The notes beneath the pieces were generated by a model, which was given only the letters and a program-made list of their open reading frames with translations, was not told the origin of the DNA and searched no databases. Source: Prosthecobacter sp. (lineage in GTDB: Bacteria; Verrucomicrobiota; Verrucomicrobiia; Verrucomicrobiales; Verrucomicrobiaceae). Taken from it: a stretch of 45,343 bases of DNA. The position numbers and the translations under genes are program-made. The stretch's first letter is position 1. Each line of letters begins with the position of its first letter. The DNA lies in the NCBI GenBank assembly GCA_021733925.1, contig JAIPJY010000057.1, positions 1-45,343 on the forward strand. Direction: 5' to 3'. Below, piece by piece: positions 1 to 45,343 of the stretch.

Positions 1-47
1 AGGCTCGGCATCCCTTCGCTATGATACGGAAGGCCGTTGGCCTTCAA
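1..47 (+). repeat. REP-like repeat unit, cut by the left window edge
   Basis: The first 47 bases match the right-hand part of the repeat family seen at 7.7, 13.2, 14.0 and 14.2 kb: a CCCTTCGCTATGAT core followed by a perfect 7-bp hairpin, GAAGGCC-GTT-GGCCTTC, at 29-45. The left modules lie outside the window. The family looks like a REP/BIME-type palindromic repeat mobilised in trans by the IS200-like transposase at 13.5 kb; that link is inferred from co-location. Confidence 0.75.
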
Positions 48-131
48 GACAGGAGAGCGGCTCCGCAGGTGAAATGATCCCAGTTAGAGCGGCTGATTCG
101 ATCCGGGGACAGACCTGTTTTCAATTGATCG

Positions 132-140
132 TGGTATAAC
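132..140 (+). promoter_or_regulatory. Possible extended -10 promoter of the RRM gene
   Basis: TG-G-TATAAC at 132-140 fits an extended -10 element (TGnTATAAT). No good -35 is visible 16-18 bases upstream. If used, transcription would start near 147 and give a leader of about 220 bases ahead of the RNA-binding protein gene. Confidence 0.35.
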
Positions 141-222
141 CCCGGCGGGAAAGCAGCGATCCGCCTGATGGTGGCGTCGGGTTGAAACCGTAGAAAAGTT
201 TCGTTTGCCTTTCGCGCTTTTC

Positions 223-285
223 CGGCGATAAAACGCCGTAAGTCACCTGTTAAGGGTCAGGCTCAGTCGTGCATCAGGTGATTTT
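223..285 (+). promoter_or_regulatory. Hairpins in the leader of the RRM gene
   Basis: Two hairpins lie in the untranslated leader. The first is CGGCG-ATAAAA-CGCCG near 223-238. The second pairs TCACCTG (242-248) with CAGGTGA (275-281) and is followed directly by TTTTG, so it resembles a weak attenuator. Long structured leaders are common on bacterial cold-inducible RNA-binding protein genes; a regulatory role here is inferred. Confidence 0.35.
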
Positions 286-366
286 GAATCCGTTGGTGTT
301 CATATACCGATGATCGGGGCTGGCTCTGGCACAAGGCAGAGGACGGCACCCAACAACGATAAAGAT

Positions 367-834
367 ATGAATACCAAGATGTACGTGGGCAACCTGCCCT
401 TCGCCGCTCAAGAACAAGACATTCGTGAGCTGTTTTCACAATACGGTGGTGTCACCGAAGTCTTCCTCCCGATGGATCGCGAAAGCGGCCGTCCGCGTGG
501 CTTTGCCTTCGTGACCATGGACTCCGCAGAAGCGATGAATGCTTCGATCAACGCGCAAAACGGCCAGGAATTCATGGGCCGCAAGCTGGCCATCAATGAA
601 GCCCGTCCACGTGAAGAACGTCCGGCAGGCGGCGGTGGTGGTGGCGGACGCGGTGGCTACGGCGGCGGTGGTGGTGGCGGCGGCGGCGGTGGCCGTGGCG
701 GCTACGGTGGTGGTGGTGGCGGCGGTGGCCGTGGCGGCTACGGTGGTGGCGGCGGCGGTGGCGGCGGCAAGCGCGGTGGCGGCGGTTTCGACCGTGGCAA
801 CCGTGGCGACGGCGGCGACGGCGGCGGCTGGTAA
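367..834 (+). CDS. RRM RNA-binding protein with RGG/glycine-rich tail
   Basis: A single RNA-recognition motif followed by a long glycine-rich tail, 155 residues. RNP2 is MYVGNL at residues 5-10 and RNP1 is RGFAFV at 44-49, so the RNA-binding face is intact. From about residue 88 to the end the tail is almost pure glycine with recurring RGGY blocks (three near-identical repeats) and a final GDGGDGGGW. This resembles cyanobacterial Rbp proteins and eukaryotic glycine-rich RNA-binding proteins, which bind RNA and often act in cold or stress responses. The start at 367 is chosen because the RRM begins immediately after it; an in-frame ATG at 310 would add 19 residues with no family support. No Shine-Dalgarno is visible. 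Glycine codons mix GGC and GGT, arguing for an old translated repeat rather than recent slippage. The gene is monocistronic, facing a convergent transporter gene. Confidence 0.9.
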
Positions 835-860
835 CACCTGACCTCGAATTTAGATTTCAC

Positions 861-912
861 GCCCGTGATCCGGTGAGAGCGTTTAAGCGCCCTCCTGAAT
901 CACGGGCTTTTC
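861..912 (+). terminator. Rho-independent terminator after the RRM gene
   Basis: GCCCGTGAT (861-869) pairs with ATCACGGGC (899-907), followed by TTTTCT. The 3' arm lies inside the last codons of the convergent transporter gene. Confidence 0.7.
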
Positions 913-2181
913 TGCGTTCACGAACAGAGCGAACACGCCAGCGAGTATGAAGGCTGCGGCACACATCCAGACGCCTTCGTGGTAATCGTGATTGGTGTCG
1001 AAGGACTTCAGCACCAGCGTGAAGAGCATGGGCATGACGGCGGCGCCAAAGTTTCCCCACATGTTGGACCAGCCAAAGAGCTGTGCCTGATATTTGCCGC
1101 TGATGTCCTGCATCGTGGTCCACATGGCAGGCAGGCCGATGTCGGCAAAAAAAGCGACGAGGCCAAAGGCCACCGCCATGCCCCAGGGGGACTCTGTCCA
1201 CAGGGCCAGGACGTAGCAGCCGGCGGCGGCGAATTTGGTCACCGACATGGGCAGCATGCGGCCCATGCGTTTGCCGTGATGACGGGTGATGTAGTCGGTG
1301 ATCAAGCCGCCTAACGGCAGCGCCGCGATACCGATGGTGAGCGCGCCCGTGGTGATGAGACCCGTGATGCCCTCTTCCAGATGCATGACCTTTTTGAGGT
1401 AATCGGGAAGGGAAAGGATGAGAAAGGCCCAGCCGATGTTGGTGAAGAACTGCACACCGTTGGCCATCCAAAGATTGAGGCTCTGGCAGGCAATTTTTAA
1501 CGGGAAACGCTTGGGCGGATCCTTGCTGGGCTGGAAATCACCCCGCCCCTCTGCCAGCAGGTCGATTTCTGCTGCATTGCAGTGCGGATGCTGGCGCGGA
1601 TGCTCACGAAAGACGCGCCAGTAGGTCACGGCGACGATCACGCCGACCAAGCCATAGAGCCAGCCCGCCCAGCGCCAGTCGCCGGCGCGGAGAATCACAT
1701 ACGCGGTCAGACCAGGCGCCACAGCACCCCCGACACGCCCGCCCCAGGAAATCATGCTGCTGGCAAAGCCGCGCCCTTCGATGTGAGCCCAACGGGTGAG
1801 CAGACCGCTGCTGGCGGGATAGTAGCCCGCTTCGGCGAGGCCGCAGCCGAGCCGGGCGATCAGCAGTGTGGTGAAGCCCAGTGAAAAGCTGGTGGCGGCG
1901 GTGAAGACTGACCAGGTGGCAATGTAGATGGTGATCAGTGCGCGTGTGCCAAAGCGATCACTCAGCCATCCGGCAGGGACTTGAGCGAGGGCATAGGCCC
2001 AGAAGAAGGCACCTTTGACCCAGTCAATCTGCCAGTCTTTCAAAGCGACACTTTTTTGGAACGAGTCTGAGGTCACGATCTGAGCCAGACAAATGCGGTC
2101 CAGATACATCAAGAAGGCCACCATGGTCGCCGTGGCTAGAATCTTATGGCGGACGATCGTGGGGTGGGTGGTGGAAGACAT
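883..2181 (-). CDS. MFS transporter, anion:cation symporter type
   Basis: About 432 residues with the hydrophobic pattern of a 12-helix major facilitator. After helix 1 (with the MYLDR sequence of anion:cation symporters) comes the loop GWLSDRFGTR, matching the MFS signature between helices 2 and 3; GLAEAGYYPA in helix 4 is also typical of this family, which exports or imports sugar acids, phosphorylated sugars and other organic anions. The substrate cannot be told from sequence. The start is placed at MSSTTHP (2181); a start at 2220 would add 13 residues. Neither has a Shine-Dalgarno. It is divergent from the coiled-coil membrane protein gene, so the roughly 150 bases between them must hold both promoters. 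Confidence 0.85.
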   Translation of the reverse strand: MSSTTHPTIVRHKILATATMVAFLMYLDRICLAQIVTSDSFQKSVALKDWQIDWVKGAFFWAYALAQVPAGWLSDRFGTRALITIYIATWSVFTAATSFSLGFTTLLIARLGCGLAEAGYYPASSGLLTRWAHIEGRGFASSMISWGGRVGGAVAPGLTAYVILRAGDWRWAGWLYGLVGVIVAVTYWRVFREHPRQHPHCNAAEIDLLAEGRGDFQPSKDPPKRFPLKIACQSLNLWMANGVQFFTNIGWAFLILSLPDYLKKVMHLEEGITGLITTGALTIGIAALPLGGLITDYITRHHGKRMGRMLPMSVTKFAAAGCYVLALWTESPWGMAVAFGLVAFFADIGLPAMWTTMQDISGKYQAQLFGWSNMWGNFGAAVMPMLFTLVLKSFDTNHDYHEGVWMCAAAFILAGVFALFVNAEKPVIQEGA

Positions 2182-2332
2182 CGTAGAGACAAGACGCAGA
2201 AAATCAGCCAGCCCTAGCATGATTCCAGCTTGAAGAACGACCGGAAGGCGTGCAAGAGCCTTGTGTTGCAGCGCAATATCGTCGCAATGAACAGGCTTGC
2301 GTACCTCGTCGTTTCATCAACTCTTCCCTATC

Positions 2333-3193
2333 ATGACCGCAATCAAAAATTTCACCGCGTTGCTCGTGCTCAGCTTTCTCGCTTCAGGCGTGCTTGGCTG
2401 GTTCCTGTTTCAGTCGCATGCGGATCTTGCGACTGCGCATGCAGAGCTAGAGCAGATTAAAACCGTGCATGCCGTCGAGATGGGTGAGAAGGAGGCTGAA
2501 TTTGAGCGCATGCTCGACACCCAGGCGGCGCAGCATCAGAAAATGATCACGGCGCTCAATGATGAGCACGAGAAGAAGATCGACGAGCTGCGCCAGGGGG
2601 AGCGCAAGCGCCTGGCGATCGCTGCGAAGGAGTTTGAAAACATCTTTGAGGGCAACAAGACCACGCTGCAGTATATCGATCTGCTGGAGGACAAGGTGAA
2701 GGCCGGTCAGACGCTGTCGAAGGCGGAGGTGGAAAAATTGTCAATCATCACCACCGGGCTCGGCTACTTGAAAAAGCAGTATCAGAAGCCGATGCAGGAG
2801 TTTCAAGAGCTGGCGAACTACTTTGACGCCCAGGCCTCCAAGCAACTTGAAAAACCGAAGGGCGGCTTCTTCAAGCGGATGTTCAGCAGCAACTTCCGCG
2901 ACGCCGAAAAGGAGTACCTGCGCCAGGAGGGGGCGAAGGAGGCCTTTGAGCAGGCGCAGAGCAAGTTCTCCGGCACCTACAAGCAGGCGCAGAAGGTGAT
3001 GAATTCCGTGAACCTCGACGCCGACGGCCAGATTCAGAAGCTGCATGCCTATATCGACGACAAGGAGCAGATGAACGCTGAAGACCTCTCCGCTTTTTTT
3101 GACAAGGCGCGCAAAGCTCTGCGCACCCATCAGGACGTGCTCGACTTCGAGCCGGATGCTGCAAGGCTTCCTGCGCCGAAACCGCAGCCTTGA
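2333..3193 (+). CDS. Membrane-anchored coiled-coil protein, function unknown
   Basis: A 286-residue protein with one N-terminal hydrophobic segment (about residues 6-26) acting as signal anchor, then a highly charged, Glu/Lys/Gln-rich region (about 30-110) with the heptad look of a coiled coil. The second half is also mainly helical and includes a basic patch near GGFFKRMFSSN; the C-terminus is proline-rich (APKPQP). I recognise no named domain. The likely topology is a cytoplasmic N-terminus with an extracytoplasmic coiled coil. The start at 2333 precedes the hydrophobic segment directly; 2297 is an in-frame alternative. It appears to be transcribed alone. Confidence 0.75.
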   Translation: MTAIKNFTALLVLSFLASGVLGWFLFQSHADLATAHAELEQIKTVHAVEMGEKEAEFERMLDTQAAQHQKMITALNDEHEKKIDELRQGERKRLAIAAKEFENIFEGNKTTLQYIDLLEDKVKAGQTLSKAEVEKLSIITTGLGYLKKQYQKPMQEFQELANYFDAQASKQLEKPKGGFFKRMFSSNFRDAEKEYLRQEGAKEAFEQAQSKFSGTYKQAQKVMNSVNLDADGQIQKLHAYIDDKEQMNAEDLSAFFDKARKALRTHQDVLDFEPDAARLPAPKPQP

Positions 3194-3357
3194 GGCAGCA
3201 GGCTGGGAACTGCCATGTCACAAACGGCGTGGAAATGGGCATAAACGGCGGGCAATGAAAGGAAAGGTTGTCTTTTGTCCGGCGTTTTGGCTAGGCTACA
3301 CCTATTCTGTGCCGCGCTCCTCAGGTGCGGTTGTGACTGATTCCAACTCTTCATCCC

Positions 3358-4902
3358 ATGCAAACAAATCCAAACCAAACCACCCGCCGCACTTTCATTC
3401 GCGGCACTGTGGCCGGCGCCGCCGGTCTTGCCGCCCTGCCTTCTTTTTCGGCACCTCTCGGCGCCAATGCGGATGTCCGCGTCGCGGTCATCGGCTTCAA
3501 CGGTCGTGGCTCAGGGCACATCAGCAGCCTGCTTAACATCAAAGGCGTCCGCCTCGTCGCTCTGTGTGACGTCGATGACAAGGTGATGGAAAAGCATGTT
3601 GCCTCCCTCGCCAAGAAGAACATCACGGTGAAGCAGTACAAGGACTTCCGTGAGTGCTGCGCCGACAAGGAAATCGACGCCATCACCATCGCCACGCCGA
3701 ACCACAGCCACACGCTGATCGCCATGACCGGCATCGCGAACGGCAAGCATGTGTATGTGGAGAAGCCCGTCTGCCACAACATTTGGGAAGGCCGCAAGCT
3801 GGTGGAAGCCGCCGCAGGTGCTGAAAAGCAGGGCCTTGTGGTCCAGCACGGCATGCAGCGCCGCTCCTCCCCCGGCTGGCAGGCCGCCATGGACTGGGTG
3901 AAGGCCGGCCACATCGGCAAGGTGCAGCTCTCCCGTGGCATCAACTTCAAGGCGCGCAAGAGCATCGGCAAAGTCACCGAGCCGGTGAAGCCTGACGCCA
4001 ACGGCCGCATCGCCGCCACATTCCGTGACACCGGCGGCAAGCCGCAGATCGTGGACCTGGACTACACCCTGTGGTCCGCCCCACGTCCTGTCGCCCCCGT
4101 GCAGCGCGAGCAGATGCACTATGACTGGCACTGGCAGTGGGCCTACGGCAATGGCGACATCGGCAACCAAGGGCCGCATCAGCTTGACGTCGGCCGCTGG
4201 GCGCTCGGCAATCCAGATGCACCGAAGCGCGTGATGAGCTTCGGCGGCCGCTGGGGCTATGATGATGACGGCCAGACCGCCAACAATCAGATGGCTTTCT
4301 ACCAGTGGGCCGAAGGCGCACCGCTGCTGTTTGACAACCGCGGCCTGCCCATGAAGGACATGAACTGGACGAAGGGCTATGAGCCTGTCTTCCGCATCAA
4401 CGGCAAGACCGCTGCACCCCGCATCGGCAATGTGATCCATTGCGAAGGCGGTTTCGTGGCGGAAGCCAAGGCCTACGACAACGAAGGCCAGGCGATCCAG
4501 AAGTTCGACAACTTCGATGACGGCGCCGACCACATGAAGAACTTCATCGATTCCGTGCGTGCCGGGAAGATCACCAATCCGAACCTGCACGTTTCCCATG
4601 GTTTTCAGGCCGCTGTGCTCGCGCATCTGTCGAACGTCTCCTACCGTCTGGGCAAGCAGATCAGCGTCGCCGAAGTCCAGGAGCGCCTGGCCAACGACAA
4701 GGCCGGTCAGGAAACCCTCGCGGATTTCGTGGCCAACCTCGAAGCCAACAAGATCGACCTCAGCGCCGAAAAAATCAGCGCCGGTCCATGGCTCGATTTC
4801 GACCCTGTGTCTGAGAAGTTCACCGGTGAGTTCGCTGCTGAGGCCAACAAGCTGGCCCAGGACGAGTACGCCGCCGGCTTCGAACTGCCGAAGATTGGCT
4901 GA
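3358..4902 (+). CDS. Tat-exported Gfo/Idh/MocA family oxidoreductase
   Basis: A 514-residue NAD(P)-dependent oxidoreductase. The N-terminus TRRTFIRG plus a hydrophobic Ala/Gly stretch is a twin-arginine signal, implying export of the folded, cofactor-loaded enzyme. The Rossmann fold follows: VAVIGFNGRGSG near residues 41-52, then the strand ending in ALCDVDD. VYVEKPVCHN contains the EKP catalytic lysine motif of the family. The C-terminal part carries the usual substrate-binding sheet, including WHWQW and a conserved GNQGPHQLDVGRW segment with the likely catalytic histidine. The family acts on sugars, inositols and related polyols; Verrucomicrobiota and Planctomycetota encode many Tat-exported copies of unknown substrate. 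No neighbour indicates a pathway. A terminator follows at 4932. Confidence 0.92.
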   Translation: MQTNPNQTTRRTFIRGTVAGAAGLAALPSFSAPLGANADVRVAVIGFNGRGSGHISSLLNIKGVRLVALCDVDDKVMEKHVASLAKKNITVKQYKDFRECCADKEIDAITIATPNHSHTLIAMTGIANGKHVYVEKPVCHNIWEGRKLVEAAAGAEKQGLVVQHGMQRRSSPGWQAAMDWVKAGHIGKVQLSRGINFKARKSIGKVTEPVKPDANGRIAATFRDTGGKPQIVDLDYTLWSAPRPVAPVQREQMHYDWHWQWAYGNGDIGNQGPHQLDVGRWALGNPDAPKRVMSFGGRWGYDDDGQTANNQMAFYQWAEGAPLLFDNRGLPMKDMNWTKGYEPVFRINGKTAAPRIGNVIHCEGGFVAEAKAYDNEGQAIQKFDNFDDGADHMKNFIDSVRAGKITNPNLHVSHGFQAAVLAHLSNVSYRLGKQISVAEVQERLANDKAGQETLADFVANLEANKIDLSAEKISAGPWLDFDPVSEKFTGEFAAEANKLAQDEYAAGFELPKIG

Positions 4903-4931
4903 TCGCCCCTGATTTGAGTCCGTTCATGCAG

Positions 4932-4966
4932 CGCGGAGCCGGGAAACTGGCTCCGCGTTTGTATTT
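4932..4966 (+). terminator. Terminator after the oxidoreductase gene
   Basis: CGCGGAGCC (4932-4940) pairs perfectly with GGCTCCGCG (4949-4957), followed by TTTGTATTT. Confidence 0.8.
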
Positions 4967-5002
4967 GGGGCGAGGGGCGTATTGGAGTAGCATGACACCG
5001 CC

Positions 5003-5365
5003 ATGGAAACTCCTCCTCCCCCTCCCGCGCTGCCGCTTTATGCGGTCACTCAGGATGAAAAAACTCTGGGCATTGTCATGCACGTGCTCTGCCTGGTGGG
5101 TTTCCCCATTCTGGGGCCGCTCATCGTCTGGCTGGTCAAAAAAGATCAAAGCAGCTACCTCGACCGGCAGGGACGGGAATTGCTGAACTTTCAGCTCAGC
5201 TTCCTGCTGTATGCATTTGTGTCCGCTTTGCTCTGTTTCATACTCATCGGCATTCCGCTCCTTTTTGCCGTAGGGATCGCCACCATCGTGCTGACCATCA
5301 TCGGCATCGTGAATGCTTCGGAGGGAAAGGTTTACCGCTTCCCGCTGACGATTCGTCTGCTGTGA
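5003..5365 (+). CDS. DUF4870-type small membrane protein
   Basis: A 120-residue protein with a proline-rich N-terminus and three hydrophobic segments (roughly residues 25-46, 67-86 and 87-105). The order of a first helix ending in LIVWLVKKD, then QGRELLNFQLS, then two closely spaced helices and a short tail is the pattern of DUF4870 (Tic20-like) proteins. Their function is not established. A single gene between the terminator at 4932 and the next gene at 5432, probably with its own promoter. Confidence 0.85.
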   Translation: METPPPPPALPLYAVTQDEKTLGIVMHVLCLVGFPILGPLIVWLVKKDQSSYLDRQGRELLNFQLSFLLYAFVSALLCFILIGIPLLFAVGIATIVLTIIGIVNASEGKVYRFPLTIRLL

Positions 5366-5431
5366 GGCAAAACGGTTGCGACTTCTGTGCCGTGGTGGTA
5401 GCAGAGCCCCCCGTTTCCACCAAAATCCCAG

Positions 5432-5932
5432 ATGCGACCCAACCAACTCCTTCAAGCCATCGGTGCCGAGCTGCGCATGCAGATCATGACCTACATGCAG
5501 ACCGACCAGCGTGCTGCGTACAAGGCTGTCATTGATTCGCTCGCCCCGGCCAAGCGTCTTCGTCCTGCTTTCATCCTGGAGAAGTCCCGTGCCAAGCAGG
5601 CCGAGTGGGTGCTGGAGCAGATCAACACGAAGTCGAACGAGGATGTGACGGCGCAGATTTTTCAGATCTGGCTGCTCAAAGGTCAGCCGCAGATGCTCAT
5701 CAACTTCCTCGATGCCGCAGAGATCGCGCATGATGGCAAAGGTGAAGTGACCGAACTGCCCGAAGTGATCGCTGATGACAAAGCCGAGGCCGCTGTGACC
5801 GCCCTGCTCGCGGCGTATCCTGCCAAGCAGGCCGCCTTGTATTTGTACATGTTCCAGCAGCAGCGAGAAGGTGGCTGGATTTCACTCACCAAGGCCATCG
5901 AGGCCCGCCCTGAGCTGAAACTCGAAGCCTGA
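5432..5932 (+). CDS. Conserved-looking hypothetical protein, helical, upstream of the cyclase
   Basis: A 166-residue soluble, mostly helical, acidic protein; no signal peptide, membrane segment or cofactor motif. I do not recognise the family. It has regular coding character with the same G- and C-ending codons as its neighbours. Its stop lies 11 bases before the cyclase start, so the two are probably co-transcribed. Whether it works with the cyclase cannot be told. No Shine-Dalgarno precedes the ATG. Confidence 0.75.
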   Translation: MRPNQLLQAIGAELRMQIMTYMQTDQRAAYKAVIDSLAPAKRLRPAFILEKSRAKQAEWVLEQINTKSNEDVTAQIFQIWLLKGQPQMLINFLDAAEIAHDGKGEVTELPEVIADDKAEAAVTALLAAYPAKQAALYLYMFQQQREGGWISLTKAIEARPELKLEA

Positions 5933-5943
5933 GATTTTGTGCC

Positions 5944-7701
5944 ATGATGGACGCCCTCGACAGCGCCATCGCCAACACGCAGGCGCATCTCGATGCCCTG
6001 CGCAACGCGAGCGGTCACTGGGAGGGGAGACTCTCCAGCAGTGCGCTCTCGACCGCGACGGCGATTGTGGCGCTGGGGCTGGTGGATCGTGACAGGCATG
6101 CGGTGCACGTCGCTGATGGAGCGCATTGGTTGTGTGATCATCAGAACGCTGATGGTGGCTGGGGTGACACGACGCTGAGCAAGAGCAACCTTTCGACCAC
6201 GCTGCTGTGCTGGAGTGCGCTGCACCTCGTCGGGCGGCGGAACTCGCCGACGGTTGAATCTGCCAATGTGTGGATTAGCGCTCAGGTCGGTTCGCTTGAG
6301 CCTGCGGCCATTGCGCGTGCGGTTGTGTCTCGCTATGGCAAGGACAAGACTTTTTCCGTGCCCATTCTGATGCTGTGCGCGCTGTGCGGCACCTTGGGTG
6401 AGAAGCCGTGGAAGCATGTCATTGCGCTGCCTTTTGAGCTTGCTGCGCTGCCGCGTACCTGGTTTGGGGCGGTGGGGCTGCCGGTGGTGAGTTATGCTTT
6501 GCCGGCGCTGATTGCCATTGGGTACACGCGTTTTAAGAACGCGCCGCCGGCGTGGTGGAATCCGCTGCGGTGGTTGCGGGCGCTGACGTGGCCGCGTATT
6601 CGGCCGATGCTGAAGGCGCTGCAACCTAGCAGCGGGGGGTATCTGGAAGCCACGCCGCTGACTAGCTTTGTGACCATGGCGCTGGCGGGTGGTGGGCAAC
6701 TGGATCATCCCTGCCTGCCGTTGGCGGTGGAGTTTCTGGTGGGGTCGAAACGGGAGGATGGGAGCTGGCCGATTGATACGAATCTGGCGACGTGGGGGAC
6801 GACGTTGTCGCTGCGGAGTTCGGACCAGAATTCAGACGGGCTACTGCGTAGCCGCGAAGCGAACCCCGAACTACGTACATGGCTGCTGGCGCAGCAGTAC
6901 CGTGAAGTTCATCCGTTTACCAATGCGCCGCCGGGGGGCTGGGCGTGGACGGATTTGCCTGGGGGAGTGCCGGATGCGGATGACACTTCGAGTGCGCTCA
7001 TTGCGCTGAAGAAGATTGGGCATGCTTGCGATGCGGCGATTGAGCAGGGCATCACTTGGCTGCTTGATTTGCAGAATCGGGATGGGGGTGTTCCTACTTT
7101 TTGCAGTGGCTGGGGAACGCTGCCGTTTGATCGGAGCACGCCGGAGATCACGGCGCATGCGTTGTGCGCGTGGTGGGTTTGGCATGATGATGTACCGTTA
7201 GTGCTGCAAAAGCGCATCGCCAAGGCCACTGAGCATGCGCTTAGCTACCTGAAGCGCGTGCAACTGGCAGAGGGGTCTTGGATTCCGCTATGGTTTGGGA
7301 ATGAGCATACGCCGGACGAGAACAATCCGGTCTATGGCACGGCGCAGGTGGTCAATCATCTCAGCGGGAGTGCGAAGCTGGCCAGTCAGTTTGACGTGTT
7401 GATTCGAAGTGGTCAGCAGTATCTGCGCAGTGCGCAAAAGTCGGATGGGTCCTTTGGTGGGGATGCGAATGCGCCTGCGAGCATTGAGGAGACGGCGGTG
7501 GCTTTGCTGGCGCTCGGGAGTGAAGGCCCAAACATGCAGTCGGGCATCCAGTGGCTCATTGCGGCGACGGAGAATGGCACGCGTTTTCCGACTGCTCCCA
7601 TTGGGCTTTATTTCGCGCGGCTGTGGTATCACGAGCAGCTTTATCCTGTTGTTTGGACGTTGGGGGCGCTGAAGGCCGCGAGGCGGAGGCTGGGCTGCTG
7701 A
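5944..7701 (+). CDS. Squalene-hopene cyclase-like class II terpene cyclase
   Basis: 585 residues, close to but shorter than typical squalene-hopene cyclase (about 630-650). The class II catalytic acid motif DADDT is intact at 344-348. Several QW-type repeats are visible: QNADGGWGDT, REDGSWPIDT, QNRDGGVPTF with GWGTLPFDRSTPEITAHAL, AEGSWIPLWFGNEH and QKSDGSFGGD, so both alpha/alpha-barrel domains look present. Such enzymes protonate and cyclise squalene or shorter polyprenes at the inner membrane face. No squalene synthase, desaturase or hopanoid-tailoring gene lies nearby, so the substrate is open; hopene is the default guess. Start at 5944 or 5947. The second half has looser codon use than flanking genes (more GGG, TTG and CGG). 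Confidence 0.85.
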   Translation: MMDALDSAIANTQAHLDALRNASGHWEGRLSSSALSTATAIVALGLVDRDRHAVHVADGAHWLCDHQNADGGWGDTTLSKSNLSTTLLCWSALHLVGRRNSPTVESANVWISAQVGSLEPAAIARAVVSRYGKDKTFSVPILMLCALCGTLGEKPWKHVIALPFELAALPRTWFGAVGLPVVSYALPALIAIGYTRFKNAPPAWWNPLRWLRALTWPRIRPMLKALQPSSGGYLEATPLTSFVTMALAGGGQLDHPCLPLAVEFLVGSKREDGSWPIDTNLATWGTTLSLRSSDQNSDGLLRSREANPELRTWLLAQQYREVHPFTNAPPGGWAWTDLPGGVPDADDTSSALIALKKIGHACDAAIEQGITWLLDLQNRDGGVPTFCSGWGTLPFDRSTPEITAHALCAWWVWHDDVPLVLQKRIAKATEHALSYLKRVQLAEGSWIPLWFGNEHTPDENNPVYGTAQVVNHLSGSAKLASQFDVLIRSGQQYLRSAQKSDGSFGGDANAPASIEETAVALLALGSEGPNMQSGIQWLIAATENGTRFPTAPIGLYFARLWYHEQLYPVVWTLGALKAARRRLGC

Positions 7702-7716
7702 CCAGTGAGCCGTTAC

Positions 7717-7834
7717 GGAACCGCGTTGCGGTTCGGCCTTGAGAACGAAGCGGAGTTGTGGGCGGTACCAGGGAAGCACTCGCCAAGGCTCGGCATCCCT
7801 TCGCTGTGATGCGGAAGGCCGTTGGCCTTCAGGA
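7717..7834 (+). repeat. REP-like composite repeat unit
   Basis: Three palindromic modules in the same order as the units beside the transposase: GAACCGC-GTT-GCGGTTC (7718-7734); a longer stem starting TACCAGGGA and closing at TCCCTTCGCTGTGATGC (about 7766-7812); and GAAGGCC-GTT-GGCCTTC (7814-7830). Hairpin arms differ in sequence from the 13-14 kb units but keep base pairing and the same 3-base loops, i.e. compensatory change. It starts 15 bases after the cyclase stop codon and may act as its transcript end. Confidence 0.8.
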
Positions 7835-7971
7835 TTAGTCCGTGTTTGAAAACGTGCCGCATGTCATGACTTGTTCGCGGAGTTGAGCGGATGTGGTTGC
7901 TGCGGGGGTGCCTGAAGTGCGGTGGTCTTCGCTCTGGCGCAGGTAAGAACGCCGGATGCTTGCGGCGTGCT

Positions 7972-8120
7972 GCGGAATAAATTCCGCGCTCCAAGGAGCG
8001 CTGCGTCTGCGGCGCTTGGGCAGATGCTTCCAAGGGCGCATGGTCGCAGTGGGGATTTTGAAAGGGTCTTGCTGGAATGGGGGAGTGGAGACTGCGCTCT
8101 CGGAGAGAGCGCTCCACTCC
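7972..8120. repeat. Cluster of unrelated palindromes in a gene-free stretch
   Basis: The stretch 7835-8219 has no convincing gene. It holds GCGGAAT-AA-ATTCCGC (7972-7987), overlapping GCGCTCC-AA-GGAGCGC (7986-8001), and a large hairpin at 8082-8120 with an 8-bp outer stem GGAGTGGA/TCCACTCC, a 4-base bulge and an 8-bp inner stem GCGCTCTC/GAGAGCGC. These look like a second palindromic repeat family or a compound terminator for the ATPase gene ending at 8220. Only one copy occurs in this window. Confidence 0.5.
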
Positions 8121-8219
8121 ACGCTGGGTGCTTGCTTTGCGAGGGGGCTAGACTGCTGCTACGGAAGTCGGTGGCGAAATGTGGGCTGCCCTGTTCTCAA
8201 GTCTTCATCGTTCGACAAG

Positions 8220-11200
8220 TCACGGCTGATCGATGGTGCTGGAGATGTCCACGGGGGGCTCGCCGGCTATTTCCTTTTCGACGGGTTGTACTTTGATTTC
8301 GACGTTCACGGGGACGGCTCGGAGGCCTTCGATGATGCGTTGCAGGCGCTCGATGGTGACGTCGGACAGGGTGGGCTTGCTGACGGCTTGCTCGATCTTT
8401 TCCAGGCCGAGGGTGAAGGCGTTCATGTGGCCGGTGATGCGGTTGATGGGATCGTTTTCGCCAGCGCCGCCGGTGAGGAGGTTGCGTTTGAAGGTGCTCT
8501 TAATTTCGGTCCAGCGAATGGTGTCGGCAGGGGTGGAGAGGGCGTTGATCTCGCGCCATTTGAGGAGGTTTGATTCTGCGGCCTGGCTGAGGGTTTGGGC
8601 TTCGCCGCGATAGTGATCGGCGATCAGGCTGGCAACTTCGGCGTCGGTCATGAGCGGGAGGATTTTCTCCGCGATCTTGTTCATGTTGCGGTAGCTGCCC
8701 TGGAGCTTGAACGGGGGCTCGGTGCGGTAGGCGTCCTCCATGGCGGCGCTGCGTACGTATTCCTGATTCACGCGCAGGATGATCTCGCGCACGTGGAGGA
8801 GTTTTTCCATGACGACGACGCCTTCGTTGATCTCCTCGGCGCTGTAGCTGCCTTCAAACTCGACGCCTTCACGGGTGCCGGTTTGAGCGACTTTTAAAAC
8901 GGCGAGGGCATCGGCATGACTGCGTGCGGAGATGCGTGCCAGTGTGGCATTGCTGGTGAGGCAGTTTTCGATGTAGCTGTCTTTGAAGACTTCCGCATGA
9001 CCACCGAGGATATCGCCGAGATTGTAGGTGTCGGCGCGGTTGGCGAGCATGTCGGGCACCTGGAATTTTCCGCCGACTTCGGTGTAGGGATTGCCGGCCA
9101 TGACGACGGCGACTTTGCGGCCTCGGAGGTCGTAGGTTTTGGCTTCTCCTTTGAAGACGCCTTCGATCTTGCGAGTGCCGTCGCAGAGGGAGATGAATTT
9201 TTGCAGGAACTCGGGGTTCGTGTGCTGAATGTCATCGACGTAGATCATGACATTGTCGCCCATCTCGAAGGCGAGGTTGAGCTTCTCGACTTCTTCACGC
9301 GCGCTGGCGTTGGCGGCCTCGGCGGGGTCCAATGAGGTGACTTTGTGGCCGAGGGCGGGGCCGTTGATTTTGACCAGCGTGATGCCGAGGCGGCTGGCGA
9401 CGTATTCCATGAGCGTCGTTTTGCCGTAACCGGGCGGTGAGATGAGCAGGAGCATGCCCATGCGGTCGGTGCGGGTGTCCTTGCCTGCGGCACCGAGTTG
9501 TTTCGCGAGGTTGGCACCGATGAGCGGCAGATAGACTTGATCGATAAGGCGGTTGCGCACGAAGGAGCTGAGCACGCCTGCTTTGAACTGGTCGAGACGC
9601 AGTTCACGGCGGCGGGTGTCGGCGAGGCGATGCTTGAGCGACTGGAAGGCTTCAAACGCAGGCACGACGTCGGCTTCGTAGCGTTGCAGGCGCGTGGTGA
9701 ACTCGTGGTAGTTGAGTTCGAGTTTCGCTTCGGCGATGCGTGCGTGGGTGCCGATCAAATCGATGATTGTGGCATGTGCCGTTGGCTCGGTGGGGATCGC
9801 CGCTGGCGGCTGATCGTTGGTCACGACCATGGCTGCCGTTTCGACGAGCACGTCGGGGGCGGTGGAGGGATTCAGTGCGGTGATCCACTCGAGGGCGATT
9901 TCGAATGCGAGCAGCGGCAGCGCGGCGAGTGAGGCTAGAGTTTCTTCGAACTCCTTGGTGGCGTGTTTGACGGTGAGTTCTCTGCGGAAATCATGCAGCA
10001 GCTTGATGGCGGCAACGGAACGAGTGAAGTGATGCTTTGACTGGAGTTCGTCGAGGAGGCAGGCGGTGATTTGCAGCGGCGATGCTTGCGGTGGTGTACT
10101 GCCCAACAGAGTTACGACACGTTTTACCAAATCGTTATCGACTGATGCATTCGAGATGCCGAGAAGATCGCGCATGCGCCCCTTGGACTGCATGCGTGCC
10201 GTGAGGGCTTTTTTCGCGTCATCCTCGGGCCAGGCGTGCCAGAAGAGGCGAGCGTAGCCGCGGGCGGCGGGGGAATGGCGGAGGAGGCCGAGGGCTTGCT
10301 GCATTTCGCGCAGGGGTTTCAGCAAGAGAGAGGCGTCGTGATCGTGCACGCCCTTGGTGTAGCCTTCGTGATAGCGCTGGGCCATGAAGGTGGCCACGTC
10401 GTCGCTGGCACCGGTTTTGAGCATCTGCCAGGCGAGGTATTCGGCGCGATAGACGTCTGCGTTTTCCGAGACGACGGGCTGATCCCAGACACTGCGCTGG
10501 GTTGCGAGTTCCGCGTTTTCGACGGTCTCGAAGAAACGGGTGCCGGTGAGGTGGAAGGCGAGTGAATTGTCGCGCGGGAGGATGGTGAGCTCCAGCGGCT
10601 GCTTGTTCACGCTGAACTGATGCTGGCCGAGCTGGATGAGGTCGCCACCGCCGACGAAGATCTCCGACTTGTCGCGGATCTGCTTGATGGAATCCTGCTG
10701 GACGGTCTTGAGGCGGGTTTGCAGTTCGTCGGCGCGGACGCTGTCGCCGATCTTGCGCAGTTCTTCGATGAGGTCGCGCAGCTTGGCGACCATGGCATCG
10801 GAGGCGAGCCAGGCGTGGACTTCTTCGGGTTTGGCGAAGTTGGCGAGGCGGTTGCGGATGCTGGTGAGGATGCGTTCGGCGGACTGGCCGAGGCTGCCGC
10901 AACGGCGGTTCAAGGCATCGCTGAGGCTCTGACGTCGCGACTCGAAGGCGGACTGCACCTCTTCGCGCTTCTTGATCAGTTCGGCGGCGTAGTCGTCGAA
11001 GTCGGAGAAGCGGGTCTCCATTTCCTCGATTTGTACGAGCACGCGGGTGAGCGATTCGTCGCACTTCTCCGGAGTGGTCGCGACTTCGAGGTAGTTCAGG
11101 ACGCTCTGGCTGAGGAGGCTGAGCTGGGCTTGGAACTGCGCTGCACCTTCGGTGCGAGCGAGGTCGTTGCGACGGTTGCGCAGCACGCTGCGCACCTGGT

Positions 11201-13202
11201 TGAGTTGCGCGAAGAGTGTCGAGATGCCTTCGATGATCCGGGTGGTCTCGGTGGCGTCTTCAATCTTGAGGCCGCTGACAATGGCGGTGAGCATTTCGAG
11301 CTCGCTGCTGGATTTGGCGAGCGCTTCTTCGACGGCCTGGGCCTCGGTGACTTTTGCCAGTGCTGGAACGAGGGCCTGCTGTTCGGTGATCTGTTTGCGA
11401 TAAGGATCGAGCGACTCCGGCTTCAGCAAGAAGGTGACGCATTTGGCGGAGAGCTTGTCCGCGCCTTCGGCCACCGCCTTGTCCATGCGGTCGATTTCGG
11501 TGGCGTCGGTGTAGCGGACATCGCGCAGGGCGATGATCTGGCCGCGCAGCTCACGCAGGGAGGTGAGGAGCTGTACGAAACCGAGGATGTCGGAGGGGTC
11601 GGTGTTGGCGGCGGCGTTGAGCGCCTTCTGTGATTTCTCCTGCAGCGCTGATGTTTGATCAGCCGCCGTCTTGCGCATGCGGCTGACTTTTTCGAACTCA
11701 CCCAGGGCGGCCTCGGCGGTGGTCTTGATCTCAATGAGTGTGGTTTTGAGATCGTGGGTCTCTTCGCGGCCGACCCAGAAATAGCTGTCGGCAATGTCGC
11801 CGCAGGAGCGGGCGAGTTCGACGTAGAGGCCGGAGAAGGAATCGTCTTTGGAGAGCAGTGTGAGCACGCCGTGGCACTCGGCCATGGCGCGGACGATTTC
11901 GGCGTTGCCGATTTTGCTGAGGAAAGTCTGCGAGGCTTTGGCTTCGCTGACATCTGCGGACATGAAAGGTGTGCGCCAGACCTGGACGACGTGGTGCTTG
12001 CGCGGCTCGGCATCGGCCTCGAAGAGCACGAGTTCACCGCTGGGGAAGAGACTGAAGCCGTGGCAGGGCTGTGGCGTGGCGACGCTCTGCGTGATGAGAT
12101 TGTAGCTGAGCAGCAGGTAGGAGCCGCTCTCCAGATGGCTGAAGACATAGAGAGTGTCCTCACCGTTGGCGGCGGGGATGCGCCTCTCAAAACGCATGGG
12201 CGGCAGGCCGGTTTCAAAGCGTTTTACTTCGCCGGTTTGCAGCACGTAGCCGTGCGGAAAGAGGATGCCGTGATCGTCCGGCAGGAGGACGCAGCTCTCG
12301 GCGATGCTGTCGATGCGATGCGCCTGGCGGGTGCGCTCGTTGAAGACGAGATGCCGCCACGTTTTTTCCTGATACGGCAGGACTTTGAGCAGGATGAGAT
12401 TGCCGACGATGGCGTAGTGCACCTCCGCGTCGTCGAGCGTCTGATCTTTGTTGTCGACGGGATCGCTGTAAATGCCGCGGCCGGTGTCGGTGTTGTTTTC
12501 CACCTTCACCGTGAGGTCGCCGCCGATGGTCTCGACGAAGACGCGGTCCTCGATGCTGATGTGCGGGTGCGTGCCGTGGATGTACATGTCCCGCGTCGCA
12601 CGCTTCCATTCAAACTCCTGCGGCGTGGGGAAAACGAATTCGTGCTCGCTGCGGTTGCCGAGGTATTTGAGCGTGCCGCTCTCATCGTCCACGAGCCACT
12701 TGAAGGTCTTCACCTCGGTGGCGCGCTGGCCGACCTGAAAGCCCAGGTAGAGATGCGGGCCGATGCGGTGGAACTTCAGGAAGGAGGCGTGCTTGTAGTA
12801 ATTGTAGAGGTAGGCGAAGTCATCCGCGAACTGTGGATCGCTGAGCAGGTTGTCTTTGTTGGGATGAAAGCTGTGATCGTCGTCATGCAGGTCATACACG
12901 GCGAACACGTCCTCGATGCGCATGGTGCTGCGCAGGCCGAGGTGTACATTGTAGCCAAAGAGGAAACGGTGCGGGCCGATGGCGGCAAGATCGCGCGGCA
13001 GGCAGTTGTTGTCCGTCGTCAGCCGTGAGGTGGCGAGCAGGGCCGTCTCAATGCCGCCGAACTCCGCCTTGCGGTCGGTGTTCAGCAGATCCAGCCGCCG
13101 CTGCAATTCGGAGCCGTGCTTGTTGAGGCGCTTACGAATGACTTCGTAAGCGCCGGCTTCGAGCTGCGGGGAGGGTTGGGGAGTTGGGGGCGTGTCGGCC
13201 AT
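8220..13202 (-). CDS. DUF3686-type giant AAA ATPase of a flotillin operon
   Basis: 1660 residues. The N-terminal third (about 30-480) is a beta-rich region of the kind annotated DUF3686 in so-called DNA repair ATPases, with SFHPNKDNLLSDPQF and similar motifs. A long helical, coiled-coil-rich middle (about 490-850) follows. The C-terminal AAA+ module has Walker A PPGYGKTT (GKT at 1260-1262), Walker B MIYVDD (acidic pair 1323-1324) and sensor-1 asparagine in VVMAGNPY. Despite the family name I know of no proof that it repairs DNA. Relatives are found beside flotillin and YqiJ-like genes, as here, suggesting a membrane-linked remodelling ATPase. The start is MADTPP; no Shine-Dalgarno precedes it and a REP hairpin ends 21 bases upstream on the template. 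The transposase module separates it from the flotillin gene. Confidence 0.88.
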   Translation of the reverse strand: MADTPPTPQPSPQLEAGAYEVIRKRLNKHGSELQRRLDLLNTDRKAEFGGIETALLATSRLTTDNNCLPRDLAAIGPHRFLFGYNVHLGLRSTMRIEDVFAVYDLHDDDHSFHPNKDNLLSDPQFADDFAYLYNYYKHASFLKFHRIGPHLYLGFQVGQRATEVKTFKWLVDDESGTLKYLGNRSEHEFVFPTPQEFEWKRATRDMYIHGTHPHISIEDRVFVETIGGDLTVKVENNTDTGRGIYSDPVDNKDQTLDDAEVHYAIVGNLILLKVLPYQEKTWRHLVFNERTRQAHRIDSIAESCVLLPDDHGILFPHGYVLQTGEVKRFETGLPPMRFERRIPAANGEDTLYVFSHLESGSYLLLSYNLITQSVATPQPCHGFSLFPSGELVLFEADAEPRKHHVVQVWRTPFMSADVSEAKASQTFLSKIGNAEIVRAMAECHGVLTLLSKDDSFSGLYVELARSCGDIADSYFWVGREETHDLKTTLIEIKTTAEAALGEFEKVSRMRKTAADQTSALQEKSQKALNAAANTDPSDILGFVQLLTSLRELRGQIIALRDVRYTDATEIDRMDKAVAEGADKLSAKCVTFLLKPESLDPYRKQITEQQALVPALAKVTEAQAVEEALAKSSSELEMLTAIVSGLKIEDATETTRIIEGISTLFAQLNQVRSVLRNRRNDLARTEGAAQFQAQLSLLSQSVLNYLEVATTPEKCDESLTRVLVQIEEMETRFSDFDDYAAELIKKREEVQSAFESRRQSLSDALNRRCGSLGQSAERILTSIRNRLANFAKPEEVHAWLASDAMVAKLRDLIEELRKIGDSVRADELQTRLKTVQQDSIKQIRDKSEIFVGGGDLIQLGQHQFSVNKQPLELTILPRDNSLAFHLTGTRFFETVENAELATQRSVWDQPVVSENADVYRAEYLAWQMLKTGASDDVATFMAQRYHEGYTKGVHDHDASLLLKPLREMQQALGLLRHSPAARGYARLFWHAWPEDDAKKALTARMQSKGRMRDLLGISNASVDNDLVKRVVTLLGSTPPQASPLQITACLLDELQSKHHFTRSVAAIKLLHDFRRELTVKHATKEFEETLASLAALPLLAFEIALEWITALNPSTAPDVLVETAAMVVTNDQPPAAIPTEPTAHATIIDLIGTHARIAEAKLELNYHEFTTRLQRYEADVVPAFEAFQSLKHRLADTRRRELRLDQFKAGVLSSFVRNRLIDQVYLPLIGANLAKQLGAAGKDTRTDRMGMLLLISPPGYGKTTLMEYVASRLGITLVKINGPALGHKVTSLDPAEAANASAREEVEKLNLAFEMGDNVMIYVDDIQHTNPEFLQKFISLCDGTRKIEGVFKGEAKTYDLRGRKVAVVMAGNPYTEVGGKFQVPDMLANRADTYNLGDILGGHAEVFKDSYIENCLTSNATLARISARSHADALAVLKVAQTGTREGVEFEGSYSAEEINEGVVVMEKLLHVREIILRVNQEYVRSAAMEDAYRTEPPFKLQGSYRNMNKIAEKILPLMTDAEVASLIADHYRGEAQTLSQAAESNLLKWREINALSTPADTIRWTEIKSTFKRNLLTGGAGENDPINRITGHMNAFTLGLEKIEQAVSKPTLSDVTIERLQRIIEGLRAVPVNVEIKVQPVEKEIAGEPPVDISSTIDQP

Positions 13203-13221
13203 TAGGGGCGGTTTAAAGATT

Positions 13222-13336
13222 CAGAACCCCGTTGGGGTTCCGGGGAATAGGGTGGTGCGGGGCTGGCCGGCGTACCAGGGTAGGTTCGCTGAGGCTCACC
13301 AACCCTTCGCTATGATGCGGAAGCCCTTTGGGCTTC
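13222..13336 (+). repeat. REP-like unit, left of transposase, forward
   Basis: GAACCCC-GTT-GGGGTTC (13224-13240), then a stem from TACCAGGGT to ACCCTTCGCTATGATGC (about 13273-13318), then GAAGCCC-TTT-GGGCTTC (13320-13336). Full three-hairpin architecture. Confidence 0.85.
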
Positions 13337-13345
13337 AATGCAGTT

Positions 13346-13455
13346 GTGTCCTGAAGGGACACCGAATCATAGCGAAGGGTTGCGGCGTAGCCGCTACCCT
13401 GGAGAGGCTGGGCGATGACGATGTGGCCAAGGGCGGAACCCCAATGGGGTTCCGC
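13346..13455 (-). repeat. REP-like unit, left of transposase, inverted
   Basis: The same architecture read on the minus strand: GCGGAACCCC-ATT-GGGGTTCCGC (13433-13455); a stem AGGGT-GCGGC pairing with GCCGC-ACCCT across one mismatch (about 13376-13400); core TTCGCTATGAT; and a divergent last hairpin GTGTCC/GGACAC (13346-13362). With the forward unit to its left it forms a BIME-like inverted pair. Confidence 0.8.
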
Positions 13456-13509
13456 ATCGGCTTGGTGGAATTGTGTTTGCGAAGAACGAGAGATGTCGAA
13501 CGATGTGGG

Positions 13510-13965
13510 ATGCCCCAATCGCTGGCCAACATGATCGTGCATCTGGTGTTTTCGACGAGGGACAGGGAGGCGTGGTTTGCGGATGCGGAGAAGATGAATT
13601 CCGTGCACGCTTACTTGGGTGGCGTTTCGGCGACGTTGGAATGTCCGAGCATCGCCATTGGTGGCGTGGCGGATCATGTGCATATCCTGGCGCGGATGAG
13701 CCGCACGATTTCGCTGGCGGAGTGGGTCAAGGAGTTGAAACGCGCCAGTACGGTGTGGATGCAGAAGGAGTGGCCGGAGTTTGCGACATTTCACTGGCAG
13801 GCCGGATACGGTGCGTTTTCTGTGAGCCAGTCGAACACGGATGCGGTGGTGGAGTATGTGCACCATCAGGCGGAGCATCATCGGACGAAAACGTTTCAGG
13901 ATGAGTTCCGTGCCTTGTTGAAGAAACACGGCGTTGCGTGGGATGAACGGTATGTATGGGATTGA
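13510..13965 (+). CDS. REP-associated tyrosine transposase (IS200-like, HUH)
   Basis: 151 residues, the normal size for an IS200/RAYT-type Y1 transposase. The HUH metal-binding motif is HVHIL (His56, His58), the catalytic tyrosine is Tyr116 in VEYVHHQ, and Gln120 is in the Y-x3-Q arrangement known from TnpA of IS608. Flanking family features include an N-terminal strand MIVHLVFSTRDR, WQAGYGAFSVSQS just before the tyrosine helix, and HHRTKTFQDEFR after it. These enzymes nick and rejoin single-stranded DNA at hairpins. All catalytic residues are present, so it may be active. A longer reading from 13192 would run through two REP units and is rejected. No accessory tnpB is present. Confidence 0.9.
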   Translation: MPQSLANMIVHLVFSTRDREAWFADAEKMNSVHAYLGGVSATLECPSIAIGGVADHVHILARMSRTISLAEWVKELKRASTVWMQKEWPEFATFHWQAGYGAFSVSQSNTDAVVEYVHHQAEHHRTKTFQDEFRALLKKHGVAWDERYVWD

Positions 13966-13990
13966 GGGGAACGTTTTGGCGGAAGCCGAT

Positions 13991-14105
13991 GCGGAACCCC
14001 GTTGGGGTTCCGTGGTTGGGAGCGTTGGGTTATTGGCCATGTACCAGGGTAGGCTCGCTAAGGCTCGCCAACCCTTCGCTATGATGCGGAAGCCCTTTGG
14101 GCTTC
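13991..14105 (+). repeat. REP-like unit, right of transposase, copy 1
   Basis: GGAACCCC-GTT-GGGGTTCC (13993-14011), stem TACCAGGGT...ACCCTTCGCTATGATGC, then GAAGCCC-TTT-GGGCTTC (14089-14105). Nearly identical to the forward unit at 13222. Confidence 0.85.
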
Positions 14106-14158
14106 GTGATGCGGAGATGGTGCGAGGATCTTTCTCGTCGCGGAGAGATTGCAGGGCA

Positions 14159-14222
14159 TGCCAGGGCAGGCTCGCTAAGGCTCGCCAACCCTTCGCTATG
14201 ATGCGGAAGCCCTTTGGGCTTC
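14159..14222 (+). repeat. REP-like unit, right of transposase, copy 2 (lacks first hairpin)
   Basis: The second and third modules only: CCAGGGCAGGCTCGC...CAACCCTTCGCTATGATGC, then GAAGCCC-TTT-GGGCTTC (14206-14222). The GGAACCCC hairpin is absent, so it is a shorter unit. The stretch 14106-14158 between copies holds nothing I recognise, and 14223-14294 only leads into the small gene on the other strand. Confidence 0.8.
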
Positions 14223-14294
14223 GTGAGGCTGATGCGATGCAAAAGGGGCGGTTCATAGCAGATGGGTCAATATCACCTGATGTGATCGCGTGGA

Positions 14295-14480
14295 TCAGGC
14301 ATTTGGATTCATCCAGACGAGTCTGAGGAACCACGCGGAATGGAGGAGAACGAGCAATACTACCCAGCCAGAGGTGTCTGCATGCAGCATCAAGGGGATG
14401 GAGGAAAGGGCGAGGAAGGTCCAAAGGATCTTCCCCGCTGTGCTCCAAGACTTGCATGCGGATTGAGGCGTCGCGTTCAT
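14295..14480 (-). CDS. Probable small membrane protein of the flotillin operon
   Basis: 61 residues beginning 13 bases after the flotillin stop codon on the same strand. Residues about 17-32 and 37-56 are hydrophobic, giving two membrane helices, the second rich in Leu, Val and Trp. I recognise no family. Position and hydrophobicity support a real gene; its closeness to repeat DNA and short length keep confidence moderate. It may have been the penultimate gene of the operon before the transposase module arrived. Confidence 0.5.
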   Translation of the reverse strand: MNATPQSACKSWSTAGKILWTFLALSSIPLMLHADTSGWVVLLVLLHSAWFLRLVWMNPNA

Positions 14481-14493
14481 CGGAATGCCCCGG

Positions 14494-16578
14494 CTACTTC
14501 TTTGCCGCCTTGGCTGCGAGGAGGCTGCTGACGGTCTGCTCGGCGAGGCCGAAGCGGGAGGCGGCGCCGATCATGCCGGTGAGTTTGTTTAAGGTGGTGG
14601 CGTCGGGGTTGAGGCCGATGAGCTTGGAGAAGAGGGCGCTGAGGGTGAGGTTCTTCGTGTCTTCGGAGGTGAGGCCGAACTGATCGATGATGTTTTTGAG
14701 CTGGGATTTGAAGTAGTCGGGATCGCCGGTGAAGAAGGTTTCCTTCACGTCGGTGAGGGTGCGGCTGCCTTCGACCATGCGGTCGATGGCGCGGGCGTTG
14801 CCGATGGCGTTGGTGATCTTGTCGAAGAACTGGCTTTCGCCGCCGATGATTTCGATCTTGGCGGACTTCATGGCCTCGCCAAGCACGTTGGCCTGGGCGG
14901 CGGCGATGTCCTTCTGGATGTTGATCTGCGCGAGCTCGATGGCTTTCTCCTTGTCGAGAGTGAGCTTGAATTCTTCGTGTTCGCGTCCGGCGTTTTCGAG
15001 GAGCTTCATGGCCTGCGCCTTCTTGGTGATGCCATCGGCTTCCGCAGCGAGTTTGAGCTGCGTGACTTCGGCATCCGCGGTGCCCTGCTTCTGCGAGGCT
15101 TCGGCTTTGGCAAGCATGACCTGGGCTTCTCCGAGGCCGATGGCGGCGGAGGTGGCGGTTTTGCCTTCGGCGAAGGATTTCTCGGCGGCGGCGTCTTTGG
15201 AGGCGGACTCCTGACGGGCTTCGGCGAGGGTGAGCAACTCCTGAGCGTGAAGCTCGGCGGACTGTTTGGCGGCCTCGGCGGCTTTGACGGTGGTGAAGGC
15301 GGCCTGTTCGGCGGCGAGCTGGGCGGATTGCTTGGAGGCTTCGGCTTCTTTGATTTTCTGGATGAGCTGCTCCTGGGCGTTTTTCTCAGCGTTGGTGAGA
15401 GCGACCTGCTTCTCGCGGTCGGCGGTGGCGAAGGCTTCGGCGTCCTTCATCTTCTGCTGCTCGATGACGACGGTTTTTTCGAGGGCCACGCGGTCTTTGA
15501 TGACCTCCTGGATATTCTTTTTCTCCACTTCGACGGCCTTCTCCTTCTCGATGGATTTGAGCGTGGTGACGCGCTCGCGGTCGATGATTTCGAGATCGCG
15601 ATCACGGGTGACGCGCTCGATTTCGACGGCGTCGGTGCGCTCCTTGTTGCGCTGGGCGACGAGGACCTGGCGGTCTTTGTTCTCCGTGGCGATGGCGATT
15701 TCTTCGTCGGCAGAGATGTTGGCGCGCTGAGATTTAAGGCGTTCCTCGGACTGCACTTTGGAGGTTTCGGCTTCTTCGCGAGCTTTGACGCTTTCGACAT
15801 CGCGCTTCTGCTTCGCTTCGGTTTCAGCGAGCTGGCGTTCGAGTTCGAGGATGGCTTCACGGGCCTGAACGTCCTGCTGTTTGATGACCTTTTCCTTGTC
15901 GCGCTGGATGTTGTTGGAGAGCTTGGCCTGAGCGGCGGTGAGCTCGGTGATTTTCTTGATGCCCTCGGCGTCGAGGATGTTATCGGGATCGAGGTTTTCG
16001 AGGCGTGTTTGTTCGAGGAAGTCGATGGCGCAGTCGTCGAGGGTGAAGCCGTTGAGGTCGGTGCCGATGACCTTGAGGATCTCGCTCTTGAAATGATCGC
16101 GCTCATTGTAGAGCTGGACGAATTCGAAGCGTTTGCCCACGGTCTTGAGCGCTTCGGAGAATTTGGCGTCAAACAGCACGCGGATGGTGTCCACGGTGCT
16201 GGCGCGAGTGCAGCCGATGCTCTGGGCGACGCGCAGCACGTCTTCGGGTGTTTTGTTCACACGGACGAAGAAGGCGACCTTGATGTCGGCACGCAGGTTG
16301 TCTTTACAAATGAGGCCTTCCTGGGCTTTGCGCTCGATTTCGATGCGCTTCACCGAGATGTCCATGTACTCGGCCTGATGAGCCACTGGGATGACGATCA
16401 TGCCGTTGAAGGTCACCTTGGTGCCACCGATGCCGTTGCGCACGATGGCCTGGCCCTGCTGCACCTTGCGGAAGAACCGCGAGAACAGAATCAGGATGCC
16501 GAGAAAGATGCCGATGATGATGACACCGACAAGAAGGCTGCCTTCGAGCAGGAGAGCGAGGGGTAGGGTTGTGGTCAT
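14494..16578 (-). CDS. Flotillin-family SPFH/Band 7 protein, YqiK-like
   Basis: 694 residues. One N-terminal membrane helix (about 9-33) is followed by the SPFH domain (about 38-220), with GGTKVTFNGMIVIPVAHQAEYMD and ADIKVAFFVRV strands typical of the YqiK/flotillin branch. From about 230 to 600 runs a long Glu/Ala/Lys-rich coiled coil with repeated AEA patterns, and the C-terminus (about 600-694) is a helical oligomerisation region. Flotillins assemble into ring- or cage-like membrane scaffolds, so this protein probably forms the platform on which the DUF3686 ATPase works. It follows the YqiJ-like gene by 24 bases. The Gly/Glu-biased reading on the opposite strand is a shadow of the coiled coil. 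Confidence 0.92.
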   Translation of the reverse strand: MTTTLPLALLLEGSLLVGVIIIGIFLGILILFSRFFRKVQQGQAIVRNGIGGTKVTFNGMIVIPVAHQAEYMDISVKRIEIERKAQEGLICKDNLRADIKVAFFVRVNKTPEDVLRVAQSIGCTRASTVDTIRVLFDAKFSEALKTVGKRFEFVQLYNERDHFKSEILKVIGTDLNGFTLDDCAIDFLEQTRLENLDPDNILDAEGIKKITELTAAQAKLSNNIQRDKEKVIKQQDVQAREAILELERQLAETEAKQKRDVESVKAREEAETSKVQSEERLKSQRANISADEEIAIATENKDRQVLVAQRNKERTDAVEIERVTRDRDLEIIDRERVTTLKSIEKEKAVEVEKKNIQEVIKDRVALEKTVVIEQQKMKDAEAFATADREKQVALTNAEKNAQEQLIQKIKEAEASKQSAQLAAEQAAFTTVKAAEAAKQSAELHAQELLTLAEARQESASKDAAAEKSFAEGKTATSAAIGLGEAQVMLAKAEASQKQGTADAEVTQLKLAAEADGITKKAQAMKLLENAGREHEEFKLTLDKEKAIELAQINIQKDIAAAQANVLGEAMKSAKIEIIGGESQFFDKITNAIGNARAIDRMVEGSRTLTDVKETFFTGDPDYFKSQLKNIIDQFGLTSEDTKNLTLSALFSKLIGLNPDATTLNKLTGMIGAASRFGLAEQTVSSLLAAKAAKK

Positions 16579-16602
16579 AAAAGGGAGTGAGAGGTCGATG
16601 AG

Positions 16603-17265
16603 TTAGTTTTGAGGAGCGGGTTCGATCAGGTAAAAAATGTTGTCGGGGCCGGCGGAGATGACTTTGGCCGAGTCGCCGCGTTTCAGCGGTGCGACGCCGG
16701 GCTGAGTGCGGACATTGATCAGCAGGGGGACATTGGCGGTGGTGATTTCAAGCTGGCCGTAGGAGGCGTCTGCCTCTGTGGAGGTGACGACCCCGGTGCG
16801 GCCAATGACCTCCTCGGCTTCGGAGTCGGCATCACCCATGGCTTTGAAGAGCTTGGCGACCGGGTAGGTGACGAGCTTGGTCACGATTAGACTGCCGAGG
16901 AGGTTGGGCAGCAGGAGCAAGGCGGCCTGTCCAAAGCTGCCCGGCTGATTGTACCATTCATTCAGCATGAGGGAGCCAAACCACATGAATAGGATCATGA
17001 AGCTGAGCCAGACCATGAGAGGCACCTGGGAGAAGCCGAGGAAACGACCCACGGAGAGCCAGGCACCGCCAGTGCTCATGCCAAGAGCGTGTGTGGAGCC
17101 GGTGCCGTGGTGGGCATCGCCGTCCGTACCCAGATCGTCCGGAAGATCGGCCTCGAAATCCAGTGCGCCGAGGAGGACCAGGAGCCAGTAACAGACGACC
17201 AGTGTCAGCAGCAGCGAGAGCAAAAGCTGGTGTGGCTGAATGGCGGCGTGGAAGAGTTCGAACAC
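16603..17265 (-). CDS. YqiJ-like OB-fold membrane protein, flotillin partner
   Basis: 220 residues with a GTG start. Membrane helices lie at roughly 13-34, 80-100 and 108-130, with an acidic and His-containing loop (DFEADLPDDLGTDGD) after the first. The C-terminal part (about 150-215) is beta-rich, GRTGVVTSTEADASYGQLEI...GDSAKVISAGPDNIFYLIEP, the form of the NfeD-like OB fold. YqiJ/NfeD proteins are almost always encoded next to flotillins and are thought to form a complex with them. It is the first gene of the operon; its promoter should lie within 17266-17500. Confidence 0.85.
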   Translation of the reverse strand: MFELFHAAIQPHQLLLSLLLTLVVCYWLLVLLGALDFEADLPDDLGTDGDAHHGTGSTHALGMSTGGAWLSVGRFLGFSQVPLMVWLSFMILFMWFGSLMLNEWYNQPGSFGQAALLLLPNLLGSLIVTKLVTYPVAKLFKAMGDADSEAEEVIGRTGVVTSTEADASYGQLEITTANVPLLINVRTQPGVAPLKRGDSAKVISAGPDNIFYLIEPAPQN

Positions 17266-17511
17266 GGTGGAAGGGCTGGCTTAAGGGTGATGTGCGATAT
17301 AAGCAACTGACCGGAGACGAGGCGATTACAATTTTGCAGAACGTCTTCAATGCAATTAGCGCAGCCTAGGCGCATGCGCCCGAGGGTGTAAATAAATTCC
17401 TGATTTTCGCAGTGGTGGTGGTTTGAAAAAACGCGCGGAGAAAGGGGGCGTTCGGGCGGGATGGAGGTGTGCATGTGGCTGTGCGGCCGTGTAGATGGCC
17501 GGTGAGAAGCG

Positions 17512-17539
17512 TTGACAACAGTGGCGCTGCTCCTAGAAT
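17512..17539 (+). promoter_or_regulatory. Sigma70-type promoter of the PurA-like gene
   Basis: TTGACA (17512-17517), a 16-base spacer and TAGAAT (17534-17539): the best canonical promoter in the window. Transcription would start near 17546. The rest of the 17266-17600 stretch holds no gene I can support; it must also carry the flotillin operon promoter on the other strand, which I cannot pinpoint. Confidence 0.6.
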
Positions 17540-17600
17540 CGGCCTCGAAATCACCCAGAACAAAAGCACAGCGAATCGTCAGTCAGTGGAGGTTACCGGC

Positions 17601-17843
17601 ATGAGGAACACAGAATTTGAAGACGAACGGCGTCCGCCCAATCCACCGTTGCATTCCGAAAAAATCATCACGGATCGGAAGATTTTTTTCCTGGATCTCA
17701 AGGAGAATGAGCGCGGCAAGTTCATCAAGATCACCGAGGACGTTCGCGGCCGCCGTGACACGATCATTTTGCCGATCGACGCTGCGCAGGAGTTCCTGGA
17801 CGCCATGATGCGTACGGTGGACGCTGCGGGTGTGGATGAGTGA
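17601..17843 (+). CDS. PurA/DUF3276-type single-stranded nucleic-acid-binding protein
   Basis: 80 residues with the Pur-alpha repeat pattern: EKIITDRKIFFLDLKENERGKFIKI, a beta-hairpin with alternating aromatic and basic residues, then TIILPIDAAQEFLDAM, the closing helix. Bacterial one-repeat proteins of this kind (DUF3276, Borrelia BpuR) bind single-stranded DNA and RNA as dimers and can repress translation. The start at 17601 is fixed by a clear Shine-Dalgarno, GGAGG, eight bases upstream, one of the few in this window. A strong promoter lies at 17512. It is likely monocistronic. Confidence 0.85.
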   Translation: MRNTEFEDERRPPNPPLHSEKIITDRKIFFLDLKENERGKFIKITEDVRGRRDTIILPIDAAQEFLDAMMRTVDAAGVDE

Positions 17844-17892
17844 GAGCAGGCCGGGGATTCATCTCCACGACAGGCCTATCTAAAATTCGGGC

Positions 17893-18279
17893 ATGCAGGG
17901 AAAGTCCCACAGATGGATTATTAGTTTCATAGCCGGGGCGCTTGTCGCGGTGATCCCACTTGGGTTTTATTCGCTGACGAAGGGCCATCACTATTCCGAA
18001 CACGGGACCTTCTTCAGAGGTGCTTTGGACGGCCAGCAAGTTGTCGGTGTTGCGTTTGTTGAATACGACGGATGGGGTTTTATGGAACTCACCCAGTGGA
18101 AAGTTGAGCTGGTGAATCGTCTTGGACAGCGGGTCACTCTTTATCGGAAATCATCGGTGTTTCAGGAAAAGATTCCGCATCAGCCCCAAGTCGAAATCAG
18201 TGGAGGGCAGATTCACATCGATGATGGCGAGGATAAAATGACGATCACCTTTCAGCATGCTTCCAAAGACGGAGTTTAG
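17893..18279 (+). CDS. Small membrane-anchored or secreted hypothetical protein
   Basis: 128 residues. After a short basic N-terminus (KSHRWI) comes one hydrophobic segment (about 8-27) and then a soluble domain with alternating beta-strand-like stretches, including a histidine-rich KGHHYSEHG and an acidic HIDDGEDK near the end. No known motif. The stop is followed by about 200 bases without a gene before the convergent phosphoesterase. Confidence rests on length, the anchor and reasonable codon use. Confidence 0.6.
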   Translation: MQGKSHRWIISFIAGALVAVIPLGFYSLTKGHHYSEHGTFFRGALDGQQVVGVAFVEYDGWGFMELTQWKVELVNRLGQRVTLYRKSSVFQEKIPHQPQVEISGGQIHIDDGEDKMTITFQHASKDGV

Positions 18280-18489
18280 TGTCGGGGGGCAGGGCACGAT
18301 AGGATCCCTTCGCCAGCATGGGATGTCCCCTCACCCTTACCTTTGACTTCGTCTATCTCCGCTTCGCTTCGGTTCCCCAAAGCACGTTTTTTCACGTTGC
18401 CATATTATCGGTGGGGAGAGGGGATTCGCTTTAGTTCCGCCCGATACTATGGGCCGGCAAAGTTATTGAAAATTTAAAAAGCCCTGCCC

Positions 18490-19416
18490 TCACACGAACC
18501 GGATCACGTGCTTCTGCCCGTGCTCGTCGTGCGCGGGATTGAGGGCGCGGAGTTCGAATTCGGCGCGGTCTGAGTTGATGCGGACGATGACCCAGCCGTT
18601 GGGGCGCTTGGGGTCGAAGACGTAAGCGATGGGGGGGAGATTGATGAGCGGGAGGCCGGTCTTCTCGTGCTTGGTTTTCTGCCAGGTGTGGGTGTGGCCG
18701 TAAATGTAGCCCTGCACCTTGGGGTAGGCGGCGAGGAGGTCGAAGAGGGCATCGCTGTCCTGGAGGCAGCTGCCTTTGCCTTTGTCATCCATGCTGGGCT
18801 GCATGGGATTGTGATGCCCCACGATGAAGGTGGGCTTGTTGGGTGAATTGCGCAGTTCGCGCTCGATCCACACGAGCTGGGGTTCGCCCAGCATGCCGGG
18901 GGTTTTGTTTACCAGGTCCAGCGAGTCGAGCAGGATCCAGTTTACCTGGGCGCTGGTGACGGTGGCGACGTGCTTGTCCGGCACGTTCATGGGGCGCTCG
19001 GCATTGGGCGGCGGCGGGCCGATGATGGCGTTGAGGAAGTTGGTGCGGTGGTCGTGGTTGCCGAGGGTGCAGTGGATCTGAATGGACTGCTCGCGCAGGG
19101 CCTGGATGCAGTGACCGAAGGCAACGTAATCCTCTGTTCTGCCCTCCAGGTAGGCGCAGTCACCGTTGACGATGAGGCCAAAGGGCTTCTGGCCGATTTT
19201 GAGCACCTGATTGGCGCAGCGGCGCAGGTTTTCCGCCATGCAGGCGCCGCGTGCGACGAGTGACTCGTCCTCGGCGATGTGGGGGTCGGAAAACAGGACC
19301 CAGATCTGTTCAGGGATCTCCAGCGCGGGAAGCTGAGTGACGAATGAACCCAGGGCAGCGGCGGTGCCGTGCTGCAGAAAGCTGCGGCGGGAAAGTGGGG
19401 GCAGGGTGATGGGCAT
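18490..19416 (-). CDS. Tat-exported metallophosphoesterase
   Basis: 308 residues. The N-terminus SRRSFLQHG plus an Ala-rich stretch is a twin-arginine signal. The calcineurin-like metal-binding motifs are all present in order: SDPHIAE (D-x-H), VNGDCAYLEG (GD), GNHDHR (GNH[D/E]), VGHHNP (GH) and GHTHTW (GHxH). Two divalent metals should be bound in the periplasm; the substrate (phosphodiester or phosphomonoester) is not indicated. An upstream in-frame extension to 19524 is rejected since the Tat signal begins at MPITLPP. It lies 53 bases downstream of upp on the same strand and may be read with it. Confidence 0.88.
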   Translation of the reverse strand: MPITLPPLSRRSFLQHGTAAALGSFVTQLPALEIPEQIWVLFSDPHIAEDESLVARGACMAENLRRCANQVLKIGQKPFGLIVNGDCAYLEGRTEDYVAFGHCIQALREQSIQIHCTLGNHDHRTNFLNAIIGPPPPNAERPMNVPDKHVATVTSAQVNWILLDSLDLVNKTPGMLGEPQLVWIERELRNSPNKPTFIVGHHNPMQPSMDDKGKGSCLQDSDALFDLLAAYPKVQGYIYGHTHTWQKTKHEKTGLPLINLPPIAYVFDPKRPNGWVIVRINSDRAEFELRALNPAHDEHGQKHVIRFV

Positions 19417-19469
19417 GGAGAGAATGAAACGCAGTTCAGAGGTCGGATCGTGCGAACAGGAAGCAAACT

Positions 19470-20102
19470 TCAGGTGCCAAAGTAGCGGTCTCCCGCATCG
19501 CCGAGGCCGGGGACGATGTAGCATTTGTCATTGAGGCCGGCATCGATGGCTGCGGTGACGATGGCCACATCTGGATGGGAGAGTTCCATCGCCGCCAGAC
19601 CTTCCGGGCAGCTCACCACGCAAATCATGGTGATGCGCAGGGCTCCGGCCTCCTTGAGCTGGCGTGCGGCCTCGCAGGCGCTGCCGCCGGTGGCGAGCAT
19701 GGGGTCCAGCAGGAAGACATCTGCAGCGGAGAGGTTGGAGGGCAGATTGGCATAGTAGGCATGCGGCAGGGCGGTTTCCTCATTTCGCCTGATGCCCACG
19801 TGGGCGACGATGGCGTCAGGCACGAGCGGCAGAATGCCATCCAGCAGGCCGAGTCCGGCGCGCAGGATGGGCACGCAGACGAGCGGGCGGGCCAGCTGTG
19901 CGCCCAGGGTTTGTTTGAGCGGAGTCTGCACGCTGATCTCCTGCACGGGAAGCTCACGGGTGGCTTCGAGGAAGAGGATGCGCGCAAGATGGTTCAGATG
20001 CCGCCGAAAGTCATGCGAAGGGGTGCCGGCGGCACGGATGGCGGCGAGATGGCACTGTGCCAGAGGATGCTGAACGACGACAACGGGCTGCATGCAGGGC
20101 AT
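19470..20102 (-). CDS. upp: Uracil phosphoribosyltransferase
   Basis: 210 residues, the standard length. It converts uracil and PRPP to UMP in pyrimidine salvage. The PRPP-binding loop DPMLATGGSA and the uracil-binding C-terminus GLGDAGDRYFGT are canonical, and PILRAGLGLLDG is the usual flexible-loop region. The start MPCMQPVVVV (20102) gives the family length; an upstream in-frame ATG at 20156 would add 18 residues that do not resemble Upp. It is divergent from the lipoprotein gene at 20171, so both promoters must fit in about 70 bases. Confidence 0.95.
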   Translation of the reverse strand: MPCMQPVVVVQHPLAQCHLAAIRAAGTPSHDFRRHLNHLARILFLEATRELPVQEISVQTPLKQTLGAQLARPLVCVPILRAGLGLLDGILPLVPDAIVAHVGIRRNEETALPHAYYANLPSNLSAADVFLLDPMLATGGSACEAARQLKEAGALRITMICVVSCPEGLAAMELSHPDVAIVTAAIDAGLNDKCYIVPGLGDAGDRYFGT

Positions 20103-20170
20103 TGTGACGCGTTTGCCGGTGCTGGCAAAGTTTTCCACCACCGGGTTGACGTTCATGATACCATGGAGGC

Positions 20171-20662
20171 ATGAAAACGCGATTCTGCGTGCCTGCCGTG
20201 CTCGCACTTTTCCTGGGCGCTTGTGAGAGCGCACCGAGGGGGGATGGTTCGAGTTATTATTATCCGTCTGCCAATCGTCCGGCCGCGACGCCGCGCAGCA
20301 GCACCAGCCAGAGCATTGCCAGCATGGCGGGCAGCAGCGGCCCTCCCGTGCCGCGTGGTGGGTATGCCCCGGGTTCGGGACCGACGGCGATGCCGCAGGG
20401 GAACCAGTTCATGTATCAGCAGAATGTGTCAGGCCCCTTTGGCAGCCGCAGTTCGAGCGGTGTCATCAACGCCTACGGCGGGGTGCAGAGTTATCAGACC
20501 ATTGGTGGCATGCCGGTCTATCCCGGCATGGCGGTGCCGTACAATAACAACTCGCGCTATTATGGCAGGATGCCGACGCAGCCGGTGTATGTGCCGGGTG
20601 TTGGCGGCGCTCCCGGGTATTACATGAACCCGAGCACGGGGGCGCATGTGCCGGCGCCGTAG
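20171..20662 (+). CDS. Low-complexity lipoprotein
   Basis: 163 residues. A lipoprotein signal peptide ends at the lipobox LGAC (Cys at about residue 18). The mature part is rich in Ser, Pro, Gly, Tyr and Asn with little predicted structure (YYYPSANRP, NNNSRYYGRM, ending in HVPAP), so it is probably an extended, surface-exposed or cell-wall-associated protein. No domain recognised. Its stop codon is 6 bases from the stop of the convergent DedA gene. Confidence 0.75.
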   Translation: MKTRFCVPAVLALFLGACESAPRGDGSSYYYPSANRPAATPRSSTSQSIASMAGSSGPPVPRGGYAPGSGPTAMPQGNQFMYQQNVSGPFGSRSSSGVINAYGGVQSYQTIGGMPVYPGMAVPYNNNSRYYGRMPTQPVYVPGVGGAPGYYMNPSTGAHVPAP

Positions 20663-20668
20663 CCGAGC

Positions 20669-21325
20669 TTAAGCTTCACCATCCTTCTCTGCCTGCGCCT
20701 TTTTGGCCTCAGCGCGGTGCTTGAGCACTTCAAACACGATGGGCAGCACGGAGACGACGATGATGAGAACGAAGACCAGCTTGAGGTTGTTTTTGATGAT
20801 CGGGATGCTGCCGAGGAAGTAACCGGCGATGCTGAAGCTGAGCACCCAGAGCAGGCCGCCGCCGAGGCTGTAGATGAGGAAGCGGCGGTAGTCCATGCGG
20901 CCAAAGCCGGCGGTGAAGGGGGCGAAGGTGCGCACGATGGGGACGAAGCGCGCGAGGATGATGGCCTTGCCGCCATGCTTGACGAAGAAGGCCTCGGTCT
21001 TGGCGAGGTAGTCGCGCTTGAACCAGCGCTGATTGACGATCCAGCCGCCTGCTTTGCGGCCGATCCAGTAGTTCAAGTTGTCACCGATGATGGCGGCGCA
21101 CATGAGCAGGGGAATGATGAACTCGATGCGGATGAGCCCCTGGGCGGAGAGGGCGCCCACGGCAAACAGGAGTGAGTCACCCGGCAGAAAGGGCATGACC
21201 ACCAGGCCGGTCTCGCAGAAGACAATGGCGAAGAGAAGTCCGTAGATCAGCGCGCCATGATCCAGCGCGAAGGTTTGCAGGTGCTTGTCGATGTGCAGGA
21301 CGAAGTCGAGAATCTGGGAGATCAT
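20669..21325 (-). CDS. DedA family (SNARE-associated/VTT) membrane protein
   Basis: 218 residues with about five hydrophobic segments. Family motifs are clear: ETGLVVMPFLPGDSLLF near residue 40-55, the GDNLNYWIGRKAG stretch, and ARFVPIVRTFAPFTAGFGRMDYRRF with the conserved arginines. DedA proteins are polytopic inner-membrane proteins, some of which flip undecaprenyl phosphate or phosphatidylethanolamine and sustain the proton motive force. Start at MISQILDF (21325); 21373 would add 16 polar residues. Confidence 0.92.
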   Translation of the reverse strand: MISQILDFVLHIDKHLQTFALDHGALIYGLLFAIVFCETGLVVMPFLPGDSLLFAVGALSAQGLIRIEFIIPLLMCAAIIGDNLNYWIGRKAGGWIVNQRWFKRDYLAKTEAFFVKHGGKAIILARFVPIVRTFAPFTAGFGRMDYRRFLIYSLGGGLLWVLSFSIAGYFLGSIPIIKNNLKLVFVLIIVVSVLPIVFEVLKHRAEAKKAQAEKDGEA

Positions 21326-21394
21326 GAGCGGCGAATGTCCGGCGTCCGAGCGGTGCGGCAAATGAAAACTCATGCCGATCTCGACATGTACCCG

Positions 21395-21425
21395 CGAAAA
21401 AGCCGGGGCGAAATGCCCCGGCTTT
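21395..21425 (-). terminator. Terminator of the LppM-like lipoprotein gene
   Basis: A perfect 11-bp stem AAAGCCGGGGC/GCCCCGGCTTT (21399-21425) with a 5-base loop, followed on the minus strand by TTTTTCG. It lies 33 bases after the stop at 21458. Confidence 0.85.
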
Positions 21426-21457
21426 GCTGGATTGAATCAGAAGATGGGTGCGGTGGC

Positions 21458-22234
21458 TTACTTCAGTTCAGCGGTGATCACTTTTTTGCCCTCGATCTTG
21501 AGGCCCTCGACGTTTTTGAATTTTTCGGCCACTTCTTCAGGGCTCATGCCGGTGTCAGCCGATTCCATGAAGCCGGCGAAGACCTCTGTGTTGTCCATGA
21601 TCTTGTCGAACTGGATGTCCATGAAGCTGATCGTGCCATCGTTGAGGTGTGTGGCGGTGGAACTGGAGATGCCGTTGGCGCCTTTGAATTCCACTGTCAC
21701 GCGCATGCCGGCAAACATGGGCTTCATCATCGCCATCTGGGATTTCATCATGGCGATTTCCTCGGCGCTCTTCTTTGGCTTTGCGGCATCGCCGCCTTTC
21801 TTTTTATCCGCATCAGGATTGGTAATGGTGAGGGTGGAGCCGCTCAGCGCGAAGGTCATCGGCACCGTGGTGGAGGGCTTGCCTTCCTGCTCTGGTTCGA
21901 AAGGTGCGTATTTCAGCTTCGTCACGTCAGCGACGGCGAAGACGACTTTCACACCGCTTTTGCCATCGGGAGTTTTGACTGCTTCATGGGATTTGACGGT
22001 GACGCCCTCGCCGAGTTTCTTCGCGCGTTCTTCGGCCTTTTCCTTGTCCATGACGAGGCCCTTGAGTTGATCACCCTGACCGCCCTGCATCATGGCGGCG
22101 AGCTGGGCACCCAGGAGAACACTCTCCTCGATGGTGGCCGTGCCGTCTTTGCTGACGATCACGGTGGATTTGATTTCAATGCAGGAGGCCAGCACAAAAG
22201 CGACAGCCGCGAGGAGGAAGGATGAGATTTTCAT
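21458..22234 (-). CDS. LppM-like lipoprotein
   Basis: 258 residues. The signal peptide MKISSFLLAAVAFVLASC ends in a lipobox with Cys at 18. The start of the mature part, CIEIKSTVIVSKDGTATIEESVLL, follows the pattern of LppM-type lipoproteins, in which an initial strand pair alternates polar and hydrophobic residues; this family match is tentative. The middle carries a methionine-rich, lysine-rich segment (IAMMKSQMAMMKPMFAGM). The product should sit in the outer or inner membrane facing the periplasm. A 28-residue upstream extension is possible but would bury the signal peptide. It is divergent from the gene at 22363. Confidence 0.75.
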   Translation of the reverse strand: MKISSFLLAAVAFVLASCIEIKSTVIVSKDGTATIEESVLLGAQLAAMMQGGQGDQLKGLVMDKEKAEERAKKLGEGVTVKSHEAVKTPDGKSGVKVVFAVADVTKLKYAPFEPEQEGKPSTTVPMTFALSGSTLTITNPDADKKKGGDAAKPKKSAEEIAMMKSQMAMMKPMFAGMRVTVEFKGANGISSSTATHLNDGTISFMDIQFDKIMDNTEVFAGFMESADTGMSPEEVAEKFKNVEGLKIEGKKVITAELK

Positions 22235-22362
22235 GAGGCGGCAGACTAGGCGCGTGGAATTTTTTTCTACAAGCGCAAAGAGTGAGGCGGTGTGACATTT
22301 GCCAAGGCAGAAGGGCAAGGATGCTGCTTGCCAAAGGGGGTACTTTCTGAAACAAGTCAGGT

Positions 22363-22848
22363 ATGGACTCCCATGAAGTGATCAGCAAGGCCGTCGAGCA
22401 AACCAGTTTCAAGGAGGTTGCGGCGCAGATGGGCGTCTCCCTCTCGCTCGCCTACAAGTGGTCCCAGCCCGATGAGCAGCAGGGCAGCGGAACCTCCAAT
22501 CCACTGGACCGCGTGCGCCAGTTGTTTGAAATCACCAAGGATCCGCAGCTCATCCAGTGGCTCTGCCACAAGGCGAACGGCGTCTTCGTGCAGAACCCCA
22601 CCAGCGGCGGACCGCGTGGCATGGAGCTGATGCCTGCCACGCAGGAAATCGTCCAGCAGTTCGCCGATCTCCTCACCGCCATCAGCAAGGCCGCTTCAGA
22701 CAGCCGCATCAGTTTGGAAGAGGCATCCCACATCCGCGGCGTGTGGGATGAATTGAAACGCTTCACCGAAGGGTTCGTCCGTCACTGCGAGAGGGGCGAG
22801 TTTTCCAACCTCGCGGATGAGATCAAAACGCACCGCAGCTTTAAATAA
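22363..22848 (+). CDS. Phage CII-like helix-turn-helix DNA-binding protein
   Basis: 161 residues. The N-terminal region (about 3-40) reads as a helix-turn-helix, FKEVAAQMGVSLSLAYKWSQP, followed by NPLDRVRQLFEITKDPQLIQWLCHKANGVFV, an arrangement recalling phage CII/CP76-type regulators. The C-terminal half is helical and probably dimerises. Similar proteins occur outside prophages, and no phage genes surround it here, so I treat it as a chromosomal regulator with unknown targets. The cupin gene follows after 33 bases and may be co-transcribed. Confidence 0.7.
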   Translation: MDSHEVISKAVEQTSFKEVAAQMGVSLSLAYKWSQPDEQQGSGTSNPLDRVRQLFEITKDPQLIQWLCHKANGVFVQNPTSGGPRGMELMPATQEIVQQFADLLTAISKAASDSRISLEEASHIRGVWDELKRFTEGFVRHCERGEFSNLADEIKTHRSFK

Positions 22849-22881
22849 GGAGCGCGGTACCAAGCTAGGCACCTTGAGGTC

Positions 22882-23280
22882 ATGCCCACCACCGGTCCGT
22901 TGCTGATCCGCCACGAAGGCCACACGCCACGTGAGCGCAGCACCTGTGGCTGGCGGGATCGTTTGATCAGCCGAGAAGATGCGGGCCTGTCTCCCGCCGC
23001 CTGGGCACATGCGGTGGACATCGACGGGGCGAAGCTCCACTACCACAAACGCTCCACGGAACTCTACTACGTCCTTGATGGCGGCGGCACCGTCTTGCTT
23101 GACGGCGTCGAACAGCCTGTCAGCCAGGGTTCTCTCGTACACATCCCGCCCGGTGTCGTGCATGGTGCGCGGGGGAAGATGCGCGTCCTCGTCGTCGGCA
23201 TCCCGGACATTGCGGAAGATGATTATTTCGAGGTGGGAGAGGTGGGCCGACCGCAGAATCCTGCGGCAATCCAGGCATGA
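22882..23280 (+). CDS. Small cupin-domain protein
   Basis: 132 residues, single cupin barrel. Motif 1 is HYHKRSTELYYVLDGGG (His, His, Glu of the metal site) and motif 2 is GSLVHIPPGVVHGAR (third His). Likely binds a transition metal. Single-domain cupins range from isomerases and dioxygenases to simple binding proteins; nothing nearby points to a substrate. Confidence 0.85.
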   Translation: MPTTGPLLIRHEGHTPRERSTCGWRDRLISREDAGLSPAAWAHAVDIDGAKLHYHKRSTELYYVLDGGGTVLLDGVEQPVSQGSLVHIPPGVVHGARGKMRVLVVGIPDIAEDDYFEVGEVGRPQNPAAIQA

Positions 23281-23403
23281 ATGATGCTTACAATGAGAAT
23301 CGACCTTTTACAGAGGGCACCTACAAGCAACCATTTTGTAGATAAGGATTAATTGATCTCCCAAAGATAAGGCTATATTTGTGGGCACGATACTATCACT
23401 CAC

Positions 23404-23859
23404 ATGAAGACACACTCCTCCTTACTTGCTTTTCTCGTTGTATTTGGTCTGGGCATGTTCGCATCAGCCAGGGCCTCGGATTACGCGACAAATCCCAGTT
23501 TTAACCATCCAATGGCAGGCCTGAGGCCAGCCAAAGATTTCAGAGGGCGCTACCCGACGCTCACCAAGAGCATGCGGGCAGGTCATGTCAGATCCGTCAC
23601 CCCGGAAAATGTGGTCAGCTACGGCCACCCCTCCATTGGCAAATACAACAACGAGATTTACTGGCTGGTGCCTGTGACGTTTTACACCGCAGGTCCGGAC
23701 ACTTCGTATCAGCAGATCAGCATGGATGGCAGGCCTCTCCCGTACGTCTCTAGGGCACGATATAGTGCCACCCAGTTCTCGTCCGTAGTTTATGCATGTG
23801 TCCGTGGTGGGCGTGTTGAACACTGGATTTATAAGCTTTCGAAAACTCCTGTGCGCTGA
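23404..23859 (+). CDS. Secreted hypothetical protein
   Basis: 151 residues with a clear signal peptide, cleaved near ASARAS (about residue 25). The mature part has several aromatic, beta-strand-like stretches (YNNEIYWLVPVTFYT) and a single cysteine; no domain recognised. The codon use and lower G+C than its neighbours, together with AT-rich flanks, could mean it arrived recently. A terminator follows at 23884. Confidence 0.65.
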   Translation: MKTHSSLLAFLVVFGLGMFASARASDYATNPSFNHPMAGLRPAKDFRGRYPTLTKSMRAGHVRSVTPENVVSYGHPSIGKYNNEIYWLVPVTFYTAGPDTSYQQISMDGRPLPYVSRARYSATQFSSVVYACVRGGRVEHWIYKLSKTPVR

Positions 23860-23883
23860 TTACGATTGGCCGTACCGTTCTCT

Positions 23884-23918
23884 GCCTGAAGGCGGGAGTC
23901 AGCCTTCAGGCAATTTTG
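23884..23918 (+). terminator. Terminator after the secreted protein gene
   Basis: A perfect 10-bp stem GCCTGAAGGC (23884-23893) / GCCTTCAGGC (23902-23911), followed by AATTTTGC. Confidence 0.85.
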
Positions 23919-24020
23919 CAGCAACCCCTTCTCTCCTTAACCTGGACGCAAGGACTGGGTAAGCATGCGTGGCATCCATTTTACCACCGTGCCGAAAAGG
24001 TGAAAGAGCATGGGGCGGTC

Positions 24021-24161
24021 ATGAACTGCAAGACACCGTCGGGTACAACCGCAGATGGTGACGGACGCTGCGGATGGGCAAAGCTGGCCAAGGGCGCTGA
24101 AAAGTTCGCCTCCAAGGGCATGTTGTGCCGCAGAGCAGGCGTAAGCCCCAAAGACGGATAA
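24021..24161 (+). CDS. Possible 46-residue small protein before the carrier-protein operon
   Basis: Starts MNCKTPSG; has three cysteines and a Lys/Ala/Gly-rich second half whose codons look like local coding DNA. There is no Shine-Dalgarno and no family. It lies in the 370-base gap between the terminator at 23884 and the carrier-protein gene. It may instead be part of an RNA leader or chance reading. Nothing else in the gap is recognisable apart from the AT-rich element at 24191. Confidence 0.25.
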   Translation: MNCKTPSGTTADGDGRCGWAKLAKGAEKFASKGMLCRRAGVSPKDG

Positions 24162-24190
24162 AATTAACTGGACCGATAAGTATTTGCTAT

Positions 24191-24205
24191 GTTTATTATA
24201 ATTAC
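24191..24205 (+). promoter_or_regulatory. AT-rich element upstream of the carrier-protein operon
   Basis: GTTTATTATAATTAC, containing TATAAT at 24197-24202, lies 23 bases before the carrier-protein start. The 14 bases TTTATTATAATTAC recur exactly at 33237-33250, upstream of the exopolysaccharide operon. No matching -35 is seen 16-18 bases upstream (CGATAA or GATAAG). It is either a -10 region or a regulator site shared by the two operons. Confidence 0.5.
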
Positions 24206-24228
24206 ATATATTTAGTCTACTTATCATT

Positions 24229-24483
24229 ATGAGCGAGAACGAACGCAACACTCTGGTGCCTGACATCCGTGAAGTCCTTGCACAGCATGGACGATTCCCC
24301 GTGGAGAACCTCGAGGAAGGCGATGATCTTTACAACGCCGGACTGACGTCCCTGGCAACGGTGGCGGTGATGCTGGCGCTGGAAGACAAGTTCAATGTCG
24401 AGTTTCCCGACAATCTGATCGGCCGCCGCACCTTCAAGAGCATTGAATCCATCGCGGAGGCGATCACGAAGCTCGCGGCCTAG
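24229..24483 (+). CDS. Acyl/aminoacyl carrier protein
   Basis: 84 residues with the four-helix carrier-protein pattern. The phosphopantetheine serine is Ser41 in AGLTSLATV; the usual DSL is TSL here, as in several dedicated aminoacyl carrier proteins. Acidic helix 2 (ALEDKFNVEFPD) is kept. It is the first gene of a six-gene operon; the amino acid:carrier-protein ligase two genes downstream suggests it carries an aminoacyl rather than a fatty acyl group. No Shine-Dalgarno; start is set by family length and the element 23 bases upstream. Confidence 0.9.
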   Translation: MSENERNTLVPDIREVLAQHGRFPVENLEEGDDLYNAGLTSLATVAVMLALEDKFNVEFPDNLIGRRTFKSIESIAEAITKLAA

Positions 24484-24547
24484 GACCAGGTTTAGAAAAT
24501 GCTCCAGTTTTCAAGTCCGTATCACCCCCATCCCCCAATACCATCCT

Positions 24548-25729
24548 GTGAGCACGCTTTGCAGCACCGAAGTCGATTTCGACGAACTTTTGAAGGAGGT
24601 GCATGCGCTGGGCAAATCTGTGCTCCGAGTGCATGCGGCGGATGTGGATCAAAAAGCGCGCTTCCCGGCGGAGTCGGTCGATGCCATGCGCAAAGCGCGC
24701 CTGCTGAGCGCGTATGTGCCTGAAGAGTATGGTGGCATGGGTTTGAGCCTCGTGCAGGTGGCGAAGATCTGCGAAACGCTGGGCCAGTACTGCGGCTCGT
24801 CGGCCATGATTTATGCGATGCACAAGATTCAGGTGGCGTGCGTCGTGCATCATGCCCAGCAGTCCGAATTCTTCTGCGACTATTTGCGAAGGCTGGTGGA
24901 TGAGCAGCGACTCATGGCCTCTGCGACGACGGAGATCGGCACGGGCGGAGACCTGCGCTCCAGCATTTGTGCGGTGGAAGTCACGGGGGATCAGTTCAAG
25001 CTCACCAAGAAGGCGCCCGTCATTTCCTATGGAGAGTATGCGGATGAGATTTTGGTGACCTGCCGCAGTGCGCCTAATGCGCCGGCGAATGAGCAGGTGC
25101 ACGTCATGGTGCGCAAAGGAGAGTACACCGCCGTGCCAATTTCGACCTGGGACACGATGGGTTTCCGAGGCACCTGCAGTTCGGGCTTTGAGCTGACTGC
25201 AACAGGCAGCGCGGAGCAGATCATTCCGCAGCCGTTCAATGAGATTCTGGGGCAGACGATGCATCCCTACTCGCACATCGTGTGGGGCGCGCTGTGGTCG
25301 GGCATTGCGATGGATGCGGTGAACCAGGCCCGTGCTTTTGTGCGTGCCGAAGCGCGCAAGACGCCTGGCGAAACACCCATCTCGGCCATCCGCCTCGGTG
25401 AGGCCGATCAGGTGCTGCAGGTGATGCGGCACAATGTGGCGGCACTGGCTCGTGAATACGATGAGCTGCGCAGCCGCGACTGCCCGGATGTATTTGAAGA
25501 GTTTGGTTTTTCCATCCGCACCAACAATTTGAAGCTGTCCTCATCGCAGCAACTCGTGGACATCGTGGGCCGGGCGATGCTGATCTGCGGCATCTCGGGT
25601 TATCGCAACGATTCCAAATTCAGCATTGCACGCCATCTGCGTGATGCGTATGGCGCGGCGCTGATGGTCAACAACGACCGCATTTTGAAACTGAACGCCA
25701 CAATGCTGCTGGTGCACAAGGAAGGCTGA
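24548..25729 (+). CDS. Acyl-CoA dehydrogenase-like flavoprotein acting on carrier-bound substrate
   Basis: 393 residues with a GTG start; the in-frame ATG at 24443 overlaps the carrier-protein gene and lacks family support. The fold is that of acyl-CoA dehydrogenases: N-terminal helical domain with VPEEYGGMGLSLV, central beta domain (ATTEIGTGGDLRSS and TKKAPVISYGEYADEILV, FAD site), and C-terminal helices. Where typical enzymes have the Glu-containing GTNEI segment near the end, this protein has MVNNDRILKLN, so the catalytic base may differ. It lies 64 bases after the carrier protein and 3 bases before the ligase. Relatives beside aminoacyl carrier proteins may oxidise carrier-bound aminoacyl groups; that role is inferred here. 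Confidence 0.85.
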   Translation: MSTLCSTEVDFDELLKEVHALGKSVLRVHAADVDQKARFPAESVDAMRKARLLSAYVPEEYGGMGLSLVQVAKICETLGQYCGSSAMIYAMHKIQVACVVHHAQQSEFFCDYLRRLVDEQRLMASATTEIGTGGDLRSSICAVEVTGDQFKLTKKAPVISYGEYADEILVTCRSAPNAPANEQVHVMVRKGEYTAVPISTWDTMGFRGTCSSGFELTATGSAEQIIPQPFNEILGQTMHPYSHIVWGALWSGIAMDAVNQARAFVRAEARKTPGETPISAIRLGEADQVLQVMRHNVAALAREYDELRSRDCPDVFEEFGFSIRTNNLKLSSSQQLVDIVGRAMLICGISGYRNDSKFSIARHLRDAYGAALMVNNDRILKLNATMLLVHKEG

Positions 25730-25732
25730 TTT

Positions 25733-26668
25733 ATGACGTGTACATCCACCGCAACCCTCCCACTCACTGAGGCCTATCAGGCGTTTCTTGACCAAGTCAC
25801 GGAAGCCGGACTGCTCGTGCCGCTCGGTGTGCGCGGCGTGTATGGCTACAACGGTGTGTTTGACGGCGTGCTGCAAAGTTTTGACCGCCTTGTCACACGT
25901 CGAGCAGCGCACTTTCAGGCGGATGTGCTGCGGCTGCCCGGGGTGCTGAGCCGCGAGCATTATTTGAAGACGAGCCACCTCGAAAACTTTCCGGACTTGA
26001 TGGGCTCTGTGCACAGCTTCATGGGACGTGAGCGTGAACATGTGGGGATGCTGACGAAGCGCGAAAACGGCGAAGAGTGGACCCAGGACCTGGCGCCGAG
26101 CGCGCTGATGCTGTCTCCCGCGTGCTGCTATCCTTTGTACCCAACGGTGACAGGTACGATATCGAACGAGGGCAAGACGGTGGATCTGCTTTCGCAGGTG
26201 TTCCGGCATGAGCCGTCGATTGATCCGTGCCGTTTGCAAATTTTCCGCCAGCGTGAGTTTGTCCGCATTGGCACGGCCGAACAGGCGCTGGAGCATCGCA
26301 AACAATGGCTGGAACTGGGCCGCGACATTCTGGGGGAGGTCGGTCTTGGAGTGGAGATCGTGCTGGCCAATGATCCGTTCTTCGGGCGTGGTGGGCGTGT
26401 GATGGCGGCCTCGCAGAAGGATCAGGATTTGAAGCATGAGTTCACTTTTGCGGTAGCGACTGAGGAGAAGCCGACGGCAATCGCCTCGACCAACTGCCAC
26501 ATGGATTACTTCGGCAAAGCCTTCGACATCCAGCTGCCGAACGGTGAAGCGGCGCATTCGGCGTGCATCGGGTTTGGGCTGGAGCGCATCACGCTGGCCT
26601 TGTTCAAGCACCACGGATTCGATCCTGACCGCTGGCCGTATGAAGTGAAGAACGCCCTGGAACTATGA
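25733..26668 (+). CDS. Amino acid:[carrier protein] ligase (class II aaRS homologue)
   Basis: 311 residues. Homologue of the catalytic core of atypical seryl-tRNA synthetase without a tRNA-binding domain. Motif 2 is FRHEPSIDPCRLQIFRQREF and motif 3 is GFGLERITLALF. The zinc ligands described for the Bradyrhizobium enzyme have counterparts in Cys131 (SPACC; Cys132 is adjacent), Glu175 (REFVRIG) and Cys278 (HSACIGF), so the enzyme looks active. It activates an amino acid (Gly or Ala in characterised enzymes) with ATP and loads it on the phosphopantetheine arm of a carrier protein, here presumably the product of 24229. Its stop overlaps the next gene by four bases (ATGA). Confidence 0.92.
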   Translation: MTCTSTATLPLTEAYQAFLDQVTEAGLLVPLGVRGVYGYNGVFDGVLQSFDRLVTRRAAHFQADVLRLPGVLSREHYLKTSHLENFPDLMGSVHSFMGREREHVGMLTKRENGEEWTQDLAPSALMLSPACCYPLYPTVTGTISNEGKTVDLLSQVFRHEPSIDPCRLQIFRQREFVRIGTAEQALEHRKQWLELGRDILGEVGLGVEIVLANDPFFGRGGRVMAASQKDQDLKHEFTFAVATEEKPTAIASTNCHMDYFGKAFDIQLPNGEAAHSACIGFGLERITLALFKHHGFDPDRWPYEVKNALEL

Positions 26669-27642
26669 GCCAGCCGTTTCCAGCGCTTGATCCACAAACA
26701 TACGTGCGTCATCGCCTGCACACGCAGGAGCGCGAGTGGGCGGAGACGAACTGCTACGTGGATGTGTGGATCGAAGTATTGCATGCGCGGGGGCTGGAGC
26801 CGATAGCGGCTTTGCCGTTCACGCTGGGCATCGACTTCGAAGGCGACCAGTGGACCTTTTTCAAATACCAGCTGGCGGATTTGTACGATCTCTATGGGCT
26901 CGATGTGCAAGAGCTTGCGATCTATCGCCCGCTGACGGCGCACATCGAGGAGCAGTTGTCGCTGGGACGACCGCTGCTGGTCGAACTGGATTCGTTTTAT
27001 CTGCCTGACACGGCTGGCAGTGCCTACCAGCTTGAGCATGTCAAAACGACGGTGGCCATTGCGGAGATCGACATGGAGCAGCAGCGCCTGGGCTACTTTC
27101 ACGCGCAGGGCTACTATCACCTGCAGGGGGATGATTTTGCGCATGTGTTTCATTTGCGCGGCGAAAAGAATCCTGCGATTTTGCCGCCCTACTGCGAGGT
27201 TGTGAAGACTGCGGCCATGCCCGCGCTGCAAGGCGAGGCGCTGCTGAATGCGTCGCTGGGCTTGCTGCGGCGTCAGTTGCAACGACTGCCGGAGGTGAAT
27301 CCGTTCGTGAAGTTTCGAGCTCGCTTTGAGGCCGACATGCAGTGGCTTATCCATGAGCCGATCGCCACGTTTCATCAGTACTCTTTTGCCACGCTGCGTC
27401 AGTTTGGTTGCTGCTATGAGCTGGCAGGTACTTACCTAAAGTGGCTGCAGAGCCAGGGGGTGGGTGGGCTGGATGAAGCCATTGAGTCGCTGCTCCGGCT
27501 CTCCACCGGTGCGAAGACGCTGCAGTTTCAGCTGGCACGTGCGATGGCGCGGAAGAAGGCGATTGATTTCACACCCGTCGATCAAATGGCGGAGAACTGG
27601 ACCTTGGCGATGCAGCAACTGAAGGCGGCATTTCCCGCGTAA
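26665..27642 (+). CDS. DUF1839 family protein, possible papain-like acyltransferase
   Basis: 325 residues. The N-terminal half shows conserved DUF1839 features: ETNCYVDVWIEVLHARGL (Cys30), TLGIDFEGDQWTFFKYQ, LLVELDSFYLPDT, and EHVKTTVAIAEID (His125) followed by GYFHAQGYYHL. The Cys...DxFyLPD...H order resembles the butirosin BtrH N-terminal/C39-like papain fold, whose founding member moves an acyl group from a carrier protein to a sugar. By analogy Cys30-His125 could transfer the aminoacyl group. This assignment is my inference; DUF1839 is known mainly as a neighbour of amino acid:carrier-protein ligases. It is translationally coupled to the ligase, and the next gene starts after 5 bases. Confidence 0.75.
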   Translation: MSQPFPALDPQTYVRHRLHTQEREWAETNCYVDVWIEVLHARGLEPIAALPFTLGIDFEGDQWTFFKYQLADLYDLYGLDVQELAIYRPLTAHIEEQLSLGRPLLVELDSFYLPDTAGSAYQLEHVKTTVAIAEIDMEQQRLGYFHAQGYYHLQGDDFAHVFHLRGEKNPAILPPYCEVVKTAAMPALQGEALLNASLGLLRRQLQRLPEVNPFVKFRARFEADMQWLIHEPIATFHQYSFATLRQFGCCYELAGTYLKWLQSQGVGGLDEAIESLLRLSTGAKTLQFQLARAMARKKAIDFTPVDQMAENWTLAMQQLKAAFPA

Positions 27643-27647
27643 CCACC

Positions 27648-30152
27648 ATGACGGAACCCGTTCACTTTGCGCCGTGGGCATGCTGCGCGCAGGCTCCCGG
27701 AGCCAGCACTGAACCGGGTGCGGGGCAGGGAGACTGGTTTGCCGCTGAGGTGCCGGGCACGGTGGCTTCGGCACTGCGCGCGCGTGGCCAGTGGGATCAT
27801 CAAAATCCACCGGATCTTGATGGGCAGGACTGGTGGTATCGCACAAGCTTTGCTACGACAGCGCGAATGGCTGATGAGCCCTGCGCCTTGTGTTTCGATG
27901 GGCTCGCATCGCTGGCGGACGTGTGGCTCAACGGGGAACTCATTCTGAGCTCGAACAACATGTTCCGCAGCCATCGCGTGGATGTGGCGCGAGTTTTGCG
28001 CGATGAGAATGAGCTGGTGATCTGCTTTCGTTCGCTCACGGCGGACTTGAAGAAGAAACGTCCGCGTCCGCGCTGGAAAACCAACCTCGTGAACAACCAG
28101 CAGCTACGCTGGCAGCGCACGAGCCTGCTGGGACGCATTCCTGGATGGTCGCCACCGGTGCCTGCGGTGGGGCCGTGGCGTGAGGTGAGACTGGAGCGTG
28201 CTCCCGTGCTGCTGACGGACATCCAAAAGACGGCTTTGCTCGTGGGGGACGAAGGCGTTGTCAGTTTTCGTGCGCGGGTGGCGTCGTCGTTGAAGATCCT
28301 CTCGGCGCGGCTGCAGATCGACGGGCAATTTGAGGAGCTTGAGTGTGAGGATGATGTTCTGCGCGGTGAGCTGCGCATTCAGCACCCTGAACTGTGGTGG
28401 CCGCACACGCATGGCGTGCCGGCGTTGCATGACGGCAAGGTGATCATCGAGACGAGTGCAGGTCCGCATGAGTTTCCGCTGGAGCCAACGGGTTTTCGGC
28501 GGATCGAGGTTTGTGACGATCCTGGGTTTGCCATTCATGTAAACGGTGAGCGCATTTACTGCCGGGGTGCGTGCTGGACGACGAACGATATTTTTACGCT
28601 GGGTGGAACGGTGGAGTCGCTGCGGCAGGATCTCACACTCGCGCGTGATGCGGGCATGAACATGCTGCGCATCGGCGGCACGATGACCTATGAGAGTGAT
28701 GCGTTTTACCGCCTCTGCGATGAACTGGGCATCCTCGTCTGGCAGGACTTCATGTTTGCCAACATGGACTACCCCGCGGAGGACGCTGCGTTCGCTGAAA
28801 ACATCACGATTGAAGCGAAGCAGCAGCTGGACCGATTCGCGCAGCATCCCTGTGTGGCGGTTTACTGTGGTAACAGCGAAATCGAACAGCAGGCGGCGAT
28901 GCTGGGCATGGCGCGTGAGCTTTGGCGCAACGGCTGGTTTGGAGAGAAGCTGCCTGCGCTGTGCAGCCTGCATCATCCTGGCACGGCGTATGTGCCGTCA
29001 TCGCCGAGTGGCGGAGTGCTGCCGTTTCACACGCGGACTGGCGTCACGCATTATTACGGCATCGGTGCGTATCTGCGCTCTCTGCGCGAACTGAGGCAGG
29101 CGGATGTGAAGTTCACCAGCGAGTGCCTGGGCTTTGCGAACATCCCGGAGACGGAGACGATTGATGAGATCATGGGCGGCCTGATGCCGGTGATGCACCA
29201 CCCGCGCTGGAAGCAGCGTGTTCCGCGTGACACCGGTGCTGGATGGGACTTTGAAGATGTGCGGGATCACTACCTGCGTGAACTGTTCAATGTCGATCCG
29301 GTGACGTTGCGCTCGTTCGACATGCCGCGTTATCTGGAACTGAGCCGTGTGGCATCGGGCGAGATGATGGCGCGAACGTTTGCGGAATGGCGCAGTGGTC
29401 ACAGCCGCAACGCGGGTGCATTGGTCTGGTTCTACAAGGATCTGTGGCCGGCGGCGGGATGGGGCATTGTTGACAGTGCCGGAACCCCGAAGGCTGCGTA
29501 CTATCAGCTCAAGCGCGCGTGGCAGACGAGACAGCTGACGCTCACGGATGAAGGTCTGGATGGGTTGCATGTGCATCTCAGCAACGAAACGGCCGAGGCA
29601 GTCGAGGGCTTTGTGGAAGTGCAGTTGCTGCGTGAGCCGAATGTGGTCGTCGCACGACATGAGATCGCATTGAAAGTGGACGGGCGCGCGCTGGAGATGC
29701 GCAGTGTCGATGAAATTCTCGGTTCGTTTTTTGATGTGAACTATGCGTATCGATTTGGTCCGCAGTCGCATCATGTGGTGATCGCGACGTGGTTCAGCGC
29801 GGAGCGTGAGGTGATCAGCGAGTCGTTTCATCTGACCCGCACACGTGATCCCGTGGCGCAGCCATTGTCAGCGGAGATGCTGGATGCCAAGGTGGAGGCG
29901 CTGTGCAACGGGCGCTACCAGCTGACGCTCAAGAGCGACCGGTTTTTGCACAATGTGAGATTGTCGGCCAAGGGGTATCTGCCTGACGACAACTATTTTC
30001 ATCTCGTACCGGACCGGATCAAAACAGTCTCCTTTTCGCCATGCGCTGGGGTGAGCAGGGTGATTGAAGTTTATGTTGAGGCCCTGAACGTGGCGGGCGA
30101 AATTTCAGTGGAGCCTCGTAGTGCATCCCACGAAACTCATCATGACACCTGA
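27648..30152 (+). CDS. GH2 family beta-mannosidase-like glycoside hydrolase
   Basis: 834 residues in GH2 order: an N-terminal jelly roll with GLASLADVWLNGELILSSNNMFRSHRV, an Ig-like domain, the TIM barrel from about 300, and C-terminal beta domains. The acid/base is Glu411 in GNSEIEQQ and the nucleophile is Glu492 in TSECLGF. RGACWTTNDIF and MNMLRIGG are typical of beta-mannosidases. No signal peptide is present, so it should act in the cytoplasm, unusual for a degradative mannosidase and suggestive of trimming or transglycosylation of a biosynthetic glycan. It sits inside the aminoacyl-carrier operon, 5 bases after DUF1839 and overlapping the hydrolase gene by 11. Confidence 0.88.
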   Translation: MTEPVHFAPWACCAQAPGASTEPGAGQGDWFAAEVPGTVASALRARGQWDHQNPPDLDGQDWWYRTSFATTARMADEPCALCFDGLASLADVWLNGELILSSNNMFRSHRVDVARVLRDENELVICFRSLTADLKKKRPRPRWKTNLVNNQQLRWQRTSLLGRIPGWSPPVPAVGPWREVRLERAPVLLTDIQKTALLVGDEGVVSFRARVASSLKILSARLQIDGQFEELECEDDVLRGELRIQHPELWWPHTHGVPALHDGKVIIETSAGPHEFPLEPTGFRRIEVCDDPGFAIHVNGERIYCRGACWTTNDIFTLGGTVESLRQDLTLARDAGMNMLRIGGTMTYESDAFYRLCDELGILVWQDFMFANMDYPAEDAAFAENITIEAKQQLDRFAQHPCVAVYCGNSEIEQQAAMLGMARELWRNGWFGEKLPALCSLHHPGTAYVPSSPSGGVLPFHTRTGVTHYYGIGAYLRSLRELRQADVKFTSECLGFANIPETETIDEIMGGLMPVMHHPRWKQRVPRDTGAGWDFEDVRDHYLRELFNVDPVTLRSFDMPRYLELSRVASGEMMARTFAEWRSGHSRNAGALVWFYKDLWPAAGWGIVDSAGTPKAAYYQLKRAWQTRQLTLTDEGLDGLHVHLSNETAEAVEGFVEVQLLREPNVVVARHEIALKVDGRALEMRSVDEILGSFFDVNYAYRFGPQSHHVVIATWFSAEREVISESFHLTRTRDPVAQPLSAEMLDAKVEALCNGRYQLTLKSDRFLHNVRLSAKGYLPDDNYFHLVPDRIKTVSFSPCAGVSRVIEVYVEALNVAGEISVEPRSASHETHHDT

Positions 30153-31986
30153 GCCACAGGACCAGGCCAGGCGGAGCGCGTTCTATTTTGAGAGCGGTGG
30201 GAGGTCGTTGTTTGCGTGGCTTCACCGTCCCGCTCATGCTGTGGCTGAGCATGGGGTGCTGATCTGTCCGCCGCTCGGACATGAACAGGTTCATTCACAT
30301 CGTGCGCTGCGACACCTCGCGGACAGGCTGGCGGCGCAGGGTTTTGCGGTGGTTCGGCTTGACTATCATGGCACCGGCGACTCCGACGGCACGGAATACG
30401 ATCCGCAACTTTTGGCCACGTGGCAGGCGAATGTGAATGATGCGGTGGAATGGCTGCGCAAGGAGGCGGGCTGTCGGAAGATCAGTCTCGTGGGCCTGCG
30501 CATGGGAGCGACTCTGGCGGCGATGTACGCGGAAAAGAACGAGGTGGAGAGTCTGGTGCTGTGGGCGCCCATTGTGAAAGGCCGGCGCTACGTGCGCGAA
30601 CTCACCGCCTTGAGTCAGACCGCGCAGCTGGCTGCGGGCAGTGATTCAGCAGGCATTGAAGCCATGGGCTTTGTCTATTCACATGAGACAGTCGGCGAAC
30701 TCGCGCAGATGGATCTGCTGTTGCATTCGGTACGTTGCGAGCGGGTGTTGATCGCATCCAATGCGAGCGCGGCGGGTGACTCGGCGTTGCTGGACCATCT
30801 TTTGAAGCAGGGAGTGTTGGCGGAGCTGATGGCGCTGCCTGGGTATGAGGGAATGATGGCCGAACCTCATGAGACCGAGGTGCCGCATGAAGCCCTGCGG
30901 AGCATTGCTGATTGGATGAAGGCCAAGGCACAGCCTGTTGTAGCTGCGTGTGGTGCAGCGTCCTCTCCCGGTGTAAAATCGATGCTGACCCATGGTGCTG
31001 ACTCGGTGCGCGAAAGAATTCATCAGATCAGCAGCGTGCCCGATTTGTTTGGCATCATGACGGAATCGACGGAGCAATCGACCTCACTGCCGTGGATCGT
31101 CATGCTCAATGCTGGCGCCGCGTACCGGATTGGTCCGGGGCGAATCCATGTGGCACTGGCGCGGCAGCTTGCGGCGCTGGGTTATCCCTGCCTGCGGCTC
31201 GACATCAACGGCATCGGCGACAGCGTGGCCGCAGATCCTGAAAAAGAAAATGACACCTACGCGGCGACCGCTTTCCGCGATGTGGACTTGGTGTGCGACT
31301 ACCTGAAAGCGCTGCAACCCGGCCGCCCCATTGTGTTGCTGGGTCTGTGCTCCGGCGCCTACGTGGCCTTTCAGGCTGCGGCACGGCTGACGCATCCGTC
31401 CATCATCGAGGGCATCCTGATCAACCCCCTCGTTTATTTCTGGAAGGAGGGCATGACCATCAATGACACGAACACCGACCAGCTTGTGGCGTGGCGTGAG
31501 TATTGGAATGCGCTCTTCAAATGGAGCCAGTGGAAGATGCTGCTCACCGGCAAGACGCGCCTGGGGTTTACCGGATCGCTGAAACGCTTTGCGGGCCATC
31601 TGATGCCGCGATTCCAGAGATTTGGCAGGTCAACTGCAGCGAGCGAGAAGCCTGAACCGCAGAGCGACTGGGGGCATCCGGCGCGCAAAGACCTGCCCGG
31701 AGATTTGAGCCGTGTCGCTGCTGCGGAGCGAACGCTGGCCATGTTTGTTTCCGACAACGATCCGGGGCATTTTCTGCTGATGTTCCAAGCGCGGCGCAAG
31801 GCCACGCAGCTGATGAAGCAGGGCAAATTGCAATGCCACTTCATCCACCAAGCGGATCACACCTTCTCCACCGCACAGGCGCGCCAGACTTTTTATCGGT
31901 CGCTCACGGGCTACCTGCATCAGCGCTTTAGTTCTGGGTTGATCGAGGAGCGGGCCGTGGATGATGGAAGTGCGCTGACGGCGTGA
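30142..31986 (+). CDS. Double alpha/beta hydrolase, exosortase-associated type
   Basis: 614 residues with two alpha/beta hydrolase domains in tandem. The first (about 10-280) has LICPPLGHEQVHSHRAL and RLDYHGTGDS and, at the nucleophile elbow, GLRMG (118-122), i.e. Arg120 in place of Ser, as in exosortase A-associated hydrolase 2. The second (about 315-600) has LNAGAAYRIGPGRIHV, RLDINGIGDS and the elbow GLCSG (401-405) with Cys403, as in exosortase A-associated hydrolase 1. These usually separate genes appear fused here. Substrate unknown; a thioesterase or glycan-deacylase role would fit the operon. No exosortase is present in the window. The ATG at 30142 overlaps the GH2 gene. Confidence 0.82.
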   Translation: MTPEPQDQARRSAFYFESGGRSLFAWLHRPAHAVAEHGVLICPPLGHEQVHSHRALRHLADRLAAQGFAVVRLDYHGTGDSDGTEYDPQLLATWQANVNDAVEWLRKEAGCRKISLVGLRMGATLAAMYAEKNEVESLVLWAPIVKGRRYVRELTALSQTAQLAAGSDSAGIEAMGFVYSHETVGELAQMDLLLHSVRCERVLIASNASAAGDSALLDHLLKQGVLAELMALPGYEGMMAEPHETEVPHEALRSIADWMKAKAQPVVAACGAASSPGVKSMLTHGADSVRERIHQISSVPDLFGIMTESTEQSTSLPWIVMLNAGAAYRIGPGRIHVALARQLAALGYPCLRLDINGIGDSVAADPEKENDTYAATAFRDVDLVCDYLKALQPGRPIVLLGLCSGAYVAFQAAARLTHPSIIEGILINPLVYFWKEGMTINDTNTDQLVAWREYWNALFKWSQWKMLLTGKTRLGFTGSLKRFAGHLMPRFQRFGRSTAASEKPEPQSDWGHPARKDLPGDLSRVAAAERTLAMFVSDNDPGHFLLMFQARRKATQLMKQGKLQCHFIHQADHTFSTAQARQTFYRSLTGYLHQRFSSGLIEERAVDDGSALTA

Positions 31987-32008
31987 TCGTAGCATCCGCA
32001 ATCGGTCA

Positions 32009-32046
32009 ACAAAAAAGCCCTGTAAACCGTTGATTTACAGGGCTTT
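32009..32046. terminator. Bidirectional terminator between the operon and tRNA
   Basis: A perfect 13-bp stem AAAGCCCTGTAAA (32014-32026) / TTTACAGGGCTTT (32034-32046) with a 7-base loop. The flank on the minus strand is TTTTTTG, suiting the tRNA; on the plus strand TTTGAAATT serves the operon. Confidence 0.9.
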
Positions 32047-32051
32047 GAAAT

Positions 32052-32128
<77 letters not shown>

Positions 32129-32240
32129 ATTTGATGAGGGATGAGGATCGGCTGTCTCAGAGGATTGGCAACCTGTATTTGCAATACTTCACATCTTGAC
32201 CTGCAACATCGGCTGTGGCTTCTCGTTTGCTGCTTCCCGC

Positions 32241-33059
32241 ATGAAATACACTGCTACAACCCTCCTGCTCGCTCTCGCGAGTTTTTCGGCCCTGGCTGCC
32301 GACTCCAAACCTGGCGCTCCAGAAAAACCTTCACCCATCGGCTATTCGGACACGCCGGTCATTCCTGGCACCCAGTGGAAGGTGCATGACATCGACCGTC
32401 CACGTCCAGACCCCGTGGCTCCTGGCGAAAAGCCGGGCGATGCACCTGCCGATGCGATTGTCATCAATGCCGACGCGCTGCAGGCGAAGGAGAAGGACGC
32501 GAAGGGCAAGGAGACCGGCAAGATCATTCCCTGTCCTTGGACGATCGACAGCGGTGTGATGATGATCTCCGGCGGTGACTGCTGGACGAAGCAGGGGTTT
32601 GCCAGCTGCCAGCTGCATCTGGAATGGATGAGCGAGCCGAACACGAAGGGCAATTCGCAGAAAAAGGGCAATGCCGGGGTGTTTTTCATGGACCGCTACG
32701 AGTCCCAGATGCTGGACTGCGACAACAACCCCACCTATGCCGATGGCATGACGGGCGGTGTGTACGGCCAGACACCACCGCTGGTGAACGCCGTGCGTCC
32801 TGCCGGCCAGTGGCAGGTCTATGACATCGTCTTCACCGCACCCAAGCTGGAAGGTGGCAAGGTGGTGGAACCAGCCTACATCACGACTTTTGTGAATGGC
32901 ATCTGCGTGCAGAACCACACGAAGATCATGGGACCGACGAAGCACAAGAACATCACGGACTACAGCGGCGAGTTCCCCGAAAAGGCGCCGATCCGCATTC
33001 AGGACCACAAAAACGAGCCGCCGGTACGCATTCGGAACATCTGGATCAGGCCGCTTTGA
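32241..33059 (+). CDS. Secreted DUF1080 (3-keto-disaccharide hydrolase-like) protein
   Basis: 272 residues. The signal peptide MKYTATTLLLALASFSALAA is followed by a concanavalin-like jelly roll. Family features include the segment around WTIDSGVMMISGGDCWTKQGFASCQLHLEW (read in parts), GNAGVFFMDRYESQMLD, and a closing FPEKAPIRIQDHKN with IRNIWIRPL. DUF1080 proteins are abundant in Verrucomicrobiota and Planctomycetota; some hydrolyse 3-keto-glycosides, partnering with Gfo/Idh/MocA oxidoreductases such as the one at 3358, though the two are far apart here. Followed by a strong terminator. Confidence 0.88.
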   Translation: MKYTATTLLLALASFSALAADSKPGAPEKPSPIGYSDTPVIPGTQWKVHDIDRPRPDPVAPGEKPGDAPADAIVINADALQAKEKDAKGKETGKIIPCPWTIDSGVMMISGGDCWTKQGFASCQLHLEWMSEPNTKGNSQKKGNAGVFFMDRYESQMLDCDNNPTYADGMTGGVYGQTPPLVNAVRPAGQWQVYDIVFTAPKLEGGKVVEPAYITTFVNGICVQNHTKIMGPTKHKNITDYSGEFPEKAPIRIQDHKNEPPVRIRNIWIRPL

Positions 33060-33085
33060 GGCAGCATCAAGGGTCATTTTATATC

Positions 33086-33121
33086 GCAAGGCCGGAGGTC
33101 GCCCCTCCGGCCTTGCTGTTG
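33086..33121 (+). terminator. Terminator after the DUF1080 gene
   Basis: A perfect 13-bp stem GCAAGGCCGGAGG (33086-33098) / CCTCCGGCCTTGC (33104-33116), followed by TGTTGTT. Confidence 0.85.
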
Positions 33122-33166
33122 TTAGGCGGCAATGGTCAAAAGTAAGGAAAGCGTAAGAATGATACA

Positions 33167-33250
33167 GTATTTATGATAATTCCGTTGAAGTTAATAAATC
33201 GCCCCCTAAAGTATGAGTGATCGCCGCGATGGCGTATTTATTATAATTAC
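33167..33250 (+). promoter_or_regulatory. Paired AT-rich elements upstream of the exopolysaccharide operon
   Basis: GTATTTATGATAATTCC (33167-33183) and GTATTTATTATAATTAC (33234-33250) match at 15 of 17 positions, 67 bases apart. The second shares 14 bases exactly with the element at 24192-24205. They stand out sharply from GC-rich surroundings. The distal start codon is at 33308. Either two promoters or two binding sites of one regulator. Confidence 0.5.
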
Positions 33251-33307
33251 TATTTCAACTAGTTGTTCGCAAACTGGGGGACTAAACTATTCTTTAACAC
33301 TTTGATT

Positions 33308-34375
33308 ATGCCGCTCGCTCCATACTCGCGCTCTATCAAAGCCGCCGCCCTTGTTGGGAGCGGGCTGGCGTCGTTTTCACGTACACGTCGTTCCGCCGAG
33401 GCTACGATTTTAACGTTTCACGGACTGTGTAAAAATACATCGGATCGAGATGTCCTAGATTGGTCCCTGCATTTGCAGGTCGAAGCCTTCCGCAGCATTT
33501 GCGCCATGCTGGCCAAGGAGTACCGCGTGATTTCGCTGGCAGATCTCGTGGAAGCACGCAGCCAGGGATCCGACCTGCCTGACAACTCAGTCGTGATCAC
33601 CTTCGACGACGGGTATGAATCCAACTACGAACTGGCTTTCCCCATTTTGAAGGAGCTCGGCCTGCACGCCACCATCTTTGTCACCACGGGGTTCCTGGAT
33701 GGAGTGGAAATGTTTTGGTTTCAGCGGGCGGACCTCGCGCTCGGTCGTTCGCAGAAGGAACTGCTCGACTGGAAGATCAATGGAAAAAAACTGCGCCTCT
33801 ACCTCGGCACGTACGAGCTACGTCAGCAGTCGCTCATGAAGCTGCTGCCCGAACTCAAGGAACTGCCGGACACCGATCTACTGAGTGAGGTGGACCGATT
33901 GGAGGAAGCGCTGGAGGTGAGTGCGCCCGCCTTTGAAGATCTCCCCAAGGCCATGCGCCCAATGACCTGGGAGATGGCGAGTGAAATGTCACTCAGCGGT
34001 CATGTGGACATCGGCGGCCACACACACACGCACCCCATTCTGGCACGGTGCGATGTGAGGGCGATGCGTGCGGAAATTGCCACCTGCCGTGACCGCATTC
34101 ATGCCGAGATCGGTGAACTGCCCTATGCTTTTGCCTATCCCAACGGCGGGACTGATGATTTTACCCGCGAAACACTCATGCTCGTGCGTGAGGCGGGTTT
34201 CAAGGCCGCCTGCACGACGGTCAGCGGCCGCGTCCATGACTCTGTCTCCATGCATCAGCTGCCGCGCTACGGCTCTCCTGAATCCGTGTGGGAGGCGAAA
34301 GCCACGGTTTCTGGCGCCTTTGAAACACTCAAGGACTGGCGGCAGAGCTGCCGGAAAGCGATGTCGATGATATGA
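33308..34375 (+). CDS. NodB-type polysaccharide deacetylase
   Basis: 355 residues. The NodB motifs are present: TFDDGY (Asp100, Asp101), GGHTHTHP with metal-binding His238 and His242, and AYPNGG. TFHGL opens the barrel. Such enzymes remove N- or O-acetyl groups from polysaccharides or their lipid-linked precursors. No signal peptide is obvious; a weak hydrophobic stretch lies near residues 12-24. ATG at 33308 follows AT-rich leader DNA with no Shine-Dalgarno; a TTG start at 33263 would add 15 residues. First gene of a five-gene operon; the ATGA overlap with the glycosyltransferase shows translational coupling. Confidence 0.9.
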   Translation: MPLAPYSRSIKAAALVGSGLASFSRTRRSAEATILTFHGLCKNTSDRDVLDWSLHLQVEAFRSICAMLAKEYRVISLADLVEARSQGSDLPDNSVVITFDDGYESNYELAFPILKELGLHATIFVTTGFLDGVEMFWFQRADLALGRSQKELLDWKINGKKLRLYLGTYELRQQSLMKLLPELKELPDTDLLSEVDRLEEALEVSAPAFEDLPKAMRPMTWEMASEMSLSGHVDIGGHTHTHPILARCDVRAMRAEIATCRDRIHAEIGELPYAFAYPNGGTDDFTRETLMLVREAGFKAACTTVSGRVHDSVSMHQLPRYGSPESVWEAKATVSGAFETLKDWRQSCRKAMSMI

Positions 34376-35628
34376 AGACGATCACGCTTGCCACGAGTAC
34401 CACGCTGCAGCTGCCCATCCAGCAGCCGATGCGTGCCTTTGTGGCTGCGCAATCCATGCCGGCACCCGCACTCGACCGGCGCCCGGTGGTGCTGCACTTT
34501 GCCTACAGCATCGGCGGTGGTGGCGCGGAGGCGATGCTCATGAACCTGGCTGAATCGCTCGATCCGGCGAAGTTCCGCACCGTCGTCGTGGCCATCAATG
34601 CCAAGCCTTGGACCCATCAGCTGAAGCGGCTGCATGAGGCAGGGGTGGATGTGCATGACCTCGAAAGCACCACCTATCTCAATGCGCGCACACTCGCGAG
34701 ACTGCACGCCGTGCTGCGTGCGGAGCGTCCTGACATCGTGCAAACGTGGACGCATCACGCCGATCTCGTCGGTGGCTGGGCTGCACGGGTGGCTGGGGTG
34801 CGAAACATTGTCTGGAGCATCCATTGCCGAGAAATCCACCGCAATCCCGGCGACAGCGACGCCAAGATGGGGCTCTTCCGCCGTGCGCTGGCGTTCAGCT
34901 CGCGTTTTATCCCAAAGCGCATCATTTCCTGCTCAGCCGCTGCCATTGAAGATCACGACGCCATGGGCTACCCGCGCGCGAAAATGCGCTGGATTCCCAA
35001 TGGCATCAATGCCGGGCGCTTTGTGCCCGACACGGATGCCGGGCTCGACACACGTGCCGAATTGAAACTTCCGGCGAACGCACCGGTGATCGGCTTTGTC
35101 GGACGTTTTCATGAGATGAAGGATCTGGCGACCTTTCTGCGCGCAGCGGCCCTGCTCCAGACCTGGGTGCCCGAAGCACACATTGTCTTCTGCGGTGGGG
35201 TCGAAATCGAACTGGGTGAAGTGGAGCGTGAGCTGCTGGCCATGCTGCCGCAGCGTCAGCAGGTGCACTTTGAGTCTTTCCGTGCCGATCCGTGGCGTTT
35301 GTATCCGGCGCTGAATGTGTTCTCACTTTCCTCGCGCACTGAAGCTTGCCCGATGACCATTCTTGAGGCGATGTCCTGCGGTGTGCCTTGTGTCGCCACG
35401 GATGTGGGTGATTGCGGACGTCTGCTTGAGGGTGTGGGGCAGGTCGTGCCGATGCGCGATCACTCCGCGCTGGCCAGCGCCTGGCAGAAGGCGCTGCAGC
35501 TCGGTGCAGCCGCGAGAGAAGAAATCGCCCGGAAGTCACGCGAGCGAGTGCTTGAGAAATTTACCATCGCCCATGCTGCGCGGCAGTATGCGGAAACCTA
35601 CGCAGAGCTTGTGGAGGTGAAGTCATGA
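34372..35628 (+). CDS. GT4-family glycosyltransferase
   Basis: 418 residues of GT-B fold. The N-terminal Rossmann domain has GGGGAEAMLMNLAESL, typical of retaining GT4 enzymes binding lipid-linked or sugar acceptors, and the linker GFVGRFHEMKD starts the donor domain. The E-x7-E motif is RTEACPMTILEAMSCGVP (Glu324, Glu332). It should transfer a sugar from a nucleotide donor during polysaccharide assembly at the cytoplasmic face. It overlaps its neighbours by four bases on both sides. Confidence 0.92.
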   Translation: MKTITLATSTTLQLPIQQPMRAFVAAQSMPAPALDRRPVVLHFAYSIGGGGAEAMLMNLAESLDPAKFRTVVVAINAKPWTHQLKRLHEAGVDVHDLESTTYLNARTLARLHAVLRAERPDIVQTWTHHADLVGGWAARVAGVRNIVWSIHCREIHRNPGDSDAKMGLFRRALAFSSRFIPKRIISCSAAAIEDHDAMGYPRAKMRWIPNGINAGRFVPDTDAGLDTRAELKLPANAPVIGFVGRFHEMKDLATFLRAAALLQTWVPEAHIVFCGGVEIELGEVERELLAMLPQRQQVHFESFRADPWRLYPALNVFSLSSRTEACPMTILEAMSCGVPCVATDVGDCGRLLEGVGQVVPMRDHSALASAWQKALQLGAAAREEIARKSRERVLEKFTIAHAARQYAETYAELVEVKS

Positions 35629-37373
35629 GGGCGCTGCTGCTCTTAGTGCTGACAATTTCTGCGGCTGCCCAGCCGGTGAAAGTAGCGTTTTGCGATGGCA
35701 TGACGCGCATTTCCCGTGACGGAGCCGCACCGACGGCGGCCACGAACACCCTGTACGCAGCGCGCGGAGAGTGGGAGCCACTGCAGATCATTGTCACCGC
35801 CACGCCGGAACAGCTCAAAACCATCCAGGTGATCGCCACGGGGATCGCCAAGCAAGATTCGGACGCCCTGCTGCCAGCGCCGAAGGTGCTGCGTGAGCAC
35901 TACGTGCGCGTTTCCAAGCCGACGCCGATGGCACCGCTGCCGCCGGGCGATTATCCGGATGCGCTGGTGCCGCTGGACATGCCTGCGCAGGAAATCAGCG
36001 GCACTGAGGTGGTGAATCAACCGTACTGGGTGGATGTCTTCGTGCCCTACACGGCTGCACCGGGGGCATACACTGGCGAAGTGCGGTTCGAGTTTGCCGA
36101 TGGCATGAAGGCCATTGCCAGCTACACGCTCAATGTGTGGGACTTTGACCTGCCCGTGGTGCCGAAGCTGCGCACTTCGATCATGACCACGGTGCGTCAC
36201 GTCGCCCAAGTGCATGGATTGGAGTATCATGACAACACACCTTCGCTGGCGCACATGGGTTTGCTCAACGCGTATTACGACCTGCTGGCCGAGCATCGTC
36301 TCAGCGTGGATCAAATCTACGGCAGCTATCCCGACGCCAGCACTGGCAAATTGGATGAAGACAAGGCCGAGCGGGCATTGAGAAAGCATCTGCTGCACCG
36401 CCATTGCAACAGCATCGGCCTGCCGATCTGGCCGCAGTGGCCGTTCAAAGACCCCTTGGGCGAAGATCGCGCTGCGGCGATGAGTTATGTCGCGCAATGG
36501 ATGAAGCTGCTGGCGAAAATCCACTGTGAGTCACGCGGCTACGTCATCATGGGAGATCTCGATGAGCCGAACGATGAGGCGGCCTATGACACCGTGCGCC
36601 GGTGGGGCGACTTCTTTAACGAGGTGGAAAAAAAGCATGGCGTGCGTGTGCCGCTGCACGTCACCGAGCAGCCGACAGCCGAAAAGGCCGCGTGGGGTTC
36701 ATTGAACGGTGCGGTGGACATCTGGGTGCCGCATTTCAGCGAAGTGTGGAAGGACATGGAGTGGGCCGGTGGCAAGCACGACATCGCTCTGCGTCGTCAG
36801 GCCGGTGAGGAAGTCTGGGCCTATGCCGCGCTGGTGCAGATGCCGGTTGCCTGGGAGGAGCAGCATGGCAGGCCCAAGCAGCTCACGAGCAGCTTTCCTC
36901 CCGTGTGGGCGCTCGACTATCCGCCGATGGCGCATCGAGTTGTCGGCTGGTTGTTTCCCAAGCACGGCATCACCGGCTTTGATTATTGGGACACGATCTT
37001 TGCGGCTGAAGGTGTCGATGTCTGGCAGGATGCGGGCACTTTCAAAACGCCCGATGGTGCGACCTACAATGGCGACGGCAGCTACATTTATCCTGCCACG
37101 GAGAAGCGTCAGGGCCGCAACGCCCCGGTGGCGTCCATGCGTCTGAAATGGCTGCGTGAGACGGCGGAGGACTACGATTACCTGATGCTGGCGCGTCAAC
37201 TGGGGCTCGAAGATGAGGCACGGCGTCTCACGGCCCGTTTTGCGCGTGGCTTTGGCGACTGGGATGACAATTCCGGCGCGCTGCTGAATGCACGCCAGCT
37301 GCTGGGGGAACTGATTGAATCCGCACAGCTTCGCAAACAAACCGCCGCCGTGCCGACAGGAGGTGCCAAGTGA
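35625..37373 (+). CDS. DUF4091 domain, TIM-barrel glycosidase-like protein
   Basis: 582 residues. A signal peptide (MRALLLLVLTISAAAQ) is followed by a beta-sandwich of about 165 residues and a large TIM-barrel region characteristic of DUF4091 proteins, with DLDEPNDE (candidate acidic catalytic residues), VPHFSEVWKDM and GFDYWDTIFAAEGVDVWQD. Proteins of this kind are predicted glycoside hydrolases, but activity is unproven for most. Export and position in a polysaccharide operon suggest polymer trimming or release in the periplasm. Coupled by ATGA to the glycosyltransferase and by GTGA to the GNAT gene. Confidence 0.82.
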   Translation: MRALLLLVLTISAAAQPVKVAFCDGMTRISRDGAAPTAATNTLYAARGEWEPLQIIVTATPEQLKTIQVIATGIAKQDSDALLPAPKVLREHYVRVSKPTPMAPLPPGDYPDALVPLDMPAQEISGTEVVNQPYWVDVFVPYTAAPGAYTGEVRFEFADGMKAIASYTLNVWDFDLPVVPKLRTSIMTTVRHVAQVHGLEYHDNTPSLAHMGLLNAYYDLLAEHRLSVDQIYGSYPDASTGKLDEDKAERALRKHLLHRHCNSIGLPIWPQWPFKDPLGEDRAAAMSYVAQWMKLLAKIHCESRGYVIMGDLDEPNDEAAYDTVRRWGDFFNEVEKKHGVRVPLHVTEQPTAEKAAWGSLNGAVDIWVPHFSEVWKDMEWAGGKHDIALRRQAGEEVWAYAALVQMPVAWEEQHGRPKQLTSSFPPVWALDYPPMAHRVVGWLFPKHGITGFDYWDTIFAAEGVDVWQDAGTFKTPDGATYNGDGSYIYPATEKRQGRNAPVASMRLKWLRETAEDYDYLMLARQLGLEDEARRLTARFARGFGDWDDNSGALLNARQLLGELIESAQLRKQTAAVPTGGAK

Positions 37374-38608
37374 CTACGACCATGTTTCTTCACAAACTGC
37401 GCCATGATGCGGCCGATTCCATCCCAGCACTGGGTCGTGGCGTGCTCACGCTCGACATCGTGCGCGATGAAGCGGGGTTCCATGCACTGCAGCCGTTTTG
37501 GGACACACTGGTCGAGCAAATGGCCACGCGTTCGCCATTCGTGCGCTGGGACTGGATGAGTCTGTGGTGGGAAGAGTGCCGTAAAGAGGCGCGGCTCGTC
37601 ATTGGCGTCTTGCGTGATGCCGAAGGTATGCCGCAGGCCATTGCGCCGCTCATGCTCGCCTCTGAGCCGGATTCGGTGCGCAAGCATCTTGTGACCCTGA
37701 CTTTTCTGGCCGGGTTTGGAGAGGCGCATGGCGAGCGGCTGGACCTCATCGTGCCCGCCGGCCGGGAGGATGAACTGACGCCTCAGCTCTGCCGCGTGTT
37801 CAAGCTGCTGCAGCCTGAGTGCGACAACGTCCGGCTCAATCATCTGCCCGAAGAGTCACCCAACAAGCCTCATCTTCTCGCGGTGCTGGAGGAAGCATTC
37901 TGCCATGCCGGAGTGCTGAACCGCCATGCCGGCCGGTTCATCCACCTGCCTGCGTCATGGGAAGACTACGAGGCACGCCACAGCTCCAAATGGCGAAATT
38001 TGCTGCGCCGCGGTCTCAGATCGTTTACGGCCGAGCACGCAGGCAAAGCCACGCATGCCGGTGAGCGCATGAGCATTGCCGAAGCGATGAAAGAGTTTCG
38101 AGTGCTGCATGGCATGCAGTGGGAGGAGGGAGTCAGCAGCTTCACCACGGAAGCCTCCTGGCGTTTTCACCAGCGCCTGGCGGCGCGCTGGCTGCCGCAG
38201 CAGCGCGCATGGATGCCCTTGCTCGAAGCCGATGGCAAACTGATCGCCGCACTGTACGGCTTTGTTGAGCGTGAGCAGTTTTTTCATTATCAGTCGGGCT
38301 GGGAGCGGTCTCTGGCGAAGATTTCTCCAGGCAAACTGGTCATTCGCTGGTCCATCGAATGCTGCATTCAGCGCGGCCTGAGGGTGTATGACATGCTGTC
38401 CAGCGACTACGAATACAAACGTCAGTGGTGTGACGGCGCGCGCTGGCTGCTCGATCTCGAAGCTTTCAATCCTGCAAGCTGGCGCGGCACTGCTTTCCGA
38501 ACCCTGCGTGCCCTGCGCCGCTGGCTGCCAGGGCGGACCTCTGCAACTGTGACCGTTTCCAACGAATTTCGGGAGGAGCTTGAACCTGTTCCCCCTCCAG
38601 CTGCTTAA
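37370..38608 (+). CDS. CelD/BcsL-type GNAT acyltransferase
   Basis: 412 residues with a GTG start overlapping the previous stop (GTGA); an ATG 12 bases later is an alternative. The C-terminal half carries the GNAT_6/FemAB-like pattern (KWRNLLRRG, MSIAEAMKEFRVLHGMQWEEG, IAALYGFVEREQFFHYQSGWERSLAKISPGKLV, YDMLSSDYEYKRQW). Proteins of this class occur in cellulose, PEP-CTERM and other exopolysaccharide clusters and are predicted to acylate sugars or transfer aminoacyl groups. The latter would connect this operon to the aminoacyl carrier operon at 24 kb; that is inference. Confidence 0.85.
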   Translation: MTTTMFLHKLRHDAADSIPALGRGVLTLDIVRDEAGFHALQPFWDTLVEQMATRSPFVRWDWMSLWWEECRKEARLVIGVLRDAEGMPQAIAPLMLASEPDSVRKHLVTLTFLAGFGEAHGERLDLIVPAGREDELTPQLCRVFKLLQPECDNVRLNHLPEESPNKPHLLAVLEEAFCHAGVLNRHAGRFIHLPASWEDYEARHSSKWRNLLRRGLRSFTAEHAGKATHAGERMSIAEAMKEFRVLHGMQWEEGVSSFTTEASWRFHQRLAARWLPQQRAWMPLLEADGKLIAALYGFVEREQFFHYQSGWERSLAKISPGKLVIRWSIECCIQRGLRVYDMLSSDYEYKRQWCDGARWLLDLEAFNPASWRGTAFRTLRALRRWLPGRTSATVTVSNEFREELEPVPPPAA

Positions 38609-38617
38609 TTCATCCCA

Positions 38618-41083
38618 ATGGCCATTTCCTACAGCATTCAGCCCTCGAACGCCGCCCCACAGGACGGCTTTGGGGCGATGCTTGCCCTCCCGCCAGCGCG
38701 TGGTCTGACGCCAATGGCTCCGTCCATGACGATGCCGGCGCATCCGGGCATGTCGCCGGTGTTTGATCCGCGTGCCTTCCTGCCGCCGATCAATCCGCAG
38801 GATTTTGAGGTGCAGTCACTCATCAGCCTGGTCGATGTCATCGGCTACATCCGCAAGCGCTGGCTGCGGGCTGCGGTGCTGGGCCTCATGCTCGCGGCGT
38901 TGACGTTTTACTACCTCGGCATGGGGGTGAAGATCTACGAGGCGGAGTCGCAGCTGCTGCTGCGCATTCAGGATGCCAATCCGTTCAACTTTGACGCGAT
39001 GTCCACGCGCGGAGTTACGGAACTGAGCGCGGTGCAGTTGATCAACAATCACCGTTCTGAGCTGCTGTCCGGGCGCTTTTTGAGTCATTTCTACGATCAC
39101 TTTCCGGCGCAGGAGCGCGACGCTATGCTGGATCGTGAGGCGCACTCGATAAGCCGCAAGGACGAGCTGATGAAGCTGCTGGGTCTCTACAAACCGGGCA
39201 AGCTCGGCGACCCACGCGAACGGTTCATCGATCTGTTGATATCCAATGTGCGGGTGGAGCCAGTCAAGGAGTCGCATTTGCTGAAGGTGCAGATTCGAGA
39301 CAAGGATCCGAAACTTGCCGCCGAACTGGCCAACCGTTTTGTCGAAGAGTACACCCACTACGTGGCGGAACAGGAGGGCCAGCTCAGTGCTGATGCCTCG
39401 ACCTTCCTCGAATCAAGGTCGGAGGAGCTGCTGAAGCACCTGCGTGAATCGGAGCAGAAACTGGCGGAGTATAACAAGCAAAAGGGCCTCATGGAGAATA
39501 CGGAGTCCAAGGACGTCTCCACTGAGAAGGTGCGTCAGCTCAACGCCGCGATCACGGAGGCTGATTTGAAGCTCACCAAGGCCAGAAGTGACCTCAATGA
39601 TCTTGCGGCGGCGCAAAAGTCCGGGCGTGATCTCACGGAACTCCGAATCTTCGCGGACAACGCGGATGTGAGCTTCATTCGCAAACAGCTTGATGCCAAG
39701 ATCGCCGAGCGTGCGCCGCTGGAAGCCACCTGCGGGCGCAAACATCCGCTCATGATTGCTCTGGCGAATGAAATCGAAGCGCAGAGGTCGGCGCTGGACC
39801 GTGCTGTCAGCTCAGTGGTCGGCATGATCCAGGCGGAGGTGGAGTCCCAGCAGCGGCAGCTTACCGACTACCGCCGTCAGCTGGATGAAGCACGTGGTGT
39901 GGCGCTGGACATCAACGGCAAAACCGTGCAGCAGAGCCTGCTGCGTGACCAGGTGCGCATGGACCGCGATCTGTATGAAAAAATCGAGATGCGCCGCAGT
40001 CAGGCGGCACTCACCGGCCAGTTCCGTGACAGCGGCCTGCTGCGGGTGGCGGATTTGGCGATGGTGCCGGAAAAGCCTGTGAAACCGAGCAAGCCCATTG
40101 CTGCGGTGGCTGCCGTCATGCTGTTTGGCCTTACTTTTCTCGGCTTGCCGGTGGCTTGGGGCATCTTTGACGATCATGTGAAGAAGCTTTTCAGCCCCAA
40201 GGTCCAAAAGCCTGCCGTGCAGGATCAAACGCAGCACACCGCGTATGGCTATGGCTATCCGGTTCAGCAGGCGCCGCCCTCCATTTCTCCCTTCGCCATC
40301 GCCACACCTGCAGCGCCTGCTTTGCCAGCCATGGCACGCCCGTCGCCAGTGATGAATCCGCCGCCGCCGATGCAGCCGCAATCACGCCATATGCCGGTGA
40401 TGAAGCCTGCCAATGGTGAAGCCACGATTCTGGCCCGTCTGCCCAATGTGCAGGGATCCAGCCCGGAGGCCATGCTGTCGGAACTGCTGAAACCGGAGCC
40501 CATCGGCGCCTCAAGTGCGCTGCATCAGCTCACCAGCACGCTCGAAATGCAGGCCATGAACCGCAGTGGCACCGCCGGGGTGATCCTCATCACCAGTGCA
40601 GGCACGGGCGAAGGCAAAGCGCTGGTGTCCGCCGCGCTGGCCGCCGCCTTCTGCCACCAAGGACGTCGTGTGTTTATGATGGAGTGCAATCCCTCCTCGC
40701 CCACTCTCCACCAGTGGTTCCCACGGGCCGTGCAGGGCTACGGCGCTTATGCCAGCAATCTGGAGGCCCTGCGCTACGGTCACAGCAATCTTTTCCTGCT
40801 GCCCGGCTGCGACCTGCCTGCCCATGCCACGAATGAACTGCTCGACGGCTACCGCAGCTGGATCGAGCGTGCGAAAACGGAAGTGGACTGGATCATTCTT
40901 GATGCCTCACCGCTGCTGAAGAGCTTTGCCAACGTCGCTCCGCTGGCCCCGCTGGCGACCGATGTGCTCATCGTCAACAACCCCGCCAAAACCACGCCCG
41001 CCCAGCTGCGTGCCGGCCTGGCGCTGCTGCAGCCGATGATGTCTTCGAGTGCTCTGCGCGGCATGATCGTAAATGGAGGCTAA
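38618..41083 (+). CDS. Wzz chain-length protein fused to degenerate BY-kinase domain
   Basis: 821 residues. A Pro-rich N-terminus is followed by a first membrane helix (about 84-106), the periplasmic Wzz domain with long coiled coils (to about 480), the PEKPVKPSKP motif and second helix (about 494-516), a Pro/Gln/Ala-rich linker, and a P-loop domain (about 625-821). The kinase domain is unusual: Walker A is GTGEGKA (662-668) with Ala668 where Ser/Thr binds Mg-ATP, Walker A' reads VFMMECN with Glu689 replacing Asp, and Walker B Asp762 is kept. There is no C-terminal tyrosine cluster. It probably controls polymer length as a pseudokinase. Last gene of its operon; its stop overlaps that of the convergent gene. 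Confidence 0.9.
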   Translation: MAISYSIQPSNAAPQDGFGAMLALPPARGLTPMAPSMTMPAHPGMSPVFDPRAFLPPINPQDFEVQSLISLVDVIGYIRKRWLRAAVLGLMLAALTFYYLGMGVKIYEAESQLLLRIQDANPFNFDAMSTRGVTELSAVQLINNHRSELLSGRFLSHFYDHFPAQERDAMLDREAHSISRKDELMKLLGLYKPGKLGDPRERFIDLLISNVRVEPVKESHLLKVQIRDKDPKLAAELANRFVEEYTHYVAEQEGQLSADASTFLESRSEELLKHLRESEQKLAEYNKQKGLMENTESKDVSTEKVRQLNAAITEADLKLTKARSDLNDLAAAQKSGRDLTELRIFADNADVSFIRKQLDAKIAERAPLEATCGRKHPLMIALANEIEAQRSALDRAVSSVVGMIQAEVESQQRQLTDYRRQLDEARGVALDINGKTVQQSLLRDQVRMDRDLYEKIEMRRSQAALTGQFRDSGLLRVADLAMVPEKPVKPSKPIAAVAAVMLFGLTFLGLPVAWGIFDDHVKKLFSPKVQKPAVQDQTQHTAYGYGYPVQQAPPSISPFAIATPAAPALPAMARPSPVMNPPPPMQPQSRHMPVMKPANGEATILARLPNVQGSSPEAMLSELLKPEPIGASSALHQLTSTLEMQAMNRSGTAGVILITSAGTGEGKALVSAALAAAFCHQGRRVFMMECNPSSPTLHQWFPRAVQGYGAYASNLEALRYGHSNLFLLPGCDLPAHATNELLDGYRSWIERAKTEVDWIILDASPLLKSFANVAPLAPLATDVLIVNNPAKTTPAQLRAGLALLQPMMSSSALRGMIVNGG

Positions 41084-41532
41084 AGGCCCTTCAAAGCGTC
41101 AATGAGCGCTGCGGGGTCGCTCACACTGAGCATCACGGTGTAGCCCTCTGTGGTGGGAATGCGTGCCACGTGGGTGGGATCGGTGACAAAGAGCAGGCCT
41201 TTCTCGCCATTGCGGAGTTTGAACCAGCCGGAGGCGTAGCCTGGCAGACCGACACCGTTCGTGCGCCATTTGGCCTGATGATCCTTGTCTGTGGTGAGAT
41301 TCGTGACTGCTGCCTTATCCAGCAGGAGCGACTGCAGCGGGATCAAACGGCCATACATGTCGCCCTGAATGCGCAGCCCGGCGGGTGAGACAGTGCAGGT
41401 CACATGACGCGTGGACCAGGCGATGTAGCCCATGAGAGCGGCGCTGAGCAGCAGCACCAGGGCGATGACAGCGAGGAACCAGAGAGACTTGCCTGCTGCG
41501 GGGATGATGGGGAAGACGGTGGCGGTGTTCAT
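41080..41532 (-). CDS. Small membrane protein with PH-like domain
   Basis: 150 residues. One hydrophobic segment (about 17-38) precedes a beta-rich domain: VTCTVSPAGLRIQGDMYGRLIPLQSLLLDKAAVTNL... then ASGWFKLRNGEKGLLFVTD and VMLSVSDPAALIDAL. This is the pattern of bacterial PH-domain proteins (bPH/YdbS-like or DUF2244-type). Function unknown. The start MNTATVF (41532) is preferred to upstream possibilities up to 41646 that would cross a terminator. Its last four bases overlap the Wzz gene on the other strand. Confidence 0.72.
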   Translation of the reverse strand: MNTATVFPIIPAAGKSLWFLAVIALVLLLSAALMGYIAWSTRHVTCTVSPAGLRIQGDMYGRLIPLQSLLLDKAAVTNLTTDKDHQAKWRTNGVGLPGYASGWFKLRNGEKGLLFVTDPTHVARIPTTEGYTVMLSVSDPAALIDALKGL

Positions 41533-41568
41533 GCGGCAGATTGTGATCCTTTCGCTGAAACATGCCAT

Positions 41569-41605
41569 GAAAACAAAAATCCGGCAGCCTTGCGGTCTGC
41601 CGGAT
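41569..41605 (-). terminator. Terminator of acnA
   Basis: A perfect 9-bp stem ATCCGGCAG/CTGCCGGAT (41579-41605), followed on the minus strand by TTTTTGTTTT. Confidence 0.88.
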
Positions 41606-41611
41606 GATTGT

Positions 41612-41640
41612 TGAGCTGGGGAAGGCGGGATGGAACCCGC
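41612..41640 (-). other. Possible decayed tRNA/tmRNA 3' end
   Basis: On the minus strand, GCGGG-TTCCAT-CCCGC looks like a T-arm with a 6-base loop (one short of normal), followed by CTTCCCCAGCT resembling an acceptor 3' strand. No matching 5' half is present upstream in acnA. It may be the remnant of an integration site, or chance. Confidence 0.3.
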
Positions 41641-41646
41641 AATCAT

Positions 41647-44502
<2,856 letters not shown>

Positions 44503-45173
44503 TGGGATGGTAGCAACCAACGAAATAGCAAGCGTAGCACGAATGACACCATTTTTTTGACCGACTCACCCCCGGCGAGCCAAAAGTGACCGCCTCCTGA
44601 GCCATCTTGCGAAGGTGCCAGTCAGCGGGCTGCAGGCTGCCTTGGCCACCCTGCATATAAGAACAGGGGGGCACTGAAGCCATGATGGCCCTTGGCGACC
44701 GCCTACTCGTATGCGCGTTCCCGCAACACCTTCAAATGCGTATCCGTTCCTGGCCGCCGCCATGGAGTCATCCAGGAGCGAAGACACTGTTAGGCATGAG
44801 ATTCAATCAGCCCTTCAATGATGGATGGGGTGCAACAGCTCGCGGCAGCATGGCCATGCTTATTCATGTGAGCCCACTGCGTGAATGAATCGATGCTGAT
44901 TGTGATGAAGGAAGTCGGCTTGGTTCATGTAGAGAGCGAAAGAATGCCCCGGTCCGCACTGCTGTTGTGATGAGAGCGATCACGCGGACAAAATGCAGGC
45001 TGTACGTAGGCGTTGCTGCCGAGGCAGCAAGGTGGTAATCACCTCTCTCTGGAGAGCGGCGTGTCTTCATTGACTCGGGTTGCAAAAGGGTGACGGCAAA
45101 GCGGTGAGTTGCAGGAAATGTGGGTTGGCGTGGAAGGCAAAATCAGGAAATTTCAAAAAACATCAAAATGATG
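44503..45173. other. Gene-free region between acnA and the putative rRNA promoter
   Basis: About 670 bases without a convincing gene. Short readings on both strands lack domain, start signal or codon bias; the best is a 36-codon one from ATG at about 44711. The acnA promoter must lie at its left end, within roughly 44503-44600. A perfect 8-bp hairpin TTGCTGCC-GA-GGCAGCAA is present near 45013-45030, and the last 40 bases are A-rich (AAATTTCAAAAAACATC), which could be an UP element for the promoter that follows. Confidence 0.6.
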
Positions 45174-45343
45174 TTGCAGGGTCTCAGAGTTGTTCTAAGG
45201 TCCCAACCCGCAGCGAAAAACGCGGGCTGAGAAAAGGGAGTGAGAGACGCTGAAAGCGGTTCGAATTTCCTGGAATCAGAAACGATCTTTTAGAAAACAC
45301 AGAAGCAGTTTTAGCGAGGCGAAAGCCGAGTGAAAAATTGCTG
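45174..45343 (+). promoter_or_regulatory. Strong rRNA-type promoter and leader (rRNA operon start inferred)
   Basis: TTGCAG (45174-45179), a 16-base spacer and TAAGGT (45196-45201), preceded by an A-rich UP-like tract and followed by a C-rich discriminator. A CCCGC...GCGGG hairpin comes next, then an untranslated leader with GATCTTTTAGAAAA, which loosely recalls an antitermination boxA. No open reading frame runs to the edge. The pattern fits the leader of a 16S-23S-5S operon beginning just beyond the window. Confidence 0.45.

Follow-up and report, generated by a model that had tools for sequence, protein, structure and literature searches.

What is served by loading an amino acid onto a carrier protein? 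According to the excerpted text of a 2022 review, no role for carrier aminoacylation is known so far (PMC9437257), and the question is raised by six tightly packed genes in a 45,343-nucleotide stretch of Prosthecobacter sp. DNA (JAIPJY010000057.1; hereafter the window). They encode a carrier protein, an acyl-CoA-dehydrogenase (ACAD)-like flavoprotein, an amino acid:[carrier protein] ligase, a DUF1839 protein, a GH2 β-mannosidase-like enzyme and a fused α/β-hydrolase pair, and together the operon appears to specify an aminoacyl-transfer pathway. All six open reading frames lie on the plus strand where the initial annotation had placed them, with intergenic gaps of 64, 3, −4, 5 and −11 bases; for the ACAD-like gene, a GTG start that is in frame in the sequence was picked to match the gap given there. 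The family names of the first five were each confirmed by a Pfam or NCBIfam match.

The initial annotation had left its reading hanging on whether this gene order recurs in relatives, and it does. The ligase was found in 13 of 96 relatives; ten, the window genome among them, score above the cut-off, and the other three belong to a divergent subfamily. All six genes are present in 9/9 of the other strong ligase carriers. Scanning a genome collection with an alignment of 11 DUF1839 sequences yielded at least 563 relatives. The best 80 of these, many of them metagenome bins and four (L034–L037) possibly the same as four of the nine strong carriers above, are spread over Verrucomicrobia, Planctomycetes, Proteobacteria, Chloroflexi, Acidobacteria, Gemmatimonadetes, Actinobacteria (mostly Acidimicrobiales) and Abditibacteriaceae. 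Where the respective place was in view among these 80 loci, we found the carrier in 73/73, the ACAD-like gene in 78/78, the ligase in 75/79 and the GH2 gene in 62/67, and a hydrolase lay within 6 kb in 50/62 (39 on the same strand, 11 convergent; L048, with its hydrolase more than 6 kb away, was scored as a miss). Given this recurrence, the six-gene set is not a chance assembly. Pairwise divergences of the ACAD-like protein, ligase, DUF1839 and GH2 correlate (r 0.82–0.93, 75 loci; none of 500 permutations exceeded 0.12), so judged by sequence divergence these four evolve as a unit, by shared descent or block transfer. The module is nonetheless patchy, as DUF1839 occurs in 1/387 genomes across the phylum (the window genome itself), in 3/229 of the class of Reinekea and in 4/289 of the class of Reyranella, the centre genome included in both class samples.

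The carrier protein (24229..24483, +) is acyl-carrier-protein-like, scoring 96.6 bits against the NF005480 cut-off of 72 and also matching PF00550. Conserved residues were counted in the window and 89 loci (L016, L022, L027–L113), leaving out sequences under the score threshold (a degenerate Cupriavidus DUF1839, the split ACAD-like gene of L101 and partial GH2 and hydrolase copies); these are counts of sequences, not of independent events, several Agrobacterium loci being near-identical. Ser41, the phosphopantetheine site proposed earlier as the loading position, is invariant in 88/88 aligned carriers. The ligase (25733..26668, +; 311 aa), a class II aminoacyl-tRNA synthetase (aaRS) homologue, reaches 396.1 bits against the curated NF005479 cut-off of 357 and is homologous to Bradyrhizobium ligase 1 (Bll0957; PDB 4h2w/3mey, E 7e-65), whose locus number adjoins that of the acyl-CoA dehydrogenase Bll0958, recalling the ACAD-like gene beside the window ligase. 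Its zinc-site residues Cys132, Glu160 and Cys278 are kept in 85/85 aligned ligases, and we take such a Cys-Glu-Cys site to be the defining mark of amino acid:[carrier protein] ligases. In the NCBIfam profile comparison the protein aligned solely to residues 303–505 of the 518-residue SerRS model, with no match to its N-terminal part, and its naming as an amino acid:carrier-protein ligase homologue with zinc-site counterparts thus holds. The excerpted review describes these ligases as having lost the tRNA-binding domain, and homologues as using Gly or Ala, both small amino acids (PMC9437257). From these sequence features, the carrier is very probably loaded with an amino acid by the ligase.

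DUF1839 (26665..27642, +), which scores 402.9 bits against the PF08893 cut-off of 22.5, would supply the transfer step. Its predicted fold, of the CcbD/CtaG/AziU3 type, combines a papain-like core with a helical part, as in CcbD/BtrH-type amide synthases. Cys30, at the start of helix 30–41, and His146 are each kept in 90/90 aligned proteins, and residue 129 is Thr (87) or Ser (3). By sequence, Cys30, Thr129 and His146 are consistent with the swapped C-(T/S)-H order set out in the available portion of PMC10318531, where Thr/Ser takes the place of papain's His and a His comes third in the triad. BtrH of butirosin synthesis, to which we liken DUF1839 by description and sequence, is described in the same portion as a papain-like enzyme that moves a carrier-bound acyl group onto an aminoglycoside (PMC10318531); BtrH_N (PF14399) gave no match in the window protein at E ≤ 1 and weak matches in 10 of 46 aligned DUF1839 proteins (best 0.019). 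The lincosamide condensing enzymes CcbD and LmbD differ in their partners, being served by an A-domain where the window operon uses a class II aaRS homologue, and the literature portions available name neither a GH2 nor an ACAD partner for them. On account of the modelled fold, the invariant Cys and the gene linkage, DUF1839 is probably an amide-forming, carrier-dependent aminoacyl transferase to an amine.

The ACAD-like flavoprotein (24548..25729, +; 58.5 bits against the PF02771 cut-off of 22.9) has the acyl-CoA dehydrogenase fold with both N and C domains. An alignment read by eye places Val374 and Ser242 at the MCAD-376 and IVD-254 positions, presumably those of the catalytic Glu in acyl-CoA dehydrogenases, so that Glu is absent from both; an invariant His243 directly follows Ser242, and 7p98, a dehydrogenase, likewise lacks Glu at the MCAD-376 position, where it has Thr. 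The GH2 enzyme (27648..30152, +) scores 98.6 bits against the PF22666 cut-off of 27 and matches PDB β-mannosidases (best E 3.9e-55). E492 is kept in 79/79 sequences and position 411 is Glu in 74, Asp in four and Gln in one, E411 and E492 being, we assume, the two catalytic Glu of GH2 β-mannosidases; judged by eye, the sequence has no signal peptide. The last gene (30142..31986, +), for which the earlier name of double hydrolase is misleading, encodes two fused α/β-hydrolase halves: the N-half (GLRMG) has no nucleophile, position 120 being Arg in 49 and Gly in 13 of 62 sequences, and the C-half (GLCSG) carries a Cys nucleophile, Cys403, in 62/62. The halves resemble exosortase-A hydrolases 2 and 1, in that order, below the curated cut-offs (TIGR03101, 141.5 against 168.45; TIGR03100, 122.4 against 202.75). 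The hydrolase pair of exosortase-A cassettes, as in L053, likewise has one member with Arg for the nucleophile and one with Cys; the window pair, in contrast, is fused, it scores below the cut-offs (as L053 does too), and the window ligase and acyl transferase belong to families other than those of the cassette (TIGR03098 ligase).

The genes, their order, the invariant residues and the predicted folds are what we observe; from them we infer every reaction of the following pathway. Phosphopantetheine would arm the carrier at Ser41, and the ligase, as its family and conserved zinc site suggest, would activate and load a small amino acid, which homology suggests is Gly or Ala. Cys30 of DUF1839 would then take over the aminoacyl group and hand it on, making an amide with an amine much as CcbD makes one with an amino sugar; the flavoprotein may modify an acyl group held on the carrier, either ahead of this transfer or following it. 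The GH2 enzyme would trim or transfer a β-mannoside-type sugar on either the acceptor or the product, while a second acyl transfer, or the clearing of mischarged carrier, may fall to the Cys-nucleophile hydrolase. As the most likely product we see an N-aminoacylated amino-sugar compound. We favour, with some reserve, the joint proposition that the ligase charges the carrier with a small amino acid and that DUF1839, by way of Cys30, passes it to an amine.

Several observations count against the proposal. DUF1839 and CcbD are just 9% identical (13–14% by Foldseek), and when 46 DUF1839 proteins were combined into a profile, no credible relative emerged among PDB sequences (a single row, E 7.1). 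The proposed Cys30-(Thr129)-His146 order is unlike the Cys-His-Glu triad of CcbD (available portion of PMC10318531). No acceptor gene was found that is common to the loci. Among the best 80 of at least 563 relatives, 5/67 loci have no GH2 gene and 12/62 no hydrolase within 6 kb, and four loci lack a ligase, with none found elsewhere in their possibly incomplete genomes. We offer only tentatively the fuller reading, in which a widespread, undescribed pathway, running from Planctomycetota to nitrogen-fixing rhizobia, uses an aaRS-relative loader and a papain-fold DUF1839 with rearranged triad to join an amino acid to a sugar amine, after which a cytoplasmic β-mannosidase trims the sugar to leave an aminoacyl-glycoside. 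If true, this would be the first known end use of amino acid:[carrier protein] ligases. The operon would give a testable purpose to a carrier-loading enzyme of hitherto unknown role, and DUF1839, its nearly constant partner with a carrier-to-amine transferase fold, indicates what to test and with which proteins. The core of the earlier general idea is thus strengthened and its details are corrected.

The sugar nature of the acceptor is the weakest link. A sugar-bearing acceptor, which we put at somewhat under an even chance, is suggested by analogy with CcbD/BtrH chemistry, by the intact catalytic residues of the GH2 enzyme and by the neighbours of the operon in Acidimicrobiales. In 8/89 loci the operon has a PF02397-type sugar-phosphate transferase nearby, an assignment for which the representative alone was scanned and other members were joined by BLAST clustering; six of the eight are Acidimicrobiales loci, where the gene follows GH2 or DUF1839 directly with gaps under 340 bp. 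These neighbours are the best support for a glycan acceptor, though essentially from one clade. The end product may lie in the envelope, with the aminoacyl group on a polyprenol-linked or exopolysaccharide (EPS) sugar and the operon an accessory to EPS assembly. This would be compatible with ligase loading and DUF1839 transfer, and in addition to the PF02397-type genes it has in its favour GT4 genes near L090 and L100, the likeness of the fused hydrolase to exosortase-A hydrolases and three exosortase-family matches elsewhere in the genome, a family that also matches 1/14 control genomes, an archaeon. The window itself has, downstream on the same strand, genes for a PF06439 protein, a polysaccharide deacetylase, a GT4 enzyme and a GH123-like protein, followed by FemAB/GNAT-like and Wzc-like genes named by eye. 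The GH123-like protein (35625–37373), below Pfam cut-offs, sits between the GT4 and FemAB-like EPS genes and is kept in relatives.

The EPS genes and the operon can be parted, however. In sister species G008 and G004, counterparts of the small regulator-like gene that precedes the operon in the window (22363–22848, named by eye) and of the downstream PF06439 gene are about 570–580 bp apart, with the EPS genes behind; in G032 the same gap is 3.6 kb and has no match to the six genes (in regions L117 and L118 the operon site is not in view). In L016, from another genus, the operon follows a copy of the upstream gene (56% identical), and the 3.8 kb in view behind it showed none of the EPS genes that lie downstream in the window. 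Both arrangements indicate that the operon is separable from the window's EPS locus. The cluster of another actinobacterial locus, L082, has no such sugar-phosphate transferase, and no EPS locus adjoins the operon in Azospirillum or Mycetohabitans, although single glycan-related genes lie within about 10 kb (GT9 and sulfotransferase; GH1 and α-galactosidase; aminoarabinose transferase and LTA synthase). An envelope glycan is rather unlikely as the end product. The earlier suggestion that the aminoacyl group decorates a glycan or lipid-linked precursor gains support as regards transfer from the CcbD-like fold of DUF1839, whereas a lipid-linked glycan acceptor, hinted at by the PF02397-type genes and opposed by the sister species, is unproven.

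Loading and transfer as proposed would also be compatible with a soluble end product, a glycoside or peptide-like natural product that is synthesised in the cytoplasm and then exported or put to use as a signal or protectant. We regard such a product as doubtful, since neither flank clustering (gene starts approximate) nor the individual neighbours scanned showed exporter or resistance genes as frequent neighbours, single exceptions being the MFS gene of L063 and an ABC transporter of the Agrobacterium group. Finally, that DUF1839 is a hydrolase or peptidase removing aminoacyl groups, in a pathway merely recycling or editing carrier-bound amino acids, agrees with the papain-like peptidase-superfamily assignment and the cell-wall glycan-processing role suggested in the available portion of PMC10318531, but is improbable, as the near full-length structural relatives, which extend over the C-terminal helical part, are carrier-dependent acyltransferases or pathway enzymes and the peptidase-like matches score about 5.7–6.7 and mostly stop near residue 190.

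The predicted aminoacyl-transfer module is also carried on plasmids, with DUF1839 in 59 plasmid records and the ligase in 93 (22 of them Streptomyces). All seven plasmid loci inspected have the five genes from carrier to GH2. The hydrolase follows in three (Azospirillum lipoferum, A. brasilense Sp7 and Mycetohabitans rhizoxinica), lies some 6.7 kb past the five genes in Cupriavidus, and had no match at the Rhizobium gallicum, Methylobacterium and Caballeronia loci. With the same six genes in Azospirillum and Mycetohabitans, the coupling to GH2 and hydrolase is not peculiar to the window, where the initial annotation had presented it as new. On the R. gallicum plasmid the five genes, preceded on the same strand by a small EPS repressor gene, come just after nifHDK, nifN, nifX and fdxB, hinting at a role in nodules. 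The module thus extends to a root-nodule plasmid and to bacteria living in the fungus Rhizopus (Mycetohabitans), and its presence there and in many bacterial groups means that the product may matter in several ecologies. Cupriavidus L033 has two DUF1839 genes (12001–12924, +; 16819–17661, −), of which the operon copy lacks the catalytic Cys and the lone copy retains it.

Loading may vary as well. A phosphopantetheinyl-transferase gene precedes the carrier in 13/89 loci. L049, L056, L057 and L065 have the carrier, ACAD-like, DUF1839 and GH2 genes in a row without the ligase, and none was found elsewhere in these four genomes, which are maybe incomplete and include metagenome bins. The Reinekea locus L065 has a DltA-like amino-acid adenylation gene nearby (18786–20375), which suggests a replacement for the ligase as loader; such genes are also near L053 and L064, both ligase-bearing, and no clear loader substitute was seen among the neighbours scanned at L049, L056 and L057. 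In the Reyranella-class sample the ligase model matches 13/289 genomes, seven over the cut-off, and in all four DUF1839 genomes the ligase is directly adjacent. Of the three over-cut-off ligases without DUF1839, those of L120 and L121 adjoin an ACAD-like gene and that of L119 has a carrier and a hydrolase match as neighbours. In L121 (5200–9770, −) a Cys/Met-metabolism PLP enzyme and a homoserine O-succinyltransferase-like gene come after the ACAD–ligase pair, where the loader may serve another purpose. The divergent, weakly matching ligases of three relatives, L024–L026 (about 250 aa, near 9.8–11.1 kb), lie beside small open reading frames weakly matching the carrier, and neither ACAD nor DUF1839 had a match in the 20 kb covered. 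In the Abditibacteriaceae locus L061, a GH99-like gene (10944–12326; 31.2 bits against a Pfam cut-off of 33) is inserted between DUF1839 and GH2.
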